Below are positions 1 through 64,000 of a stretch of DNA of 64,000 bases, piece after piece; the first letter of the stretch is position 1; each line of letters begins with the position of its first letter. The translations under genes were made by a program, and so were the position numbers. Below the pieces are notes generated by a model that ran no database searches, was not told the origin of the DNA, and saw nothing but the letters and a program-made list of their open reading frames with translations. This DNA comes from Actinomyces dentalis DSM 19115 (GTDB lineage Bacteria; Actinomycetota; Actinomycetes; Actinomycetales; Actinomycetaceae): the NCBI RefSeq assembly GCF_000429225.1, contig NZ_AUBL01000003.1, positions 62,001 to 126,000 of the forward strand, given 5' to 3'.

Positions 1-754
1 GCTTGAGGGGGTAGAAGTCGTGGATCTGAGACTTGGCGCAGCCCAGGGCCGAGGAGATGATGCCGATCACCTTCGAGTCGACGTTCTCCATGAGCATCGG
101 GTCGAAGCCCCTGATCTCGTCGACGGAGTCGAACTCGTTGATCACCCCCGCCGGGTAGCGCCGGATGACCATGTCGAGCTCCTTGACGTGGTCGAGGTAG
201 ATCGACTCCCGCAGCAGGGGGGCGGTGCGGGGCAGGTCGTAGACCTCCTCCGGGATCCGGGTGAAGGCGGCGGAGAAGGCCCGGTCGAAGTAGGCGTGGC
301 CGAGCATGATCCAGGCGTCGCGCCCTCCGATGGTCGCGCCGAACTGCTCGGCCAGGTGGAAGAAGTACTCCTTCTTGCAGCCCACCACCACGGCGACGTC
401 AGTGATGCCCGCCTCGTGGAGCTGGCGGATCTGGCACTCGATGAGGGTCTCACCGCGCACGCGCAGGGTCCCCTTGGGGTGCTCGTAGGAGATGGGGGCG
501 AAGCGCTCGGACAGGCTCGCAACCATGATGACGGCGTTGTTCACGCGGTACGGCTCCGTCGCCTCCAGGCCGGCGTCCGTGATGCGCCGCCGGCCGACGA
601 CGCAGCCGCGGGCCTCGAGCTCGCGCACGGCGGCGTTGACGCTTCCCAGGGACATGCCCGTGGCCTCGTGGAGCCGGCACTGGGTGAGGGGCTCGTCGGC
701 GCGCGCGAGCGCGTGGAGGACGTCGAACTGGGACTGGGTGAGAGAAGTGGGCAT
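1..754 (-). CDS. LicC-type nucleotidyltransferase with N-terminal winged helix, 3' truncated by window, internal deletion
   Basis: The reading frame starts at ATG 754, behind a GGTGGA ribosome site, and runs off the left edge, giving 251 codons. Residues 1-70 look like a MarR-type winged helix. A nucleotidyltransferase domain follows with NNAVIMVASLSERFAP, HPKGTLRVRGETLIE and VVVGCKKEYFFHLAEQFG. The protein then jumps from FGATI straight to GGRDAWIMLGHAYFDRAF. LicC-type CTP:phosphocholine cytidylyltransferases have roughly 75 residues between these points, including the IDADN/CSSDDYF metal-binding segment. The usual AAGLGSR-like loop is also altered to ASLSER. The tail (INEFDSVDEI, ENVDSKVIGI, IHDFYPLK) matches the domain end that normally leads into a choline-kinase-like domain, here outside the window. 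It would have activated a small substrate for surface decoration. The deletion makes activity doubtful. Confidence 0.7.
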   Translation of the reverse strand, partial: MPTSLTQSQFDVLHALARADEPLTQCRLHEATGMSLGSVNAAVRELEARGCVVGRRRITDAGLEATEPYRVNNAVIMVASLSERFAPISYEHPKGTLRVRGETLIECQIRQLHEAGITDVAVVVGCKKEYFFHLAEQFGATIGGRDAWIMLGHAYFDRAFSAAFTRIPEEVYDLPRTAPLLRESIYLDHVKELDMVIRRYPAGVINEFDSVDEIRGFDPMLMENVDSKVIGIISSALGCAKSQIHDFYPLK

Positions 755-1119
755 CGGTCCACCATTCGTTCGTCGAGGTCGAAGTGCCGGCGTGCGTTCG
801 AATGTAGCCGGTGGCCGGGAGGCGCGAGCGCCGAGGAGGTGTCGTCTTCCTCTCGGCGCTCGCCCCAGGGTGTCGGCGAGGCCGGAGGCGGATTGTCCGA
901 TGTCCGGTGTTCTCGGGGTGCCGGCGTGGCGGGGCGCGGCCGATCCGCGGGATGGACGCTGGGCGTGGCGCGCCCCGGGACGTTCCTCGAGAACTGGCGC
1001 GACAGGCCGGTCGTGATGGATGATGGCGCCGGCCCCGGGGCGGGGCTCGACTCTCAACACCACCCGTCGTCCCCGCAGTACCGTCGGCGCCCACCAGGCC
1101 CTACCCAGTCAGGTTTTTG
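755..1119. other. Divergent intergenic region, 365 bp
   Basis: This gap separates the leftward nucleotidyltransferase from the rightward flippase and must hold both promoters. I see no convincing coding frame and no clear -10/-35 pair. Its one strong structure is the inverted repeat at 824-863, listed separately. A weak AGG at 1111-1113 serves the flippase start. Confidence 0.5.
824..863. repeat. Inverted repeat, 12-bp perfect arms
   Basis: GCGAGCGCCGAG (824-835) is repeated as its reverse complement CTCGGCGCTCGC (852-863) around a 16-base loop. It lies between divergent genes, so it could be a leader hairpin or an operator. No U-rich tract follows, so a classical terminator is not supported. 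Confidence 0.5.
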
Positions 1120-2400
1120 ATGACTCCACCAGATCCCTCAGTCGGGTCTTCCGATCAGCCCGAGCAGCTCCCGCTGCGGACCAACATCATCTGGAGCTCG
1201 ACGGGCTCCTTGACCAAGACGATGTGCAACTGGCTCATCACCATCGCCGCGGTCCGCCTCTCGTCGGGTTTCGACACCGCCGGCGTTCTCGCGCTCGCCA
1301 TGTCCATCTCCAACCTCGTCGTCCCGATCGCCGAGTACCGCCTGCGCACCGTGCAGGTCACCGACGTCCGAGGAGAGCACACCGCGCGGCAGTATCTCGG
1401 CATGAGGGTCCTGTCCTCCGCGGCGGCGATGATCATCGGCGCGGTCTACACGCTCGTCACCAGCAAGCTGAGCCTGTTCCTCGTCATCACCGTCTACTGC
1501 GCCTCGCAGGTCATCGCCACCTTCCTCGAGGGGTTCCACGCGACGGAGCAGAGGCACATGCGGATGGACTACATCGGCATCTCCTACCTCCTCCAGGGCG
1601 GTGGCGGGCTCATCGCCTTCATCGTCGGCATCTCTCTTCTCGACTCGCTCCTGGCAGCGGTCAGCCTGCTCACGCTCATCACCCTCGTGATCGCCGTCGC
1701 CTACGACATCCCCCGCGCGCGGCGGTTCGGCAGCATCCGCCCGGTGATCGACTGGAGGGACGCGGGACTGACCTTCGCCAGGCTCTTCCCCCTCGCCATG
1801 GTCACCGCCGCGCTCAGCGTCGTGACCCTGGTGCCCCGCCAATACCTCGACACGCATCTCGGCTCCAAGGCCCTCGGGATCTACGCCTCGGTCGCCGTCC
1901 CCGCCGTCATCATCCAGGCGAGCGCCGCGTACATCTACACGCCGATCCTCGGCCGCCTCATCGAGCTTCTGACCACCCGGAAGCGCAAGGCCCTCACGCT
2001 GCTCGCACGGATCCTGGCCCTGTTCATCGGCGTCGGCGCTCTCGCCGCCATCGCCTTCCGGATCGCCGGCGAGTGGTTCCTCACGCTGCTCTTCGGGGCT
2101 CAGATCGCCCCGTACACCTACCTCATCCAGCCGGCTCTCGTCCTGTCGCTGATCACCGCGTTCGTCTGGTTCGCCAACGACATCCTGCTCGGACTGCGCG
2201 ACTACCTCGGCTGCTTCCTGGGCGGGGTCGTCGCCGCCGGGGTCACGGTGCTGATCACCGGGCCGTTCACCCGGATCTTCGGCCTGAACGCTCCGAGCGC
2301 CGTGGGCATCGCCGCGAGCGCGTCCGCGCTGGCGCTCATGGGCTGGTTCTTCGCCCGCGATTACTCGCGCCTGCGCCCCGTGGTGGCTGCCGTAGACTGA
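1120..2400 (+). CDS. Polysaccharide flippase (Wzx/MATE-like membrane protein)
   Basis: A 426-residue protein made almost entirely of hydrophobic helices separated by short basic loops. This is the profile of the polysaccharide-biosynthesis/MurJ superfamily that flips lipid-linked repeat units across the cytoplasmic membrane. By eye there are roughly a dozen membrane segments, for example LFLVITVYCASQVIATFL and LLARILALFIGVGALAAI. The ATG at 1120 follows AGG at 1111-1113; a TTG just upstream is also possible. A GT4 gene follows 86 bases later on the same strand. Base composition is less GC-rich than in the housekeeping genes to the right, consistent with a variable locus. The substrate cannot be read from the sequence. 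A second flippase lies at 36212-37567. Confidence 0.8.
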   Translation: MTPPDPSVGSSDQPEQLPLRTNIIWSSTGSLTKTMCNWLITIAAVRLSSGFDTAGVLALAMSISNLVVPIAEYRLRTVQVTDVRGEHTARQYLGMRVLSSAAAMIIGAVYTLVTSKLSLFLVITVYCASQVIATFLEGFHATEQRHMRMDYIGISYLLQGGGGLIAFIVGISLLDSLLAAVSLLTLITLVIAVAYDIPRARRFGSIRPVIDWRDAGLTFARLFPLAMVTAALSVVTLVPRQYLDTHLGSKALGIYASVAVPAVIIQASAAYIYTPILGRLIELLTTRKRKALTLLARILALFIGVGALAAIAFRIAGEWFLTLLFGAQIAPYTYLIQPALVLSLITAFVWFANDILLGLRDYLGCFLGGVVAAGVTVLITGPFTRIFGLNAPSAVGIAASASALALMGWFFARDYSRLRPVVAAVD

Positions 2401-2486
2401 GGCGCCCGCGGGCCCAGGGCCGAGCCGTCCCGCCGACCAGTCTCCTCCCCGGGGTGAAGACCCGCCGCTACCAGGAAGGCACTCCC

Positions 2487-3605
2487 GTGAAGATCGCCAT
2501 GATCGTCAACAGCTACCCGCCCCGGCTCGGCGGGCTCGAGTCCCACATCCGCAATCTCGCCCACGGCCTGGCGGAGCAGGGGCACCGGGTCTGGGTCCTG
2601 ACCATCTCCGACTCCCCCGGCCGGCGCACCGACGACGGCGTCCGCGTCCTCACGGGGCGCTCCCACCTGCCCGTCGCGGAGGTCATCAGCTTCCCCTCAC
2701 CGGGGGCCCGCCGCGGCATCACCCGCTTCCTGCGCGCCCACGACATCGACGTGGTCTCGACCCACACGCGGTTCTTCCCCATGAGCCTCATCGGCCTGCG
2801 GGCCGCCCACGCGGCGGGAACGCCCGTGATCCACACCGAGCACGGCAGCGGGTTCGTGGCCACGCCCTCGCCCGTCATCGCCCTGGGATCGCGCGTCGTC
2901 GACCTCACCGCCGGACGCTACGTCCTGCGCCGCGCCGAGAGGGTCCTGGCCGTGTCCCCGCAGGCCGCCGCCTTCGTCAAGCGGCTGGGCGGCGTGGACG
3001 CCGACGTCTTCTACAACGCCATCGCCCCGTCGGCGTATGCGGACCGGGCCCCGCAGCGCCCCGGCCGCCTCGTGTTCGTGGGGCGGACGGTCGCGGGCAA
3101 GGGCTGGGACGTCTTCCTCGACGCGGTGGCCGCCCTGCGCAGCCGGGGGACGGATGTGGACGGCGAGCTCCTGGGGGATGGCGCCGAACTCGATAAGGCC
3201 CGCCGCCGCGCGGACGAGCTCGGTCTCGACGGGGTGGTCGCCGTGCGCGGGCGGGTCAGTCCGGACGAGGTCCGCCGGGCCCTGCGGGGGGCGACCCTGG
3301 TCAACCCCACCGTCTTGTCGGAGGGATTCCAGACGACGCTGCTGGAGGCGATCGCCGAGTCCGGACGCGTGGTCACCTTCGAGGTTCCCGGCGCCCGCCT
3401 GCTGCGCGACTCCGGTGCGCCCGTGCGCATCTGCCCCGACCGCACCGCCGAGTCCCTCATCGACACGCTCTCGGACGCGCTCTCCGCCCCGGATCCCCTG
3501 GCCCCGCCCGAACTCATCACCGGGTGGACCTGGCCCGTGCGCGCCCGGGAGTACAGCCGGATCGTCGAGGAGGTCGTCGAGGCGCACCAGAGGGCGCGAG
3601 CCTGA
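2487..3605 (+). CDS. Glycosyltransferase family 4
   Basis: A 372-residue GT-B retaining glycosyltransferase of the cytoplasmic side of the membrane. The N-terminal lobe starts VKIAMIVNSYPPRLGGLESH, the usual glycine-rich acceptor-binding start, and contains HTEHGSGF. The C-terminal lobe has VFVGRTVAGKGWDVFLDA and the donor-binding E-x7-E motif in SEGFQTTLLEAIAESG. The GTG start at 2487 is chosen because AGGAAGG at 2473-2479 sits at ideal spacing. Longer versions of the frame only extend through the flippase. It follows the flippase on the same strand and probably shares its transcript. It would add one sugar to the lipid-linked unit; donor and acceptor are unknown. Confidence 0.85.
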   Translation: MKIAMIVNSYPPRLGGLESHIRNLAHGLAEQGHRVWVLTISDSPGRRTDDGVRVLTGRSHLPVAEVISFPSPGARRGITRFLRAHDIDVVSTHTRFFPMSLIGLRAAHAAGTPVIHTEHGSGFVATPSPVIALGSRVVDLTAGRYVLRRAERVLAVSPQAAAFVKRLGGVDADVFYNAIAPSAYADRAPQRPGRLVFVGRTVAGKGWDVFLDAVAALRSRGTDVDGELLGDGAELDKARRRADELGLDGVVAVRGRVSPDEVRRALRGATLVNPTVLSEGFQTTLLEAIAESGRVVTFEVPGARLLRDSGAPVRICPDRTAESLIDTLSDALSAPDPLAPPELITGWTWPVRAREYSRIVEEVVEAHQRARA

Positions 3606-3624
3606 GGCGCGCCCCGTCCGGGAT

Positions 3625-4071
3625 TCACCGACCGCCGTCGTTCCCGGTGTCCTCGCCATCCTCCTTACTCGCGTCCTCCTCACCGGCCCCGGGACTCCCG
3701 GGATCGGACGACGGCGATCCGCCCGCCCGCGCCTGCAGCGCCTCGACCTCGGCCCGTAGGATCGCGATCTCCTCCGTGAGCCTGCGCCGGTCCTCCGACG
3801 ACTGGGACAGATCCACGCTGAAGCGCAGGGACAGCAGCAGCAGCGCGATCCCGGCGACGAAGAAGGCCAGGTTGAGGGGCACCTGGACCCCCAGCGCCGT
3901 CGAGACCGCCTTGAGCGCGCGGGGGAAGATGGAACCCAGGATGGAGCCGACGGCGATGACGATCCACCACGTCGCGTAGTGCTCCTTCATCCCGGAGTTG
4001 CGCATGCGCAGGAAGATCGCCACCAGCACGACGCCGGCGAACAGGACTCCGAGCCAGTACGTGGAGGTCAT
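3625..4071 (-). CDS. DUF2304 small membrane protein
   Basis: A 148-residue protein with three hydrophobic segments: LGVLFAGVVLVAIFL, WWIVIAVGSILGSIF and LAFFVAGIALLLLSL. A charged helical region (SEDRRRLTEEIAILRAEVEAL) of coiled-coil character follows, then an acidic, serine- and glycine-rich tail. This is the usual DUF2304 layout. The ATG at 4071 overlaps the stop of the upstream GT2 as ATGA, so the two are translationally coupled. DUF2304 genes commonly sit beside DPM1-like GT2 genes; by inference the protein is a membrane anchor or accessory for that enzyme. A second GT2/DUF2304 pair occurs at 40453-41638. The biochemical role is unknown. Confidence 0.8.
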   Translation of the reverse strand: MTSTYWLGVLFAGVVLVAIFLRMRNSGMKEHYATWWIVIAVGSILGSIFPRALKAVSTALGVQVPLNLAFFVAGIALLLLSLRFSVDLSQSSEDRRRLTEEIAILRAEVEALQARAGGSPSSDPGSPGAGEEDASKEDGEDTGNDGGR

Positions 4072-4820
4072 GAGTCCGCCTTCTGCGGCGCCGAGATGTC
4101 TTTCCGCCCCGGGCGGGTGGCCGCGATCCCGAGCGCGAGGAAGGCGCGCAGCAGGAACCTCGCCGCCTTGAGGGGGTTGTGGGAGGGCGCGCCGCCGGCG
4201 CGGGGCCTCATCTCCACGGCGGCCTGCCGCACGACCAGGCCATTGCGGCTGGCGATGACGAGCGCCTCGATCGTGTCGCCCAGGTACTCGGCCGGGTACT
4301 CCCGGGAGAACAGGCGGATCGCCCGGCGGCCGCACAGCTTGAACCCGGAGGTCGTATCCGTCAGGGTGGTCCGGCAGATCCGGGACAGGATGAGGGAGAG
4401 CACCTTCATGGCCCACTGCCGGGGGCCGTGCACCTCGTAGTCCCCCTTGCCCGCGAAGCGCGCCCCGATGACCAGGTCCGCCCCGGTCTCGCGCGCCCGG
4501 GCGCGCAGGTCCTTGATCTCGCGCGGATCGTGCTGCCCGTCCGCGTCGAGCTGGACCACCCAGTCGTAGCCGCGGCGCTGGGCGTAGAGATAGCCCGCCC
4601 GCATGGCCCCGCCGACGCCGAGGTTGAGGGGCAGGTCCAGCACCATGACCCCGGCGCGTCTGGCGATCTGCGCGGTCGAGTCGGTGGACCCGTCGGAGAC
4701 GACCAGGACGTCGGCGCCCCCGCCCAGGACCTCACCGACCTCGTGGAGCACCGCCTCCAGGACCGCCTCCTCGTTCCACGCGGGGATGACGATGAGCATG
4801 GCGTCCGATCGCTCCGGCAT
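4068..4820 (-). CDS. Family 2 glycosyltransferase, polyprenyl-phosphate sugar synthase-like
   Basis: A 250-residue GT-A enzyme without membrane helices. It shows the DPM1/polyprenol-phosphate-glycosyltransferase signatures VIPAWNEE near residue 12, VSDGSTDST, LNLGVGGAMRAGYLYA and the metal-binding QLDADGQHDP, followed by DTTSGFKLCGRRAI. Such enzymes move a sugar from a nucleotide donor to undecaprenyl phosphate, producing the lipid donor used by GT-C enzymes outside the membrane. ATG 4820 follows AAGGGAG closely; an in-frame ATG at 4799 lacks a site. It lies 39 bases after the DUF2142 gene and overlaps the DUF2304 gene by four bases. Its product could feed the DUF2142 or DUF6541 membrane proteins, which is inference. 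Confidence 0.85.
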   Translation of the reverse strand: MPERSDAMLIVIPAWNEEAVLEAVLHEVGEVLGGGADVLVVSDGSTDSTAQIARRAGVMVLDLPLNLGVGGAMRAGYLYAQRRGYDWVVQLDADGQHDPREIKDLRARARETGADLVIGARFAGKGDYEVHGPRQWAMKVLSLILSRICRTTLTDTTSGFKLCGRRAIRLFSREYPAEYLGDTIEALVIASRNGLVVRQAAVEMRPRAGGAPSHNPLKAARFLLRAFLALGIAATRPGRKDISAPQKADS

Positions 4821-4859
4821 CGGGCTCCCTTCTGTGAGCGCGGAATATTGGAGGCCGGG

Positions 4860-6479
4860 TCAATTCGAGACCGCGACCCCGATGGTAGAATCTGTCTCCC
4901 GATGCGCCTTCGGAGGAACAACGGGATTACGGATGGCATTGCCCGGCCCGTCCGTCCGGCGGCGGGCGAGACACATTGTCGTAGAAACCGCGCCGAGGTA
5001 GGCCAGCACTCCCACCAGCCAAACCCCCATCGGACTGATGGGGATGCTCCACCACCACGTCACGCGCGCATTGAGGCTGAAAATCCGGTCGCCGGGATCA
5101 GCCCCGATCGCACTGACATAACGTTGAATCAACGTGTGCAGCGCAATGGCGTGGACCGTTGTGGACAGAAGGACGAACAGCACCGTCTGCCCCCGGGAGA
5201 GCAGGGTGCGGCGATCGTCGATGACCAACCAGACCAGAAAGGTCACGGCCAGCAGCGGGAGTACGTAACGGGACTGGTACTCCCATACGCGGAAGGATCC
5301 CGTCATGCCGATGACCACTGGAATACCCGCCATTGCGCCGAGCATGATCGTCATCGACGCCGCCCGTCGCCAGCTCATCGCACGCGCACCGGCGAAGACG
5401 GCGGCGCCGGCCAGCCCCACGGCGAGCACCGCAGCGGGTCCGTCGAGCGGGATGTCGAGCCAGCCCATCCCCCGTCCCCGCCCCTGTCCGTAGAAGCCTG
5501 CGAAGTAGCCGGGAATCTCCATGAGATTGCGGTACAGCCGTGTGCGCCACGGAATACCTTCATCCGGCGCCCCGCCCAATGCGGAAGTCTGCCCGAGACC
5601 CGACATGTTGATGATTCCCACGACGCTCGCAGCGGCGGCGACAACCGCATGGGGAATCAATCCACGACGCCATCGGACTCCTGCGAGCACCGCGAGAGAG
5701 ACGACGAACACATAGAAACTGGAATCCGCCCGCGAAGCGAAGGCGAGCACGGCGCCGAGCAGTCCGAGGCCGAGAAGAACCCACTGCCGCCCGCCCTCGG
5801 ACCGAACCGAGGCGTACAATCCCAGAGCATAGGCGAATACGCCTGTTATCGCCCACGAACTGGGATTGTTGGAGGCTACGAAGTAGATCCCCATCGGAAT
5901 CCAGGACGCCAGCAGCGCCATAGCGACCCCTTCTCGCAGGCGCACCGGCATAAAATAAGCGATAGCCCCCAGAAGCGCTACTGCGATGAGCACATTGACG
6001 CCGCGCATGATGAGCACCGACCGCTCCACGTCGTGCCCCACCAGAAGGTGGTGGAACCGATAGTATCCGGTAGGATAATTGCCGTCATCGTAACGCCTCG
6101 AGTACGAACTCCTATCGTCTGACAGGGAAAGTCTGCAGGCCGCGGAGCGATCAAATACAAAGGCATAGCACACGGGGCGACCGACGGCTTCCGGAACCAT
6201 GACCTCGGTCACGCCGTCGACGACGCGCGTCTGACACCCCGAGGAGGCCACGGGCCGGGGGCACCAGATGCTCCCGAGGTGGTAGTCGTCATCCGGAGAG
6301 CCGGCGACGGGTGAGGACACCACCCAAGCCGCTCCGACGATCAGCACCGCAAAGACCAGCACGACGCAGGCCGCTCGCCCCCGATGGAAGCGCCTGACTC
6401 GACCGATCCAACGGCTGCGTCCCGTCTGCGCCACCGTACTACTGGTGGAGCGCCCATTCATGTCCATCGACGTTCTCAC
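4860..6479 (-). CDS. DUF2142 family polytopic membrane protein
   Basis: A 539-residue integral membrane protein. After a basic N-terminus (residues 1-35) comes one helix (ACVVLVFAVLIVGAAWVV), then the DUF2142 hallmark SPDDDYHLGSIWC in an extracytoplasmic loop, then about ten further helices. DUF2142 proteins cluster with polysaccharide genes and resemble GT-C transferases or polymerases; their chemistry is not established. The GTG at 6479 overlaps the stop of rmlCD as GTGA, which supports coupling; an ATG four codons later is an alternative. Codon choice is clearly less GC-biased than in rmlCD next door, a sign of separate acquisition. It lies upstream of the DPM1-like GT2 that could supply its lipid-linked sugar. 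Confidence 0.75.
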   Translation of the reverse strand: MRTSMDMNGRSTSSTVAQTGRSRWIGRVRRFHRGRAACVVLVFAVLIVGAAWVVSSPVAGSPDDDYHLGSIWCPRPVASSGCQTRVVDGVTEVMVPEAVGRPVCYAFVFDRSAACRLSLSDDRSSYSRRYDDGNYPTGYYRFHHLLVGHDVERSVLIMRGVNVLIAVALLGAIAYFMPVRLREGVAMALLASWIPMGIYFVASNNPSSWAITGVFAYALGLYASVRSEGGRQWVLLGLGLLGAVLAFASRADSSFYVFVVSLAVLAGVRWRRGLIPHAVVAAAASVVGIINMSGLGQTSALGGAPDEGIPWRTRLYRNLMEIPGYFAGFYGQGRGRGMGWLDIPLDGPAAVLAVGLAGAAVFAGARAMSWRRAASMTIMLGAMAGIPVVIGMTGSFRVWEYQSRYVLPLLAVTFLVWLVIDDRRTLLSRGQTVLFVLLSTTVHAIALHTLIQRYVSAIGADPGDRIFSLNARVTWWWSIPISPMGVWLVGVLAYLGAVSTTMCLARRRTDGPGNAIRNPVVPPKAHRETDSTIGVAVSN

Positions 6480-7930
6480 AGGATCGTGGGAACGTAGGCA
6501 TCCAGTCGCTCCATGGAGTCACCGGGAACGAAACCGGCGGACTCGATCTTGCTCAGGTCCAGGGCGCTGCTGAGCGGGCGCGGGGCGATGCCCTCCTGTC
6601 CGGCGTAGTACTCCTCGGTGGTGACCGGCGTCACCTCGTCCGGGCTGTGCCCCACGAGCTCGTAGACGCGCTTGGCGACGTCGCACCAGGAGACCACCGG
6701 ACCCTCGCCCGAGAGGTTGTAGGTGCCGAACTCGGCCCGCGTCGTCAGCAGGTGGATGATCCCGGCGGCCAGGTCCGCGGTGAAGGTCAGGCGCCCCGTC
6801 TGGTCCGCCACGACCTTCGGGGCGACGCCGCGCCCGGCCAGCGAGGCCATGGTCCGCGCGAAGTTCCTGCCGTCGCCCACGACCCAGCTGGTGCGCACCA
6901 GGTAGTGCCTCGGGGCCGCCTGGACGGCCGCGTCCCCGCCGGCCTTGGACTGCCCGTAGACGCCCAGCGGGCTCGGCGGCTCATCCTCGGTGTGGACCGG
7001 GACGGTCCCGTCGAAGGTGTACTCGCTGGAGATGTGGACGAGTGTCAGACCGCGCGCGGCGCACTCGCGGGCGAGATTCGCCGGCCCGGTGGCGTTGGCC
7101 CTCCAGCTCTGGCGCCGCCCGTCGGGAGTTTCGGCGCCGTCGACATTCGTCCAGGCCGCGGCGTTGATGACGACGTCGTAGGCGGACCAGTCCACCTCCG
7201 CCATCTGCGCGGCGTCGGAGATGTCGAATTCGGGCAGGTCCACGCCGGTGGCCGTGAAACCGGCCCGCGGCAGCTGCGCCATGAGCTCGCGGCCGAGCTG
7301 GCCGAGCGCGCCCGTGACCAGGACGCGCCGGCCGGGCGCGTCGGCCGCGGGGAAGGGGGTGACCTGCGCCATGCGGGGGTGGGCCCGGTCCTTGTCGGAC
7401 AGGATCGCCCGCTCCAGGGGGATGGGCCACGGCACCGCGGCGGTCTCGTCGGCGAGGTTGAGGGAGGTGTACCGGGCCGACGGCGACCAGTGGTCGTTGA
7501 CCAGGTAGGTGTAGGCCGTGTTCGGCTCGAGGGTCTGGTAGGCGTTGCCCACGCCCCTGGGCACGTAGACGGCCACGGAGGGGTCGATCTCGGTGGTGTA
7601 GACGGTGCCGAAGCTCGGCCCCTCGCGCAGGTCCACCCATGCGCCGAAGACCCGCCCCGTGGCCACGGAGACGAACTTGTCCCAGGGCTCGGCGTGGATG
7701 CCCCGGGTCACCCCGGGCTCGTCGTTGAAGGAGATGTTGTTCTGAACCGGGCCGAAGTCCGGCAGACCCAGCGCGACCATCTTCTCGCGCTGCCAGTTCT
7801 CCTTGAACCAGCCGCGGTTGTCACCGTGGACGGTCAAATCGATGCGCAGGAAGCCGGGGATCGGCGTGGTCTCGACGCTCAGGGACTTGGACGTCTCGGT
7901 GCTCGCAGTCATAGTCTCCATCCGGTTCAT
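6476..7930 (-). CDS. rmlCD: Fused dTDP-4-dehydrorhamnose 3,5-epimerase / dTDP-4-dehydrorhamnose reductase (RmlC-RmlD)
   Basis: A bifunctional 484-residue enzyme for the last two steps of dTDP-L-rhamnose synthesis. Residues about 15-195 form the RmlC cupin with HGDNRGWFKENWQ, GVTRGIHAEPWDKFV (active-site His) and YVPRGVGNAYQTL. Residues about 205-484 form the RmlD short-chain reductase with VTGALGQLGREL (NAD(P) loop), INAAAWTNVD and the YGQSK catalytic Tyr/Lys. Such fusions occur in actinobacteria. The start is uncertain: ATGs lie at 7930, 7921 and 7912, and only the last two have a nearby GGAG or CCGG. Its partner rmlB lies 12 kb away at 19565, and rmlA (glucose-1-phosphate thymidylyltransferase) is not in the window. 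Confidence 0.93.
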   Translation of the reverse strand: MNRMETMTASTETSKSLSVETTPIPGFLRIDLTVHGDNRGWFKENWQREKMVALGLPDFGPVQNNISFNDEPGVTRGIHAEPWDKFVSVATGRVFGAWVDLREGPSFGTVYTTEIDPSVAVYVPRGVGNAYQTLEPNTAYTYLVNDHWSPSARYTSLNLADETAAVPWPIPLERAILSDKDRAHPRMAQVTPFPAADAPGRRVLVTGALGQLGRELMAQLPRAGFTATGVDLPEFDISDAAQMAEVDWSAYDVVINAAAWTNVDGAETPDGRRQSWRANATGPANLARECAARGLTLVHISSEYTFDGTVPVHTEDEPPSPLGVYGQSKAGGDAAVQAAPRHYLVRTSWVVGDGRNFARTMASLAGRGVAPKVVADQTGRLTFTADLAAGIIHLLTTRAEFGTYNLSGEGPVVSWCDVAKRVYELVGHSPDEVTPVTTEEYYAGQEGIAPRPLSSALDLSKIESAGFVPGDSMERLDAYVPTIL

Positions 7931-7952
7931 TACAAGCGACTGATATCCGTGC

Positions 7953-7969
7953 GCCGGTGCAGGACCGGC
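7953..7969. terminator. Short hairpin after the GT4 stop
   Basis: GCCGGT (7953-7958) and ACCGGC (7964-7969) pair around a five-base loop, 10 bases beyond the stop of the leftward GT4 gene. There is no T run, so it may be a weak terminator or merely a transcript boundary ahead of rmlCD. Confidence 0.3.
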
Positions 7970-7978
7970 CTTGATACT

Positions 7979-9115
7979 CTACCGGCGACTGCGTGCGACC
8001 GCCGACTTATAGGCCTCGACGTGGGAGCGGGCGGAGGCGGCCCAGGTGAACCGCTCGCCCAGCGCCCGCTCCTGGGCGGCGGCGCCGAGGGCGGCGCGCC
8101 GCTGCGGGTGGGCGTCGAGCTCGACGAGGGCGCGGGCGATGGCCGGGGCGTCCAGGTCGCAGTAGGCCACGGCGTCCCCGCCGACCTCGGGCAGGCTCGT
8201 CTCGCGCGTGGTGAGCACCGCGGCCCCGCAGGCCATGGCCTCCAGGACGGGCAGGCCGAAGCCCTCGGCGATGGAGGGGTAGGCGAGGATCTCGCAGCCG
8301 GACAGGAAGCCGGGCAGGTCCTCCAGCGGCAGGTAGCCGGGCCGCAGGACGGTCATTCGGTCCGGGACCTCGGCAAGGGCCGGTTCGATCCCCTCGTCCC
8401 AGCCCTTGCCGCCGGCCAGGACGAGGGCGGGGGCGTCGGGGTCGTCGTGGAAGGCCCGCACCCAGGCGCGGATGAGGTTGGGCACGTTCTTGCGGGGCTC
8501 GAGCGTGCCCAGGAAGCCGATGTAGCGGCGCCCCGCGAGTCCCAGCGAGGCGGCCACGCGCTCTCGCTCGGCGTCGTCGACGGGGTGGAAGACGCTCGTG
8601 TCCACCCCGTGGTGGGCGATGTGGAAGCGGGCGGGGTCGCCGTCGACGAAGCGCAGGGTCTCGTCGCGGGTCGCCGCGGAGGGCACGACGAGGGCGTCGG
8701 CGCGCCGCACGGCCCGCCTGATCGCGGCGGTGAAGAACCTCCGCTTCAGGCGCGAGTGGGCCCCGGGGTGGGTGAAGAAGGTGGCGTCGTGGAGGGTGAC
8801 GACGACGGGCACGCGGTGCAGGGCGGGGAAGGTGTAGTGCGGGCTGTGCAGCAGGTCGGGGCGGATGCGGCCGATGAGGGCGGGCAGGCCGGTCTGCTCC
8901 CAGGCCATGCGGGCGCCGCGGTTCGTCAGCAGCCCGGGCACGGGGAAGAGGTGGGCCCGCGGCGCCTTGGCGCGGAAGTGGGCGGCGTCGCGCTCCTGGA
9001 CCGCCAGGGCCAGGTTGACGCCCGCGTTGATGAGTTCGGGGACGAGGTCGTCGACGTATCGGCCCACCCCTCCCAGGTCGGCGGGGATGGCGGTGGCGTC
9101 GAGCAGGACCTTCAT
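7979..9115 (-). CDS. Glycosyltransferase family 4
   Basis: A 378-residue GT-B enzyme. It starts MKVLLDATAIPADLGGVGRY, the acceptor-lobe loop typical of mannosyl/rhamnosyl GT4s. It continues with HSPHYTFPALHRVPVVVTLHD, then the donor lobe GFLGTLEPRKNVPNLIRAW and the E-x7-E motif in PSIAEGFGLPVLEAMACG. The ATG at 9115 is supported by a leaderless promoter, TACCCT at 9127-9122, six bases upstream; no ribosome site exists. It diverges from the closely similar GT4 at 9196. The two share domain order and motifs and look like ancient paralogues. The sugar transferred is not known. Confidence 0.88.
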   Translation of the reverse strand: MKVLLDATAIPADLGGVGRYVDDLVPELINAGVNLALAVQERDAAHFRAKAPRAHLFPVPGLLTNRGARMAWEQTGLPALIGRIRPDLLHSPHYTFPALHRVPVVVTLHDATFFTHPGAHSRLKRRFFTAAIRRAVRRADALVVPSAATRDETLRFVDGDPARFHIAHHGVDTSVFHPVDDAERERVAASLGLAGRRYIGFLGTLEPRKNVPNLIRAWVRAFHDDPDAPALVLAGGKGWDEGIEPALAEVPDRMTVLRPGYLPLEDLPGFLSGCEILAYPSIAEGFGLPVLEAMACGAAVLTTRETSLPEVGGDAVAYCDLDAPAIARALVELDAHPQRRAALGAAAQERALGERFTWAASARSHVEAYKSAVARSRR

Positions 9116-9121
9116 GGGGGC

Positions 9122-9127
9122 AGGGTA
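9122..9127 (-). promoter_or_regulatory. Leaderless -10 box for GT4 at 9115
   Basis: TACCCT on the minus strand lies exactly six bases before ATG 9115. It matches the TANNNT-N6/7-start pattern seen at least 14 times in the window. Confidence 0.6.
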
Positions 9128-9183
9128 CCGGTATCGCGGGGCGGCGGGGGATTCTCCCCGCGCCGGCGCCGCGGGCGGGCCCG

Positions 9184-9189
9184 TAGGCT
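9184..9189 (+). promoter_or_regulatory. Leaderless -10 box for GT4 at 9196
   Basis: TAGGCT lies six bases before ATG 9196, with no Shine-Dalgarno sequence between. The two divergent genes thus share an 80-base promoter region. Confidence 0.65.
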
Positions 9190-9195
9190 GGGCCC

Positions 9196-10347
9196 ATGGA
9201 GTGCACAACAGGCGCGGCGGCGCCCGACCGGGGGCCGCGCGTGGCCATGGTGGTGGAGCAGTTGTGGCAGAGCGTGCCCGGCGGCTCGGGGACCTACATC
9301 GTCGAACTCGCCCGCGCCCTGAGGGGGCGCGGCGTCCGGCTGGCGGGCCTGGCGGCCCGGCACGGCGCCTCCCCCTCCCCCGCCGAGCTGGGCCTGGCGG
9401 ACGTGCCCGTCCGCTTCGCCCACCTGCCCCGCCCCGCCCTGTACGAGTCCTGGAACCGGCTGGGCCTGCCCCGCGCGGAGTCGACGCTGCCGGGGGCCGA
9501 GGTCGTCCACGCGACCACCTGGGCGATCCCGGGCACGCGCCTGCCGCTGGTCGTCACGGTCCACGACGTCGCCTTCCTGCGCTCCCCCGAGCACTTCACC
9601 CGCCGCGGCAACGCCTACTTCGCCACCGCCCTGGAGCGCACCCGCAGGGAGGCCGACGCCGTCGTCGTGCCCTCGACGGCCACCGCCGACGACTGCGTCG
9701 CCGCCGGCCTGGACGCCGGGCGCATCCGCGTCATCCCCCACGGGGTGCGCGCCCGCGCCGTCACCGGCGCCGAGGTCGCCGCCCTCCGCGCCGCCCACGG
9801 CCTGGAGCGCGAGTACGTCCTGTGGACCGGCACGCGCGAGCCCCGCAAGAACCTGCCCGTCCTCCTGCGCGCCTTCGCCCTCCTGGCGAAGATCCGCCCG
9901 GATCTCGATCTCGTGCTGGTCGGCCCCGCCGGCTGGGGCGACGACGCCGAGGAGCGGACCCTGACGGCCGAACTGTCCGGGCGCGTCCACGTCCTGGGGC
10001 GCCTGCCCGACGAGGAGCTGGCCGCCGCCTACACGGGGGCGCGCGTCTTCGCCTTCCCCTCGATCTGGGAGGGCTTCGGCCTGCCGGTCCTGGAGGCCAT
10101 GGCCTACGGCGCGCCGGTGGTCACCAGTCGCGGCACGTGCATGGAGGAGGTGTGCGGGCCGGCCGGGCTCCTGGCGGACCCCTCCAGCCCCGAGGAGATC
10201 GCGGCGCAGCTCGCCGCGGCCGCCGGTCGCGCCCACGACGACCTCGTGGCGGCCGGCCGGGTGCGGGCCCGGGCCTTCACCTGGGAGGCCTGCGCCGCGG
10301 CCCACGCCGAGGTCTACGCCTCGCTGGCGGACGGGGCCGCCCGGTGA
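9196..10347 (+). CDS. Glycosyltransferase family 4
   Basis: A 383-residue GT-B enzyme. The N-lobe has VAMVVEQLWQSVPGGSGTYI and VVHATTWAIPGTRLPLVVTV. The C-lobe has VLWTGTREPRKNLPVLLRAF and the E-x7-E donor motif in PSIWEGFGLPVLEAMAYG. It is divergent from the GT4 at 9115. Its stop overlaps the start of the next gene as GTGA, so it forms a coupled pair with the GT2 rhamnosyltransferase-like enzyme. It probably acts on the cytoplasmic face on the growing lipid-linked glycan. Specificity cannot be assigned. Confidence 0.88.
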   Translation: MECTTGAAAPDRGPRVAMVVEQLWQSVPGGSGTYIVELARALRGRGVRLAGLAARHGASPSPAELGLADVPVRFAHLPRPALYESWNRLGLPRAESTLPGAEVVHATTWAIPGTRLPLVVTVHDVAFLRSPEHFTRRGNAYFATALERTRREADAVVVPSTATADDCVAAGLDAGRIRVIPHGVRARAVTGAEVAALRAAHGLEREYVLWTGTREPRKNLPVLLRAFALLAKIRPDLDLVLVGPAGWGDDAEERTLTAELSGRVHVLGRLPDEELAAAYTGARVFAFPSIWEGFGLPVLEAMAYGAPVVTSRGTCMEEVCGPAGLLADPSSPEEIAAQLAAAAGRAHDDLVAAGRVRARAFTWEACAAAHAEVYASLADGAAR

Positions 10348-11369
10348 GCTGCGCCGGTCCCCGCGCGCCCGCCCCCGGCGGCGCCGACTCCCGTCCGACC
10401 ATCCGCGTCGTCGTCGTCAACTGGCGCCGGCCGGATCTGACCATCCGGGCCTGCGAGTCCATCCGCCCCCAGCTGCGGGGCGGCGACCGGCTCGTCGCGG
10501 TCGACAACGCCTCGGCGGACGGCTCCGCCGCGGCCCTGCGCCGGGCGGGGCTGGATGTGGTCGAGACGGAGCGGAACCTGGGCTTCGGCGCGGGGGTCAA
10601 CGCCGGCGCGGCGGGCCTGGGCGAGGACGTCCTGGTCCTGCTCAACAACGACGCCGTCGCCGCCCCCGGCTTCCTCGACGCCCTGACCGCCCCGCTGGGG
10701 ACCGGCGGGGACCCGTCCCTGGCGGCGACGACGGCGCTCATCCTCCTGGCGGGCCGCTGGCGCCCCGCCCGCAACGGGGAGACATTCCTCACGGGTCTGG
10801 ACGGGAGCCGGTGGACGCGGGTTCCCGCCGACGCCGAGGCGCGCGGCGAGGGGGAGGTGCTCGTCAACTCCACCGGCAACCTCGTGGACCCCTCCGGCAA
10901 CGGCTACGACCGCGACTGGCTGGTCCGGGCGGACCGGCTCGACTCCCCGGCCGAGGTCTTCGGCCTGTGCGGGGGCGCCTGCGCGATCCGCCGCGGCGTG
11001 TGGGAGGAGCTGGGGGGCCTGCGCGAGGACCTGTTCATGTACTACGAGGACACGGACTTCTCCTGGCGGATCCGGGAGTCGGGACGCCGGGTGGAGTTCG
11101 TGGCCGGCGCCGTCGCCCGTCACGAGCACGCCGCCTCCTCCGGGGCCGACTCCCCCATGTTCGTGCGCGTCAACACCCGCAACCGGATCCTCGTGGCGGC
11201 CGAGCACGCGCCGTGGCCGGTCCTTCTCCGGGCCCTGGCGCGCACGACGGCGCGGGCGGCCCGGCACGGCCTGCGCGGCCCGGTGGCCCGGGGGCTGCGT
11301 CAGGCGCTCAGCAGGTTCCCCGCCGAACTCGCCCGGCGACGACGCCGACCGAAATTTTATCAGCGCTGA
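10344..11369 (+). CDS. Family 2 glycosyltransferase, rhamnosyltransferase-like
   Basis: A 341-residue GT-A enzyme. The nucleotide-binding start is TIRVVVVNWRRPDLT and VAVDNASADGSAAALR, with ETERNLGFGAGVNAGAAGL. The metal-binding motif is LLNNDAVAAPGF, and the acceptor region is GLCGGACAIRRGVWEELGG followed by MYYEDTDFSWRIRESG. This ED-DW pattern is typical of dTDP-rhamnosyl and related transferases. GTG 10344 overlaps the preceding stop. At its 3' end the gene overlaps the convergent 846-residue gene by ten bases, leaving no room for a terminator. Given rmlB and rmlCD in the same region, L-rhamnose is a reasonable donor, but this is inference. Confidence 0.85.
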   Translation: MSCAGPRAPAPGGADSRPTIRVVVVNWRRPDLTIRACESIRPQLRGGDRLVAVDNASADGSAAALRRAGLDVVETERNLGFGAGVNAGAAGLGEDVLVLLNNDAVAAPGFLDALTAPLGTGGDPSLAATTALILLAGRWRPARNGETFLTGLDGSRWTRVPADAEARGEGEVLVNSTGNLVDPSGNGYDRDWLVRADRLDSPAEVFGLCGGACAIRRGVWEELGGLREDLFMYYEDTDFSWRIRESGRRVEFVAGAVARHEHAASSGADSPMFVRVNTRNRILVAAEHAPWPVLLRALARTTARAARHGLRGPVARGLRQALSRFPAELARRRRRPKFYQR

Positions 11370-13900
11370 AGACCCATCTGCCGCCTGATGCGCCCCTGGA
11401 CGCGTCTGACGACCTCTTTGGGCCCGCCCGCCTTCATATAATCGACCGCCAGCTTGAGATCGCCCTTGATGGAAGGCTTACGAGGCGGAAAGGCGTGAGC
11501 GCGAAGGCCGGAACCCGCCGGCGTCTTGCCGGTCAGGACAAGGTCCCGAGCACGGTGCGGGTCGGCGCAGAACCTGACGAGGGGCTCCAGGACGGTGGCC
11601 CACCGGAACTGCTCGGCGTACCGAGCCACGCGCTCGCGCGCACTGGCCGCCGCCTCCTCGTCGTAGAGCATCTCCTCCAGCGCCGACTCCAGGGCGTCCA
11701 CGTCCTGCGGCGGAACGCCGCGTCCCAGCCCCTCGGCGTCGAGCACGTTGCCGAAGGAGTCGCCCGTCGTGGCGACGATCGGCAGACCCGTCCACAGGTA
11801 ATCGAGGATGCGGGTGCGGAAGGAGAAGGCGGTCTCGACGTGCTCGAAGTGAGTCGATACGCCGACGTCGGCGTCCATGAGGACGTCAGCGCGTTCGTTG
11901 TAGGGCACCCAGTCGGAATTGAAGAAGATGTATCTGCCCGCCAGCCCCATCTTCTGAGCAAGCCGTTTGGTCTCCCAGGCCATTTTCATGTCGGGCACTC
12001 CGGGATTGGGGTGCTTCATGCCCATGAAGTACAGGCGGACATCCGGATGGCGCTGTGCGAGCCTGCCGACGGCCCTCACGAGGGTGAGCGGATCGAACCA
12101 GTTGTAGACCCCGCCGCCCCAGATGATGATCTTATCGTCCATGCCGATTCCGGGCACGGCGCCACGGATACCATGTCTCCTCTGCACGGGCGCCTCATCC
12201 TGGATCCCGAAGGGGACAACAGAGACCAGGGAGTCGAGGTCCTCATTGGGAGCCACGGTGAGGGGGTTGATCCGGTTGACGCTCGCAAGTTGCCCGAGCC
12301 AGAAGAGCCTCTGCTTCTCGGAGGCGCACAAGAAATAATCGGCCCGCATCAACTGCTTGTTCAGGACGTCGGTCACGGAGAAGATGGCCTCGCGACGACC
12401 GACGGTTCCAAGGTCCTTGGCCTGCTCCAGCTGCTCCAGGTGCATCGGATCGTAGATATCGGCGACGATGATCTTATCCGAGTCGATGAGCCATGGCGCC
12501 CCCTCGAGGAGGAAGCCCTGGAACACAATGACATCCGCCCAGTCAGTATGAGCGCGCAGATGATCGCCCTGGGCGTAGTGGATCTCGAAGCGAGGGTCCT
12601 CCACATCCTTCACGCCGGTCGTCGAGAGCAACCGCACCGGATGGGACTGGGAGAGGGCCGCCGCCATCTCCCATGCGCGGATGGCGGGGCCGGCAAGCTT
12701 GCTGGACAGCGGCTCCCCCGTGACAACCAGGACGTGGGGGGAGGAGATGAAGAGCCGGTCAATCCCGAAGGAGTCGACCAGGACCTCGTGACCCTTGAGG
12801 TAGTGCTCGACGGGGTAGGCGGGCTCGATGGCGTGGCGGAAGAGCGGGAACAGATCCTTGTCGCTCACGGCACGAGCCCGCTGGAGCTGTGCACGGGTCA
12901 CCGCGAGGGAGTCGAGCTGCTCGTTGAGGTAGTCGACGGCGTAGACGCCGGTCAGACCCATCTTCGGCACGGAGACCTCGGCGTCGTCCGGCAGCGTCGT
13001 CGTGTCGACGTCCGCGCGGGCCGTTCCTCGTCGCACGGCCAGGGAGATGGCTGCGGGCAGGGCGACGCGCAGCGTCTCGTCCTCGTAGTTCTTATACAGG
13101 GAGAGCAGCGCGTTGCGCTCCAGGAGATAGGACTCGCGATAGTTGCCGAATTTCTTCATCGTCACATGGTGACGGTGATAAGCCACGGAGCCGGGCACAT
13201 AACGGACCCTGCGTCCCAGCAGATTGATCCTCCACCCCAGATCCACGTCTTCGTAGAACATGAAGAACCGCTCGTCGAATCCGCCGATCTCCCGGAAATA
13301 GGCGGCGGGCACGAACATGGCGGCACCGGTTCCGAACAGAACGTCCTTGGGCGTCTCATAAGAGCCGTCATCGATCCATTCCGCCTCGCGCTTGTAACCC
13401 ATGCCGTACCAGGTGAGCGAGCCGTCGACGTAATCCACGAGCTTTCCATCCCAGTCGAGCACCTTGGAGGCCACTGCGCCGATGGTGGGATCGGCCTCCA
13501 TCGCGTCGACCGCTGCTTTCACCCAGCCCCGCGCGGGACGAGCATCGTTATTGATGAAGGCGACATACTGTCCGGTCGCATTCTCAACGCCGAAGTTGCA
13601 CCCGCCGGCGAAGCCGAGGTTACTGCCCGAGGGCAGGACGCGTACGCGGGGGCAGGCCTGGGCGATGGTCTCAGCGGACCCGTCCTGGGAGTCGTTCTCG
13701 ACGACGATGAGCTCAAGACGGTCCTGGGGCCAGTCGATGTTGTCGAAGTATCTCAGACAGGCGATGGTGTCCTCGGCGCCCTTGTAGTTGACGAGAATGA
13801 CGGAGACGACGCCGTCGCGGATCTCATGCTCGCGCTGGAGCAGATGGGCTCTGGACGGATCCGGATTGAGGGCCTGCGGAATGCAATTCTCGATCGGCAT
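11360..13900 (-). CDS. Bimodular glycosyltransferase, GT2 plus GT4 domains
   Basis: An 846-residue cytoplasmic protein with two catalytic modules. Residues 30-260 are GT2: VVSVILVNYKGAEDTIACLR, VVENDSQDGS, SNLGFAGGCNFGV, metal-binding FINNDARP and FMFYEDVDLGWRINLLG. Residues about 380-780 are GT-B/GT4-like: SPHVLVVTGEP, HTDWADVIVFQG, ADIYDPMHLEQL, IIWGGGVYNWFDPLTLVRA and FRTRILDYLWTGLPIVAT. A linker (280-370) includes LPAAISLAV and GLTGVYAVDYL. The C-terminal tail (812-846) is a basic amphipathic helix, DLKLAVDYMKAGG through GRIRR. Such fusions make two successive linkages. ATG 13900 begins two bases after the stop of the upstream paralogue at 13902, so they are one operon. Composition is less GC-rich than in flanking GT4s. 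Confidence 0.85.
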   Translation of the reverse strand: MPIENCIPQALNPDPSRAHLLQREHEIRDGVVSVILVNYKGAEDTIACLRYFDNIDWPQDRLELIVVENDSQDGSAETIAQACPRVRVLPSGSNLGFAGGCNFGVENATGQYVAFINNDARPARGWVKAAVDAMEADPTIGAVASKVLDWDGKLVDYVDGSLTWYGMGYKREAEWIDDGSYETPKDVLFGTGAAMFVPAAYFREIGGFDERFFMFYEDVDLGWRINLLGRRVRYVPGSVAYHRHHVTMKKFGNYRESYLLERNALLSLYKNYEDETLRVALPAAISLAVRRGTARADVDTTTLPDDAEVSVPKMGLTGVYAVDYLNEQLDSLAVTRAQLQRARAVSDKDLFPLFRHAIEPAYPVEHYLKGHEVLVDSFGIDRLFISSPHVLVVTGEPLSSKLAGPAIRAWEMAAALSQSHPVRLLSTTGVKDVEDPRFEIHYAQGDHLRAHTDWADVIVFQGFLLEGAPWLIDSDKIIVADIYDPMHLEQLEQAKDLGTVGRREAIFSVTDVLNKQLMRADYFLCASEKQRLFWLGQLASVNRINPLTVAPNEDLDSLVSVVPFGIQDEAPVQRRHGIRGAVPGIGMDDKIIIWGGGVYNWFDPLTLVRAVGRLAQRHPDVRLYFMGMKHPNPGVPDMKMAWETKRLAQKMGLAGRYIFFNSDWVPYNERADVLMDADVGVSTHFEHVETAFSFRTRILDYLWTGLPIVATTGDSFGNVLDAEGLGRGVPPQDVDALESALEEMLYDEEAAASARERVARYAEQFRWATVLEPLVRFCADPHRARDLVLTGKTPAGSGLRAHAFPPRKPSIKGDLKLAVDYMKAGGPKEVVRRVQGRIRRQMGLQR

Positions 13901-13901
13901 T

Positions 13902-15395
13902 TTAGTTGTTCCCCCTCGCAGTGGCGACGCGTCGGATACGACTCCCGACCTTACCCATCACATTCTTCACTCCGCCCTCGCGCATGTAGCGCACGGCCAG
14001 AGCGAGGTCACTGGGCCTGCCCGCCTGAGCGACGGCCTCCGCGGCCGAGGAGGAGCCGGCGTCGGCGGCGCGCAGCGGCCGACGGCAGAAGGCCTCCAGC
14101 ACCTCGCCGTCCGGATCCGCGGCCACGAGACTGTTGAGCGACGGGTCGTTGTCGTACACGATGTCGTTGACGCGCCCCGTGCCCGCGAGCGCTCCGAGGA
14201 CGAGGTCCCGCTGAGCCTCATCCGCCACGAGGATCCGGTCGGCGCGTTCCATGAGCGCTTCCAGCGCCTGGGCGCGGTTGCCGGTGCGTGCGGTGTTCAT
14301 GAGCCATCCGAGCACGTCGAGCGTCGACAGGTCCACGATGAGGGGCACCTGCGAGAAGCCGGCGCCGGGGGCGTCGTCGAGAACCGTCTCAATGAGAACA
14401 ATCACATCCGCCCACTCCGTGTGATCGGCGGTCAGCCCCGGCAGCACGGTGCCGTCCTCGGTGACGACGTTCGCGGGGCCGTTCACCCGGCGGACCCGCA
14501 CATCGCGTCCGAGCCGCGCCAGAAGCTCGTCCGCTCGCGCGGATCCGCGGCCCTCGGCCGGGGTCACGACCAGGACGTGCATCGGTTCCCACATCACCTC
14601 GTCCAGTCCGGTCAGTCGGGCGATCCTGTCGAACTCGCGGCCGTGAGCCGCGGAGTCGATACCGAGGATCGTGGGAAGCGCCACCGCGATCATCTGCGCC
14701 AGCGCCACGTCCGGCACTCGACGCACGCGCTGGATGTAGTTGCGCACGCCACGGGCGTCCGAGAGGTTGTCGAGCGCCCCGTCAACGGCGTAGGCGCCGA
14801 CCAGGCCCCGCGTCGGCACGCGCAGGTCGCCGATGTCGTCCCCCCCGGGCGAGCGCTGAAGGTCGAGCGTCGTGGTGTCCGTGCCCGAGTCGGCCAGGAC
14901 CCCGGTCACCGCGAGCAGTTGCGCCGCGGGCAGCAGTACACCCCGCCATCGATCGCTCAACACCACGTCGAGTACGGTGAGCAGCCCGCGACGGCGGAGC
15001 ATCCGGCCCTGGTCCGTGGCCGGCTCCTCCACCCGCGGCGACCCGGCCACCGTGACAACGTGCTGGCCGAGGAGGTTCAGGCGCCACTGGACGTCGAACA
15101 GGGCGGTCTCGGGATCGGCGAAGCGGCCCTCCCCCCCGACGTCCACCAGGACCTCCCGGCCCAGCCAGTCGAGAAGCTCCTCGCGCACCAGGAGCGTGTC
15201 GGTCAGGACGCCGATGACACGAACGTCCGCGTCGTCGCGCGTGTAGGCCAGGGCGCCGGCGTCGCCGAGCAGCAGGTCATGCGCGTTCCCCTTCAGAACG
15301 TTGAGGGGGACGCATGCTTCCCGGCCGCGCACCGTGAGGGCGCACACCCCCGGAACCACGGGATGAACCGCTGCGAGATCCGCGTATGAGGCCAT
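13902..15395 (-). CDS. Degenerate, probably non-catalytic paralogue of the adjacent GT2-GT4 protein
   Basis: A 497-residue protein that aligns by eye along most of the 846-residue neighbour but lacks both catalytic cores. Shared blocks in order are WRLNLLGQHV (neighbour WRINLLGRRV), LPAAQLLAV, DTTTL, GLVGAYAVD, MHVLVVT, HTEWADVIV, LMERADRILVADEAQRDLVL (neighbour LMRADYFLCASEKQRLFWL), NSLVAADPDG and the tail DLALAVRYMREGG to SRIRR. The GT2 nucleotide-binding part with NNDA is absent, and only about 30 residues replace the roughly 240-residue GT4 donor lobe. The ATG at 15395 has AAGGAG nine bases upstream and a TACGAT box at 15435-15430. The intact frame suggests a conserved structural or regulatory partner rather than a dead gene. 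Function unknown. Confidence 0.7.
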   Translation of the reverse strand: MASYADLAAVHPVVPGVCALTVRGREACVPLNVLKGNAHDLLLGDAGALAYTRDDADVRVIGVLTDTLLVREELLDWLGREVLVDVGGEGRFADPETALFDVQWRLNLLGQHVVTVAGSPRVEEPATDQGRMLRRRGLLTVLDVVLSDRWRGVLLPAAQLLAVTGVLADSGTDTTTLDLQRSPGGDDIGDLRVPTRGLVGAYAVDGALDNLSDARGVRNYIQRVRRVPDVALAQMIAVALPTILGIDSAAHGREFDRIARLTGLDEVMWEPMHVLVVTPAEGRGSARADELLARLGRDVRVRRVNGPANVVTEDGTVLPGLTADHTEWADVIVLIETVLDDAPGAGFSQVPLIVDLSTLDVLGWLMNTARTGNRAQALEALMERADRILVADEAQRDLVLGALAGTGRVNDIVYDNDPSLNSLVAADPDGEVLEAFCRRPLRAADAGSSSAAEAVAQAGRPSDLALAVRYMREGGVKNVMGKVGSRIRRVATARGNN

Positions 15396-15429
15396 GTGGC
15401 ACTGCTCCTTCCCAAGCGCACCAGCGAGC

Positions 15430-15435
15430 ATCGTA
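15430..15435 (-). promoter_or_regulatory. Candidate -10 box for the 15395-11360 operon
   Basis: TACGAT on the minus strand, 34 bases before ATG 15395, would give a short leader containing the AAGGAG site. No good -35 hexamer is visible. Confidence 0.4.
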
Positions 15436-15565
15436 GCAACAAGAGGGGCCCGGTACAGGGGCGCCCCAGCGCCCCGCGCATCTGCTGATGGGGTCTTGAG
15501 GGTACAGTGACCGGGTCGACCGTATGGGGCGACGAACCCGACGCCCGGCCTCCAGGAGGATTCAC

Positions 15566-16471
15566 GTGTCAGCTGCCTCGGAGCGAGAGATGCGGATCGC
15601 GCACGAGTCGTTCAGACCCGCCACCCCCAGAGTGACCTTCGTCACAGGCACTCGTTCTTCCCTTCTGGACCTGTGGAACAGGCGCGATCTTCTGATCCGG
15701 CTCACGCGCCGGGAGATACGTGCGCGCTACAAGGACTCGGTGCTGGGGATCGCATGGAGCCTTATTAAACCGATTGTCAGCCTTCTGATTTACGTGCTCG
15801 TGATCGGCAAGGTCATGGGTGCAGAGCGCTCCATCCCGGATTTCGCGATATACGTTTTCACCGGCCTGACCGCCTGGCAGCTCTTCAGCGATATCATATC
15901 GGCGTCGACCGGCTCCATCGTCGGCAACTCGGGGATCATCAAGAAGATCCACCTGCCTCGGGAAATATTTCCACTGGCTTCGACGGGCGCCTCGCTGTTC
16001 AATTTCGCAATGCAGTTCCTCATCCTGGTGCTCGCAACGTTCATCATCACCCCTCCCCTCGTGGGATTCAATCTTCTCTATCTGCCCTTGGGGCTCATTC
16101 TCCTCGTCGTGTGGGCCACAGCATTCGGTTTGATCCTGGCAGCGGCCAATGTATACTTCCGAGATATCCAGTACCTTGTCGAAGTCGTGCTCCTCGTCGG
16201 CATGTGGGCCTCACCGATCGTGTACTCCTGGAGCATGGTCACCTCCATCACCGGAGGGGGCGTCGCGATCGAGGAGGCCTACCTGACCAATCCGGTCACG
16301 CTGTCCATCATGGGCTTCCAGCGGGCCATGTGGGCCTCCGGGGCGAATGTGCCGACAGCGCCTCACCTGGGCATCAGGATGATTCTCGCCCTGGCGATCG
16401 GGATAGTGGTCCTCGTGATCGCCCAGCGGGTGTTCTCCGTCCTTCAGCGCAATTTCGCCCAGGAGTTCTGA
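15566..16471 (+). CDS. wzm: Polysaccharide ABC exporter permease (ABC-2 type, Wzm/TagG-like)
   Basis: A 301-residue membrane subunit. A cytoplasmic amphipathic N-terminus (about residues 1-40) leads to the family motif LLIRLTRREIRARYKDSVLGI and WSLIKPIVSLLIY. About six membrane helices follow, with FRDIQYLVEVVLLVGMWASPIVY near the end. GTG 15566 is chosen because AGGAGGA at 15554-15560 sits five bases upstream. The ATP-binding subunit starts three bases after its stop. The pair would export a complete lipid-linked polysaccharide through the membrane, an alternative to flippase/polymerase assembly. Composition is lower in GC than in most of the window: bases 15781-15840 contain 35 G/C of 60. 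Confidence 0.9.
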   Translation: MSAASEREMRIAHESFRPATPRVTFVTGTRSSLLDLWNRRDLLIRLTRREIRARYKDSVLGIAWSLIKPIVSLLIYVLVIGKVMGAERSIPDFAIYVFTGLTAWQLFSDIISASTGSIVGNSGIIKKIHLPREIFPLASTGASLFNFAMQFLILVLATFIITPPLVGFNLLYLPLGLILLVVWATAFGLILAAANVYFRDIQYLVEVVLLVGMWASPIVYSWSMVTSITGGGVAIEEAYLTNPVTLSIMGFQRAMWASGANVPTAPHLGIRMILALAIGIVVLVIAQRVFSVLQRNFAQEF

Positions 16472-16473
16472 AC

Positions 16474-17679
16474 ATGACCGACATCGTCCGAATCCGCAAC
16501 GTCGCCAAGCGCTTCGTCGTCCACAAGGACAAGTCGCTCAAGGAACGACTCGTCAACGCCCGGTCCTCGCGCGCCCATCGTGAGGACTTCTGGGCCCTGC
16601 GCGATATTGATCTGGATGTGCGCGTCGGGGAGACGATCGGTCTCGTCGGCGCCAACGGCTCAGGCAAGTCCACCCTGCTGAAAGTTATCGGCGGCATTCT
16701 GACCCCCGATGCGGGCTCCGTTTCCCTACGAGGCCGCCTGGCCGCTCTCCTGGAGCTCGGTGCGGGATTCCACCCGGACCTGACGGGACGGGAGAATGTC
16801 TACCTCAATGCGGCGATCCTGGGGCTGTCGGAGGCCGAGACCCAGCGTCACTTCGACGAGATCGTCGCCTTCTCGGGCATCGAGGACTTCATCGATACCC
16901 AAGTGAAATTCTACTCCTCGGGCATGTACGTGCGCCTCGCCTTCGCGGTTGCCGTGCACGTGGACCCCGACGTTCTTCTCGTCGATGAGGTCATGGCGGT
17001 CGGGGATGAGCCCTTCCAGCGGAAGTGCATGGACAAGATCCATGAATTCCAGGACGAGGGGCGCACGATCATCCTCGTCTCGCACTCCGCCGCGCAGGTG
17101 AGCGAAGTGTGCGACCGGGCGGTTATGCTCGAGCATGGCCGGATCGTTGTGGATGGGTCGACCGATGAGGTCCTGGGCAGGCTCCGGCACAACTACGAAC
17201 TTGTGATCGAGGCCGAGGAGGCCGCCGAGGCGGAACGGCGCGGGGAACCCGTCGTCGTCCGGCCGGCCGAGCAGTTCATCACCTCAATCGCGCTCAATAA
17301 CACTGCACCCGAGACGCGATTGACGATCGCCCCGGGCGACGATCTCATCGTCTCCGGCACGTTGTCCGCCGCTCCCCCTCTCATTGGCTGGGGGATGTCC
17401 CTGACAATATCCACGGTTCTGGGAGGCGCTGTCCTGGGGACGGACACGAAGATGCTCGGCATCGATCCCCCCGTTATCGACGGCGAGGGCAGTTTCGAGT
17501 TACGACTTCCCGATCTGCGCCTCGGCGAGGGCGACTACTTCGTATCCCTTTCGCTCCTGGACGGGAACCTGGCTGAGATCCACAAGATGCGTGACGCGGC
17601 ATGCTTCACGGTTCACACTCCCGGGCATGCGATAGGCGCCGTCTACAGCGAGCCGCTGCTCTTGGTGATGCCGAGTTGA
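16474..17679 (+). CDS. wzt: Polysaccharide ABC exporter ATP-binding protein with C-terminal sugar-binding domain (Wzt-like)
   Basis: A 401-residue protein. Residues 1-240 are the nucleotide-binding domain: Walker A GANGSGKST, the ELGAGFHPDLTGRENVYLN loop typical of Wzt/TagH, signature YSSGM, Walker B VLLVDEVMAVGDE and switch His in LVSHS. After a charged linker (EAEEAAEAERRGEPVVV), residues about 275-400 form a beta-rich domain like Wzt_C. In O-antigen exporters that domain recognises a terminating sugar modification, so specificity may lie here. ATG 16474 follows AGGAG at 16461-16465. It is convergent with the amidase gene. Together with the permease it forms a complete two-gene exporter. 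Confidence 0.92.
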   Translation: MTDIVRIRNVAKRFVVHKDKSLKERLVNARSSRAHREDFWALRDIDLDVRVGETIGLVGANGSGKSTLLKVIGGILTPDAGSVSLRGRLAALLELGAGFHPDLTGRENVYLNAAILGLSEAETQRHFDEIVAFSGIEDFIDTQVKFYSSGMYVRLAFAVAVHVDPDVLLVDEVMAVGDEPFQRKCMDKIHEFQDEGRTIILVSHSAAQVSEVCDRAVMLEHGRIVVDGSTDEVLGRLRHNYELVIEAEEAAEAERRGEPVVVRPAEQFITSIALNNTAPETRLTIAPGDDLIVSGTLSAAPPLIGWGMSLTISTVLGGAVLGTDTKMLGIDPPVIDGEGSFELRLPDLRLGEGDYFVSLSLLDGNLAEIHKMRDAACFTVHTPGHAIGAVYSEPLLLVMPS

Positions 17680-17746
17680 CGGACCTTTCCCGCACCACCC
17701 CGCGCAACCGGACAAGCCGACCGGCGCCGGGCCGTGGGAACGGGGC

Positions 17747-19264
17747 CTACCAGGCGCCGCCGTCGATCTGCTCCTGGGCGATGTCGCGGATCTGCCCCAT
17801 GGCGGAGTAGCCGGCGTCACCCGGGCAGGTGGTGTAGCCGACGTCGCGGTGGGCGGAGATGGTGTCCAGGTCGATGGTCTGGCCCCTGCGGTACTTCTGG
17901 GTCGCGCGGAAGGTGAAGCCGGAGGAGCCGTGGGCGTCCGCGATGCCGGCCCGGGCGAGGAACCAGCCGGCCATCTGGCCGACGCGCTCGATCTGGATCT
18001 CGGAGGGGCTGACGGAGCTGTAGTTGCCCATCATGGAGATGCCCATGGTGCCGGTGTTGGCGCCGTAGGCGTGCCCGCCGACGACCATGGTGCCGGGGTC
18101 GGAGTCGAGCGTGCCGTAGCGCCCCTCGAAGACCTGCCCGTACTTGTCCACCAGGAAATTGTAGCCGATGTCCCCCCAGCCCAGGATGACGGCGTGGTAG
18201 TAGTAGATGCCCCGCACGATCGAGGGGGACTGCTCGGCGGTGTAGTCGTTGGTGCCCGCGGTGTGGTGGACGATGACGTGCTCGGCGGGGGCGTAGTTCG
18301 GCCTCCAGTTCAGGTAGGCGGGGTTCGCGCCCCACTCCTCGCGCGTGGTCACGAGCGCTGACGGGTCGTCCGCCGCGGCGGCCGGGGCGACGGCCGGGAG
18401 CTGGGCGGCGCTCGCGCCGACCGGGTCCTCGGCGGGCCCCCGATCGTCCCGCCGGTCCGGCTGCGCGGCGGCGACGGCGTTCTCCGCCCCGGGCGCCGGG
18501 GCCCGCCCGTCCGCGGGACCGTCGTCGGCGGCCGCGGCGGCCACGCCCGTCGGCTCGGCCTCGGCGGTGCGCACGTCCGCGGCCCCCAGGTCCCTCTCCC
18601 CCGAGGGGCGGTCGGGCACGAGGGCGAGGGTGAGGTCGGCCGGCAGGTCGGCGGCGTTCCCGACGACGGAGGCCTGGACGGCGTCGGCGCCGCCGGTGAC
18701 GAGCTCGTCGGTGCCCGCGCGCCCGGCGCCGTCATCGCGTCCGGCGTCGGAGGGCTCGTTGAGATACCAGGGGGACCACTGGCCGTTCTGGCGCACGCGC
18801 AGGTAGATGCGCACGCCGTCGGGCGGGGCGTCGCCCTCGCCGCCGGTCCACGTGAAACCGGCGACGAGGAAGTCGTCGACCTTCAGCGGGTCGGTCAGGA
18901 TGACGGCGTCGAGCTCGGGGTCGACGGCGTCGGCCCCGGAGTCGGGGGCGCCCTCGGGACCGACGTCGCCGGCGGCGGCCGTCAGGGCGTTGACCGCATC
19001 GGGCGCGGCAGTCGGGTCCGTGCCCGCCGCGGCGTTCGCCAGGGCCGGGGCCCGGGAGGACCGCGCCCCGTCGAGGCCGGAGCGCGCGATCTCGGTGGCC
19101 CGCCCGGACTGCGTGGTCAGGTCCAGGAGCTGGACCGGCGCCGGCGCAGGGGCCGCGGACGCGCCCGGGGCCGGGCCGCCGGGGCAGACGGGGGCGGAGG
19201 CGACGAGGCCCGCGAGGACCACGGGCACGACGAGGGCGGGGCGTAGGTATCGGGGGACCGGCAT
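17747..19264 (-). CDS. Secreted peptidoglycan-recognition-type N-acetylmuramoyl-L-alanine amidase
   Basis: A 505-residue exported protein. The N-terminal signal peptide is a basic start, then LVVPVVLAGLVASAPV. Residues about 35-300 are Ala/Pro/Asp-rich and hold one recognisable beta segment (VAGFTWTGGEG, VRIYLRVRQNGQWSPWYLN). The last roughly 200 residues are an Amidase_2/PGRP fold, REEWGANP, HVIVHHTAG (Zn His), YNFLVDKYGQVFEGRYG, GTMGISMMGNY and SAHRDVGYTTCPG (Zn His and Cys). It would cleave the bond between MurNAc and L-alanine. ATG 19264 lies just after GAAGGAG. It sits between the ABC exporter and rmlB; the link to polysaccharide attachment is only positional. Confidence 0.88.
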   Translation of the reverse strand: MPVPRYLRPALVVPVVLAGLVASAPVCPGGPAPGASAAPAPAPVQLLDLTTQSGRATEIARSGLDGARSSRAPALANAAAGTDPTAAPDAVNALTAAAGDVGPEGAPDSGADAVDPELDAVILTDPLKVDDFLVAGFTWTGGEGDAPPDGVRIYLRVRQNGQWSPWYLNEPSDAGRDDGAGRAGTDELVTGGADAVQASVVGNAADLPADLTLALVPDRPSGERDLGAADVRTAEAEPTGVAAAAADDGPADGRAPAPGAENAVAAAQPDRRDDRGPAEDPVGASAAQLPAVAPAAAADDPSALVTTREEWGANPAYLNWRPNYAPAEHVIVHHTAGTNDYTAEQSPSIVRGIYYYHAVILGWGDIGYNFLVDKYGQVFEGRYGTLDSDPGTMVVGGHAYGANTGTMGISMMGNYSSVSPSEIQIERVGQMAGWFLARAGIADAHGSSGFTFRATQKYRRGQTIDLDTISAHRDVGYTTCPGDAGYSAMGQIRDIAQEQIDGGAW

Positions 19265-20560
<1,296 letters not shown>

Positions 20561-20572
20561 ACCGGGCGCCGG

Positions 20573-22492
20573 TCACTTCTCGCACGCGGTGATCCTGTAG
20601 ACAGTCGCCGTGTCCAGGGTGGCGATCGGGATGAAACCGGTCGAGGTGTCAACGTCGAGGTAACCCGGGTAGCTCTCGCCGATCTCGTCCGAGCTGGCCG
20701 TCGAATCGTCGTAGAACAGCGGTGTACCCCCCTCCTGGCGGATGATCGCGCACACCTCGGGATCCGTGTGCAAATCGCGGAAGTGCCACGCCAGGTAATC
20801 CTGCCGCGGATCGGACGGGCTCCCCACGGAGCCGTGAACGCTCCTTCCGCCGGTCAGCACCCCGACCAGCCCCGCACCGGTCTGCGGCGCCCCGTAGACG
20901 ACGGCGTCGTCGAACACGAAGCGGTCGGTCGTCTCCATATCGCGGCGCTCACCGTCACCGAGCCACGCCGGGTGCACAAGGAAGGCGGAATCGTAGCCGC
21001 GCTGCACCCACATGCGGTTGGACGGCACTTGGCTCAGCGTGATGACGAGGCTGATTACGGCGAGCGCCGCGCTCGCGGGAACTCCTGCCCGATGCCGTGA
21101 GGCCCAGTCGATGGCGGACTGCGTCCCGAGGCCGGCCAGGGCTCCGACGAGCAGAGCCATGAGGGCGAGGTAGCGGTTGTAGTCCCCCCACCACGCGCCT
21201 GTCACGGCCGCGAGGGGCGCCACCGCCGATTGGGCGAGTACTATCAGGGCCGCGCAGACCGACCAGGCCAGAACCAACAGTCTCCTGCTGCGTTCCCGCC
21301 CCAGCGCGATCAGACCCAGACCGGCCAGGAGGAGGAACCACGCGTAGTCCCAGGCGCGCCCCTCCCTCGGTGTGAGGAACAGGGCCAGTTCGACGCGCTG
21401 AAGCAAGGTGCGGGGCTCTCGCGGAAAGGCCGCCATGCGTTGGAGCTGTGCATTCGCCATCATGAGCGCCAGTATCAGAAGACCCGCCGCCCCGACGAGC
21501 ACTCTGGACCGCAGCGCGGGCTTCGCGATCTCCGCCGACCCGGACTCACTACGAGCGATCAGCCGACCGGTGAGGGCCATGACGCAGGCGAGCACGATGA
21601 GAACCTGGCCTCCCCCGGGGTGTGCGCATCCGGCTCCGAGGCTGAGACACGCGACCAGGACGAGACGTCCGCGGAGGCCGTAGGTCCGAAAGGCCTTCTC
21701 CATCGCAGCCAGGGCCCCCGGCAGAAGGGCGATGGCCAGGCCCGTGGGCGTCTGCCCGTTGAAGAACAGGAGGAAGGGCGTCCACATCGTCGAGGCGCAG
21801 GCTGCGCCTGCGACGAGGCAGGCCATCGTCCGGCCGTCGTAGGCCCTGACGAGGACCACGACTTCCACGATTGTCAGACAGATCCCGACGCCCACCAAAG
21901 TCGCGTTGAAAGCTGTGGGAACATCCGTCACCCCCGTCAGGAGCACCGCGACGGCATGGAAGACCGACGGGTAGAAGGAACCTCCGCTGATCGCAGCCGA
22001 AGCGCCCAGGCTGGAGGCCCAACCTGTTGAGCGCATGAGCTCGATGAGGTTGAGATGGAACATGACATCATGATTCTGCAGAAGGGCCCCCGGTCGCCCC
22101 ATGGCCCTGGTGATGAAACAGACCTGCAGAAGCACCGGGATCGCCGCCAGAACCAGGACGCGATGCCCCTCCCGCCACATCCCGATGGCTGCCGTCTTGA
22201 CGCCGCTGCGGGGCTCGCCGCCCCGGATCAGACCCATCCCCAGCGCTCCGACGGCGATGAGGGACAAGGATCCGATCCCGGTGAGCGGTCCCCACGGCAC
22301 GCCGATCCGGCCGAAGACCTCCGTTAAAACGGCGACGAGCAGCACGGTCACCGTCGGCCCGGCACCCCATACGACCATGGGCTCCTGACGCAGAGCCGTC
22401 AGAAGGCAGGCTCCGGGCAGCACGACTATGGCCATGACGAGCACGGCCAGGCCCAGAATCACGAACACGCCCACGCCTCGCTCCTTCGTCAC
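20573..22492 (-). CDS. DUF6541-type polytopic membrane protein (copy 1)
   Basis: A 639-residue protein with about a dozen membrane helices and a C-terminal extracytoplasmic domain of about 130 residues. Shared with the two other copies in the window are an H/D-x-x-FH or YH loop (ALLQNHDVMFHLNLIELM), then YPSVFHAVAVLL, and a tail ending DTATVYRITACEK with Cys near the terminus. The layout resembles GT-C glycosyltransferases that use polyprenyl-phosphate sugars, but activity is unproven. GTG 22492 has no ribosome site, while GTG 22474 has AAGGAG six bases upstream, so the true start may be 22474. A TAGAAT box lies at 22604-22599. Base composition is lower in GC than in copy 2, indicating different histories. 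Confidence 0.72.
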   Translation of the reverse strand: MTKERGVGVFVILGLAVLVMAIVVLPGACLLTALRQEPMVVWGAGPTVTVLLVAVLTEVFGRIGVPWGPLTGIGSLSLIAVGALGMGLIRGGEPRSGVKTAAIGMWREGHRVLVLAAIPVLLQVCFITRAMGRPGALLQNHDVMFHLNLIELMRSTGWASSLGASAAISGGSFYPSVFHAVAVLLTGVTDVPTAFNATLVGVGICLTIVEVVVLVRAYDGRTMACLVAGAACASTMWTPFLLFFNGQTPTGLAIALLPGALAAMEKAFRTYGLRGRLVLVACLSLGAGCAHPGGGQVLIVLACVMALTGRLIARSESGSAEIAKPALRSRVLVGAAGLLILALMMANAQLQRMAAFPREPRTLLQRVELALFLTPREGRAWDYAWFLLLAGLGLIALGRERSRRLLVLAWSVCAALIVLAQSAVAPLAAVTGAWWGDYNRYLALMALLVGALAGLGTQSAIDWASRHRAGVPASAALAVISLVITLSQVPSNRMWVQRGYDSAFLVHPAWLGDGERRDMETTDRFVFDDAVVYGAPQTGAGLVGVLTGGRSVHGSVGSPSDPRQDYLAWHFRDLHTDPEVCAIIRQEGGTPLFYDDSTASSDEIGESYPGYLDVDTSTGFIPIATLDTATVYRITACEK

Positions 22493-22598
22493 ACAAGCAC
22501 AACGTCCACCGCACTCGCGCGTGCCTGCAGGGGAGGAGAACCGCGGGGACGGCGCGCCTTCATACCGAGAGTCCAGGGCACCCGGACCCTCCTCACTG

Positions 22599-22604
22599 AT
22601 TCTA
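22599..22604 (-). promoter_or_regulatory. Candidate -10 box for DUF6541 copy 1
   Basis: TAGAAT on the minus strand in the 142-base gap between two DUF6541 genes. It would give a leader of about 100 bases. No clear -35. Confidence 0.4.
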
Positions 22605-22634
22605 TGGCACTGGGATCCTACGGGAGACTCGCCC

Positions 22635-24698
22635 TCACCCGCAGGCGGTGATGCGCCACAGGGCCACGGCCCCGCGTCCGGTATCCGCCCAGCTCACCAG
22701 CTCCATGCCCCTCGTCGACCAGGCAACGAGCCGATCATCCCAGCGCAGGGAGGCGTTGCCGTAGCGCAGGCCGTGCGGGCTGCGCTCGACGCTCACGTAG
22801 TACTGGGCGCCCAGCCGTTTCACGAGGTCGCAGGTGGCCGAGCCGGGGCTCGGATCCGGGGCCGCCCGCGCCAGGTCCAACTCCGCACTGCCCGCCATGG
22901 GATGGACCCGGGTGGGGTAGACCAGCTCGACGTCGGCCACCAGGCCCAGATAGGTCACGCCGCGCGACGGCGAGCCGACGACGACGGCGCCGGCGGGCAG
23001 CACGTCGCCGACGGAGGCGTAGAAGGCCAGTTCCTGGGGGGTCGTGAGCGTGCCGAAGGCGATCCGCTCGGCGTCGTAGACGCTGCGGGCGAGCGCGATC
23101 TGGAGGGGGATCCGACCGGCCACGGCCACCAGCGCGAGCGAGGCCAGCACCGCGGCGGGTCTGCGCAGCCGCCCCGGGCGCACGGCGCCGTCGGGCGACA
23201 GCAGTGCGACGGTGCCGTGGGCCGCCAGCACGAGCATGGGAATGAGCAGCACCGGTTCGATGCGGCTCTTCTGCAGGTACCACGGGAAGCCGACCTGGCG
23301 CCCGGGCCACTGGGGGCCGCCGACGAGGACGACGAGGACCAGCGCGACGAGCGCGGCCGCAGCCCACGGGCGCACGCGCTCGTCGCGAGCGCCGCGCAGG
23401 CCCAGGACCGCCAGCGCGAGCAGTACGACGCCCACGGGCAGGCCGTGGGAGGCCAGCGGCCCGTACTGGGGCAGATCGATGAGCGCCTGGAAGAGTGTGC
23501 CCACGGCCGAGCCGCCCTCGCGCTCGTAATTGAACATGGTGGTCAGCGGCCCGCGCATCGTCCACGCCCCGGCGGCGGCGGCCAGGGCGGCCGCCACGAG
23601 GCAGACCAGTGCGATCAGCCGGGTCCTCCCGCCGCGGCGCAGCAGCTTCGCCACAGCGCCGACGGCGACGGGCAGGAGCAGGATCGCGGCGTTGAACAGG
23701 CCGGTGCCGTGAGCCAGCGCGACGCCCAGGACCGCCAGGACGGCCGGCGCCGCCGCCTGCGCGCGCCCGTGGCGCTGCGCGACGGCGCGGCGGGCGCGCA
23801 CGACCAGGGTGAGAGCACCGGGCAGGGCGACGACGCTCAGCGCGTAGGGCCATACCGCCAGCGCGGTGAGCAGAAGCACGGGGGCGCCGGCCGTGGCCGC
23901 CGACAGCAGGATGCTCAGCGCCACGGCCTTCTCCCGCGCTCGGTGAGCGGCGCGGGCGTCACGGTCCGCTTCGGCGGCGACGGAGTCAGCGGCGGGAGCC
24001 GGTTCGCGCGGGCCGTCGCGCAGCGCCTCGGTCAGGAGCCCGGCGATGCCCAGCGGCCACGCCACCGCCCCGACGACCAGGATCATCGCGTTGGAGGACT
24101 CCACCGCCCCGCCCGGCAGGAGGGCGACCATGCCGTGCCACACGCTCGGGTAGTAGACGGGGGCGCCCTGGTACAGGGCGGACAGCCCGCCCAGGCTCGA
24201 GGCGCTGCCGCCCTCGCGCACGGCGCCGACCGCGGCCAGGTGGAAGACGGCGTCGAAGGCCTGGGGCGGGGTGGTCGGCGAGCCCATGCCGATGATCAGG
24301 GCCGCGCCCAGCGCGCAGACGGCGGCGCCGACCGCCCCGGTCACGAACCGGGAGGTCCCAACGCCCCCCGTCGCGTCCGCGCCTCCCCCCGGGCGCGACG
24401 GTGCGGACGGACCGGGGGCGCGGGTGCGCCGTCGTGCGCGCAGCAGCGGGCCGGGCAGGGCCAGGGCGCAGGTCAGGGCGGCGATGACCGCCCATCCCCA
24501 GGGGAGCCAGCGCGCACCGATCCTGGCCGCGAGGATCTCCGCCAGGCCCACGACGGCCGAGCCGAGGGGGATGGCCGCACCGGCCGCCGCCCACCGGCGC
24601 AGCCCCCACGACCGGGCGATGACCAGTCCGGGGCCGAGCAGGAGGATCAGGGCCGTCGCCGCCGCCGGGACGGCCCGCCACCAGTCGAGGGCGCTCAT
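22635..24698 (-). CDS. DUF6541-type polytopic membrane protein (copy 2)
   Basis: A 687-residue protein built like copy 1. About twelve membrane helices are followed by an extracytoplasmic C-terminal domain with VELVYPTRVHPM and a tail ending GAVALWRITACG. The conserved first-loop motif reads AFDAVFHLAAVGAVREGG, and YYPSVWHGMVALL follows. Two Arg/Pro-rich cytoplasmic loops (about residues 85-110 and 240-265) are longer than in the other copies. ATG 24698 has no obvious ribosome site; the nucleotide-sugar dehydrogenase ends 42 bases upstream, so co-transcription is likely. It is very GC-rich, unlike copy 1. It could be a lipid-linked sugar transferase or polymerase; function unproven. Confidence 0.72.
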   Translation of the reverse strand: MSALDWWRAVPAAATALILLLGPGLVIARSWGLRRWAAAGAAIPLGSAVVGLAEILAARIGARWLPWGWAVIAALTCALALPGPLLRARRRTRAPGPSAPSRPGGGADATGGVGTSRFVTGAVGAAVCALGAALIIGMGSPTTPPQAFDAVFHLAAVGAVREGGSASSLGGLSALYQGAPVYYPSVWHGMVALLPGGAVESSNAMILVVGAVAWPLGIAGLLTEALRDGPREPAPAADSVAAEADRDARAAHRAREKAVALSILLSAATAGAPVLLLTALAVWPYALSVVALPGALTLVVRARRAVAQRHGRAQAAAPAVLAVLGVALAHGTGLFNAAILLLPVAVGAVAKLLRRGGRTRLIALVCLVAAALAAAAGAWTMRGPLTTMFNYEREGGSAVGTLFQALIDLPQYGPLASHGLPVGVVLLALAVLGLRGARDERVRPWAAAALVALVLVVLVGGPQWPGRQVGFPWYLQKSRIEPVLLIPMLVLAAHGTVALLSPDGAVRPGRLRRPAAVLASLALVAVAGRIPLQIALARSVYDAERIAFGTLTTPQELAFYASVGDVLPAGAVVVGSPSRGVTYLGLVADVELVYPTRVHPMAGSAELDLARAAPDPSPGSATCDLVKRLGAQYYVSVERSPHGLRYGNASLRWDDRLVAWSTRGMELVSWADTGRGAVALWRITACG

Positions 24699-24740
24699 GC
24701 GGTTGCGGCGCGGCGGGGCGCGGGTGTCGTCGTCACGTCA

Positions 24741-26045
24741 TCACTCGCCTCCGCCGATGGTCAGGCGGGGGGTGCCCGCCCACCTGGCGGGGTCGGTGGC
24801 GCGGCGCCCGTCCAGCAGGAGGCGCACTCCGGGCAGGTCGGCGGGGGCGAGTTCGCGGTAGGCGGGGTGGTCGGCCTGGACGATGGCGAGGTCGGCCCCC
24901 TCCCCCAGGTGGTAGGGGGTCCAGCCGAAGGCGGCCAGCTCGTCGTCGGCGTACATGGGGTCGTGGACGAGCGCCTCGGCGCCGGCCTCGCGCAGGGCCT
25001 CCACGACGGGGAAGACGCCGGAGAAGGCGGTCTCCTTGACGCCCCCGCGGTAGGAGGCGCCCAGCACCACGGCGCGCAGGCCCGTCAGCGAGCCGAGGAC
25101 CTGCTCGGCGCGGCCCACCGCGTAGGCGGGCATGGTGGCGTTGAAGGCGCGGGCGGTGCGCACGATCGAGGCGTCGGGGTCGGTGGACAGGTACAGGCGC
25201 GGGTAGACGGGGATGCAGTGCCCGCCCACCGCGATGCCGGGGCGGTGGATGTGGGAGTAGGGCTGGGAGTTGCAGGCCTCGATGACGCGCTCGACGTCGA
25301 AGCCGGCCTTGTCGGCGTAGACGGCGAACTGGTTGGCCAGGCCGATGTTGACGTCGCGGTAGGTGGTCTCGGCGAGCTTGGCCATCTCGGCGGCCTCGGC
25401 GGCGCCCATGTCCCACACGCCGTTGGGGCGGGGCAGATCGGGGCGGGGGTCGAAGTCGAGGACGGCCTCGTAGAAGGCGATGCCGGCCCGGGTCCCGGCC
25501 TCGCTCAGCCCCCCCACGAGCTTGGGGTAGCGGCGCAGATCGGCGAAGACGCGGCCGGTCAGGACCCGCTCGGGGCTGAAGACCAGGTGGAAGTCGACGC
25601 CCTCCCTCAGTCCGCTGATCCGCTCGATGAGGGGTTTCCAGCGGCCGCGGGTGGTGCCCACGGGCAGGGTGGTCTCGTAGGAGACGAGGGTGTTCGGGGT
25701 CAGGTGCTCGGCCAGGGAGGTCGTGGCGGCGTCCATGAGCGCGAAATCCGGCTCCCAGGTGGCGTCGTCGACGAACAGCGGCACCACCAGGACGATGGCG
25801 TCGGCACCGGGGACGGCCTGGGCGTAGTCGGTGGTGGCGCGCAGGGCGCCGCTGCCGGTGGCGGGGCTGAGCGCGGCGAGCTTGTCGGCCAGGCGGGCCT
25901 CGCCGGGGAAGGGCTCGATGCCGGCGTTGACGGCCTCGACCGTGCGGGGGTTGACGTCGACGCCGATGACCTCGTGGCCCTTCTCGGCGTACTGGACGGC
26001 CAGGGGCAGGCCGATCTTGCCCAGGGCGACGACGGCGATGCGCAT
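24741..26045 (-). CDS. UDP-sugar 6-dehydrogenase (UDP-GlcNAc/ManNAc dehydrogenase type)
   Basis: A 434-residue NAD-dependent enzyme that oxidises C6 of a UDP-sugar to a carboxylate. The N-domain has VVALGKIGLPLAVQYAEKGH and GVDVNPRTVEAVNAG. The middle has SYETTLPVGTTRG, FSPERVLTGR and AEMAKLAETTYRDVNIGLAN. The active-site Cys is in VGGHCIPVYPR. The C-domain has VVLGASYRGGVKETAFS. The order resembles WbpA/WecC rather than UDP-glucose dehydrogenase. ATG 26045 follows GGAAGGA; a TACGAT box lies at 26088-26083. With the 2-epimerase, oxidoreductase, aminotransferase and acetyltransferase further right it would supply UDP-diacetamido-mannuronic acid. It diverges from the asparagine-synthase-like gene. 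Confidence 0.88.
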   Translation of the reverse strand: MRIAVVALGKIGLPLAVQYAEKGHEVIGVDVNPRTVEAVNAGIEPFPGEARLADKLAALSPATGSGALRATTDYAQAVPGADAIVLVVPLFVDDATWEPDFALMDAATTSLAEHLTPNTLVSYETTLPVGTTRGRWKPLIERISGLREGVDFHLVFSPERVLTGRVFADLRRYPKLVGGLSEAGTRAGIAFYEAVLDFDPRPDLPRPNGVWDMGAAEAAEMAKLAETTYRDVNIGLANQFAVYADKAGFDVERVIEACNSQPYSHIHRPGIAVGGHCIPVYPRLYLSTDPDASIVRTARAFNATMPAYAVGRAEQVLGSLTGLRAVVLGASYRGGVKETAFSGVFPVVEALREAGAEALVHDPMYADDELAAFGWTPYHLGEGADLAIVQADHPAYRELAPADLPGVRLLLDGRRATDPARWAGTPRLTIGGGE

Positions 26046-26082
26046 GCGGGTTGGTCCTTCCGACGGGTGGGAGTCGGGGCCC

Positions 26083-26088
26083 ATCGTA
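26083..26088 (-). promoter_or_regulatory. Candidate -10 box for the dehydrogenase
   Basis: TACGAT (in CATACGAT) on the minus strand, 37 bases before ATG 26045, leaves room for a leader carrying GGAAGGA. Confidence 0.45.
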
Positions 26089-26123
26089 TGACACGGCTCG
26101 TACGGTGCGGCGGCCGGAGGGGC

Positions 26124-26129
26124 GATAAT
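26124..26129 (+). promoter_or_regulatory. Candidate -10 box for the asparagine-synthase-like gene
   Basis: GATAAT lies 49 bases before ATG 26179 in the divergent interval. Confidence 0.4.
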
Positions 26130-26178
26130 GGGCGCGCACCGCTTTCCCGCCCCGAGCCCACGAGGACCACAGGACCGT

Positions 26179-27777
26179 ATGGACACGCCCGCCGCCGCGC
26201 CCGGATACCGCCTTCACCTGACGTCGCCGACGTGGACCCGCGGGTCCTCCCCCGCCGCGCACCTGTGGCGCCCTCTGCCCCCCCGGGCCGGGGACCTCGC
26301 CTCTGTGCTGCGCCGCCCCCCCGAGCAGCGCAGGGGGGCGTGGACGCTCGTCGAGGAGCACGACGGCGGTCTGCGTCTGAGCACCGACCGTGCGCGGTCC
26401 CATCACCTGCTGTTCGCGCGCGCGGGCGGAACCTGGGTCGTCTGCGACGATCCGCAGGAAATGCGCCGGCTCGTGCCCTCCTGGCAGCGGGACGAGGCGG
26501 CTGCCGAGGTCTTCCTCCACACCGCTTTCACCGTGGGCACCACGACCCTGGTCCGCGGGGTGCGCGCCACGCCCGCGGGGGCCGTCGTCGAGCTGCGGCC
26601 CGACGGCTCCTGGACGAGCCGGCCGTGGGAGACCTACCGCTACGACCCCGAGCCGATCACGGCGCCGGAGGAATTCTCCGCCGTCTTCCGCGACGCGCTG
26701 GACGCGGCCGTCGAGCGTATGCTCCGGGACGCCGGCGATCGCCGGCTCCTCGTGCCCCTGTCCGGCGGGCTGGACTCCCGGCTGCTGGCCGCCTGGCTCA
26801 AGCGCCACGGGGCCCGCAACGCCGCGGCCTTCACCTACGGGGTGCCCGGCAGCGCCGAGGCCGCCGTCTCCCGGGACGTCGCCGAGGCCCTGGGACTGGA
26901 CTGGTTCTGCGTGGAGCTGGATCCCGCCGAGGTCGCCCGCGCCTGGGCGGGCCCGGACGGCGCGGACTTCCAGGAGCGCACCTGGGGGGCGACATCCCTG
27001 CCCCATGTCCAGGACTGGTACGCGCTGCTGACAATGCGCGAGCGGGGCCTGGTGGACGCCGACGCCGTCTTCCTGCCCGGCCACACGATCGTGGGCAATA
27101 TGCACGACGAGGACCTCCTGGACGGCGAGCCCTCGCGCACCCGGGTGCTCACGGCGGTGGCCGCCCACCACTGCCCGCTCCAGGGCGAGAAGAGCGCCTG
27201 GCGGCGCCTGCCGCGCCTGCGCCGGGAGGTGGTGCGGGCCGCCGACGAGGTCTCCTTCCCCGACGGCGCGCGCTCGGTCCAGGAGCTCATCGAGTGGTTC
27301 AACCTCCGCGAGCGCCAGGCGAAGTACATCAACGGCTCGATGAAGGCCTACGAGGCCTTCGGCTACGGCTGGGCCCTGCCCATGCTCGACGTCGAGGTGT
27401 GGCGCACCTGGCTGCGGGGCTCTCAGGAGCTCACCGCGACCCGTCGGTGGTACAGGAGCTTCACGGCCGAGGCCTTCGCCGAGGCGACGGGCACGACGAC
27501 GCGCCTCTTCGAGCCGCCTGCCGCGCGGATCCCGGCGGCCCCCAGGCGAGTGCTCCTGGCGGCGCTGCGCGCCACCGGGATGCGCGCGGCGGTGACGCGG
27601 GCGGTGTCCGTGCGCACCATGCTCCACCACCCGATGGCCTTCGAGGCCTTCAACGAGCCCATGGCGCGCCCCGAGCAGCTCATGCGCATGGCCCGCGGGG
27701 CCGGCTCGCTGGGCCTGTGGACGAGGCTGTTCCTCGACGGGACCTGGGGGGAGCGGCCCGTCGCCCCGCCCGTCTGA
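26179..27777 (+). CDS. Asparagine-synthase-like amidotransferase lacking the N-terminal cysteine
   Basis: A 532-residue protein. Residues 1-165 keep a GATase-II-like shape (GAWTLVEEHDGGLRLSTD, HHLLFARAGGTWVV). However the chain starts MDTPA, so the Cys2 nucleophile needed to release ammonia from glutamine is absent. Residues about 185-500 are the synthetase domain with the ATP PP-loop LLVPLSGGLDSRLLAAWL, then LFEPP-type and helix-rich segments. ATG 26179 follows weak purine runs. Asparagine-synthase relatives in polysaccharide loci (WbpS-like) convert sugar uronic acids to uronamides. Lying back-to-back with a UDP-sugar 6-dehydrogenase, this one may do the same with free ammonia, which is inference. 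It could instead be a non-enzymatic relative. Confidence 0.75.
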   Translation: MDTPAAAPGYRLHLTSPTWTRGSSPAAHLWRPLPPRAGDLASVLRRPPEQRRGAWTLVEEHDGGLRLSTDRARSHHLLFARAGGTWVVCDDPQEMRRLVPSWQRDEAAAEVFLHTAFTVGTTTLVRGVRATPAGAVVELRPDGSWTSRPWETYRYDPEPITAPEEFSAVFRDALDAAVERMLRDAGDRRLLVPLSGGLDSRLLAAWLKRHGARNAAAFTYGVPGSAEAAVSRDVAEALGLDWFCVELDPAEVARAWAGPDGADFQERTWGATSLPHVQDWYALLTMRERGLVDADAVFLPGHTIVGNMHDEDLLDGEPSRTRVLTAVAAHHCPLQGEKSAWRRLPRLRREVVRAADEVSFPDGARSVQELIEWFNLRERQAKYINGSMKAYEAFGYGWALPMLDVEVWRTWLRGSQELTATRRWYRSFTAEAFAEATGTTTRLFEPPAARIPAAPRRVLLAALRATGMRAAVTRAVSVRTMLHHPMAFEAFNEPMARPEQLMRMARGAGSLGLWTRLFLDGTWGERPVAPPV

Positions 27778-27786
27778 GGCCGTCCG

Positions 27787-27810
27787 GCGCCGAGGCGGGC
27801 CCTTCGGCGC
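27787..27810. terminator. Hairpin between convergent genes
   Basis: GCGCCGA (27787-27793) pairs with TCGGCGC (27804-27810) around a ten-base loop, ten bases after one stop and just before the convergent stop at 27815. There is no T tract. Confidence 0.4.
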
Positions 27811-27814
27811 GACG

Positions 27815-29932
27815 CTACCGACAGGCGTCGATGCGCCACACCGATGCCGAGCCCCCGTGGTCGATGAGGGTGAAGCCCCGGGAGGTGTCGACCCGGTACA
27901 GACCGGGGCGGAGCTTGTCGAGCCACACGCCGTTGAAGTAGGTCGTCACATCGGCGTAGTAGTAGTCGATCTTGTGCCGCCTGAGGATCTGACACACCCT
28001 GGGGTCGTCGTGGATCTCGTTGAAGTGCTCGCGCAGGTATATGCCGTCCTCGTCGTCGGGCGCCTCCCCGGGGAAGACCCACACGCTGCGCAGACCGGTG
28101 AGGATGGGGATGTACCCCGCGCCGGCCACGGCATCGCCCAGGACGATGGCGTCGTCGGGCAGCTCGTCGGGCAGACGGCGGATCATGGCGAGCTCCTGGT
28201 CGTCGACGATGAAGCGCGTGTCCCCCCGCGCGGGCAGGTAGCCGTAGCGCACGTCGGAGGCGATGGCGCGCCCTTCCACGAACAGGGCGCCGGCCAGGAC
28301 GGCGATGCACAGGAGCGCGACGCCGCCGTTGGTGATCGAGCGCGACGCCGTTCCCGCCCCGGCGGCGGGCAGACCGGCCTTCTCCAGCGCCTCTCCGATT
28401 CCGGTCCTGACTCGATTCACGACCGGTGCGAGCCGAGTACGCAGGAAGTCCAGTGCGAGGACGACGACGAGCACCGCCAGGGCGGCGGTCATCGCCTTGA
28501 TCCGGTGGGGATTGCGGTAGAACAGGCCGGTGATCCGCGAGATCACGGGAACGGGGGCGGTCGCGGCGAGAATGAGGGGCAGGCAGAAGGCCCAGCCGAC
28601 GACGACCTTCCAGTGCCGCCGGCGCCGCAGCGAGACCACGGCCCCCAGGACGCTCAGCACCGCGAGCGGCGCCTCGATCCAGCGACTGATCCAGTCGCCG
28701 AAGTAGGTGAGCGTCAGGGGGATGAGGAGCTTGGTGGTCAGGTGGCTCCAGTCGAGCGCGGTGGACCGGCCGAAGTGCTGCTGCTGGGGGCCGGGCAGGT
28801 AGACGAAGGCCACCGCGAGGATCAAGGCGACCGCGGCGATCAGCCGCCATGCCCTCGCCGCCTGCGCCTGGTGGAGGCGCCGGGCCCTCATGGCGCGCAG
28901 CACCGTCCAGCACCAGGCGATCCCGATCAGCGGCCACAGCAGAATCGCGGCCGCAGAGGTGTGGATGAGGCAGGCTCCGATGAAGAAGGGCATGACCGCG
29001 CCCATTGCGGTCGCGGCGCGCAGCAGCGCGTCCCGCCTCGAGGCACCCGGCTCCCGGGCGGTGACCGTGACGAGTGTGCGCGCGCGGCGCCAGCACTCGA
29101 TCGCCAGGGCGCTCACGGCGGGGCAGGCGGACACGGCCATGCAGTAGGGCCACAGGGCGGCGCCGTAGGTGATCCGCCACGGGAAGACCGGTACGAGGAG
29201 CGAAGCGGCCAGGGCCAGGTAGGGGGCGTGACGGATGTCCGGCAGCGCGGTGCGGGCGAGGTAGACCAGCCCGAGGTACCACACGAGCGCGACCGCCAGG
29301 AGCAGGACGTTGTTGGCGGTGAGGGTCTCCCGCCAGCTCCACGCGCCCAGGCTGGCGACCTGGTGCCACACGATCGGGTAGAAGCCCGAGTGGCGCGTGA
29401 GGCCGAACATGCCGGCGTTGGGGTCGAGCATCGAGGCGTAGTCCTCCCGCTCGATGAGGGCCACCTGCATGTAGTGGTAGAGGGCGTCCCCGCTCTGGGA
29501 CACCGCCCCCGGGGGAATCGTCAGGACGACGGATCCGGCGGTGATGACCCAGGTGGCCAGGACGGTGAGGAACAGGCGGCGCTCGGCGCGCCCGCCGTCG
29601 GTGCGCGTGGTCATGCCCTCGCGCTCCTGCGCGGGCATCATGAGAATGCCGGGATCCCAGCGGTCGATCACGCGCTTGGCGCAGTAGGCCGCGATCGCGG
29701 TGATCGAGGTGGTCGTCATGACCGAGACCCAGCCCCAGGTCCCGTGCACGGCGGCCTGGATGAGCCCGTCGACGGTGAGGATGAGAGCGCTGATCGTCGG
29801 CGCCAGCGCCACGGGCCTGAGGCCGCGCATACCGGCGGCGCGCAGGACGATCCACCCGACGCCGAAGAGCGCGCACAGCAGGAGAACCGCGGTCGGCAGG
29901 GTGTTGAACCAGTCGACCAGCCTGTCGGTCAC
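27815..29932 (-). CDS. DUF6541-type polytopic membrane protein (copy 3)
   Basis: A 705-residue membrane protein with about twelve helices and an extracytoplasmic C-terminal domain. The signature first loop is SQSGDALYHYMQVALIERED, followed by YPIVWHQVASL. The tail ends SASVWRIDACR, close to the other two copies. The C-domain holds DDQELAMIRRLPDELPDDA and HKIDYYYADVTTYFNGVWLD, a positionally equivalent stretch to QEGGTPLFYDDS in copy 1. The GTG at 29932 overlaps the upstream GT4 stop as GTGA, with GAGGGG upstream; the adjacent GTG at 29935 is equally possible. It ends an operon of two GT4s followed by this gene. It may transfer a lipid-linked sugar, but activity is unproven. Confidence 0.72.
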   Translation of the reverse strand: MTDRLVDWFNTLPTAVLLLCALFGVGWIVLRAAGMRGLRPVALAPTISALILTVDGLIQAAVHGTWGWVSVMTTTSITAIAAYCAKRVIDRWDPGILMMPAQEREGMTTRTDGGRAERRLFLTVLATWVITAGSVVLTIPPGAVSQSGDALYHYMQVALIEREDYASMLDPNAGMFGLTRHSGFYPIVWHQVASLGAWSWRETLTANNVLLLAVALVWYLGLVYLARTALPDIRHAPYLALAASLLVPVFPWRITYGAALWPYCMAVSACPAVSALAIECWRRARTLVTVTAREPGASRRDALLRAATAMGAVMPFFIGACLIHTSAAAILLWPLIGIAWCWTVLRAMRARRLHQAQAARAWRLIAAVALILAVAFVYLPGPQQQHFGRSTALDWSHLTTKLLIPLTLTYFGDWISRWIEAPLAVLSVLGAVVSLRRRRHWKVVVGWAFCLPLILAATAPVPVISRITGLFYRNPHRIKAMTAALAVLVVVLALDFLRTRLAPVVNRVRTGIGEALEKAGLPAAGAGTASRSITNGGVALLCIAVLAGALFVEGRAIASDVRYGYLPARGDTRFIVDDQELAMIRRLPDELPDDAIVLGDAVAGAGYIPILTGLRSVWVFPGEAPDDEDGIYLREHFNEIHDDPRVCQILRRHKIDYYYADVTTYFNGVWLDKLRPGLYRVDTSRGFTLIDHGGSASVWRIDACR

Positions 29933-31341
29933 CACTGCCGCCCCTCGTGAATCGGATGCGGTCCACCGACCCGGGCGGCGCCGGCGGCGACCTCGTGGAG
30001 AATGCGCCCGACGGACTCGCCGGTGGCCCGCAGGGACCGGTGATCCTCGACCCAGTCGTGGAGCCGCTGCGCCGCGGCGCGCTCGGCCGACCCGGTCCCG
30101 TGGGCGTCCAGGGCCGCCCGCATGGCCCGGGCGACCGCGGCGGGCTCGTGCTCCGCGGCCCATCCCAGGTCGAAGTCGCGGATATCGGCGACTACGGGCC
30201 CCCGGCCCGCGTAGAGCACGGGCGTCCCGCAGCCCAGGGCGGAGAGCACCTTCGTGGGGTAGGCGAAGTCGTAGCCCTGCCCGGGCCTGATGGACACCAG
30301 GGCGGCGACGGCGGCCCGCTGCCACCGGGCGGCCTCGGCCGCGGGCACCAGGGGGTGCATGACGACGGCGGGGGCGCCGTCGGGCCCCGCGGGCAGCCGG
30401 GAGGCCGCCCGCTCGATCTCGTGCCAGGCCGATCCCTGTCCGAGGAAGAGCAACTGGACGCCGGGGCGAGTGCGGCGCACCTGCTCCAGGGCGTGGACGA
30501 ACACCTCGGCCCCCTGCCACTCTGAGGCGGTCCCGGCGTAGACGAAGTAGTGGCCGGTCAGTCCCATCCCAGCGCGCTCCCGGGGGTCGGGCCGCGGGCC
30601 GAGGACGTCGAAAACGGTCGTATCGACTCCATTGGGAACCACGCGCACGTTCTCCCTCCGCACGGACCGGGGGACGGCGGCCGCGGCGCCGTCCGAGCGC
30701 GCCGCCCCGCCCCGGGCGAGTCCGCTCACCGCCCGGGCGACCTCGTCATTGACGGCGATGACGCGCGCGGCCCCGCGGACCGCGAAGGCCTCCAGCGCCC
30801 GGACCGCGCGGACGACCGGCCCGGGGGCGCCGGTGGACAGTGCGGCCGTCGACCACACGTCCGGGGCGTACCACACGTAGGGCACGCCGCGCAGGGCCGC
30901 CACCACCCGCACGACGGCGCCGGTGGTCGGCGGCGGCTCGACGAGGACGACGCCGGGTCGCGGAACCAGCAGGAGCCGCAGCGCCAGGGGCAGGTCGAAG
31001 GAGAGATAGGGCGCGTAACCGCGCAGGTAGCCCGAGGAGTCGCGCAGGGCGGGCCAACGGGACACGCGCACGCCCTGAGCCTCGCCGTCCGCGTGCTCGA
31101 CGTCGGCGGGCGGGCGGGTGGTGAGGACCCGCACGGGGACGCGACGGGCCGCGAGCGCCCTCTCGACGCCGTCGAGCCGGAAGGAGGCGGCGGCCGCCTC
31201 GGGCAGGTGGATGCGGGTGGCCACGAGGACCCCGCCGCGCTCGCCCGCACGCGCCAGCCGCCACGCGGCGACGGGCGCGGCCAGTGCCGCGGCGGCGCCG
31301 GCGACGCCCAGGCACACCCTCAGGACGCTGCGCGCGCTCAC
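29929..31341 (-). CDS. Glycosyltransferase family 4 with N-terminal hydrophobic segment
   Basis: A 470-residue GT-B enzyme. Unlike its neighbours it begins with a hydrophobic stretch, VCLGVAGAAAALAAPVAA (about residues 9-26), that may anchor it in the membrane. The N-lobe includes VLVATRIHLPEAAAASFRLDG and VLVEPPPTTGAVVRVVAALR. The C-lobe has YFVYAGTASEWQGAEVFVHA and YPTKVLSALGCGTPVLYAGR. The usual E-x7-E donor motif is replaced, as in WbuB/Cap-type GT4s. ATG 31341 overlaps the upstream stop at 31338-31340 by four bases. Its own stop overlaps DUF6541 copy 3. Specificity unknown. Confidence 0.82.
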   Translation of the reverse strand: MSARSVLRVCLGVAGAAAALAAPVAAWRLARAGERGGVLVATRIHLPEAAAASFRLDGVERALAARRVPVRVLTTRPPADVEHADGEAQGVRVSRWPALRDSSGYLRGYAPYLSFDLPLALRLLLVPRPGVVLVEPPPTTGAVVRVVAALRGVPYVWYAPDVWSTAALSTGAPGPVVRAVRALEAFAVRGAARVIAVNDEVARAVSGLARGGAARSDGAAAAVPRSVRRENVRVVPNGVDTTVFDVLGPRPDPRERAGMGLTGHYFVYAGTASEWQGAEVFVHALEQVRRTRPGVQLLFLGQGSAWHEIERAASRLPAGPDGAPAVVMHPLVPAAEAARWQRAAVAALVSIRPGQGYDFAYPTKVLSALGCGTPVLYAGRGPVVADIRDFDLGWAAEHEPAAVARAMRAALDAHGTGSAERAAAQRLHDWVEDHRSLRATGESVGRILHEVAAGAARVGGPHPIHEGRQW

Positions 31342-32492
31342 TGCCCCGCCCCCGTCCGCGGGGCCCGCGCCCGGGGCAGCTCACCCGCACGCACCGCCCG
31401 CATGTCCTCGACGACGGTGTGCGCCCGGCGCAGCCAGGTGTGCTCGGCGCGGGCCTGGCGGGCCCGCCCGGCCGCCTCCTCGACGGCGTCGGGAGCGGTC
31501 AGGAGGCGGCGCAGGAGCCCGGCGAGCTCGGCGGCGTCGTAGGGGGGCGTCCAGCCCGCTCCGCAGGCGGCGACCGTCTCGGCGGCCAGCGTGCCCGCGG
31601 AGGCGATGACCGGCTTGCCGTGACCGAGGTACTCGTAGAGCTTGACCGGCGCGGCGAACTCCCGGTACGGATCGGGCTCGACGAACAGGACGCAGGCGTC
31701 GGCGCGCTCGTACAGGGCCTCCAGCTCCTGCCCCGAGCCGTGGACGACATCGATGCGCCCGTCCGCGGCCTCCACCAGGGGGGCGTACTGCTCGCGCGCG
31801 GCCTCCCACTGGGCGGCCCTGGTGCAGATCGTCAGGCTCGCCCCCGGAACGCCGGTGACGGCTCTCAGGCACTCCTCCAGGCGGTAGTGACCGCCGAGTC
31901 CCCCGATGTAGAGCAGATGCAGGCCGCCGGAGGACCGGCACGGCTCAGCCCCGTCCACGACCTGGCAGCCGGGGGGCAGCGGCGCCATGCGCTCGGCCGG
32001 GAAGCCGGGGACGTGGGGGCCCATGCGCGAGGAGGGGATATAAAGACGATCGATATAGTGGGAGTACCAGGCCAGATCGTAGCGGTAGACAAGACTCATC
32101 GCCCCCGCCACCGCGGCGCCCACCCGCTCGCGATAGTCGGGGAAGGCCCAGTAGATATCCCGGTAGAACAGGGCTGTGGGCACGCCGTGGCGCCGCACCA
32201 GACGCATGAGCGCGGGATCGAGGAGGGGGTGCGGCGGCAGGTGCCGGGGCTCTGTGAGCATTGTGGGGATTGTCGCACTCTCCGAGTAGAGGAACTCGAT
32301 GCTCTGCCCGCCCTCCAGCCGGGCGCGCAGGGCGCGCAGGCGCCGGGAGCGCTCGCGCGCCGAACCGGTGACGGTGAGAACCTCGAAATCGAGTTCGCGG
32401 AAGGCGTCGAGCATGCGCACGGGGCGGATGCCGGAGGCGGAGGCCGCCCGCCGGTCCAAGGGGAAAGGGGCATGGTAGACGATCGCAGCCAT
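31338..32492 (-). CDS. Glycosyltransferase family 4
   Basis: A 384-residue GT-B enzyme. It starts MAAIVYHAPFPLDRRAAS, with TALFYRDIYWAFPDYRE in the N-lobe, LLYIGGLGGHYRLEECLRAV at the start of the donor lobe, and EFAAPVKLYEYLGHGKPVIA as the donor-binding helix. ATG 32492 has AGAGGAGG six bases upstream. It is the first gene of a three-gene leftward operon (GT4, GT4, DUF6541) with four-base overlaps. A TAGTAT box lies upstream at 32582-32577. The donor sugar cannot be inferred. Confidence 0.83.
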   Translation of the reverse strand: MAAIVYHAPFPLDRRAASASGIRPVRMLDAFRELDFEVLTVTGSARERSRRLRALRARLEGGQSIEFLYSESATIPTMLTEPRHLPPHPLLDPALMRLVRRHGVPTALFYRDIYWAFPDYRERVGAAVAGAMSLVYRYDLAWYSHYIDRLYIPSSRMGPHVPGFPAERMAPLPPGCQVVDGAEPCRSSGGLHLLYIGGLGGHYRLEECLRAVTGVPGASLTICTRAAQWEAAREQYAPLVEAADGRIDVVHGSGQELEALYERADACVLFVEPDPYREFAAPVKLYEYLGHGKPVIASAGTLAAETVAACGAGWTPPYDAAELAGLLRRLLTAPDAVEEAAGRARQARAEHTWLRRAHTVVEDMRAVRAGELPRARAPRTGAGQ

Positions 32493-32576
32493 ATGCGACC
32501 TCCTCTCGGGAGCGGGGGGTGGGACATTGCTGGGACCAGGCGCGACCGCCCAGGCAATCGGTGGTGGGTGCGCGAC

Positions 32577-32582
32577 ATACTA
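32577..32582 (-). promoter_or_regulatory. Candidate -10 box for the GT4-GT4-DUF6541 operon
   Basis: TAGTAT on the minus strand, 84 bases before ATG 32492, in the interval shared with the divergent epimerase promoter. Confidence 0.4.
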
Positions 32583-32622
32583 CCATTGGGGGATCTCGGC
32601 GAGAACCGCGACGCCGAGGCGG

Positions 32623-32628
32623 TAGAGT
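32623..32628 (+). promoter_or_regulatory. Leaderless -10 box for the epimerase
   Basis: TAGAGT lies seven bases before GTG 32636, with no ribosome site. Confidence 0.6.
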
Positions 32629-32635
32629 GTCGGGC

Positions 32636-33721
32636 GTGCGAATCATTTCAGTCGTGGGCGCCCGACCCCAGTTCGTCAAGCTGGCCCCCGTCGACGCGGC
32701 CTTCCGGGAGATCGGCATCGAGCATGTGATCGTCCACACCGGACAGCATTACGACCCCATGCTCTCCGACGTCTTCTTCGACGACCTGGGCATCTCCGCC
32801 CCCGACGTCCACCTCGGCGTCGGCTCGGGCTCGCACGGCGTGCAGACCGGCGCCATGCTCGCCGCCCTGGACGAGGTCATCGCGGACCGCCGCCCCGACC
32901 GGGTCCTCGTCTACGGGGACACGAACTCGACGCTGGCCGGGGCGCTGTCCGCCGTCAAGCTCCACGTGCCGGTCGCCCACCTGGAGGCGGGGCTGCGCTC
33001 GTTCAACCGGGCCATGCCCGAGGAGATCAACCGGGTCCTGACCGACCACGCCGCCGACCTCCTCCTGGCCCCCACCGACGTCGCCGCGGCGCACCTGGCC
33101 AACGAGGGCCTGGCCGACCGGACCGTCGTCGTCGGCGACGTCATGACCGACGTCCTGCTCTCCGTGCGCGACTCGGTGGCCGACTCCCCCTCCCCCGTCG
33201 CCGCCGAGCTCGGCCTGCCCGACGGCGGTTACTCGCTGGCCACCATCCACCGGGCCGAGAACACCGACGACCCCGGGCGCCTGCGCGCCATCCTGGACGC
33301 GCTGGCCGACGTCGACCACCCGGTCGTCCTCCTGGCCCACCCGCGACTGGCGGCCAAGTGCGCCGCGCACGGCCTGCCCCTGGAGGATGCGGGGAATCTG
33401 CGGGTGCACCCGCCCCTGGCCTACCCCGGGCTCATCGCATCGGCCCTGCGCGCGCGCGGCGTGATCACCGACTCCGGCGGCCTGCAGAAGGAGGCCTTCC
33501 TCCTGCGCGTGCCGTGCACCACGGTGCGCCCCCAGACCGAGTGGGTCGAGACGGTCGAGCTGGGCTGGAACCTCCTCGTCGAGCCCGGCCCCGCCCTGGT
33601 CGCGGCGGCCTCGCGCCCGCGTCCGGCCGAGCCCGCCCCGGAGCTGGCCCATCCCTACGGGGACGGCCGCGCCGCGGCGCGCGTGGCCCGGGTGCTGCTC
33701 GCCGAGCACCTACCGGGTTGA
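32636..33721 (+). CDS. wecB: UDP-N-acetylglucosamine 2-epimerase (non-hydrolysing)
   Basis: A 361-residue GT-B-fold epimerase that converts UDP-GlcNAc-type sugars to the manno form. Family motifs are VVGARPQFVKLAPV, HTGQHYDPMLSDVFFDDL, VYGDTNSTLAGALSA, HLEAGLRSFNRAMPEEINR, TIHRAENTDD and TDSGGLQKEAFLLRVPC. GTG 32636 is used because a leaderless promoter precedes it and the frame upstream has no start context. In a locus that also encodes a UDP-sugar 6-dehydrogenase, WbpB-, WbpE- and WbpD-like enzymes, it more likely plays the WbpI role, epimerising UDP-diacetamido-glucuronic acid, than simple ManNAc synthesis. Sequence alone cannot separate the two. Confidence 0.9.
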   Translation: MRIISVVGARPQFVKLAPVDAAFREIGIEHVIVHTGQHYDPMLSDVFFDDLGISAPDVHLGVGSGSHGVQTGAMLAALDEVIADRRPDRVLVYGDTNSTLAGALSAVKLHVPVAHLEAGLRSFNRAMPEEINRVLTDHAADLLLAPTDVAAAHLANEGLADRTVVVGDVMTDVLLSVRDSVADSPSPVAAELGLPDGGYSLATIHRAENTDDPGRLRAILDALADVDHPVVLLAHPRLAAKCAAHGLPLEDAGNLRVHPPLAYPGLIASALRARGVITDSGGLQKEAFLLRVPCTTVRPQTEWVETVELGWNLLVEPGPALVAAASRPRPAEPAPELAHPYGDGRAAARVARVLLAEHLPG

Positions 33722-33777
33722 GAACGGGCTCGACGGCGATGGCGCGAAGAGAATGAAGAGAATTCGGTGAGAACGCA

Positions 33778-34923
33778 ATGCGCGTAACGATCGTCACCAC
33801 TTGGTTCCCTACGGAGCGCTCGCCGGGGCTCGGCATATTCGTCGCACGGCACGCCGCTTCAATGACGGCTGCCGGACACAGCATCCGCGTCGTCCACCTT
33901 GCGGTCGCATCCATAGATGACGGCGTGCGACGCACCCGCGTCATGGGCGTGCCGGTGGTACGGCTGCCCATGACTCCTTCACGGCCCCACGAGGTACTTC
34001 AGGCCAGACGGGCTCTGGGACCGTTGACCGCGGGCAGCGACGTCGTCCACACCCATGCCGTCTCGGCCCTTCTGCCGTACACCTTGGCCAGACCACGGGA
34101 ACCCTGGCTCCACACCGAGCACTGGTCGGGAATCGCAAACCGCGGCGCCGCTCTTGGCATCGGTTCCCGCCTGGGAGCCCAATGGATACTGCGCATGGAG
34201 AGGCGGCCTGACGTCGTGACCGCCGTCTCCGACCAGCTCGCCGCCGATCTGCGGATTCTTCGTCCGCATGGCGAGATCCGCACGGTGCCCAACGAGGTGA
34301 CGCGGCCGGCGGTTCTGACTCCGCGCCGCGAAGTGGTCCTCGGGCGAGATACGCTGCATCTTGTAGGTGTCGGCTGGATGGGCGAGGGGAAACGACCCGA
34401 CCTGGCAGTCCAGATCGTCGCAGCGCTGACCGGCCGGGGCGTGCCGGCCCGACTGACCTGGGTGGGCAGTGGACCTCTGGCCGAGCGCTGCGCTGTTCTC
34501 GCCGAGCATCTCGATGTGAACCTCACGCTTACCGGGCAGCTACCGGGTGAGCGCGTTGCCGAGGTGTTGGCGGATGGCGACATCTTCCTTGTACCGACGC
34601 TCTCGGAGACCTTCTTCCTCGCGGCGGCTGAGGCCATCGCCGCCGGCCGCCCGGTGGTCACCGGCGATCGCGGCGCCCACACAAGTTTCCTCGATCCCTC
34701 CGTCGCCGCCTTCGTCGGCCGGAAGGACTCCGCCGACACGTGGGCCGATGCCGTCGTTGACCTGGTGCAACGTTGCAGGACAATGTCGGCCCAGAGCATC
34801 CAGGACACGCTCCCACGGGCCTTCACGCCTGAGGAGGTGGCACGCGCTTACGGGCGGGCCTACGAGGCCGCTGTCACGATAAGCTCAATGGAGCGCCGTT
34901 CCACGCGCATCCACATCCAGTAG
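33778..34923 (+). CDS. Glycosyltransferase family 4
   Basis: A 381-residue GT-B enzyme beginning MRVTIVTTWFPTERSPGLGI. The N-lobe contains HTEHWSGIANRG. The C-lobe contains LVGVGWMGEGKRPDLAVQIV and the E-x7-E motif in PTLSETFFLAAAEAIAAGRP. ATG 33778 follows GGTGAG and the epimerase gene by 56 bases, and may be co-transcribed. Third codon positions are less G/C-biased and the A/T content is visibly higher than in the epimerase and in the GT4 opposite, suggesting recent exchange of this gene. The donor is unknown. Confidence 0.85.
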   Translation: MRVTIVTTWFPTERSPGLGIFVARHAASMTAAGHSIRVVHLAVASIDDGVRRTRVMGVPVVRLPMTPSRPHEVLQARRALGPLTAGSDVVHTHAVSALLPYTLARPREPWLHTEHWSGIANRGAALGIGSRLGAQWILRMERRPDVVTAVSDQLAADLRILRPHGEIRTVPNEVTRPAVLTPRREVVLGRDTLHLVGVGWMGEGKRPDLAVQIVAALTGRGVPARLTWVGSGPLAERCAVLAEHLDVNLTLTGQLPGERVAEVLADGDIFLVPTLSETFFLAAAEAIAAGRPVVTGDRGAHTSFLDPSVAAFVGRKDSADTWADAVVDLVQRCRTMSAQSIQDTLPRAFTPEEVARAYGRAYEAAVTISSMERRSTRIHIQ

Positions 34924-34965
34924 TCCCAAGCCTGACCCCGGTTGGCCAGATGGACAGCGCCCCGG

Positions 34966-36210
34966 TCACTCGTTCAGCGTCCTGCCCCTTAGCGCCTGCT
35001 CATAGAATTCCAGACTGGCACTCACGAATATTTTCTCGCCGAAGCGCTCGCGGGCCCGGGCGCGAATCGCCTCGGGCCGGTAGTCGCCGTCGCGCACGGC
35101 GGCGGTCACCCGCGTGAGCGCCCGCGTCAGAGCGCTCACGAGGACCTCGCCGCCGGCCTGCGCGGCGGCGGGCAGGACGACGCCGCACTCCGGCTCGACC
35201 ATGAAGCGCCCCGCCCACGTGGGGGTCGCCACGCAGGCCAGGCCGAGCGCCTGGGCCTCGGCCAGGACGGTGCCGCCGGCCTCGACCCCGCTGGCCAGGA
35301 CGAAGACGTCCGAGCGGGCCATGAATCCGGCCACCTCCTCGTGGGGGACGCGCCCGGTGAAGGTCGAGCACTGCGCGATCCCCTCGGCCCGGGCCAGGGC
35401 CCGCAGCGGCTCGATCTCACCGGGCTCCCCGCCCACCAGGAGCAGGCGGGTGGGCTCGCGCCCCGCCGCCCGGTCCGCCCGGGCGAGGCGGGCGACGGCC
35501 CGAACGGTCTCCTCGGGGCGCTTATTGGGGCCCAGGTGGGAGACGTGGCAGACCGTGAGCGGGCCGGAGTCCCCCCCGCCGCCCGCGCGCCGTCGGTCCT
35601 CGGGGCGGGGCACGTCGAAGACGGCGTCGTTCACGGGCAGGGCGATGACCTCCCAGGACCCGACCCCCCAGTAGTCCTCCAGCGCCCGGGCGAAGGGCGT
35701 CGAGACGGCGGCGCGGGCCCCGGCCCGCCGCAGGTCGCGGCGCAGCGCCCGATACCTCCAGCCGAGCCTGGAGCGGTCCGTCGAGCTGGGCCGGTGCTCG
35801 GTGATCGCCAGCCCCGCGCCCCAGCGCTCGGCCGCGCGCAGGCCCACGTGGATCCCGGTGAACACCGAGTGGGCGTGCACGACGTCGGGAACGGGGTCCG
35901 TGCCGCCCAGCTCCCGGACAGTCCTGTCGTAAAGGTCCGCGGCGCGCCCGGCCGCCGCGCGGGCCGAGGCCCGATCTCCGGGCGCGATCCCCTTGGGCAC
36001 CAGGGGAACGTCTCCGCGCACGACGACGACCCCGTCCTCGACGTCGACGCTCAGCCCGCGCCGGGCCCGCCAGGCCGAGGTCGGCGTGAGGGCGATAATG
36101 CCCACCCGCATGCCGGCGCGCCGGAGCATGCCCGCCTGGTCGCGGAAGAAGGAGCCGTTGTTGGGGTGGCGCCGATCGGGGTACCACGAGGGGGTCAGGA
36201 CCAGATGCAC
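34966..36210 (-). CDS. Glycosyltransferase family 4
   Basis: A 414-residue GT-B enzyme starting VHLVLTPSWYPDRRHPNNGS. It has DVVHAHSVFTGIHVGLRAA and ITEHRPSSTDRSR in the N-lobe, then TVCHVSHLGPNKRPEETVRA and the E-x7-E motif in ASGVEAGGTVLAEAQALG. GTG 36210 is chosen because GGAGGAGGAGGG lies directly upstream. It begins one base after the flippase stop at 36212, so it is the last gene of a leftward operon of acetyltransferase, aminotransferase, oxidoreductase, flippase, GT4. It may therefore handle the diacetamido-uronic acid made by that operon. Confidence 0.85.
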   Translation of the reverse strand: MHLVLTPSWYPDRRHPNNGSFFRDQAGMLRRAGMRVGIIALTPTSAWRARRGLSVDVEDGVVVVRGDVPLVPKGIAPGDRASARAAAGRAADLYDRTVRELGGTDPVPDVVHAHSVFTGIHVGLRAAERWGAGLAITEHRPSSTDRSRLGWRYRALRRDLRRAGARAAVSTPFARALEDYWGVGSWEVIALPVNDAVFDVPRPEDRRRAGGGGDSGPLTVCHVSHLGPNKRPEETVRAVARLARADRAAGREPTRLLLVGGEPGEIEPLRALARAEGIAQCSTFTGRVPHEEVAGFMARSDVFVLASGVEAGGTVLAEAQALGLACVATPTWAGRFMVEPECGVVLPAAAQAGGEVLVSALTRALTRVTAAVRDGDYRPEAIRARARERFGEKIFVSASLEFYEQALRGRTLNE

Positions 36211-36211
36211 C

Positions 36212-37567
36212 TCAGCCCTCCTCCTCCCGAACGCCCGCTGCACCGGGGGCGTCCGCAGCGCCCTGCGCCGTCGCGTCCTCCGCGCGCTCCCCGGCCGCCT
36301 CGTACTCGCCCTCGTTGGCCTCCGAGCGGGGCGGGCGGGCGTCGAAGCCGCGGGCGGCCAGGTCCGCCATGACGGTCATGCCCACGAGGATGACGCACAT
36401 GATGGCGCCCAGGACGTAGGTCGTCGTCAACAGGGAGTAGGGACTGAGCCACAGCCAGGCCAGGGGGACCGCGGCGTAGACCACCGAGAAGACGAGCATC
36501 CAGTCCTGGTTCTCGGTGACGACGAAGAGGTTGGACAGGGGCGAGGTGACCAGGAGGATGAACAGCCAGGGCGTCAGCGCCCGGGCGAAGTCGCCCGACT
36601 CGGTCCACTGGCTGCCGAAGAGCAGGGGGAAGAGCCACGGCGCCGAGACGTAGATGAGGGCGAAGGGCGCCGTGCCGATGAGCAGGACCCGCTTGATGAC
36701 CTGGCGGACGAGCGGGCGCATCTGCCCGGGCCGGAGCGTGGCGAGCTTGTGGAAGAAGACCTGCCCTACCGCGGCGTTGACCAGGGCGAGGGGGGCCTCC
36801 AGGCAGCGCCACGCCATGTTGAACTGGCCCAGGCTCGCCACCGAGTAGGTGCCCACGAGCAGGTTGATCCCGTTGAGCCGCACGGCGTCGACGAAGGCGT
36901 TGGTCCCGTTGAGCAGAGGCATGCGCCGGTAGCGGCGGGCGACCCTCCGCAGACTCGGCGCCTCGGGGGGCAGTGGCCGGCGCAGCGGCTTCGCCTTGCG
37001 CCCCAGATTGACGAAGGCCCACAGCTGGCCGATGGTCTGCCCGAGCAGCAGCCCCCCGACGCCGACCATGCCCGCCGCCCCCAGGACGAGCTGGCCGAGG
37101 GACTGCCCGACCTGCTGCTCGACGCGGTTGACCGAGATGGTCCGGTAGTCCGACTGGCGGTTGTACCAGTACTGGAAGAGCTGGACGGAGGACAGCAGGA
37201 AGGTCGTCACGCCGATCAGCGGCAGCCAGGCCGCCACCTCGCCCCCCCAGCGCGCGGCGACGAGCGGCCGCAGCAGGAGGGCGACGAGGCTCGCCGCCAG
37301 GGAGACCGCGGTGATGCACACCATCCCCAGCCGGGCGCAGGCCAGGGCCCAGGCCTCCTTCTTGGGCAGCATGATCGTCATGTCGTAACGCAGGGCGGCC
37401 ACGGCGACGATGATCGACACGATCGAGGTGTAGCGCGCGAACTGGCCGAAGTCCTCGGTGGAGAAGATGCGGGCCAGGACCATGGTCATGATGAAGACGA
37501 CGACCTGGGCCACCACGGTCCCGCTGACGAGGGTGAGCACGTGCCGCAGGAAGGGCGAGGAGTCCAC
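36212..37567 (-). CDS. Polysaccharide flippase (Wzx/MATE-like)
   Basis: A 451-residue membrane protein with about twelve helices. The start is typical of the polysaccharide flippase family, FLRHVLTLVSGTVVAQVVVF and LARIFSTEDFGQFARYTSIV. A hydrophilic C-terminal tail of about 50 residues is rich in Glu, Ala and Gly (SEANEGEYEAAGERAEDA). GTG 37567 is preceded by GGGGGC; no better start lies between it and the previous stop at 37627. It would flip the lipid-linked unit built by the neighbouring GT4s. It is the second flippase in the window besides the Wzm/Wzt exporter, so more than one glycan or transport route is likely. Confidence 0.83.
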   Translation of the reverse strand: MDSSPFLRHVLTLVSGTVVAQVVVFIMTMVLARIFSTEDFGQFARYTSIVSIIVAVAALRYDMTIMLPKKEAWALACARLGMVCITAVSLAASLVALLLRPLVAARWGGEVAAWLPLIGVTTFLLSSVQLFQYWYNRQSDYRTISVNRVEQQVGQSLGQLVLGAAGMVGVGGLLLGQTIGQLWAFVNLGRKAKPLRRPLPPEAPSLRRVARRYRRMPLLNGTNAFVDAVRLNGINLLVGTYSVASLGQFNMAWRCLEAPLALVNAAVGQVFFHKLATLRPGQMRPLVRQVIKRVLLIGTAPFALIYVSAPWLFPLLFGSQWTESGDFARALTPWLFILLVTSPLSNLFVVTENQDWMLVFSVVYAAVPLAWLWLSPYSLLTTTYVLGAIMCVILVGMTVMADLAARGFDARPPRSEANEGEYEAAGERAEDATAQGAADAPGAAGVREEEG

Positions 37568-37626
37568 GACGGAGCGCCCCCGGGCGAGCAGTCCCGTCCG
37601 GGGGCCCCTCGGAGCGGCCGGCCGGT

Positions 37627-38619
37627 TCAGAGCCCGACCACCCGGTTCTCGCTCGCCGAGGTCAGGACCGCCTCGACGACGGCGAGGGTGTCCGCCCCCT
37701 CGGCCATGGTGACGTGCTCGTGGCCGACCCCGCGCACGGCGTCGCGGAAGCGCTCCTGCTCCAGGGCCAGGGGCTCGCGCTTGGGGATGGCGTAGCGGAT
37801 GACGTCGCCCTCGCTGACCCCGCGGAAGGCGGCGACCTGGTCCCAGGTGGAGGCCACGGTGCCGTTGGCGTGGAAGGTGAGGTCCCCGGTGAGGGTGTCG
37901 GCGACGAAGGCGCCCTTCTCCCCGGTCACGACGGTGACCCGCTCCTTGAAGGGGGTGAGCCAGTTGACCGTGTGGGAGACGATGACGCCGTTGGCCAGGC
38001 GCCCGGTGGCCAGCACCATGTCCTCGTTCTCGCGCCCCGAGCGGTGGGCCACCCGGGCGTGGACCGACTCGTAGGGGGCCCCGGCCACCCAGGCGGTCAG
38101 ATCGATGTCGTGGGTGGCCAGGTCCTTGACGACGCCGACGTCGCTGATGCGCGCGGGGAAGGGCCCCTGGCGGCGGGTGAGGACCTGGTAGACCTGCCCG
38201 AGCTCGCCGGCGTCCAGGCGCTCGCGCAGGGCCCGCAGGGCCGGGTTGCACCGCTCCACGTAGCCGACGGCGCCCACGAGATCGCGCTCGGCGAAGGCGT
38301 CGGCGACGCGCCGGCCGGCCCGGGAGCAGTGGGCGATGGGCTTCTCCACCAGGGTGTGCACGCCCGCCCGCGCCAGGGCCAGGGCGACCTCCTCGTGGTG
38401 GATGGTGGGCACGGCCACCACGGCGGCGTCGAGCCCGACGCCGATGAGGGCCTCCACGTCCGGCAGGAGGGGCAGGGGACCTGCGACGCCGAAGCGGTCG
38501 CCGCCCGGGTCGGCCACGGCCACGAGCTCCATGCCGGGGGTGGCGCGGATGACGCGGGCATGATGGCGGCCCATCGACCCCAGGCCGATGAGTCCGATGC
38601 GCAGGCCGTCCTGTCCCAT
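37627..38619 (-). CDS. Gfo/Idh/MocA oxidoreductase, WbpB/WlbA-like
   Basis: A 330-residue NAD-dependent dehydrogenase. The Rossmann start is RIGLIGLGSMGRHHARVIRA. The conserved LVEKPIAHCSRAGRRVADAF contains the EKP motif, followed by VGYVERCNPALRALRERL and VVKDLATHDIDL in the substrate domain. In the diacetamido-uronic acid pathway WbpB oxidises C3 of UDP-GlcNAcA so an aminotransferase can add nitrogen. The adjacent aminotransferase and hexapeptide acetyltransferase, with one-base spacings, reproduce that trio. ATG 38619 is two bases from the aminotransferase stop. Assignment within this large family depends on context. Confidence 0.82.
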   Translation of the reverse strand: MGQDGLRIGLIGLGSMGRHHARVIRATPGMELVAVADPGGDRFGVAGPLPLLPDVEALIGVGLDAAVVAVPTIHHEEVALALARAGVHTLVEKPIAHCSRAGRRVADAFAERDLVGAVGYVERCNPALRALRERLDAGELGQVYQVLTRRQGPFPARISDVGVVKDLATHDIDLTAWVAGAPYESVHARVAHRSGRENEDMVLATGRLANGVIVSHTVNWLTPFKERVTVVTGEKGAFVADTLTGDLTFHANGTVASTWDQVAAFRGVSEGDVIRYAIPKREPLALEQERFRDAVRGVGHEHVTMAEGADTLAVVEAVLTSASENRVVGL

Positions 38620-38620
38620 A

Positions 38621-39748
38621 TCAGGCCCCCGCCGTCACGGCCGCGCCCACGGCCCGCACGATCCGCTCCAGGTCCGCCTCGCTCAGCGAGGGGTGGACCG
38701 GCAGGGACAGGCACTCGCGGGCGGCCCTCTCGGTGCCCGGCAGGTCCACGCCCGGCGCGTAGGGCGCCAGGGAGGGCAGGCGGTGGTTGGGGATGGGGTA
38801 GTACACGCCGGTGCCGATGCGCCACTGCTCGCGCAGGACCCTGGCGACCTCGTCCCGCTCGGCCGCGCTCGCCCCCTCCAGGCGGATCGTGTACTGGTGG
38901 TAGACGTGGGTGTAGCCCGGCGGCACGTGCGGGGTGACGACGCCGGGGGCGTCGGCCAGGCCCGCGTCCAGGGCGGCGGCGTTGGCCCGGCGGGCCGCCG
39001 TCCACCCGGCCAGCCTGGTCAGTTGGACGCGGCCGACGGCGGCGGCCACGTCCGTCATGCGGTTGTTGAGGCCCACGACCTCGTTGGCGTACTGGCGCTC
39101 CATGCCCTGGTTGCGCAGCAGGCGCACCCGGCGCGCCAGCTCGGCGTCGGCGGTGGACACCATGCCGCCCTCCAGGGAGGTCATGTTCTTGGTGGGGTAG
39201 AAGGAGAAGGAGCCCCAGGCGCCGAAGGCGCCCACGGGCTCATCGTCGATGGCGGCGGCGTGCGCCTGGGCGCAGTCCTCCCACACGGCCAGGCCGTGGC
39301 GCCGGGCGATGTCGAGGATCTTGGGCATATTGGCCGGCAGGCCGTAGAGGTGGACGACCTCGATGGCGATGGTGCGCTCCGTGACGGCCGCCTCGACGCT
39401 GGCCGGGTCGAGGGTGAAGGTGACCGGGTCGATGTCGGCGAAGACCGGGCGGGCCCCGGTGATCGCCACCGAGTTGGCGGTCGCGGCGAAGGTGAAGGAG
39501 GGCACGATCACCTCGGCCTCGCGGTCGGCGCCCGCCCCGGAGGCCAGGGCCGCCAGGTGCTGGGCGGAGGTGCCGGAGTTGACGGCCACGCAGTGGGCGC
39601 CGCCCACCACCCGGGCGGAGAACTCCTCCTCGAAGGCCGCCACCTGCGGGCCCTGGACCACCATGCCGCCGGCCAGGACGGCGTCGACCGCGGCCCGCTC
39701 CTCGGCGCCTATCAGCGGCCTGGCCGCGGGAATGAACTCCAGTGACAT
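38621..39748 (-). CDS. DegT/DnrJ/EryC1-type sugar aminotransferase, WbpE-like
   Basis: A 375-residue PLP enzyme. Motifs are EFIPAARPLIGAEERAAVDA, AVNSGTSAQHLAALASGAG, VEDCAQAHAA-like WEDCAQAHAAAID (PLP-binding Asp and Gln) and SFSFYPTKNMTSLEGG, where Lys forms the Schiff base. The end is VYYPIPNHRLPSL. In WbpE/WlbC the enzyme aminates C3 of the 3-keto uronic acid made by WbpB. ATG 39748 overlaps the acetyltransferase stop as TGATG, which indicates coupling. Other DegT enzymes make 4-amino sugars, so the position of amination rests on the neighbours. Confidence 0.87.
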   Translation of the reverse strand: MSLEFIPAARPLIGAEERAAVDAVLAGGMVVQGPQVAAFEEEFSARVVGGAHCVAVNSGTSAQHLAALASGAGADREAEVIVPSFTFAATANSVAITGARPVFADIDPVTFTLDPASVEAAVTERTIAIEVVHLYGLPANMPKILDIARRHGLAVWEDCAQAHAAAIDDEPVGAFGAWGSFSFYPTKNMTSLEGGMVSTADAELARRVRLLRNQGMERQYANEVVGLNNRMTDVAAAVGRVQLTRLAGWTAARRANAAALDAGLADAPGVVTPHVPPGYTHVYHQYTIRLEGASAAERDEVARVLREQWRIGTGVYYPIPNHRLPSLAPYAPGVDLPGTERAARECLSLPVHPSLSEADLERIVRAVGAAVTAGA

Positions 39749-40371
39749 CAGTCGGCAACCTCCCGAATCGTGTCGTCGTGCTCCTCGAAGACACTACCCG
39801 TCCGCGGGCAGCGCCACCGGCGGACCCCGGGGCGGAAGGCCGCCTCGCCGTCGGCCACGGCCTCCAGGGGCAGTCCGGCGCGCCCCACCCAGCCGATGCG
39901 CCGGGCCGGGACGCCGGCCACCAGCGCGTGCGCGGGCACGTCCCCGGTCACCACGGCGCCGGCGGCGACCATCGCCCACTCGCCCACGCTCACCGGCGCC
40001 ACGCACACGGCACGCGCGCCGATGGCCGCGCCCGTGCCGATCGTCACCCCCACGGCCTCCCAGTCGGAGGCGGACTTGAGGGTGCCGTCCGGGTTGACGG
40101 CGCGCGGGAAGCGGTCGTTGGTCAGGACGACGGCGGGTCCGATGAACACGCCGTCGCCCAGGCGGGCCGGCTCGTAGACGAGGGCGTAGTTCTGGACCTT
40201 GCAGTTGTCCCCCAGGCGCGCCCCCTCGCCGATGTAGGCGCCGCGCCCCACGATGCAGCCCGCGCCCAGAACGGCGCGCTCGCGCACCTGCGCCAGGTGC
40301 CAGATGCTGGAGCCCTCGCCGATGACGGCCTGCTCGGAGACGTCTGCGGACGGGGCGATGCGTGTGCTCAT
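39748..40371 (-). CDS. Hexapeptide-repeat sugar N-acetyltransferase, WbpD/WlbB-like
   Basis: A 207-residue left-handed beta-helix enzyme. Repeats run from IGEGSSIWHLAQVRERAVLG through IVGRGAYIGEGARLGDNCKV. The hallmark QNYALVYEPARLGDGVFIGP and VVLTNDRFPR follow, with repeats continuing to VVTGDVPAHALVAGVPAR. This QN-x-Y-E-GP-TN order is characteristic of WbpD-type acetyltransferases acting on UDP-3-amino uronic acids. The C-terminal 35 residues (RRWRCPRTGSVFEEHDDTI) form an extension. ATG 40371 follows AGGAG. It is the first gene of a five-gene leftward operon. Confidence 0.86.
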   Translation of the reverse strand: MSTRIAPSADVSEQAVIGEGSSIWHLAQVRERAVLGAGCIVGRGAYIGEGARLGDNCKVQNYALVYEPARLGDGVFIGPAVVLTNDRFPRAVNPDGTLKSASDWEAVGVTIGTGAAIGARAVCVAPVSVGEWAMVAAGAVVTGDVPAHALVAGVPARRIGWVGRAGLPLEAVADGEAAFRPGVRRWRCPRTGSVFEEHDDTIREVAD

Positions 40372-40452
40372 ACGGCTCCTCATGCGGGGGTCCGGGCTGC
40401 CGGACGACGGCGATGATGCCATCCTAGGCTCAATCCGTGCAACAATGCGGGC

Positions 40453-41172
40453 GTGACGAATCGAACGGCGCAGGCCGAGGGGGCGGGCGGCCCGTCCGCC
40501 TCGCTCCTCGCCGACACCTGGCTGGTCGTGCCGCTGTACAACGAGGCCCCCGTTGTGCGCGAGGTCATCGCCGAGGCCCGCGCCGTCTTCCCCCGCATCG
40601 TCGTCGTCGACGACGGCTCCACGGACGGCTCGGGCGCCGAGGCCGCCGCCGCGGGCGCCGTCGTCGTGCGCCACCCCATCAACCTGGGCCAGGGCGCGGC
40701 CCTGCAGACCGGGATCACCTACGTCCTGGAGCGCACCGACGCCCGCTACCTGGTCACCTTCGACGCCGACGGTCAGCACTCCCCCGCCGACGCGGCGGCG
40801 ATGGTGGAGCGCGCCGAGGCCGAGGACCTGGCGATCGTGCTGGGCTCGCGCTTCCTGGACGGGAGCGCCGACGTGGGGCGGCTCAAGCGCCTGGTGCTGC
40901 GCACGGCCGCCCTCGCCAGCTCGCGGACCTCGGGGATGCACCTGACCGACGCGCACAACGGCCTGCGCCTCATCCGGCGCGACGCCGCGCAGCAGCTGAA
41001 CCTGACGCAGAACCGGATGGCGCACGCCTCCCAGATCATCCGCCAACTCGGCGCCACGGGGCTGCCGTGGCGCGAGCATGGCGTCCACATCGTCTACACC
41101 GACTACTCGCGCGCCAAGGGCCAGTCCCTGTGGAACTCGGTCAACATCCTCGTCGACCTGCTGTTCTCATGA
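40453..41172 (+). CDS. Family 2 glycosyltransferase, polyprenyl-phosphate sugar synthase-like (second pair)
   Basis: A 239-residue soluble GT-A enzyme with WLVVPLYNEAPVVREVIAEA, VVDDGSTDGSG, HPINLGQGAALQTGITYVLE, the metal site TFDADGQHSPADA, and LTDAHNGLRLIRRDAA. These are DPM1-like features, so it should load a sugar onto a polyprenyl phosphate. A TAGGCT box at 40425-40430 would start transcription near 40437, giving a leader of about 16 bases to GTG 40453. A DUF2304 gene follows 46 bases later, repeating the arrangement at 3625-4820. The two GT2s differ clearly in sequence, so each pair probably serves a different sugar or membrane transferase. Confidence 0.84.
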   Translation: MTNRTAQAEGAGGPSASLLADTWLVVPLYNEAPVVREVIAEARAVFPRIVVVDDGSTDGSGAEAAAAGAVVVRHPINLGQGAALQTGITYVLERTDARYLVTFDADGQHSPADAAAMVERAEAEDLAIVLGSRFLDGSADVGRLKRLVLRTAALASSRTSGMHLTDAHNGLRLIRRDAAQQLNLTQNRMAHASQIIRQLGATGLPWREHGVHIVYTDYSRAKGQSLWNSVNILVDLLFS

Positions 41173-41218
41173 CGGCGCCCGCCGTCATGGCCACCACCGC
41201 CGCCGAAGGAGGGCGTCC

Positions 41219-41638
41219 ATGAGCACCATGAGCAGCTCTCGGATCATCATTCAGGTTCTTCTCATCGTCGCGGTCGGCGTGATCGGCTGGATGATGCTGC
41301 GCTCCCCGGGCGGAGCCCGCCACCGGGCGGGCCGCCGGATCGTGACCCTGACCTTCGTCATCTTCGCCATCGTCTCCATCGCCGTGCCCGCGGTCATCTC
41401 GAGGATCGCCCACTTCGTGGGGGTCGGACGCGGCACCGACCTGCTCCTGTACGTCCTCGTCATCGCCTTCCTGCTGCAGATCCTGTCCTCCTTCCGCCGC
41501 AACGCGGCCCTGGAGCGCCAGATCACCCGTCTGGCCCGGCGGATCGCGATCGACAACACCCCCGATCCCGCCCCTTCCGCGCAGCCGGTTCGGGCGGACG
41601 ACGAGACCGGTCCGGGCGGGCGCCGGGGCCGGTCGTAG
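41219..41638 (+). CDS. DUF2304 small membrane protein (second pair)
   Basis: A 139-residue protein with three membrane segments, IIIQVLLIVAVGVIGWMML, IVTLTFVIFAIVSIAVPAVI and LLLYVLVIAFLLQILSSF. A short basic helix (RRNAALERQITRLARRIA) and a polar tail follow. ATG 41219 has AAGGAGG six bases upstream. It follows the DPM1-like GT2 gene as in the first pair, though here without overlap. By inference it is an accessory that holds or regulates the GT2 at the membrane. It shares layout but little sequence with the DUF2304 protein at 3625-4071. Confidence 0.78.
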   Translation: MSTMSSSRIIIQVLLIVAVGVIGWMMLRSPGGARHRAGRRIVTLTFVIFAIVSIAVPAVISRIAHFVGVGRGTDLLLYVLVIAFLLQILSSFRRNAALERQITRLARRIAIDNTPDPAPSAQPVRADDETGPGGRRGRS

Positions 41639-41710
41639 GGACCGGGCGGGGCCGCCGGGGCCGATGGAACCGGCCGCCGGGACCGCTCGGACGGCCGACG
41701 GACCCGGAAC

Positions 41711-41775
41711 GCATCGATTCGCATACCGTCTCCGCCGGTTCCGCGCTATTTCCGCCGGTCTGGGCGAGGGCGGCG
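41711..41775. repeat. Dispersed repeat copy A
   Basis: About 65 bases starting GCATCGATTCGCATACCGT and containing two TCCGCCGGT words. It matches 62881-62950 with substitutions and a few indels. It overlaps the last codons and stop of the leftward GT2 gene (41746). Confidence 0.55.
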
Positions 41776-42684
41776 GGGGGCTGAGACGCGGACCTCCAAC
41801 TCCTCGCGCAGGCGCAGGCCGCCGTCGACCGCCCAGCGCAGGGGCGCCTGCCAGGGCGCCGAGTACACCCCGTCGAGGTAGCGCCGCGCGGAGGCGTGGT
41901 GCGCCCGGATCATCCGCTCCGGCCGCGCCTTCCACGAGGCGCCCTGCTCGTGCACGACGACGGCGGCGGGCACCTGGACATTGCGCCACCCGGCCCGCGC
42001 CACCCGGGCCCCCAGGTCGACGTCCTCGAAGAACATGAAGTAGCCCTCGTCGAAGCCGCCCAGCTCGCGCCACACGGGCGCGGGCAGGGCCAGGCAGGCG
42101 CCCGACAGCCAGCCGACCTCGCGCACGGCGTCGTTGCCGCCCTGACTGTGGTAGGCGGCGGAGAAGGGGTTGGACGGCCACACGCGCGTCAGGGCGGCGT
42201 GCCCGGCGCCGCGCACCAGCGTGGGCAGCGCCCGGCCCGAGGGGTAGACGCTGCCGTCCGGGTTGAGCAGGCGCGGGCCCAGGCAGCCGGCCCCGGCGGT
42301 GTTCAGGCCCGCGTCGATGAGGACGTCGAGGCTGTCCGGCCGCCACACGATGTCCGGGTTGGCGACGACGATCCAGTCCTCGCTCAGGTCCCGCGCGGCC
42401 AGGTTCGCCCCGCCCCCGTAGCCCCGGTTCGTGCCGTCCGTCACGATCTCGGCGCCGAAGCGCTCCGCCGTCTCCCGGACGAGTTCGTGCTCGGAGCCGT
42501 TGTCGGCGATGACGACCCGGACCCGTCTCCGGCTGGCCCGCCCCAGGGAGTCGAGGAAGCGCACGAGCTCCTCGCCGGGGTTGTAGGCGACGGTGACCAC
42601 TCTCACCGTCCCGCGCCGCTGGACGGCCCGCCGACCGTCCTGACTGTCCTGACTCTGCGGGGCGGTGGCGTCTGTCGGCTCCAT
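41746..42684 (-). CDS. Family 2 glycosyltransferase, rhamnosyltransferase-like
   Basis: A 312-residue GT-A enzyme. It has VRVVTVAYNPGEELVRFLDS, IADNGSEHELV, GTNRGYGGGANLAARDL, IVVANPDIVWRPDSL (NPD metal motif), WLSGACLALPAPVWRELGG and YFMFFEDVDLGARVARAG. This is the WbbL-like rhamnosyltransferase pattern, which in mycobacteria adds rhamnose to the linkage unit of cell-wall polysaccharide. ATG 42684 is leaderless, with TACGCT six bases upstream. It is divergent from two LCP ligase genes, so a role in the unit that is ligated to peptidoglycan is plausible. Confidence 0.85.
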   Translation of the reverse strand: MEPTDATAPQSQDSQDGRRAVQRRGTVRVVTVAYNPGEELVRFLDSLGRASRRRVRVVIADNGSEHELVRETAERFGAEIVTDGTNRGYGGGANLAARDLSEDWIVVANPDIVWRPDSLDVLIDAGLNTAGAGCLGPRLLNPDGSVYPSGRALPTLVRGAGHAALTRVWPSNPFSAAYHSQGGNDAVREVGWLSGACLALPAPVWRELGGFDEGYFMFFEDVDLGARVARAGWRNVQVPAAVVVHEQGASWKARPERMIRAHHASARRYLDGVYSAPWQAPLRWAVDGGLRLREELEVRVSAPRRPRPDRRK

Positions 42685-42690
42685 CCCACG

Positions 42691-42696
42691 AGCGTA
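42691..42696 (-). promoter_or_regulatory. Leaderless -10 box for GT2 at 42684
   Basis: TACGCT on the minus strand, six bases before ATG 42684. Confidence 0.6.
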
Positions 42697-42859
42697 TCGG
42701 ACTCGCCCGTCGGCGGTGACGACGACGTTGCGGTTCGGCAACGGTCGCGCGCAGCCCCGCGGGCGGACGGGCAGCGCTCCCCGGCCGAATCCGGCCTCAG
42801 AGGCGAAGATCATCCTCTGGAACGAGGGGTTCACCGGCCCACGCCCCCGCTCGATTCCA

Positions 42860-42865
42860 TATGAT
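42860..42865 (+). promoter_or_regulatory. Leaderless -10 box for LCP gene at 42872
   Basis: TATGAT lies six bases before GTG 42872. It is the closest match to the TATAAT consensus among the leaderless set. Confidence 0.7.
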
Positions 42866-42871
42866 CGAGGC

Positions 42872-44170
42872 GTGCGATCATTACCACGGCCGCGAGTGCG
42901 GCACGCCTCCAGGGAGTTCAAGCGCCGCATGGTGCGAGGGCTCCTGTCAGTCGGACTGGCCCTGGTGGTCTTCGCAGCCTCCTTCTTCGCCTTCGCCTAC
43001 TACGACCTCCAGAGCCAGATCACCCCGATCGACCCCAGCACCTTCCTCGGAACGGACCGCCCCTCGCGAGACCCCGTCTCGGACGGCTACGAGGGTCACG
43101 CCGTCAACATCCTGGTCCTGGGCACGGACTCGCGCGCCGGCGCCAACAACGTCGACGGCTCCGAGGGCGACGACGACGTGGTCGTCGCCCGCTCCGACAC
43201 GGCCATGATCATGCACATCTCCGCCGACCGCTCCCGGGTCGACGTCATATCCATCCCCCGCGACACCGTCGTCGACATCCCCAGCTGCACCTCCTCCGAC
43301 GGCTCCACCGTCGAGGAGTCGGAGGGCCAATTCAACACCGCCTTCGCCAACGGGGCGGGCACCGGCAGCGACAAGAAGGCCGTCACCGCGGGCGTGGCCT
43401 GCACGATCAAGACCGTGGAGGCCCTGACCGACATCTACATCGACGAGTCCATCGTCGTGGACTTCTCCGGGCTGTCCACCATGGTCGACGCCCTGGGCGG
43501 GGTCACCCTCTACGTCGACGAGGACATCGACGACACCGAGTACACGGGCCTGGTCCTGGAGCGGGGCTGCCACCACCTTGACGGGGCCACGGCGCTGCAG
43601 TACGCGCGCGTGCGCCACGGCGTGGGCGACGGCTCCGACATCTCGCGCATCTCCCGCCAGCAGAACCTCATGAGCGCCATGCTCCGAACGGCGCAGTCCA
43701 AGAACCTGCTGACCGACGCCGACAAGCTCTACTCCTTCGCCCGCGAGGCCCTGGGAACGCTGACGGTCTCCAAGGGCATCGCGGACCTGACGACCCTGGC
43801 CGGACTCGCCCAGTCCATTGCGAGCATCGGCATGGACCACATCAACTTCGTCACCATGCCCCACGAGCCCGCCGCCTGGGACCCCGACCGGGTGGTCCCC
43901 TCCGAGAGCGCCGACGCCGTCTGGAAGGCCCTCAAGAGCGACAAGCCCATACCCGCCGAGTCCACCCACGCCGATGGAACCGTGTCGGGCCCCACCGCGG
44001 GCGCGAGCGAGACCCCCTCGAACGGATCGGCCCCGGACGAGACGCCCACGGACGACTCCGACCCGGACGGCCCGTCCGCGGACGAGGGCACCTCCGAGCC
44101 CCCGATGACGAGGCCGACGGATCCGAAGACCGCCACCGCGACGCAGAATCCCGCCGAGCAGTGCCGATAG
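42872..44170 (+). CDS. LytR-CpsA-Psr family cell-wall glycopolymer ligase (1)
   Basis: A 432-residue membrane-anchored enzyme. There is a short cytoplasmic basic segment, then one helix LLSVGLALVVFAASFFAFAY. The extracytoplasmic LCP domain includes NILVLGTDSRAG, RSDTAMIMHISADRSRVDVI, SIPRDTVVDIP, DFSGLSTMVDALGGVTLYVD and YARVRHGVGDGSDISRISRQ, which keep the Arg and Asp residues that bind the lipid pyrophosphate. The tail of about 80 residues is Thr/Ser/Asp/Pro-rich. LCP enzymes move glycans from undecaprenyl pyrophosphate to peptidoglycan. GTG 42872 is leaderless. A second LCP gene follows 22 bases downstream. Confidence 0.92.
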   Translation: MRSLPRPRVRHASREFKRRMVRGLLSVGLALVVFAASFFAFAYYDLQSQITPIDPSTFLGTDRPSRDPVSDGYEGHAVNILVLGTDSRAGANNVDGSEGDDDVVVARSDTAMIMHISADRSRVDVISIPRDTVVDIPSCTSSDGSTVEESEGQFNTAFANGAGTGSDKKAVTAGVACTIKTVEALTDIYIDESIVVDFSGLSTMVDALGGVTLYVDEDIDDTEYTGLVLERGCHHLDGATALQYARVRHGVGDGSDISRISRQQNLMSAMLRTAQSKNLLTDADKLYSFAREALGTLTVSKGIADLTTLAGLAQSIASIGMDHINFVTMPHEPAAWDPDRVVPSESADAVWKALKSDKPIPAESTHADGTVSGPTAGASETPSNGSAPDETPTDDSDPDGPSADEGTSEPPMTRPTDPKTATATQNPAEQCR

Positions 44171-44192
44171 CTGGAATGAGGCGCTTCGTCCC

Positions 44193-45848
44193 ATGACTCC
44201 CACCGACAGTCTGCCCCCGTCCTTCCGCCCGGGCTCGGACGGGCCCGCCGATCGGCGTCGGATCCGCAGAGAGCCCCCGCCCCAGCCGGCGGCGACCGGG
44301 CGACCGACGCCGCGCCGCCGGTCCACCGAGGGGCGCTTCCCTCCCGCCGGCGCCGCCTCCCCCGCACAGGAGGGCGCGACGCGGGCCATGCCGAGTGAGA
44401 CGAGGGCTGTACCAGGCGAGACGAGGGCCATGCGCCGCCCCGCGGTCCCCAACCGCCCCAGGCCCGCGGAACCGACCAGGGCGCTGCCCGTGCCCGGGGC
44501 GACGTCGCCCGCCGATCCGGACGGTCCTCACAGTCACGCCCGGCCAGGATCCTCGGCCGTGCCGATGGGGGGCCCCGCCGATGCGGGCGCCCCGGAGCCG
44601 ACCCGTGTCATACCCGTGTCGTCGCGGTCCCGGGGGACCTCGGTCTTCCCGGAGTCCGGGGGGACCTCCGTCTTCCCGGAGTCCGGAAGAACCTCCGTCT
44701 TCCCGGAGTCCGGAAGAACCTCCGTCTTCCCGAACTCCGGGGCGCCGTCGGCCCCCTCGCGCCCCGAGCCGTGGCGTCCCGAATCCCGCCGCCCCGAGCC
44801 GTGGCGCTCGGCCCCCTCGGCGGGAGAGCCGTCCCCCCCGCCGCGACCGGCGCCCGCCCCGCGGCCGGTCCCGCCGGGGCAGGCCCCGCCCCGGCGGCGT
44901 CGGCGCCTGCGCCCGCTGCGCTGGATCGCCGTCGTCCTGGTCCTGCTCATCGTCCTCGTCGCGGCCCGCGCGGCCTGGCTGTGGCACAGGGTCGAGGACG
45001 GCGTCGGCCGGGTCGACGCCCTGTCCGGAGCCGCGGACACCGATGGCGAGACCTGGCTCATCGTCGGCTCGGACGCCCGGAGCAGCGGCGGCCCCGTCCA
45101 GGACGAGACCGAGGGGGCGCGGGCCGACTCGATCATGCTGCTGCACAAGGCCCCCAACGGCAAGGCCGCCCTCATCTCCCTGCCGCGCGACACCTACGTC
45201 GAGATCCCCGACGAGGGCGGCGACAAGATCAACGCCGCCTACTCCTACGGCGGGCCGGAGCTGCTGGTCCGCACCGTCGAGGAGCTCAGCGGCCTGACCG
45301 TGGACCACTACGTCGAGGTCGGCATGGGCGGCGTCCAGGAGATGGTCGACGCCGTCGACGGGGTGGAGGTGTGCCTGGACTACGACGTCGACGACCCGGA
45401 CTCGGGCCTGACCTGGGACACCTCGCAGGGCACCTGCCAGACGGTCGACGGCACCAAGGCCCTGGCCTACTCGCGCATGCGCAAGTCCGACCCCACCGGA
45501 GACATCGGGCGCGGGCTGCGCCAGCGGGCCGTCATCTCCGCCGTCGTGTCCAAGGCGATGGGCGTGCAGACTGTTGTGAACTTCTCGCGCCAGAACGCCC
45601 TCGTCGACGCGGGCACCCAGGCGCTGACAATCGACAAGGACAGCGGCACGAGCTCCCTGTTCGGGATGCTCATGGCCTTCCGCTCGGCCTCCAGCGACGG
45701 GCTCACCGGCGCCCCGCCCATTGAGAGCCTCGACTACGAGCCCGGCGGCATCGGAGTGGCCGTCCTCCTCCAGGACGAGACCGCGCCCGACTTCTTCGCC
45801 AAGCTGCGCGAGGGCGAACTGACGACGTCGGACTTCAACCAGACCTGA
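44193..45848 (+). CDS. LytR-CpsA-Psr family ligase (2) with long repeat-bearing cytoplasmic N-terminus
   Basis: A 551-residue protein. Residues 1-245 are a proline- and arginine-rich disordered cytoplasmic tail, which includes four 9-residue repeats (148-183) of the type TSVFPESG. One helix follows (WIAVVLVLLIVLVAARAAWL), then the LCP domain with WLIVGSDARSSGG, ARADSIMLLHKAPNGKAALI, SLPRDTYVEIP, KINAAYSYGGPELLVRTVEE, VEVGMGGVQEMVDAVDGVEV and YSRMRKSDPTGDIGRGLRQR. ATG 44193 follows GGAATGAGG. Together with the first LCP gene it forms a pair for attaching glycopolymers to peptidoglycan. The long N-tail is unusual and could bind a partner or be phosphorylated on Ser/Thr. Confidence 0.92.
   Translation: MTPTDSLPPSFRPGSDGPADRRRIRREPPPQPAATGRPTPRRRSTEGRFPPAGAASPAQEGATRAMPSETRAVPGETRAMRRPAVPNRPRPAEPTRALPVPGATSPADPDGPHSHARPGSSAVPMGGPADAGAPEPTRVIPVSSRSRGTSVFPESGGTSVFPESGRTSVFPESGRTSVFPNSGAPSAPSRPEPWRPESRRPEPWRSAPSAGEPSPPPRPAPAPRPVPPGQAPPRRRRRLRPLRWIAVVLVLLIVLVAARAAWLWHRVEDGVGRVDALSGAADTDGETWLIVGSDARSSGGPVQDETEGARADSIMLLHKAPNGKAALISLPRDTYVEIPDEGGDKINAAYSYGGPELLVRTVEELSGLTVDHYVEVGMGGVQEMVDAVDGVEVCLDYDVDDPDSGLTWDTSQGTCQTVDGTKALAYSRMRKSDPTGDIGRGLRQRAVISAVVSKAMGVQTVVNFSRQNALVDAGTQALTIDKDSGTSSLFGMLMAFRSASSDGLTGAPPIESLDYEPGGIGVAVLLQDETAPDFFAKLREGELTTSDFNQT
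44634..44741 (+). repeat. Four tandem 27-bp coding repeats
   Basis: Codons 148-183 of the LCP gene encode GTSVFPESG, GTSVFPESG, RTSVFPESG and RTSVFPNSG. Units two and three are nearly identical in DNA, so copy number may vary between strains. Confidence 0.85.
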
Positions 45849-45876
45849 GGCCGGGCCCGCCGGTCCGGTCCGCCCA

Positions 45877-45895
45877 CCCCGGCCCCGCGCCGGGG
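45877..45895. terminator. Hairpin between convergent LCP and galE genes
   Basis: CCCCGGC (45877-45883) pairs with GCCGGGG (45889-45895) over a five-base loop between two converging stops. No T run follows. Confidence 0.4.
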
Positions 45896-45902
45896 CGCGG
45901 CG

Positions 45903-46892
45903 TCAGCCGATGCGCCTGCGCGCCGGGTCCGCCTGCCAGGAGGAGAAGGAGGAGGTCACGATGTCGTCCAGGTCGTGCTCGGCCCTCCAGCCCAGCACCG
46001 CCCCGATGCGCTGGGCGTCGCCGATGAGCTGGGGCGGGTCGCCGGCGCGGCGGTCCAGCTCCTCCGGCTCGACGTCCAGGCCGGTGGCCGCGATGACCTT
46101 GGAGACGACCTCGCGCACGCTCGACCCCTTGCCGGTGCCGACGTTGAAGACGTGCTCGGCCATGTCCCGGCCCCCGGCGAGGTAGTCCAGAGCCGCAATA
46201 TGGGCGACGGCCAGGTCGCGCACGTGGATGTAGTCGCGGATGCAGGTGCCGTCCGGCGTGGGGTAGTCGGTGCCGAAGATCTTGGGGGTCTCGCCGCGCG
46301 AGAGGCGGTCGAGCACCATGGGGATGAGGTTGAGGGTGGCCATATCGCCCAGGTCGTCCCAGCCGGCGCCGGCGACGTTGAAGTAGCGCAGCCCCGCCCA
46401 GCGCAGGCCCCAGGCGCGCTCGCAATCGGCCATCATCCACTCGCCGATGAGCTTGGTCTCGCCGTAGGGGTTGATGGGGCGGCAGTCGATGTCCTCGGGC
46501 ACGACCTCGACGGGCGGCATGCCGTAGACGGCGGCCGAGGAGGAGAAGATCATCTGCCCCACGCCGGCCCCCTCCATCGCCAGCAGCATATTCGCCAGCC
46601 CGCCGACGTTCTGCTGGTAGTACCAGGCGGGACGGGCCACCGACTCCCCGACCTGCTTGCGCGCGGCGAAGTGGATGACCGCGCTCACCCCCCGCCGCCC
46701 CATGACGTCGGTCAGGGCGTCGACGGCGCCCCCGGAGGCGACGTCGAGCTCGACGAGGTCGGCGCCGGCCACGCGCTCGGGCGTGCCGTAGGACAGGTCG
46801 TCGACGACGATCACCTCGTCCCCGCGCTGCAGAAGGAGACGGACGACGTGGGCGCCGATGTAGCCGGCGCCACCGGCAACGAGGATGCTCAT
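45903..46892 (-). CDS. galE: UDP-glucose 4-epimerase
   Basis: A 329-residue extended short-chain dehydrogenase interconverting UDP-glucose and UDP-galactose. Motifs are LVAGGAGYIGAHVVRLLLQ (NAD loop), VVDDLSYGTPERV, VIHFAARKQVGESV, SSSAAVYGMP, NPYGETK (catalytic Tyr/Lys), FNVAGAGWDDLGD and TCIRDYIHVRDLA. ATG 46892 has no ribosome site; it is leaderless with TAGGCT seven bases upstream. The TAG of that box is the stop codon of purE. It supplies galactose donors to the polysaccharide machinery and to general metabolism. Confidence 0.93.
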   Translation of the reverse strand: MSILVAGGAGYIGAHVVRLLLQRGDEVIVVDDLSYGTPERVAGADLVELDVASGGAVDALTDVMGRRGVSAVIHFAARKQVGESVARPAWYYQQNVGGLANMLLAMEGAGVGQMIFSSSAAVYGMPPVEVVPEDIDCRPINPYGETKLIGEWMMADCERAWGLRWAGLRYFNVAGAGWDDLGDMATLNLIPMVLDRLSRGETPKIFGTDYPTPDGTCIRDYIHVRDLAVAHIAALDYLAGGRDMAEHVFNVGTGKGSSVREVVSKVIAATGLDVEPEELDRRAGDPPQLIGDAQRIGAVLGWRAEHDLDDIVTSSFSSWQADPARRRIG

Positions 46893-46899
46893 GGGGCCA

Positions 46900-46905
46900 A
46901 GCCTA
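46900..46905 (-). promoter_or_regulatory. Leaderless -10 box for galE overlapping the purE stop
   Basis: TAGGCT on the minus strand, seven bases before ATG 46892. Its first three bases are the purE stop codon (46905-46903). Confidence 0.6.
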
Positions 46906-47415
46906 GCGGCGCTCGCGCAGGGCCGCACCCTTGGCACGGGCCGTCTCGGCGAGCCCGGCCTGGAAGGAGCGCATGGCGGCGCGGATGCGCTGCGCCTCCT
47001 CGCCCTGCCCGGCGCCGAGGATGCGCGCGGCCAGCAGCCCGGCGTTGCGGGCCCCGCCGATGGACACGGTGGCGACGGGCACGCCGGCCGGCATCTGCAC
47101 GATGGACAGCAGGGAGTCCATGCCCTCCAGGTGCTTGAGCGGCACCGGCACGCCGATGACGGGCAGCTCGGTGACGGCGGCGAGCATGCCGGGCAGGTGG
47201 GCGGCCCCGCCCGCGCCGGCGATGATGACGCGCAGGCCGCGGGAGCAGGCCCGGCGGCCGTAGTCGATCATCTCGGCGGGCATGCGGTGGGCGGAGACGA
47301 CGTCGGCCTCGTAGGCGATGGCGAGCTCGTCCAGGGCGTCGGCGGCGGCCTCCATGGTGGGCCAGTCGGAGTCCGAGCCCATGACGATCCCGACGACGGG
47401 GCGGCTGTCACTCAT
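46903..47415 (-). CDS. purE: N5-carboxyaminoimidazole ribonucleotide mutase
   Basis: A 170-residue class I PurE, moving the carboxylate of N5-CAIR to C4 in purine synthesis. It has [35 protein letters not shown] (active-site His), [17 protein letters not shown] and [20 protein letters not shown]. The length is typical. ATG 47415 overlaps the end of purK by eight bases, so the two enzymes, which act in sequence, are translated together. Confidence 0.96.
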
Positions 47416-48880
47416 GAGGGTTCCTTCCTTGGTGGTGGGGGCCGGTCCCGGGGCGGGTCCCGGCCGATCCGACGGGCTGCTCGGCCCGGCCCCGCCTCTC
47501 CGCCCCGGCCGCTTCGGCGGGCGGGGCGGGATCGCCTCGCAGGAGGGCGACGACGGCGCGGGCGCGCTCGCGCAGGAGCTCCACCTCGCGGGGGTCGGGC
47601 GCCCGGTCCGGGTCGCCGGGCAGCACGAGGTTGACGTGGCCGAGCTTGCGGCCCGGGCGCCAGTCCTTGCCGTACAGGTGGATGCGGGCCGCGGGCTCGA
47701 AGGCCAGGGCGCGGGCGAGCCCGTCGGGCGGCGGAGGGGCCTGGCCGCCGAGCAGGTTGACCATGACCGTGGCGCGGGCCGTCGGCGCGCCAGAGCCCAG
47801 CGGCAGGTCCAGCACGGCGCGCAGGTGCTGGGCGAATTGGCTGGTGAGGGCGCCGTCCTGCGTCCAGTGCCCGGAGTTGTGGGGCCGCATCGCCAGTTCG
47901 TTGACGTAGAGCGCGCAGGCCCCGCCCGGCTCCTCGACGGCGAAGAGCTCGACGGCGAGCACGCCGGTGACCCCGAAGCGCTCGGCGATGACCCGGCCGA
48001 TCCGCTCGGCCTCCGCCGCGGCCCCCGCGCCGAGGCCCGGCGCGGGGGCCAGGACCTGCGCGCACACGCCGTCGGCCTGCACGGTCTCGACCACCGGCCA
48101 GACGACCACCCGGCCGCCGGGGCTGCGGGCGAGCAGAACGGCGAGCTCGCGGGTGAAGGGCACCGCCCGCTCGATGAGCAGGCTGGTGACGGGGCCGCCG
48201 CCCAGGCTGCCGCCTCCCCCCGCGCCCGCGCCCCCCGGGCCGGCGGCGCGGCCGTCCCGGGCCGCGGCGACCCGGGCGATCCAGGCGGCGGCCTCGCCGT
48301 CGACCAGCTCCCCGGGGCCGTCCACGAGCAGCACGCCGTGACCGTCGTAGCCCCCGCGCGGGGTCTTGAGGACCACGGGCCAGCCGTGCCGGGCGGCGAA
48401 GGCGCGGATCCGCCCCATCATGGCGTCCGCGTCGCCCGCCGCCTCCGCCCAGGCGGGCTGAGGCAGGCCCGCCTCGTCCACGGCCCGGCGCATGGCGAGC
48501 TTGTCGCGCGCCAGCAGCAGGGCCCGCGGGTCCGGCCGCACGGGCACACCCTCGCCCTGGAGCGCCAGGAGCAGCTCCTGGTCCTGGTGCTCGTGCTCGA
48601 AGGTGAGCACGTCGGCCGCGCCGGCGGCCTGGAGGGAGGGGGCGTCCGGGCCCGTCGCCGCCCGGCCGGCCACCAGCGCGCGCACGGCGGCCTCGTCGTC
48701 GGCGCCGCCCACCGGGGCGTCGACCGTGACCTGCGCAGCCGACCCGCGGGGGGACTCCACCAGGGCCCGCAGGTGGACGCCCAGGGCCGAGGCCTCCTCC
48801 TGCATCATGCGGGCCAGCTGCCCGCCCCCGATGACGGCGACCACCGGCGTCGAACCGCCGGCGGGAGTGGAAGCGCTCAC
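47408..48880 (-). CDS. purK: N5-carboxyaminoimidazole ribonucleotide synthase
   Basis: A 490-residue ATP-grasp enzyme that carboxylates AIR with bicarbonate. It has [86 protein letters not shown] and MVNLLGG. It is about 100 residues longer than usual because of a Gly/Ala-rich insert near residues 200-220 ([14 protein letters not shown]) and a Pro/Gly-rich tail. GTG 48880 is leaderless, with TAGCCT seven bases upstream. It lies back-to-back with a leaderless rightward gene at 48917. Confidence 0.94.
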
Positions 48881-48887
48881 GGCCCCC

Positions 48888-48893
48888 AGGCTA
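48888..48893 (-). promoter_or_regulatory. Leaderless -10 box for purK
   Basis: TAGCCT on the minus strand, seven bases before GTG 48880. It sits only ten bases from the opposing TACCCT box at 48904. Confidence 0.65.
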
Positions 48894-48903
48894 CCCGTCC
48901 CCG

Positions 48904-48909
48904 TACCCT
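48904..48909 (+). promoter_or_regulatory. Leaderless -10 box for the GT-C gene
   Basis: TACCCT lies seven bases before GTG 48917. With the purK box it makes a very compact divergent promoter pair within 36 bases. Confidence 0.6.
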
Positions 48910-48916
48910 GGGGCGC

Positions 48917-50320
48917 GTGCCAGCCTCGACGCCGCCCGTCCCCGCTCCCCCGCCCGACCCCGCCGCCGACACGGCCCGGGGGGACGGGGGCGCCCGCGCT
49001 CGCGCGGACATCCCCGCGAGCGCGAGCGCGGATCCGGCCCCGGGCCCCGCGGATCCGGCCCCGGGCCCCGCCGGCCCGCCCCGCGCCGTGCGGGTCCTGG
49101 ATGCTGCGCCCATCACGCACGGATCGCTCCCGGGTCCACCCCGCGCCGTGCGGGTCCTGGGCGTCTGGGCGGCCTGCACCCTGCTCACCCTCGTCCTGGC
49201 GCGCCTGGGGGCCCAGGACACCCCCGCCACCCCCTGGGGCGGCTCCGCCCCGTCCTGGCTGGAGCACATGGCCTTCTGGGACGCCGGCTGGTACGAGAGG
49301 ATCCTCACCGAGGGCTACCCCTCCGTCCTGCCGGCGTCCGCCGACGGCGTGGTGCAGCAGAACACCTGGGCCTTCATGCCGCTGCTGCCCCTGCTGGCCG
49401 CCGCCTCGTCCTCGGTGACGGGGCTCCCCTTCTACGCGAGCGCCGCCCTGGTCTCGCTGACGGCCTCCGCCGCCGCCGCCCTGGGGCTGGACCGCTGGCT
49501 CGCACCGCGCACGGGCGCCCGGCAGTCCCTGTGGGCGGTGGCCCTGGTCTGGTCCTCCCCCTGCGCCCTGGTCCTCCAGACCCCCTACGCCGAGGCGCTC
49601 GGGCTGGCGCTGACCGCCGCCGCGCTGGGCCTGGCCCACCGGCGCCGGTTCCTGCTCGCCGCCCCGATCGCCGCCCTGGCCTGCCTGTCGCGGCCCATCG
49701 GGGTGCCGCTGGCCGCAGCGCTGGGACTGTGGTGGGCGTGGGAGACGGCCTGCGCCCGGGGGCTGGTCCCGGACGCGGTCCGCGCCCTCCTGCCCGGGGC
49801 CCGGCCGCTGACCGCCCGCCAGCGGCTGGGGCTGCTGGGCCTGACGGCGTGGACCGGGGCGGCCGCCCTGGTCTGGCCGGCGGCGGCCTGGGCGGTCACC
49901 GGCCGGGCGGACGCCTACACGGCCACGGAGACGGCCTGGAGGGGCGAGCGCCTGGCCCCCTTCCAGCCGTGGCTGACGCGCTCGGGCTGGTGGGTCGGTG
50001 AGCACCTGGGCCCGGTGCTGCTCGCCGCGGTGCTGGCGCTGGCGGCGCTGGGCCTGGCCTCCCGCGCGCTGCGGTCGCTGGGGCCGGCGGCGTGGTTCTG
50101 GTGCGCGGGCTATATGATCTATCTCCTGGCCTTCTTCGATCCCACGACATCCGTGTTCCGCCTCCTGCTGCCCCTCGCGCCGGCCGCCTGGGCCCTGCCC
50201 GCCCTGGTGCGCGGCCGCAGGGGCCGGGCGGCGCTGCTGCTGGGCGGCGTCGTCGGCCAGCTCGTGTGGATCAGCTGGGTGTGGGACCTGGGCAGCGTCG
50301 CCATCCGGTGGGTGCCCTGA
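48917..50320 (+). CDS. PIG-V/Gpi18-like GT-C membrane mannosyltransferase
   Basis: A 467-residue protein. Residues 1-75 are Pro/Ala/Arg-rich and include a repeated block (PPRAVRVL twice, 20 codons apart). About nine membrane helices follow. The first extracytoplasmic loop carries FWDAGWYERILTEGYP, the W-D-x-x-W/H-Y signature of PIG-V-like GT-C mannosyltransferases, which use polyprenyl-phosphate mannose. Later come LVWSSPCALVLQTPYAEALG and a last helix pair near LLLPLAPAAWALPALV. GTG 48917 is leaderless; an in-frame start after the disordered segment cannot be excluded. Its stop abuts an IS-end-like sequence at 50321. The substrate is unknown. Confidence 0.8.
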   Translation: MPASTPPVPAPPPDPAADTARGDGGARARADIPASASADPAPGPADPAPGPAGPPRAVRVLDAAPITHGSLPGPPRAVRVLGVWAACTLLTLVLARLGAQDTPATPWGGSAPSWLEHMAFWDAGWYERILTEGYPSVLPASADGVVQQNTWAFMPLLPLLAAASSSVTGLPFYASAALVSLTASAAAALGLDRWLAPRTGARQSLWAVALVWSSPCALVLQTPYAEALGLALTAAALGLAHRRRFLLAAPIAALACLSRPIGVPLAAALGLWWAWETACARGLVPDAVRALLPGARPLTARQRLGLLGLTAWTGAAALVWPAAAWAVTGRADAYTATETAWRGERLAPFQPWLTRSGWWVGEHLGPVLLAAVLALAALGLASRALRSLGPAAWFWCAGYMIYLLAFFDPTTSVFRLLLPLAPAAWALPALVRGRRGRAALLLGGVVGQLVWISWVWDLGSVAIRWVP

Positions 50321-50371
50321 CCTCGATCTTTCATGAGTGGTCCGGGCGGGGCCGGTTGGCGTCGCCGCCGG
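50321..50371. mobile_element. Solo IS1380-type end, remnant
   Basis: CCTCGATCTTTCAT (50321-50334) is identical to the outer 14 bases of the right end of the IS at 57008-58670 read inward. Weaker similarity continues for about 35 bases (TGGT.CGGGCGGGG, GGCGTCGCCGCCGG). It starts directly after the GT-C stop. No transposase follows. Confidence 0.5.
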
Positions 50372-50530
50372 GACCCGGCGCCCTCCGTCGCACCCGGGGC
50401 GGTCCAGGGATCACTGCCATGGGACTCGAGGAAGCAGTCGTCGGGGCTGTGCGAGTGGGCGACTCGGATGGCGTTGAGCGGTGGGGCCGCCCCGGGGAGC
50501 GCTCCCCCGCCGCCCTCGCGGCGCCGGGCT

Positions 50531-50536
50531 TAGGAT
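50531..50536 (+). promoter_or_regulatory. Leaderless -10 box for gtrA-like gene
   Basis: TAGGAT lies seven bases before GTG 50544. Confidence 0.65.
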
Positions 50537-50543
50537 CTTCCGC

Positions 50544-51101
50544 GTGACTGAGGAGACCGTTGCCCTGAAGACACCGTCCGCCGCCCTGGTGACCCGCCTC
50601 GTGGCCTGGGTGCGCGAGTTCGTGCAATTCGGCCTGGTCGGGGCCCTGGCCTTCGTCATCGACGCCGGCCTGTTCAACCTCTTCCAGCACGGGCCGCTGG
50701 GCTTCCTCGCCGGTCACCCCAACACCGCCAACGTCCTGTCCGCCGCCATCGCCACGACCTTCTCGTGGATCGCCAACCGCCTGTGGACCTACCGGGGGCG
50801 CACCCGGGACAACGCGGCCCGTGAGGCGCTGCTGTTCGCCTTCGCCAATATCGGCGGGGTGCTCATCACCCAGTTCTGCCTGTTCTTCACCCACGAGGTC
50901 CTGGGGCAGCACTCGGCGCTGGCGGACAACATCGCCGCCTACGTCGTCGGCTTCGGCCTGGGCACGGCCTTCCGCTTCACCTTCTACCACTACATCGTCT
51001 TCACCGGCACCGCCACCGAGCCGGACCCCGAGGGCGCCGAGGTGGGCGCCATCATGGGCGGGGTCCCCACCACCCGGTCCGCGAACGACGCCGGGGCCTG
51101 A
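50544..51101 (+). CDS. GtrA family membrane protein
   Basis: A 185-residue protein with four membrane helices: REFVQFGLVGALAFVIDAGL, NVLSAAIATTFSWIANRLWT (the family NR-x-WTY motif), LLFAFANIGGVLITQFCLFF and IAAYVVGFGLGTAFRFTFYH. GtrA proteins are proposed to flip or present polyprenyl-phosphate-linked sugars for surface glycosylation. GTG 50544 is leaderless. It follows the GT-C gene, and the two could work together in using a lipid-linked sugar, but there is no operon evidence since it has its own promoter. The C-terminal 25 residues are polar. Confidence 0.88.
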   Translation: MTEETVALKTPSAALVTRLVAWVREFVQFGLVGALAFVIDAGLFNLFQHGPLGFLAGHPNTANVLSAAIATTFSWIANRLWTYRGRTRDNAAREALLFAFANIGGVLITQFCLFFTHEVLGQHSALADNIAAYVVGFGLGTAFRFTFYHYIVFTGTATEPDPEGAEVGAIMGGVPTTRSANDAGA

Positions 51102-51174
51102 GCCGCGCGCGGACGTGCCCGATCGCACACCCCAGGTGTGTCCCCGCTCCTCGGCGCGTCGTCCCGTTCCTCCC

Positions 51175-51180
51175 TACCCT
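51175..51180 (+). promoter_or_regulatory. Leaderless -10 box for dedA-like gene
   Basis: TACCCT lies six bases before GTG 51187. Confidence 0.6.
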
Positions 51181-51186
51181 GGCGCC

Positions 51187-51951
51187 GTGATCCCCCTCGT
51201 CGCCTCCGCAGCCGCTGTGACGGCCGCGCCCGCGCCCACCGCGTCCCTGCCCATGCTCGGCCCCGAGTGGCTGGACGCCTCCCACATCATCACCACCTTC
51301 GTCGGCTGGATCGGCCCCTGGGCCATCCTCGGCGTCATGCTCGTCATCTTCGCCGAGACGGGCCTGCTGGTGGGCTTCTTCCTGCCCGGGGACTCCCTGC
51401 TGTTCACGCTGGGCATGTTCGTGGCCATGGGCGAGGCCGACCCCACCAAGGGCGTGCCCGTCCACATCTGGATCGCGGCCCCGCTGGTGTGGCTGGCGGC
51501 GATCGCCGGCAACCAGACCGGCTACCTCATCGGCCGCAAGGCGGGCCCGGCCATCTTCAACCGGCCCGACTCGCGCCTGTTCAAGCAGGAGTACGTGGAG
51601 CGCACGAGCGACTTCTTCAGCCGCCACGGCGGCAAGGCCATCACCCTGGCCCAGTTCGTCCCCATCGTGCGCACCTTCACCCCCGTCATGGCGGGCGTCG
51701 GGCGGATGCACTACGTCCACTTCCTGGCGTTCAACGCGATCGGCGCCACCTTCTGGGCCTTCGCCATCACCTGGCTCGGCTACTTCCTGGGCAATATCAC
51801 CTGGATCCAGGAGAACATCGACCGGATGATCGTGGGGATCGTGTTCGTCTCGGCGCTGCCCATGATCATCTCGGCCCTGCGCTCGTGGCTGTCGTCGCGC
51901 TCCCGCAAGAACGCCCTGGACTCCTCCAGCGCCCCCAGTGCCGAGGTCTGA
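51187..51951 (+). CDS. DedA/SNARE-associated family membrane protein
   Basis: A 254-residue integral membrane protein. It has IGPWAILGVMLVIFAETGLL and GFFLPGDSLLFTLG (the FLPG-D signature), GNQTGYLIGRKAGPAIF, and FVPIVRTFTPVMAGVGRMHY with the conserved R-TF-P/AG motif, then two closing helices. DedA proteins are membrane-potential-dependent transporters, some of which recycle undecaprenyl phosphate. That would suit a cell making much lipid-linked glycan. GTG 51187 is leaderless. A strong hairpin (51972-52009) ends the gene. The specific substrate is not predictable. Confidence 0.9.
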   Translation: MIPLVASAAAVTAAPAPTASLPMLGPEWLDASHIITTFVGWIGPWAILGVMLVIFAETGLLVGFFLPGDSLLFTLGMFVAMGEADPTKGVPVHIWIAAPLVWLAAIAGNQTGYLIGRKAGPAIFNRPDSRLFKQEYVERTSDFFSRHGGKAITLAQFVPIVRTFTPVMAGVGRMHYVHFLAFNAIGATFWAFAITWLGYFLGNITWIQENIDRMIVGIVFVSALPMIISALRSWLSSRSRKNALDSSSAPSAEV

Positions 51952-51971
51952 CGCCTTCCCCGCCTCCACCC

Positions 51972-52009
51972 CCGCTCTCGCCTCCCCCGACTGGGGGAGG
52001 CGAGAGCGG
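51972..52009. terminator. Strong bidirectional hairpin, 17-bp perfect stem
   Basis: CCGCTCTCGCCTCCCCC (51972-51988) is perfectly complementary to 51993-52009 over a four-base loop GACT. It sits between the converging dedA-like and sensor kinase genes and is the longest perfect stem between genes in the right half. No T tract. Confidence 0.75.
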
Positions 52010-52048
52010 AGCGGTCCCGGCGGGCGCCGCAGACGGGCCCGCGCGGCC

Positions 52049-53128
52049 TCAGAAGCGCCGGCGCCGGCCCACGCTCACCAGCGCCCCCTGGGGCAGCACC
52101 TTGTTGGGGTCCAGGCTCTTGGGCACCGAGTTGAGCAGGATCGAGAACACGGGCGGGCGCCGTCGGCTCAGTTCGATGCGGCCGCCGTCGGCCTCCACCA
52201 GGTCCTTGGCCAGGGCCAGGCCCACCCCCGTCGAGCCGTGCCCGGACACCGAGCGCTCGAAGATGGTGGGGGCCAGGTCGTCGTCGACGCCCTCGCCCTC
52301 GTCGGCGATGTCGATGAACACGCCGTGCCCGCCGTTGGCGCTGCGCACGCTGACCGTCGTCGTGCCCGCGCCGTAGCGCAGCGAGTTCTCGATGACGGTG
52401 GCCAGCTCCTGGGCCAGCGAACCGGGCGTGGCCAGCACCGGCCGGTCCACGTCGTCGCGCAGCACGAGGGCGCGCCCGGCCGCCTCGAAGGCCGGCCCCC
52501 ACTCGTCGCGCTGCTGGGCGAAGACCTCTCCCAGGTGCAGGGCCTCGGTGGTGCCCCCGCCGGTGCGGCGCGAGACCTTGAGCAGGTCCTCCACGACGCC
52601 GGTCAGGCGCTCCACCTGCTCGATGCAGGCGCGCGCCTCGTTGCGCATCCCCTCGTCGTCGGCCAGCAGCTCGATCTCCTCCAGGCGCAGGCTCAGGCTG
52701 GTCAGGGGCGTGCGCAGCTGGTGGGAGGCGTCCGAGGCGAACTGGCGCTCGGCGGCCAGGCGCCCGGCCACGCGCTCGGCGGAGCGGACGAGCTCGGCCT
52801 GGACCAGGTCGATCTCCTCGATGCCGGAGCGGCGCAGGCGGGGGCGGACCTGGCCGCTGCCCAGCTGCTCGGCCTCGGCCGCGAGGTAGATCAGCGGGGC
52901 GGAGATGCGCCGCGAGGCCGCCGCGGCCACGGCGTAGGCCGCCGCCAGCGCCACGAGCGTGAGGACGATGACGGTCAGGACGACGGTGAGGACCACCTGC
53001 GCGCGGTCCTCGGGGGCGAGGGTGGTGCGGAAGGCCAGGACCATCCAGGCCCCGCCCAGGGGGATGCCCAGCAGCACGACGGCCACCGCGACCGCACCCA
53101 TTGTCATCTGCAAGGCTCGGCGTCGCAT
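52049..53128 (-). CDS. Sensor histidine kinase
   Basis: A 359-residue membrane kinase. Two helices (VAVAVVLLGIPLGGAWMVLA and VVLTVIVLTLVALAAAYAVA) flank only a short extracytoplasmic loop of about 15 residues. A HAMP-like linker follows, then the phospho-acceptor site FASDASHQLRTPLTSLSLRL, N-box VIENSLRYG, DEGEGV and GSTGVGLALAKDLVEADGG. With so small a sensor loop it may sense within the membrane. ATG 53128 follows GGGAGGACGAGG. The response regulator gene lies 200 bases upstream, separated by a hairpin. The signal is unknown. Confidence 0.9.
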   Translation of the reverse strand: MRRRALQMTMGAVAVAVVLLGIPLGGAWMVLAFRTTLAPEDRAQVVLTVVLTVIVLTLVALAAAYAVAAAASRRISAPLIYLAAEAEQLGSGQVRPRLRRSGIEEIDLVQAELVRSAERVAGRLAAERQFASDASHQLRTPLTSLSLRLEEIELLADDEGMRNEARACIEQVERLTGVVEDLLKVSRRTGGGTTEALHLGEVFAQQRDEWGPAFEAAGRALVLRDDVDRPVLATPGSLAQELATVIENSLRYGAGTTTVSVRSANGGHGVFIDIADEGEGVDDDLAPTIFERSVSGHGSTGVGLALAKDLVEADGGRIELSRRRPPVFSILLNSVPKSLDPNKVLPQGALVSVGRRRRF

Positions 53129-53274
53129 CCTCGTCCTCCCTGTCCGGGGCCGGTTGGCGGGCGGGGCCGCGTCCGCCCCCGCCTCCCCCGAATCGTCTCA
53201 CCCCCGGCGAGCCTCCCCGGACCTCACGCGCGCCGGCCGGCCGCCGCGCCGCCGCTCGCAGCGTCGAGGGACCG

Positions 53275-53313
53275 CGCGCCCCGGCCCCGCGTCGAGCGGG
53301 CGGCCGGGGCGCG
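53275..53313 (-). terminator. Hairpin between response regulator and kinase genes
   Basis: CGCGCCCCGGCC (53275-53286) pairs with GGCCGGGGCGCG (53302-53313) over a 15-base loop, 15 bases after the regulator stop. It may attenuate transcription into the kinase gene. Confidence 0.5.
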
Positions 53314-53328
53314 GCGGGGACGACGGCG

Positions 53329-53997
53329 TCACACGGCGATGCGGTGACCGTCGTCGACGGCGAGCAGGAGGCTCGGGGCGTCGACGTCGTCGCCGAGCTT
53401 GCGGCGCAGCCAGGTCACGTGCATCTGCAGGGTCTGCTGGGTGCCGGTGGGGTCCTCGCCCCAGACCTCCTTGAGAATGTCCTCGTTGCGCACCACGGCC
53501 CCGGCGCCGCGCACCAGGACGCGCAGCAGCTCGAACTCGCGGGTGGTCAGCTGCAGCTCCCGCGAGCCGACGAAGGCGCGGTGGGCGGCGACGTCGACGC
53601 GGACCTGCCCCGCGGTCAGCTCGTCCTCGGTGGCCTCGCCGGAGGCGCGGCGCACCTGGGCTCGCACGCGGGCGAGCAGCTCGGCCAGGCGGAAGGGCTT
53701 GGTGACGTAATCGTCGGCCCCGGCGTCGAGCCCGACGACGAGGTCCGTGGCCTCGGAGCGGGCGGTGAGCATGAGGATCGGGGTGGTCAGGCCCCGGGAG
53801 CGCACCTGACGGGCGACGTCGAGGCCGTCCATGTCGGGCAGGCCGAGGTCCAGCACGATGATGTCGGCGCCGGCGACCTCCTCCAGGGCCCCCTTGCCGG
53901 TCCCGTGGACGCGGACCGCGTAGCCTTCGCGGCCGAAAGCGCGGGCGAGGGGCTCGGAAATGGCGGGGTCGTCCTCGACGAGAAGCACAGTGGTCAT
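53329..53997 (-). CDS. OmpR/PhoB-type response regulator
   Basis: A 222-residue regulator. The receiver domain (1-120) has VLLVEDDPAISEPLARAF (acidic pair), IIVLDLGLPDMDGLDVARQV (phospho-Asp) and ADDYVTKPFRLAELLARVRA (Lys). The winged-helix DNA-binding domain (about 130-222) has LTTREFELLRVLVRGAGAVV and LQMHVTWLRRKLGDD. ATG 53997 is leaderless with TACGAT seven bases upstream. The partner kinase is 52049-53128. The gene it controls cannot be told from the sequence. Confidence 0.94.
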   Translation of the reverse strand: MTTVLLVEDDPAISEPLARAFGREGYAVRVHGTGKGALEEVAGADIIVLDLGLPDMDGLDVARQVRSRGLTTPILMLTARSEATDLVVGLDAGADDYVTKPFRLAELLARVRAQVRRASGEATEDELTAGQVRVDVAAHRAFVGSRELQLTTREFELLRVLVRGAGAVVRNEDILKEVWGEDPTGTQQTLQMHVTWLRRKLGDDVDAPSLLLAVDDGHRIAV

Positions 53998-54004
53998 ACG
54001 GGGG

Positions 54005-54010
54005 ATCGTA
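54005..54010 (-). promoter_or_regulatory. Leaderless -10 box for response regulator
   Basis: TACGAT on the minus strand, seven bases before ATG 53997. Confidence 0.65.
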
Positions 54011-54075
54011 GGCGACGGCGGGGAGATCCGCCATCAGCCCGCAGGAGGATATGTGACTCCGGTCTCCCGGATCCG

Positions 54076-55212
54076 TCAGGCCCGCTCGAGGGACCAGGGG
54101 ACGATATTGCCCAGCCCCTTGGCGACGACCTCGTGGCAGGCGCGCACCCGGTAGCGCTCGGCGTCGGGCCCGCGCATGAGCGCCTGGGCGGTGGCCTCGT
54201 CCATGCGGATGCCGCCCGGCTCGGCCGTGCCCACCAGCCGGGAGGCGAGATTGACCGGCGGTCCGAACACGTCGCCGGAGCGCGAGACGACCCGCCCCTG
54301 GACGAGGCTGGCGCGCACGAGCAGCATGTCGGGGCCCGCCTGGAGCTCGGCGACCATGGCGGTGACGACGTCGGCCGCCGTGCTCAGGTCGTCGGCGATG
54401 TACATGACGGCGTCGCCGATGGTCTTGACCACGCGGGCGCCCCGTGAGGTGACGACGTTACGGGCCGTGGTCTCGAAGTCGTCGAGCATGGTCGACAGCT
54501 CCATGCGCCCCATGGTCTGGGCGCGCTGGGTGAAGGAGACGATGTCGACGAAGCCCAGGCAGCGGCTGAGCGGGAACAGGTCGGGGCCGGCCTCCTCGCG
54601 GCCCCGCTTGGCGACCTCCGACTCGGTGCGCCCCAGGAGGGCGGCCAGGTGGCGGCGCCACACGTAGGACAGCTGGCGCTCCAGGGAGGAGACCATCTCG
54701 TCGATGTGGTCGAGGGCCACGAGGCGGGCCGAGGTGTCGTCGAGGTTGAAGCGGTCGGAGATGTCGGCGACGAGCGTCTCGAACTGCCACAGCACGAGGC
54801 GGTCCATCGTGTAGGACTGGGCCCGCAGCAGCTCCAGGACGCTGCTGGCGGCCAGTCCGCCGCCGGGGGCCGACGGCGAGGGCGCGCCGTCGTCGTGCTC
54901 GTCGATGAGGTCGGCGACGCCGCACAGGGCCTCGACGTCGCGCTCGGTGAAGCGCACCGCGTCGGGGTCGACGTCGGCGAAGCCCATGGCCTGCCAGAAG
55001 CGCTGCGCCAGGTCCAGGCCGGTGCCCGCGCGCCGGGCGAGCCGGCGCAGGTCGAACGCGGGTTCGCCGCCGAGGAGCAGCCGCTCGTGGGCGGTCAGGG
55101 TCGCCCAGGGATCGGACCGCCGGGACACCGCATCATCTGACGCGGCCTTCCGCTGCGACTCCTGGAGGATCCCCGCCCCCGTGCTCTCGACTGACTCGGA
55201 CTGCTTGCTCAC
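54076..55212 (-). CDS. Class III adenylate cyclase with Rv1264-like regulatory domain
   Basis: A 378-residue soluble cyclase. Residues about 40-200 resemble the regulatory domain of the mycobacterial pH-sensing cyclase Rv1264 (FDLRRLARRAGTGLDLAQRF, WQAMGFADVDPDAVRFTERD, LDHIDEMVSSLERQLSYVWR). Residues about 215-375 are the catalytic domain: LGFVDIVSFTQRAQTM (metal Asp), VVKTIGDAVMYIADD (substrate Lys and second metal Asp) and DVFGPPVNLASRLVGTAEPG (Asn and Arg for catalysis). All key residues are present, so it should make cAMP. GTG 55212 is leaderless, with TACTCT six bases upstream. The regulatory match implies pH or lipid sensing, which is inference. Confidence 0.9.
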   Translation of the reverse strand: MSKQSESVESTGAGILQESQRKAASDDAVSRRSDPWATLTAHERLLLGGEPAFDLRRLARRAGTGLDLAQRFWQAMGFADVDPDAVRFTERDVEALCGVADLIDEHDDGAPSPSAPGGGLAASSVLELLRAQSYTMDRLVLWQFETLVADISDRFNLDDTSARLVALDHIDEMVSSLERQLSYVWRRHLAALLGRTESEVAKRGREEAGPDLFPLSRCLGFVDIVSFTQRAQTMGRMELSTMLDDFETTARNVVTSRGARVVKTIGDAVMYIADDLSTAADVVTAMVAELQAGPDMLLVRASLVQGRVVSRSGDVFGPPVNLASRLVGTAEPGGIRMDEATAQALMRGPDAERYRVRACHEVVAKGLGNIVPWSLERA

Positions 55213-55218
55213 CGCGTC

Positions 55219-55224
55219 AGAGTA
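55219..55224 (-). promoter_or_regulatory. Leaderless -10 box for adenylate cyclase
   Basis: TACTCT on the minus strand, six bases before GTG 55212, just after the birA stop. Confidence 0.6.
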
Positions 55225-55245
55225 GCGCAGGTCACACGCTGGTGT

Positions 55246-56322
55246 TCAATCGACGGCGCCGTCTGTTCGCACATGGCTCACGTCGCCGGCGTCCACGGTG
55301 CGCATCGTCCCGTCCGCGCCGCGCAGCACGAGGCCCGGCGCGATATCGACGGCGGTGCCGCGCAGCACGCCGCCGGGGGCGTCGACCCGGACCCGCCGGC
55401 CCAGGGTCGTGCAGGCCCGGCGCAGCGCGGCGCCGAGCGCGCCGTCCCCGGCATCGGGGTCCCCCTCCCCGGCCTCCCAGGCGGTCACGAGCTCGTCCAG
55501 GCGCGCGGACAGCAGTTCCAGGAGCGCCCGCGGCTCCACGCGCGCCCCGGCCAGGCGCAGCGAGGTCGCCCAGGGCACGGGCAGCTCCGACTCCGACTGC
55601 CCCGTGTTGACGCCTATGCCCAGTACGACGGCGCAGGCGGCGCCCCTGTCCGCACCGGCCGCCACGGCGCCCGAGGCATCCGCTGTGCCAGTCGTGCCCG
55701 CCGAGGTCCTCGCACCGATCCCCCCGGCGGTCGGAATGAGCTCGGCCAGAACTCCGGCGACCTTGCGGGCGCGCCCCCACCCGGGGATCTCGGCGGGAAC
55801 CGGGACGGCTGCGGCTCCCGCCCCGCCCCCGGTTCCCGCCCCGGTTGAGGCCCCGGCTGCGATCCCCTCCCCGGCCCGCTCGTTCGGCACGAGGACGACG
55901 TCGTTGGGCCACTTGGTCCGGGCCCGCCACGGCGCCCGCGCCGAGATGAGGATCGCGTCCACGACGTCGCGGGCGGCCAGACCGGCCAGGAGCGGGAGCC
56001 AGGCCAGGGCCGCGGCGGGCACGAGGGGGCGCAGAACGAAGGAGACCGTCAGGGCGGAGCCCGGGGGCGTGATCCAGCGGCGCCCGGCGCGCCCGCGCCC
56101 GGCGTCCTGGCGGCGGGCCCACAGGGCGGAGATGTGGGGCCAGGCCGCGGCGGCGCGCAGATCGAGGCGGCCGTCAACACCGGTCAGGGCCGAGCGCAGG
56201 TCGTCATTGGTCGACCCCGTCCGATCCACGACGACCAGGCGCGCGAGCCCGGGCACCCCCGTCAGCTCCTCGCGCGTCCCGCTCATGCCTTCGCCGTCAT
56301 CCTTCTCGCGCATTTCGCCCAT
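55246..56322 (-). CDS. birA: Biotin--[acetyl-CoA-carboxylase] ligase
   Basis: A 358-residue monofunctional biotin protein ligase without a DNA-binding domain. It has VVVDRTGSTNDDLRSAL, the biotinyl-AMP loop GRGRAGRRWITPPGSALTVS, RTKWPNDVVLV and VVLGIGVNTGQSESELP. The C-terminal SH3-like cap has RRVRVDAPGGVLRGTAVDIA. About 60 Ala/Gly/Thr-rich residues are inserted after WPNDV and again before the GIGVN strand, which lengthens it beyond the usual 250-280. ATG 56322 is leaderless, with TAGGCT six bases upstream. It is expressed next to the cyclase gene but separately. Confidence 0.93.
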   Translation of the reverse strand: MGEMREKDDGEGMSGTREELTGVPGLARLVVVDRTGSTNDDLRSALTGVDGRLDLRAAAAWPHISALWARRQDAGRGRAGRRWITPPGSALTVSFVLRPLVPAAALAWLPLLAGLAARDVVDAILISARAPWRARTKWPNDVVLVPNERAGEGIAAGASTGAGTGGGAGAAAVPVPAEIPGWGRARKVAGVLAELIPTAGGIGARTSAGTTGTADASGAVAAGADRGAACAVVLGIGVNTGQSESELPVPWATSLRLAGARVEPRALLELLSARLDELVTAWEAGEGDPDAGDGALGAALRRACTTLGRRVRVDAPGGVLRGTAVDIAPGLVLRGADGTMRTVDAGDVSHVRTDGAVD

Positions 56323-56328
56323 GAACTC

Positions 56329-56334
56329 AGCCTA
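56329..56334 (-). promoter_or_regulatory. Leaderless -10 box for birA
   Basis: TAGGCT on the minus strand, six bases before ATG 56322. Confidence 0.65.
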
Positions 56335-57007
56335 GCGGGCTGTCGCCGCTGATTGTACGGGTTCATTGAGCCTTTCTCACCGGGAGCGGCGTCCCAGAGG
56401 CCGGGGTCGGTGCGGTGGGGGCGGTTTTTCGCAGGGTTCGTGCGGGGCTCGGGCTCCCGGCGGGGGCCGGGGCGGAGGGCCGCTGCCGGGCGGGCCGGGA
56501 TCTCCCCGGGCCGGTTGCGGGGGTGCCGCGCCGACGCTGCGGCCAGCCGGCCCGAACCGGTCTTCCCGGCCCGTGCGGCGCTGTTGCACATTGGAGAGGG
56601 TCGCCCCCGAGGGTCGACTCCGAGTCTTCCGCATGATTCCGAGGTTTTCCTAGAATGTTGGTTTTCAGTGGACAGGCTCCCATGTGCAGAGAGGGCCCCT
56701 CTGCACATGGGAGGATCTCAACGGCGTTGAGCGCCGGGGAGTTTCCGCGTGATTCCGCCGATCCGTCGCCGACCGGTCCCGGTCGAATGCGCAGCACCGC
56801 CCCCGCCCGCCCGATGCCGCGCATCCGAACCCGGCGGCCCCGCCCCGACACCGCGGACCCGCACCCGCCGCGCACCCGCCCTCCTGCACCATCGCACCGC
56901 TCTCGGCCGATCCCGGGATCCCTCCGGCGAGAAAGACTCGGTGATCCGGGGAGGGCGCGTCGGAGCATCCGGTGGGCAGCAGCCGGATTCACGAGCACGT
57001 CACTTAA
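56335..57007. other. Gene-poor interval left of the IS, about 670 bp
   Basis: Open frames here look like chance products of G/C-rich DNA; none has a family motif or a convincing start. The interval holds a diverged direct repeat (about 60 bases from 56585 and again from 56702, both starting TGCACAT and ending near TTCCGC.TGATTCCG). It also holds a TAGAAT box at 56651 and a long perfect hairpin at 56677-56713. The last 15 bases belong to the palindromic unit into which the IS inserted. Confidence 0.5.
56651..56713 (+). ncRNA. Candidate small RNA or leader: -10 box followed by perfect 15-bp hairpin
   Basis: TAGAAT (56651-56656) is followed after 20 bases by CTCCCATGTGCAGAG (56677-56691), a seven-base centre AGGGCCC, and the exact reverse complement CTCTGCACATGGGAG (56699-56713). 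There is no adjacent downstream gene on this strand except the transposase, about 370 bases away. Transcription is not shown; it could also be a transposon or phage remnant palindrome. Confidence 0.35.
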
Positions 57008-58670
57008 CCTCGGTTTTTCATCGTGGGGTGCCGGGGGGTGGGGGTGAGGGTGCTCCTTCTCCTGGGATAATGCGGGTTGTCGATGTCCGTGCATGTCCAG
57101 GGGAGGGGCACCCTCGTGGTGAATGGTACCGGGTTGTACCCGCAGGCGGGCGCGGAGGCGGGGGAGGTTCCGGCGGTGGGGCCGGCGGGGGCGAGGCTGC
57201 TGACCGGGACGGTGCGGGCCGTGGGCCTGGACACCGCGCTGTCGGGGGCCCTGGAGTCCTGGCGCAGGCCCCTGGCGGTGCACGACCCGGGCAAGATCGT
57301 GGCGGATCTGGCGCTGTGCGCGGCCCTGGGCGGCGATCACCTGTCGGACCTGGCCGTGCTGCGCAGCCAGGGGGAGCTCTTCGGCCCGGTCGCCTCCGAC
57401 CCCACGGTCTGCCGGTTGATGAAGACCCTGGCCGGGGACGTGGAGGCGGTCGAGGCCGCCGTCGAGGCGGCCCGGGGGGAGGTGCGGCGCAGGGTGTGGT
57501 CCCTGGCCGGGGAGCACTCGCCGGCGGCCGGGATCAGCGCCGCGTCCCCGCTGGTGATCGACGTGGACGCCACCCTGGTGGAGGTCCACTCGGCCAAGGA
57601 GGGGGCGGCGCCGACCTTCAAGGGCGGGTTCGGCTACCACCCCCTGACCGCCTGGTTCGACCACGGGGCCGACGGGGCCGGGGAGTGCGCGGCGATCATG
57701 CTGCGGCCGGGAAACGCGGGGGCGAACACCGCCGCCGACCACATCGAGGTGATCTCGCGGGCCCTGGCCCAGGCCGGACTGGGATCCAGACCCGGCAGAA
57801 AGGTCCTGGTGCGCACCGGGCGGGGCCGGGGGCACGAAGGAGACCGTGGGGTTCCTCGCCCGCCGCAGGGTGTCCTACTCGGTGGGGTTCAAGCTCCCCG
57901 ACCGCACGCCGCAGATCTACGCGAAGATCCCCGCCGAGGCGTGGGCGCCCGCGTACAACGCCGACGGCGACCCCAGGGAGGGCGCCGACGTCGCCGAGAT
58001 CACCGACCTGCTGGACCTGACCGGATGGCCGAGCGGCATGCGGGTCATCATGCGCCGCGAAAAACCCCACCCCGGCGCGCGGCTGCGCTTCGACGACGTG
58101 GGCGGATACCGGCTCACCGCCCTGGCCACCAACACGCGCACCGGGCAGCTCCCAGGCCTCGAAGTCCGCCACCGGCTGCGGGCCAGGTGCGAGGACCGCA
58201 TCCGCTGCGCCAAGGACACCGGCCTCGACCGCCTCCCCCTGCAGGGCTTCGCGCCCAACCGCATCTGGTGCCAGGTCGCGGCCCTGGCCCACGACATCCT
58301 CGCCTGGTCCCAGATGCTCGCCCTGACCGGCCACCGCGCCCGCAAGTGGGAGCCCAGGACGATCCGCGCCCGGCTGATGCACATCCCCGCCACCATCGCC
58401 CGCCACGCCCGCCGCGTCGTCCTGCGCTACAGGGCCGACCACCCCTGGACCCATCTCCTCCTCCAGGGCATCGGCCGCCTCCAGACCCTGCCCGCACCCT
58501 GACGAGCGGCCCCGCCCCTGAGGACGCCCCCTGACCCCGGGACACCCCGACACCGACCACCGCGCCCCACCACGCGCGGCGAACCACCGCACCCCCATGC
58601 CACAATCAACCCCGCAGCACCGGCAACGACGCCGCCCAACCCCACCCAACCAGACGATGAAAGATCGAGG
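57008..58670 (+). mobile_element. IS1380-family insertion sequence, 1,663 bp
   Basis: The left end CCTCGGTTTTTCATCGT (57008-57024) and the right end, read inward, CCTCGATCTTTCATCGT (58670-58654) form imperfect terminal inverted repeats that differ at two positions. Flanking tetranucleotides are TTAA (57004-57007) and CTAA (58671-58674), a plausible four-base target duplication with one mismatch, as expected for IS1380. Length and single transposase gene fit the family. The element sits inside a palindromic GAGCACGTCACTTAACC unit. The transposase is frameshifted, so it cannot move by itself. Confidence 0.85.
57083..58502 (+). pseudogene. IS1380-family transposase, frameshifted
   Basis: The first frame runs from ATG 57083 with AVGLDTALSGALESWRRPLA, VHDPGKIVADLALCAALGGD and the first catalytic block LVIDVDATLVEVHSAKEGAA, then GFGYHPLTAWFDHG and LRPGNAGANTAADHI. 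Near 57816-57825 the frame shifts by one. The continuation GGTKETVGFLARRRVSYSVG lies in the next frame and runs to the stop at 58502 (FAPNRIWCQVAALAHDILAW). The break falls where relatives read LVRTD-GAGGTKE, so the second catalytic Asp is lost. A one-base insertion in a G-rich run explains it. A sequencing error is possible. Confidence 0.85.
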
Positions 58671-58679
58671 CTAACCGCC

Positions 58680-58746
58680 GAGCACGTCACTTGACCCGCG
58701 AGCACGTACCTCTAGCAGACGTGCTCGCGGGTTAAGTGACGTGCTC
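58680..58746. repeat. Palindromic repeat, 28-bp arms, 11-base loop
   Basis: The left arm 58680-58707 starts GAGCACGTCACTTGACC; the right arm 58719-58746 is its reverse complement with one difference (G 58693 against T 58733, a G-U pair in RNA). The same word GAGCACGTCACTTAACC occurs at 56993-57009 on the left of the IS. Without the IS the units would be tandem at 20-base spacing. Confidence 0.8.
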
Positions 58747-58943
58747 GCGGATCACCCGGCGATCTCGCGGGTCGGGCGGCGCCCCGACGCCGAGGTCCCC
58801 GCGGGAATTGCCACCACGCTAAGAGACGCACCCCGGCAGAGGGGTCGGAATCGGTGCGATGGCGCGGGCGGACGGGTGCGGGGGCGATGCGCGCGAGGCC
58901 GGGCGGATGCGCACCGCCCGGCGCGCTGGCGCGCGAGGCCGAT

Positions 58944-58949
58944 TAGGGT
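58944..58949 (+). promoter_or_regulatory. Leaderless -10 box for maf
   Basis: TAGGGT lies six bases before GTG 58956. Confidence 0.6.
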
Positions 58950-58955
58950 GACGGC

Positions 58956-59765
58956 GTGCTCATCCTCGCCTCCCAGTCCTCTGGTCGTCTGGCCACCCTG
59001 CGCGCCGCCGGCGTCGAGCCGGTCGTGCGCGTCTCTGACGTCGACGAGTCCGCCGTCCTGGCCGCGCTCGCCCGCGAGCGCCGCGCCGCCGGGGCCCCGG
59101 GCCCCTCCGGCGCGCAGCAGGTCCAGGCCCTGGCCCGGGCCAAGGCCCTGGCGGTAGCCAGCACTTTCAAAGCGGACCCGCCGGGTCCTGGTCCCGTTGA
59201 AGCGGGCGCCCCGAAGGCCGGGCCCGCCGGAGCGGGCGCCCCGGGAACCGACCCGCTCGAAGCCGGTTCCCGGGGAGTCGGCCGCCCGGGACCTGGCGGG
59301 CGGGACGCGGGCGCCATGGGCGCCGGAGTCTTCGTCGTCGGCTGCGACTCGATGCTGGAGATCGACGGACGGATCGTCGGCAAGCCCGGCGACCCGGAGA
59401 CGGCCGTGGAGCGGTGGCGCTCCATGCGGGGCGCCACCGGAACCCTGCACACGGGTCACACGCTGGTGCGCCTGCCCGACGGCGCCACCGCCGAGGGCGT
59501 GTCCTCGACGGTCGTTCACTTCGCCCGCCCCTCGGACGCGGAGATCGAGGCCTACGTCGCCACTGGGGAGCCGCTGTGGTGCGCGGGGGCCTTCACCATC
59601 GACGGCCTGGGCGGCGCCTTCATCGAGGGCGTCGAAGGGGACCCGCACGGCGTCGTCGGGCTCTCGCTGCCGCTGCTGCGGCGCCTGGTGATCGAGCTGG
59701 GCGGGTCCTGGACGGATCTGTGGGCGCAGGGGCGGGGCCGGACGGAGACGGAGTCGGATCGCTGA
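58956..59765 (+). CDS. maf: Maf-family nucleoside triphosphate pyrophosphatase with low-complexity insert
   Basis: A 269-residue house-cleaning enzyme that hydrolyses non-canonical or pyrimidine NTPs. It has LILASQSSGRLATLRAAGV (phosphate-binding start), VSDVDESAVLAAL, VFVVGCDSMLEIDGRIVGKP (catalytic Asp), MRGATGTLHTGHTLV, YVATGEPLWCAGAFTIDGLG and GDPHGVVGLSLPLLRRLV. Residues about 72-120 are a Gly/Pro/Ala-rich insertion (PGPGPVEAGAPKAGPAGAGA) absent from typical 190-200-residue Maf proteins. GTG 58956 is leaderless. Confidence 0.9.
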   Translation: MLILASQSSGRLATLRAAGVEPVVRVSDVDESAVLAALARERRAAGAPGPSGAQQVQALARAKALAVASTFKADPPGPGPVEAGAPKAGPAGAGAPGTDPLEAGSRGVGRPGPGGRDAGAMGAGVFVVGCDSMLEIDGRIVGKPGDPETAVERWRSMRGATGTLHTGHTLVRLPDGATAEGVSSTVVHFARPSDAEIEAYVATGEPLWCAGAFTIDGLGGAFIEGVEGDPHGVVGLSLPLLRRLVIELGGSWTDLWAQGRGRTETESDR

Positions 59766-59818
59766 GATCGGCCGCCCCGCGGCGCGCGGCGGTGCGGTGC
59801 GGCCGACCCGGCGCGGGT

Positions 59819-60700
59819 TCAGGCCCCGTCGGCATCCCCGGCGCCGCCGTCCGCGGGCGGCGCGACCCGGCGCAGCGCAGTCCCCCGCCGATCGGCCAGG
59901 TCCCCCCGCCCCGTCACCACCACCATCGCCGGCCCGCCCGCGAGCGGCACCGCCACGGGGGCGGTGAAGCGCAGATCGACTCCGCGGGCCCGCAGGGGCA
60001 CGACGGCGAGGCTGAGGGCCGCCAGCAGCAGCCCGTGGGCGACGGCCTCGTCCCCGCCGACCGCCAGGCCCGCCGCCCGGGCCGCGCCCGGGCGCAGGTG
60101 GATGTCGTTGGGGTCTGCGCCGGCGCGCGCCCACGCGGACAGGTCGGCGGCGTCGATCCTCAGACGCGCCAGGGCGTCGGCGGTCGCACTCGCGTCGGGA
60201 ACCCGGAGCCCGTCCTTCCCGGCCCGGCCCTCGCCGCCCCCAACCTGGACCCCGCCGCACGACCGGCCCGCCGACGGCTCCAACCGAGCCCCATCGCCCC
60301 CGGCCCGGGCCCGGGGGTCGCCGCCGGCGCGCTCGAGGCAGCGGGCCAGCCAGTGCGTCACCTCCCACCGGCCCACATGGACGACGACGGCGGTCAGCTC
60401 CCAGCCGGCCCGCACCGCGCACCGGGGGGCGGGCGGCACCGCGCCGTCCGGCCGCCGTCGGATCCGGCAGCGGCGGTGGACCAGGCCGTTCCGGTCGCCA
60501 GCCGGAACGGAGGAGCGCGCACGGACCAGGCCGAGCGCGGCGGGCAGGACCGCCTCCACGCCGGAGCGCGCGCACCGCTGCGGATCCGCGCACCGGGCGT
60601 CGCGGGCCAGGATCCGGGCGACGACCCGAGTCATGCCCGCACGATCCGGAACGCGACGAAGCCCCGCCGATGCGAGTTCGACGGGGCCGGGCGCGCTCAT
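59819..60700 (-). CDS. MaoC/Had-like hot-dog protein, divergent
   Basis: A 293-residue protein. The C-terminal half keeps the MaoC hydratase signature GADPNDIHLRPGAARAAGL, with Asp and His six positions apart inclusive, then AVAHGLLLAALSL and DLRFTAPVAVPLAGGPAMV. The N-terminal half (VHRRCRIRRRP, AGWELTAVVVHVGRWE) could be a decayed first hot-dog domain. Between them is Gly/Arg-rich filler. Downstream of rpmG in mycobacteria lie hadA-hadB, dehydratase genes of fatty acid elongation, and the same tRNA-rpmG-hot-dog order here supports homology. The start may be ATG 60700 or 60634; the latter is in better context with homologue length. Catalytic competence is uncertain. Confidence 0.6.
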   Translation of the reverse strand: MSAPGPVELASAGLRRVPDRAGMTRVVARILARDARCADPQRCARSGVEAVLPAALGLVRARSSVPAGDRNGLVHRRCRIRRRPDGAVPPAPRCAVRAGWELTAVVVHVGRWEVTHWLARCLERAGGDPRARAGGDGARLEPSAGRSCGGVQVGGGEGRAGKDGLRVPDASATADALARLRIDAADLSAWARAGADPNDIHLRPGAARAAGLAVGGDEAVAHGLLLAALSLAVVPLRARGVDLRFTAPVAVPLAGGPAMVVVTGRGDLADRRGTALRRVAPPADGGAGDADGA

Positions 60701-60734
60701 GGACCGCAGGCCCGTGGGCCGCGGCGGAAGGGGA

Positions 60735-60905
60735 TCAGCGGGTCTCGCGGTGCTCGGTGTGCTTGCCGCAGCGGGAGCAGTACTTCCTGAGCGTGAGCCG
60801 ATCGGGGGTGTTCCGACGGTTCTTCTTGGTGATGTAGTTGCGCTCCTTGCACTCCGAGCAAGCCAGAGTGATCTTGGGGCGAACGTCGCTGGACTTGCTA
60901 GCCAC
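60735..60905 (-). CDS. rpmG: 50S ribosomal protein L33
   Basis: A 56-residue zinc-ribbon ribosomal protein. The translation starts [20 protein letters not shown], continues [20 protein letters not shown] and ends HTEHRETR. Two CxxC pairs mark the zinc-binding (C+) form, the type that is not usually the zinc-starvation substitute. GTG 60905 follows AGGAGAG. It lies directly after tRNA-Met, tRNA-Thr and tRNA-Tyr on the same strand, the conserved actinobacterial arrangement, and is probably co-transcribed with them. Confidence 0.96.
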
Positions 60906-60960
60906 GGTTCTCTCCTCTGATTGACCCTCGAGCCGGTGGGCGCCTTGCTCGAACCTTGCG

Positions 60961-61034
60961 TAGCGGGGGAGGGACTCGAACCCTCGACCTCACGATTATG
61001 AGTCGTGCGCTCTAACCAGCTGAGCTACCTCGCC
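60961..61034 (-). tRNA. tRNA-Met (CAT)
   Basis: The minus strand reads GGCGAGG (acceptor), GCTCAGCTGGTTAGAGC (D arm), anticodon loop CTCATAA with CAT between CACGA/TCGTG stems, and T arm GAGGG-TTCGAGT-CCCTC. No CCA is encoded. The acceptor pairs G1-T72 and has an A5-C68 mismatch. It is an elongator type (A73, no initiator C-A mismatch pattern). Confidence 0.95.
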
Positions 61035-61047
61035 GTATCAACACAGA

Positions 61048-61066
61048 CGGGGGCCGTAGGCCCCCG
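61048..61066. terminator. Hairpin between two tRNA genes
   Basis: CGGGGGCC (61048-61055) pairs with GGCCCCCG (61059-61066) around GTA. It lies between tRNA-Thr and tRNA-Met and is more likely a processing or partial termination signal than a full stop, as the cluster continues. Confidence 0.45.
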
Positions 61067-61075
61067 CTGCATCGG

Positions 61076-61148
61076 AGCCCCGAAAGGGAATCGAACCCTT
61101 GACCTTCTCCTTACCATGGAGACGCTCTGCCGACTGAGCTATCGGGGC
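61076..61148 (-). tRNA. tRNA-Thr (GGT)
   Basis: The minus strand reads acceptor GCCCCGA, D arm GCTCAGTCGGCAGAGC, anticodon stem TCTCC with loop ATGGTAA (anticodon GGT), T arm AAGGG-TTCGATT-CCCTT and acceptor TCGGGGC with discriminator T. All stems pair. CCA is not encoded. Confidence 0.96.
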
Positions 61149-61275
61149 GACGAGCGGAACTCTAGGCGGACGGGAATCGCTACTGCAACTCCGGCCCCCG
61201 TGTCCTCGCTCACCACGGGGTGTTCCCCGGGGGGAACGGTTCTGACCACCCGGCCCGAGGACCCGATGACCATAG

Positions 61276-61358
61276 TGGCGGGTGAGGGATTCGAACCCCC
61301 GTAGCATTACAGCGGCTGATTTACAGTCAGCTCCCATTGGCCGCTCGGGCAACCCGCC
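61276..61358 (-). tRNA. tRNA-Tyr (GTA)
   Basis: The minus strand reads acceptor GGCGGGT, anticodon stem CTGA with loop CTGTAAA (anticodon GTA), a long class II variable arm, T arm GGGGG-TTCGAAT-CCCTC and acceptor ACCCGCC with A73. It is the first gene of the Tyr-Thr-Met-rpmG cluster. Confidence 0.96.
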
Positions 61359-61499
61359 TCGCTTCGCGCTCCGGCTCGCAGCCGTCGCTGGACGCCGTGG
61401 AAGAATAGCAAGTCGACGCCCCGGGACGCCAACCCGGGCGGTAGGACCCTGCTCACAGGGCGCCGCCCGAGGGGTTCGGCTCGCGGGGCGGCCGCCCCG

Positions 61500-61637
61500 G
61501 TGCTCGCCGGGCAGGTCGACGAGGTGCTCACCGAGGGCAGCCCCCGGGCCGCCTACGGGACCCGGGTCCGCGTGGTCTCCGCGGTCGACGACGGCGCGCC
61601 CACACGCACCTGCGCACCCTCCCTCAGGGTACTGTGA
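61500..61637 (+). pseudogene. C-terminal remnant of an iron/haem ABC transporter ATPase
   Basis: A 45-codon stretch with the G/C-rich third positions of real genes ends at TGA 61635-61637. Its product, VLAGQVDEVLTEGSPRAAYG followed by TRVRVVSAVDDG, matches the usual tail of FecE/FepC-type ATPases (G-x-V-AAG-P-EVLT-E-L-R-YG-V-V). No Walker motifs or upstream body exist; a tRNA cluster lies just left. Position directly upstream of a binding-protein gene fits a decayed siderophore operon. Confidence 0.6.
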
Positions 61638-61652
61638 TATCACGCATATAAC
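61634..61652 (+). promoter_or_regulatory. Palindrome GTGATATCAC and -10 box before the lipoprotein gene
   Basis: A perfect 10-base palindrome (61634-61643) is followed by TATAAC (61647-61652), about 90 bases before ATG 61741. It may be an operator and promoter. It does not match the DtxR/IdeR box I know. Confidence 0.45.
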
Positions 61653-61740
61653 AGCGGGGTCCGGCCGAATACTCCCCCGATCCCACGGTGAAGGGGCCGG
61701 CGATCGTCGCGGCTCCGCCCGTCACCTGGAGAACCGCCCC

Positions 61741-62841
61741 ATGAACACCCGCTTGTCCCGCCGCGACCTGCTCGCACTGACCGGTCTGGGCGCCGGCGCC
61801 GCCGCCCTGGCCTCCCTGGCCGCCTGCGGCTCGTCCTCCAAGGGTCCGTCGTCGGCCTCCGGATCCGCCGGCGCATCCGGCGCCGCCCCGGGCACCCAGA
61901 CGGTGACCGACATGAACGGCACCGCCGTGGAGGTGCCCGTCAACCCGACGACCTACGCCGACGGCTGGTACGCCCACAACGAGGTCACCATCATGCTCAC
62001 CGGGGCCAGGGGCCTGGTCGCCACACACTGCGACCCCAAGAGGTTCCCCTGGATGTACAGGGTCTGCCCGGCCATGAGCAGCGCGACCTCCACCTTCGGC
62101 GACGGCTTCAACTTCGAGGATCTCGTGGCCCTGGGCCCGCAGGTCATCTTCGACTCCGAGGAGACGCTGCGCGACAAGGCCGCCGAGGTCGGCATCCCGC
62201 TGGTCAACTGCAATTTCCAGACCTACGACGAGATGAAGAAGTCCATCACCCTGTCGGCCCAGGTCTTCGGCGGCAACGCCCCGGCCACCGCCGAGAAGTA
62301 CAACGCCGATCTCGACGAGGTCCTCAGCGCGGTCAAGGCCCAGACCGACTCCCTGACCGACGACGCCCGTCCCGCCGTCATGCACGGCGCCAGCGTCTAC
62401 ACCCTCACCCTCGACGGCACGGAGACGATCATCGACGACTGGATCAAGGCGGCCGGCGGCCGCAACGCCGTCGACCAGTCCACCAAGGGCAACGCCCAGG
62501 CGCAGTTCACCCTGGAGCAGATCATCGCCTGGAACCCGGAGGTCATCATCACCGGCGAGGCGGGCGAGCCCGAGCAGATCCTCGCCGACTCCGCCTGGGC
62601 CTCCATCAAGGCCGTCCAGGACAAGAAGGTCTACGTCAACCCCAGGGGCGTCTTCGGCTGGGACGGCTACGGCGCGGAGGAGATCCTCCAGGTGCCGTGG
62701 GCCGCCCACCTGCTCCACCCGGACCTGTTCCCCGACTTCGACATCTCGGAGCGGACGAAGGACTTCTACGCCGAGTACCTCGGATACCAGCTCACCGACG
62801 ACGACGTCGAGCTCATCCTGGCGGGCGAGGACCCCCAGTAG
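61741..62841 (+). CDS. ABC transporter substrate-binding lipoprotein, iron-siderophore/cobalamin type
   Basis: A 366-residue exported lipoprotein. The Tat-like start is LSRRDLLALTGLG and the lipobox is SLAACG with Cys about residue 30. A Ser/Gly linker and a PeripBP_2 (FecB-like) domain follow: VTDMNGTAVEVPVNPTTYAD, DLVALGPQVIFDSEETLRD, WIKAAGGRNAVDQSTKGNAQ, FTLEQIIAWNPEVIITGEAG and VYVNPRGVFGWDGYGAEEIL. ATG 61741 follows GGAGAA. No permease or intact ATPase lies beside it; only an ATPase remnant precedes it. It must work with a transporter elsewhere or be an orphan. Ligand likely Fe-siderophore or haem, by family. Confidence 0.88.
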   Translation: MNTRLSRRDLLALTGLGAGAAALASLAACGSSSKGPSSASGSAGASGAAPGTQTVTDMNGTAVEVPVNPTTYADGWYAHNEVTIMLTGARGLVATHCDPKRFPWMYRVCPAMSSATSTFGDGFNFEDLVALGPQVIFDSEETLRDKAAEVGIPLVNCNFQTYDEMKKSITLSAQVFGGNAPATAEKYNADLDEVLSAVKAQTDSLTDDARPAVMHGASVYTLTLDGTETIIDDWIKAAGGRNAVDQSTKGNAQAQFTLEQIIAWNPEVIITGEAGEPEQILADSAWASIKAVQDKKVYVNPRGVFGWDGYGAEEILQVPWAAHLLHPDLFPDFDISERTKDFYAEYLGYQLTDDDVELILAGEDPQ

Positions 62842-62880
62842 CCGGGCGGCGGGCCGCGCGGCCCTCCGCTTCGTCGACGC

Positions 62881-62950
62881 GCATCGATTCGTGTGCCGTT
62901 TCCGCCGGTCTCGCGTGTCTTCTCCGCCGGTTCCGGCGAGGGAGGAGGCG
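62881..62950. repeat. Dispersed repeat copy B
   Basis: About 70 bases starting GCATCGATTCGTGTGCCGTT with two TCCGCCGGT words, matching 41711-41775. It lies between converging genes at 62841 and 62962. Confidence 0.55.
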
Positions 62951-62961
62951 GGAACGGGCGG

Positions 62962-63606
62962 TCAGGAGGACAGGAGCGTCAGGACCGCCTTGACGCGGCG
63001 GTGGACGGCGGCGTCGGGCAGGAGCCCGAGCTTGGCGAAGATGCGCTGGGTGTGCTTCTCCACGGCGCCCTCGGTGACCACCAGCCGGGCCGCGATCGCG
63101 GCGTTCGTGCGCCCCTCCGCCATGAGGCCGAGGACCTCCCGCTCGCGGGGCGTGAGGGTCTCGATGGGGTCGTTGCGCCGCCCGCGCCGCATGACCTGGG
63201 CCACGACGTCGGGATCCAGGACCAGTTCGCCGCGCGCCACGCGCTCCACGGCGGACAGGAAGGAGTCGATGTCGGTGACGCGGTCCTTGAGGAGGTATCC
63301 GATCCCGCCCCCGCCGTCGGCCAGCAGCTCGGGCAGGTAGCCGGCGACGACGTACTGGCTGAGCAGGAGGATGGGGGCGTTGGCCCACTGCCGCCGGATG
63401 CGGGTGGCGGCGCGCAGGCCCTCGTCGGTGTGCGAGGGCGGCATGCGGATGTCGGCGATGATGACGTCGGGGCGCAGGGCCAGCGCCCGCGCGACCAGGG
63501 CCGCCCCGTCGCCGACCTCGGCGAGGACCTCGTGGCCGCCCTCGGCGAGGATGAGCGCCAGCCCCTGGCGCAGCAGGACCGAGTCGTCGGCGATCAGGAC
63601 CCGCAC
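62962..63606 (-). CDS. NarL/LuxR-type response regulator
   Basis: A 214-residue regulator. The receiver is VRVLIADDSVLLRQGLALIL, then PDVIIADIRMPPSHTDEGLR (phospho-Asp) and GIGYLLKDRVTDIDSFLSAV (Lys). The C-terminal LuxR helix-turn-helix is LTPREREVLGLMAEGRTNAA and IAARLVVTEGAVEKHTQRIF. GTG 63606 overlaps the kinase stop by 13 bases, so it is coupled to the kinase upstream. Target genes unknown; the adjacent lipoprotein is convergent. Confidence 0.94.
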   Translation of the reverse strand: MRVLIADDSVLLRQGLALILAEGGHEVLAEVGDGAALVARALALRPDVIIADIRMPPSHTDEGLRAATRIRRQWANAPILLLSQYVVAGYLPELLADGGGGIGYLLKDRVTDIDSFLSAVERVARGELVLDPDVVAQVMRRGRRNDPIETLTPREREVLGLMAEGRTNAAIAARLVVTEGAVEKHTQRIFAKLGLLPDAAVHRRVKAVLTLLSS

Positions 63607-64000
63607 GGGATCACCGCCTCCACCCGGGTGGGGCCGCCGGCCGGCGAGGCCACCGACAGCCGTCCGTCCACGCCGTCGAGCCTGTGAACCAGCCCCGCCA
63701 GGCCGTGCCCCTTGTCCACCGAGGCGCCGCCGACGCCGTCGTCGACCACCCACAGGCGCAGCGCCCCGTCCTCGACGACGGCGCCGAGCTCGGCGGCGCG
63801 CGCCCCGGAGTGCTTGTTGAGGTTCGCCAGGGCCTCGCTGGCCACGAAGTAGGCGGTCTGTTCGACGTGCTCGCTCAGGCGCGGCACGTCCGCGTCGACG
63901 GCGACGGGCACGCCCGAGCGCGCCGCGACCTCCGCCAGCGCCGCGGCCAGCCCCCGGTCGACCAGCACCGGCGGGGCGATGCCGCGCGAGAGGCTGCGCA
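63594..64000 (-). CDS. NarX/DesK-type sensor histidine kinase, 5' part outside window
   Basis: Only the C-terminal part, about 135 codons, is present. It begins LRSLSRGIAPPVLVDRGLAA, the end of the dimerisation helix region that follows the phospho-His in HisKA_3 kinases. The ATPase domain has YFVASEALANLNKHSGARAA (N-box), VVDDGVGGASVDKGHGLAGL (D/G-boxes) and ends RVEAVIPCGS. The stop at 63594-63596 overlaps the response regulator gene. Sensor region not seen. Confidence 0.9.
   Translation of the reverse strand, partial: RSLSRGIAPPVLVDRGLAAALAEVAARSGVPVAVDADVPRLSEHVEQTAYFVASEALANLNKHSGARAAELGAVVEDGALRLWVVDDGVGGASVDKGHGLAGLVHRLDGVDGRLSVASPAGGPTRVEAVIPCGS

Follow-up and report, generated by a model that had tools for sequence, protein, structure and literature searches.

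A gene for a 497-residue protein in Actinomyces dentalis DSM 19115 stands directly upstream of a gene for an 846-residue fused glycosyltransferase. Because each copy has retained, at a few motifs, what the other has lost, the two products are partly complementary remnants of one ancestral protein. No genome in the sample has one of them without the other. We put the probability at roughly two in three that the shorter product (hereafter the small protein) serves the neighbouring GT2-GT4 enzyme (the big protein) as a non-catalytic subunit, supplying in trans the elements that its partner dropped. In the sequences compared, the downstream copy has kept both catalytic centres and lost the LDLQRSPGG element of the linker and the QRD...YDxD element of the GT4 N-lobe. 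The upstream copy has kept these linker and N-lobe elements, lost the GT2 catalytic residues and had its GT4 donor lobe deleted. Made in coupled amounts, the two chains would form a heteromer in which the small protein would provide its N-lobe and linker elements to the big one; the heteromer would replace each chain's part in an ancestral homodimer, the homodimer itself being a guess. The first-pass annotation had cautiously offered a scaffold or allosteric subunit; the reciprocal loss points to a more specific role, that of carrying elements which the partner lost.

The gene pair, its neighbours and its distribution

In the window (the whole stretch of 64,000 nucleotides that was analysed), the small gene lies on the minus strand, which its first description had left unstated, as does its partner (Table 1). 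The frame opens with an ATG at 15395 and ends with a stop codon at 13904-13902, while an alternative in-frame ATG upstream, at 15431, would yield 509 residues. Purine-rich stretches that may serve as ribosome sites precede both genes: AAGGAG at 15410-15405 ahead of the small start, and GAGGGG at 13917-13912, inside the small gene, ahead of the big ATG at 13900. This agrees with the earlier description of the 497-residue ORF as an open frame with a ribosome site of its own. Its statement that the frame ends two bases before the partner was essentially right, but the actual spacer is the single base 13901.

Table 1. Features of the gene pair and its flank in the window, with domain limits and motifs of both products.
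Feature	Coordinates	Strand	Remarks
Small protein gene, 497 aa	13902..15395	-	catalytic-core-less paralogue; candidate non-catalytic subunit
Small residues 1-125, eroded GT2 domain	15021..15395	-	keeps the VGG...F...WRLNLLG end; without NND and ED
Small residues 126-268, linker domain common to the big protein	14592..15020	-	BLASTP and profile-profile alignment
LDLQRSPGGDD motif, small residues 177-187	14835..14867	-	lost in the big protein
Small residues 269-440, Rossmann-like N-lobe half of a GT-B without the C-lobe	14076..14591	-	model and structure comparison
QRD...YDxDPSL motif, small residues 395-420	14136..14213	-	D397, Y414, D415 and D417 lost in most big proteins
Small residues 459-497, basic C-terminal tail homologous to that of the big protein	13905..14021	-	second BLASTP match
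Big partner gene, 846 aa, fused GT2 - linker - GT4	11360..13900	-	
Big NND, residues 117-119	13544..13552	-	present in 18/19 big proteins
Big ED, residues 217-218	13247..13252	-	ED in 18/19 big proteins, DD in G188
Big residues 567-780, GT4 C-lobe (donor lobe)	11561..12202	-	no counterpart in the small protein
wzm-wzt polysaccharide ABC exporter genes, divergent	15524..17679	+	direct neighbour of the pair in 17/19 genomes

Since the neighbours are wzm-wzt, other glycosyltransferase genes and an rfbB-like gene, the product of the pair is probably a surface polysaccharide exported by the ABC transporter, and one that perhaps contains rhamnose. A 484-residue ORF at 6476-7930 resembles what we take to be a dTDP-4-dehydrorhamnose epimerase-reductase fusion, as might be expected if the polymer contains rhamnose. 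The window also encodes an Amidase_2-domain protein at 17747-19312, between wzt and the rfbB-like gene and on the opposite strand, with a homologue near the pair in four of the 18 other pair loci (G036, G024, G120 and G116). Two consecutive large ORFs occupy 20573-24698 on the minus strand, the first of which matches DUF6541 over nearly its full length.

The first-pass annotation had proposed looking for the same pair in related genomes, and had reasoned that homologues uniformly broken or absent in close relatives would speak against its reading. Among 213 genomes of the family, homologues of the big protein were found in 50 at E <= 1e-40, as the fused form in 19 and as the GT4 part only in 31. 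A profile search located the full-length small protein in exactly the 19 genomes with a fused big protein, its other matches across the 213 being GT4 parts and a few weak stretches in long frames. The pair is thus present in 19 of 213 genomes, and a fused big gene without its small neighbour was found in none. Its carriers span seven genus codes (g1, g23, g26, g32, g33, g47 and g49), and close relatives are not devoid of the small gene, which is present in only 3 of 37 same-genus genomes.

Wherever it occurs, the small gene lies directly upstream of the big one and on the same strand (19/19), with a 4-nt overlap in 12 genomes, a gap of 1-2 nt in six and 45 nt in one (G177). As to the two loci where the exporter genes are not the direct neighbour, a standalone GT4 and an rfbB-like gene separate the pair from wzm-wzt in G202, and wzm-wzt was not found within the 16 kb read around the pair in G188. 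G202 (L066, 4218-10744) thereby holds both architectures in one genome, a standalone GT4 plus the small/fused pair; its fused frame stops early, at 766 residues, and similarity continues past a TAA. In G177 (L051:8972-10645), the C-terminal tail of the small protein lies in another frame, through either a draft error or a real change.

Outside the family, 56 loci with a fused single gene were compared, and none had a small-like ORF in flanks of up to 1.5 kb per side, shorter at contig ends (L091: 15 kb in all). Two of the five single-gene loci read at length (G416 and G490) share the divergent wzm-wzt neighbour. The genomes with a standalone GT4 were considered as hidden carriers of the small gene and none was found, the 19-row profile meeting their GT4s or short stretches of other proteins in the up to seven candidates scored per genome. 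Viral contigs searched with the big profile gave no relatives. On one contig of G907 (C94:69867-76205), two fused GT2-GT4 matches, both full-length, stand in tandem with about 1.6 kb between them; this is perhaps an independent duplication with both copies intact, of which the first was read. Second, divergent GT4 matches with two TGA codons inside the match occur in G777, G735, G852, G863 and G904, all of one genus code, possibly where the match runs upstream of the start.

What each copy has kept and lost

The earlier claim that the 497-residue product matches its 846-residue neighbour block by block is borne out, the motifs quoted for it being present in the BLASTP alignment (31% over 366 residues, 94 bits, E 3e-24 in a single comparison). 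A second BLASTP match joins the C-terminal tails (44% over 70 residues), and profile-profile comparison of the two proteins gave a probability of 99.6% and E 1.6e-23 over 354 columns. The big protein matches GT2 and GT4 models, all 19 big proteins match PF13692 and PF00534, and the big profile found 21 PDB sequences at E 0.001, with the best stretches all in the GT2 part. The small protein of the window matched no Pfam family at E 1 and no Pfam or NCBIfam family at E 0.1. Across the 19 members, matches to these libraries are scattered (DUF6325 at E 0.0026, the best, in one member; DUF7711 at 0.0061 in four; Glyco_trans_4_4 at E 0.028 in one). A search of PDB sequences with the small profile gave no convincing relative, the best being 4hhu (OR280) at E 0.0004 in two weak stretches.

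The losses were read from a motif alignment of the 19 small, 19 big and 56 single-gene proteins. We take NND to be the GT2 metal/donor motif and ED to be the region of the GT2 catalytic base. Catalytic residues are missing from these columns throughout the 19 small proteins, five of which have gaps there and 14 other residues, and the motifs are present in 18/19 big and 55/56 single-gene proteins. Judged by the NND/DxD donor motif and the ED base region, no small protein qualifies as a GT2 enzyme (0/19). Nor does it qualify as a GT4, a class built of two Rossmann lobes, of which the C-lobe binds the donor: the model shows the N-lobe half only, and the C-lobe columns checked (GGG, E, R, R and D) are gaps in 19/19. 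The first-pass annotation was accordingly right that the catalytic residues of the GT2 core are gone, but the N-terminal part has not just disappeared: an eroded GT2 half is still there. It was also right that the GT4 donor lobe is nearly absent; this loss is an internal deletion, since the Actinomyces members retain the C-terminal tail, which is poorly conserved beyond that genus and its nearest relatives.

AlphaFold2 was run on each protein singly, with alignments of 6 rows, and the mean pLDDT of the two models was 45.9 and 46.2. Residues 1-270 of the small protein were modelled too poorly to interpret. Much of 271-438 is usable, with 10-residue block means mostly of 53-87 in the half-lobe, while the YDxD loop (407-421) lies under 50. 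As modelled, residues 269-446 are a GT-B half-lobe, whose best structural match is GlgM (6tvp_B; Z 12.2, rmsd 3.2 A, 149 residues aligned) in a list that mixes GT-B transferases, epimerases and unrelated Rossmann-like folds. Fifteen residues are invariant across the 19 small sequences, and in the model R287, D355, D386, R396 and D397 are placed at strand ends or first helix turns of the half-lobe. Strand ends and first helix turns of a GT-B N-lobe face the cleft. Because of these positions, the likeliest role of the invariant residues would be contact with the acceptor or with a partner lobe. The N-lobe of the big protein is itself conserved, with GPAIR, FQG and DIYDP invariant or nearly so in the 19.

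The ancestral state of the linker and N-lobe can be read from the 24 single-gene relatives grouped as f8, which carry an LDLQRSPGGDD-like linker sequence and QRD...YDEDxSL in the N-lobe. In the linker, D178 and L179 are found in 19/19 small proteins, and the D and L in 23/24 f8 relatives; the SPG/RPG form is present in 17/19 small proteins (absent from G188 and G202), and the motif as a whole is absent from distant single-gene relatives. In the N-lobe, R396, D397, Y414, D415 and D417 are invariant in 19/19 small proteins. Seven columns (D178, L179, R226, D397, Y414, D415 and D417) are thus kept by every small protein and mostly lost from the big ones, which retain Y414 in 0/19, D415 and D417 in 1/19 each and D397 in 3/19. 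R226, counted among the seven, has become K in 10/19 big proteins, a mild change. The same N-lobe columns hold among the 56 single-gene proteins (D397 in 55, Y414 in 48 with F in the other 8, D415 in 44 and D417 in 53). They hold also in an alignment of the family's 32 standalone GT4s (from 31 genomes plus the second copy of G202), with Y in 31 and F in one, D in 32 and D in 32 at the YDxD columns, and QRD in 25.

Of 243 columns that are conserved in the 24 f8 proteins and alignable in the small protein, the big protein has lost 23. The small protein keeps 14 of the 243 at 95% or more, and seven of these fall among the 23 (1.33 expected, p 6e-5). With all 56 single-gene proteins there are 108 alignable conserved columns, of which the big protein has lost four; the small protein kept four of four at 85% or more (0.7 expected, p 7e-4) and three at 95% or more (p 0.002). 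These p-values, obtained at thresholds of our own choosing, overstate the certainty, because columns within a motif are not independent and the losses of the big protein may be few stem events. Over all conserved columns, retention in the two proteins is unassociated (Fisher odds ratio 0.69, p 0.36), and 14-16 of the 23 columns lost from the big protein are poorly kept in the small one. The reciprocal signal is one of a few motifs and no general trend.

G188 (L057:5786-9740) is the single pair whose big protein reads GRS where NND is expected and DD where ED is expected, with its GT4 intact. In its small protein, SPG is gone from the linker motif, while D178-L179 and the YDEDPSL stretch are kept. 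This was considered as a tie between the linker motif and the GT2 half and rejected, as the small protein of G202 also lacks SPG while its big partner keeps NND and ED.

Descent, constraint and rate covariation

The region that the proteins share was used for a maximum-likelihood tree (389 columns; 82 rows, 12 near-duplicate single-gene rows having been thinned out). All 19 small proteins form a clade (100/100), as do all 19 big proteins (93/97), and both group with the f8 single-gene proteins (98/95). Long branches were flagged, that of G188 above all, and the exact attachment of the small stem is unsure. The tree fits a single tandem duplication of a GT2-linker-GT4 gene in the ancestry of the pair-bearing lineages, with which synteny agrees.

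The calculation of dN/dS proposed for the small protein gave 0.13-0.32 in 10 species pairs by NG86. In several of these pairs dS approaches or exceeds 1, and the G175/G177 comparison takes in the out-of-frame tail of G177. For the big protein, the nine pairs with a value gave 0.016-0.128. The ratios of the small protein are about 2 to 14 times higher, which is compatible with relaxed constraint; it is under constraint, less than its partner. It has the features of a pseudoenzyme, namely homology to a likely active enzyme with the catalytic residues lost and maintenance by selection across species. The first-pass reading of a retained pseudoenzyme and not simple decay has fared well, given a frame open in the 19 pair-bearing genomes (with the G177 tail in another frame), a constant position beside the partner and the dN/dS values above.

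Covariation of rates was measured over 18 genomes and 33 branches (G188, for which no wzm-wzt was at hand, was left out), with the topology fixed and the small protein kept out of its construction. The Wzm-Wzt pair, taken as a known complex, served as positive control. The partial correlation of small and big is 0.72 (bootstrap 0.44-0.90), next to 0.67 (0.38-0.86) for Wzm-Wzt, and the four cross-pairs give 0.09 (small-wzm), 0.27 (small-wzt), 0.20 and 0.00. In rank form, small-big gives 0.67 and Wzm-Wzt 0.73, with small-wzt and big-wzm at 0.54 each and big-wzt at -0.45; with the two longest branches removed, the values are 0.79 for small-big, 0.76 for Wzm-Wzt and 0.48 for small-wzt. The specificity of the small-big covariation is therefore not clean, as cross-pairs reach 0.54 in rank form and small-wzt 0.48 without the longest branches, and adjacent genes could covary through shared transfer. 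The covariation supports a joint function of the two proteins and falls short of proof of contact. By region, the small linker covaries with the big GT2 part (0.75) and the small half-lobe with the big C-lobe (0.52). These regional values were set aside as proof, since the whole small protein against single big regions gives 0.19-0.38 once the other big regions are controlled for.

Alternative explanations and known two-protein enzymes

It is conceivable that the small protein acts without forming a tight stoichiometric complex, as an acceptor-holding or membrane-docking accessory that binds the lipid-linked glycan or the exporter and membrane and so feeds the big enzyme. Such a role would make sense of its acceptor-side lobe, with the five invariant residues at the strand ends and helix starts of the N-lobe half, of the basic tail kept in some members (those of Actinomyces), and of a pair that lies directly beside wzm-wzt in 17/19 genomes with a rank-form small-wzt value of 0.54. 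We consider it unlikely, as the Pearson values with the exporter (0.27 for wzt and 0.09 for wzm, versus 0.72 with the big protein) and the poor conservation of the tail outside Actinomyces and its nearest relatives argue the other way. A more intimate arrangement than the preferred subunit reading requires would be a composite GT4 active site, in which the half GT-B lobe with QRD...YDxD docks on the GT4 of the big protein to complete its cleft in trans, and the linker element of the small protein helps to hold or gate the other half, the whole being one bifunctional synthase. From the sequences compared here, this is quite unlikely.

A protein merely co-transcribed with the big gene, either a binding protein or a transferase with its own substrate, would account for a very divergent sequence in which a set of N-lobe residues is conserved. 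The donor lobe and NND/ED are absent in 19/19, however, the protein of the window has no Pfam or NCBIfam match at E 0.1, and both co-occurrence and rates tie it to the big protein, which leaves such independence very unlikely. Slightly less probable still is a decaying duplicate or functionless passive leftover. The lost catalytic residues, the faster evolution, the presence in 3 of 37 same-genus genomes and the displaced tail of G177 would all suit decay, but a single origin followed by survival in seven genus codes, no fused big gene without the small one in 213 genomes, dN/dS well below 1, 15 invariant residues in 19 sequences and the keeping of residues that the big protein lost do not.

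The preferred reading, a non-catalytic subunit of the adjacent enzyme, has precedents in part. One subunit of GtfA/GtfB is a non-catalytic, glycosyltransferase-like co-activator with a full-length GT-B fold, and in Alg13/Alg14 one chain provides the acceptor lobe and another the donor lobe, the donor-lobe polypeptide having no acceptor lobe of its own. The small protein differs from the inactive partner of the former, a full-length GT-B, in lacking the C-lobe (19/19) and in also carrying a dead GT2 remnant. It differs from the latter arrangement as well, as the big protein keeps both GT4 lobes with a conserved N-lobe and the small protein is an extra half. The streptococcal adhesin O-GlcNAc transferase GtfA/GtfB (Gtf1/Gtf2) is described as a two-protein glycosyltransferase complex encoded by two genes (PMC5207161), and Alg13/Alg14 as a heterodimeric transferase (PMC9527342). 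The glycosyltransferase EryCIII works with a partner protein, EryCII (PMC3391682). EryCII is a P450 homologue and no paralogue of its transferase, unlike the small protein, a paralogue of the big one. Multi-module polymerases with several fused glycosyltransferase modules, such as ORF6 of Klebsiella O7, belong to an ABC-exporter-dependent pathway; the passages of PMC11231755 on these polymerases mention no dead paralogue subunit, and the word 'inactive' occurs 0 times in its main text.

There is a likeness also to the trypanosomatids, where a catalytically dead paralogue (prozyme) is kept as partner of the active AdoMetDC, and deoxyhypusine synthase is likewise paired with its own dead paralogue (PMC5201418; PMC3663545). 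According to PMC5201418, active-site helices and strands are missing from the dead copy, as they are here. The trypanosomatid pairs were demonstrated by structure and kinetics, whereas the small/big pair is known from comparative genomics; moreover, the enzyme here is bacterial, has two glycosyltransferase domains and shows a loss that is in part reciprocal. In the open-access papers searched with the terms used, no report was found in which a GT2-GT4 enzyme is accompanied by a paralogue that has degenerated reciprocally, nor a heteromer of this kind for any other glycosyltransferase. Dead paralogues as partners and two-protein or split transferases were known already.

Dead paralogues that activate live enzymes are known in modest numbers, and many of the enzymes concerned are eukaryotic. 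To these the pair adds a case from bacteria that has two catalytic domains and for which the single-gene relatives, the standalone GT4s and the 19 pairs allow the residues that each copy gave up to be read. If the small subunit is required, results obtained with these polysaccharide enzymes in its absence would be misleading, and the QRD/YDxD elements would offer a handle on the general role of this GT4 loop.
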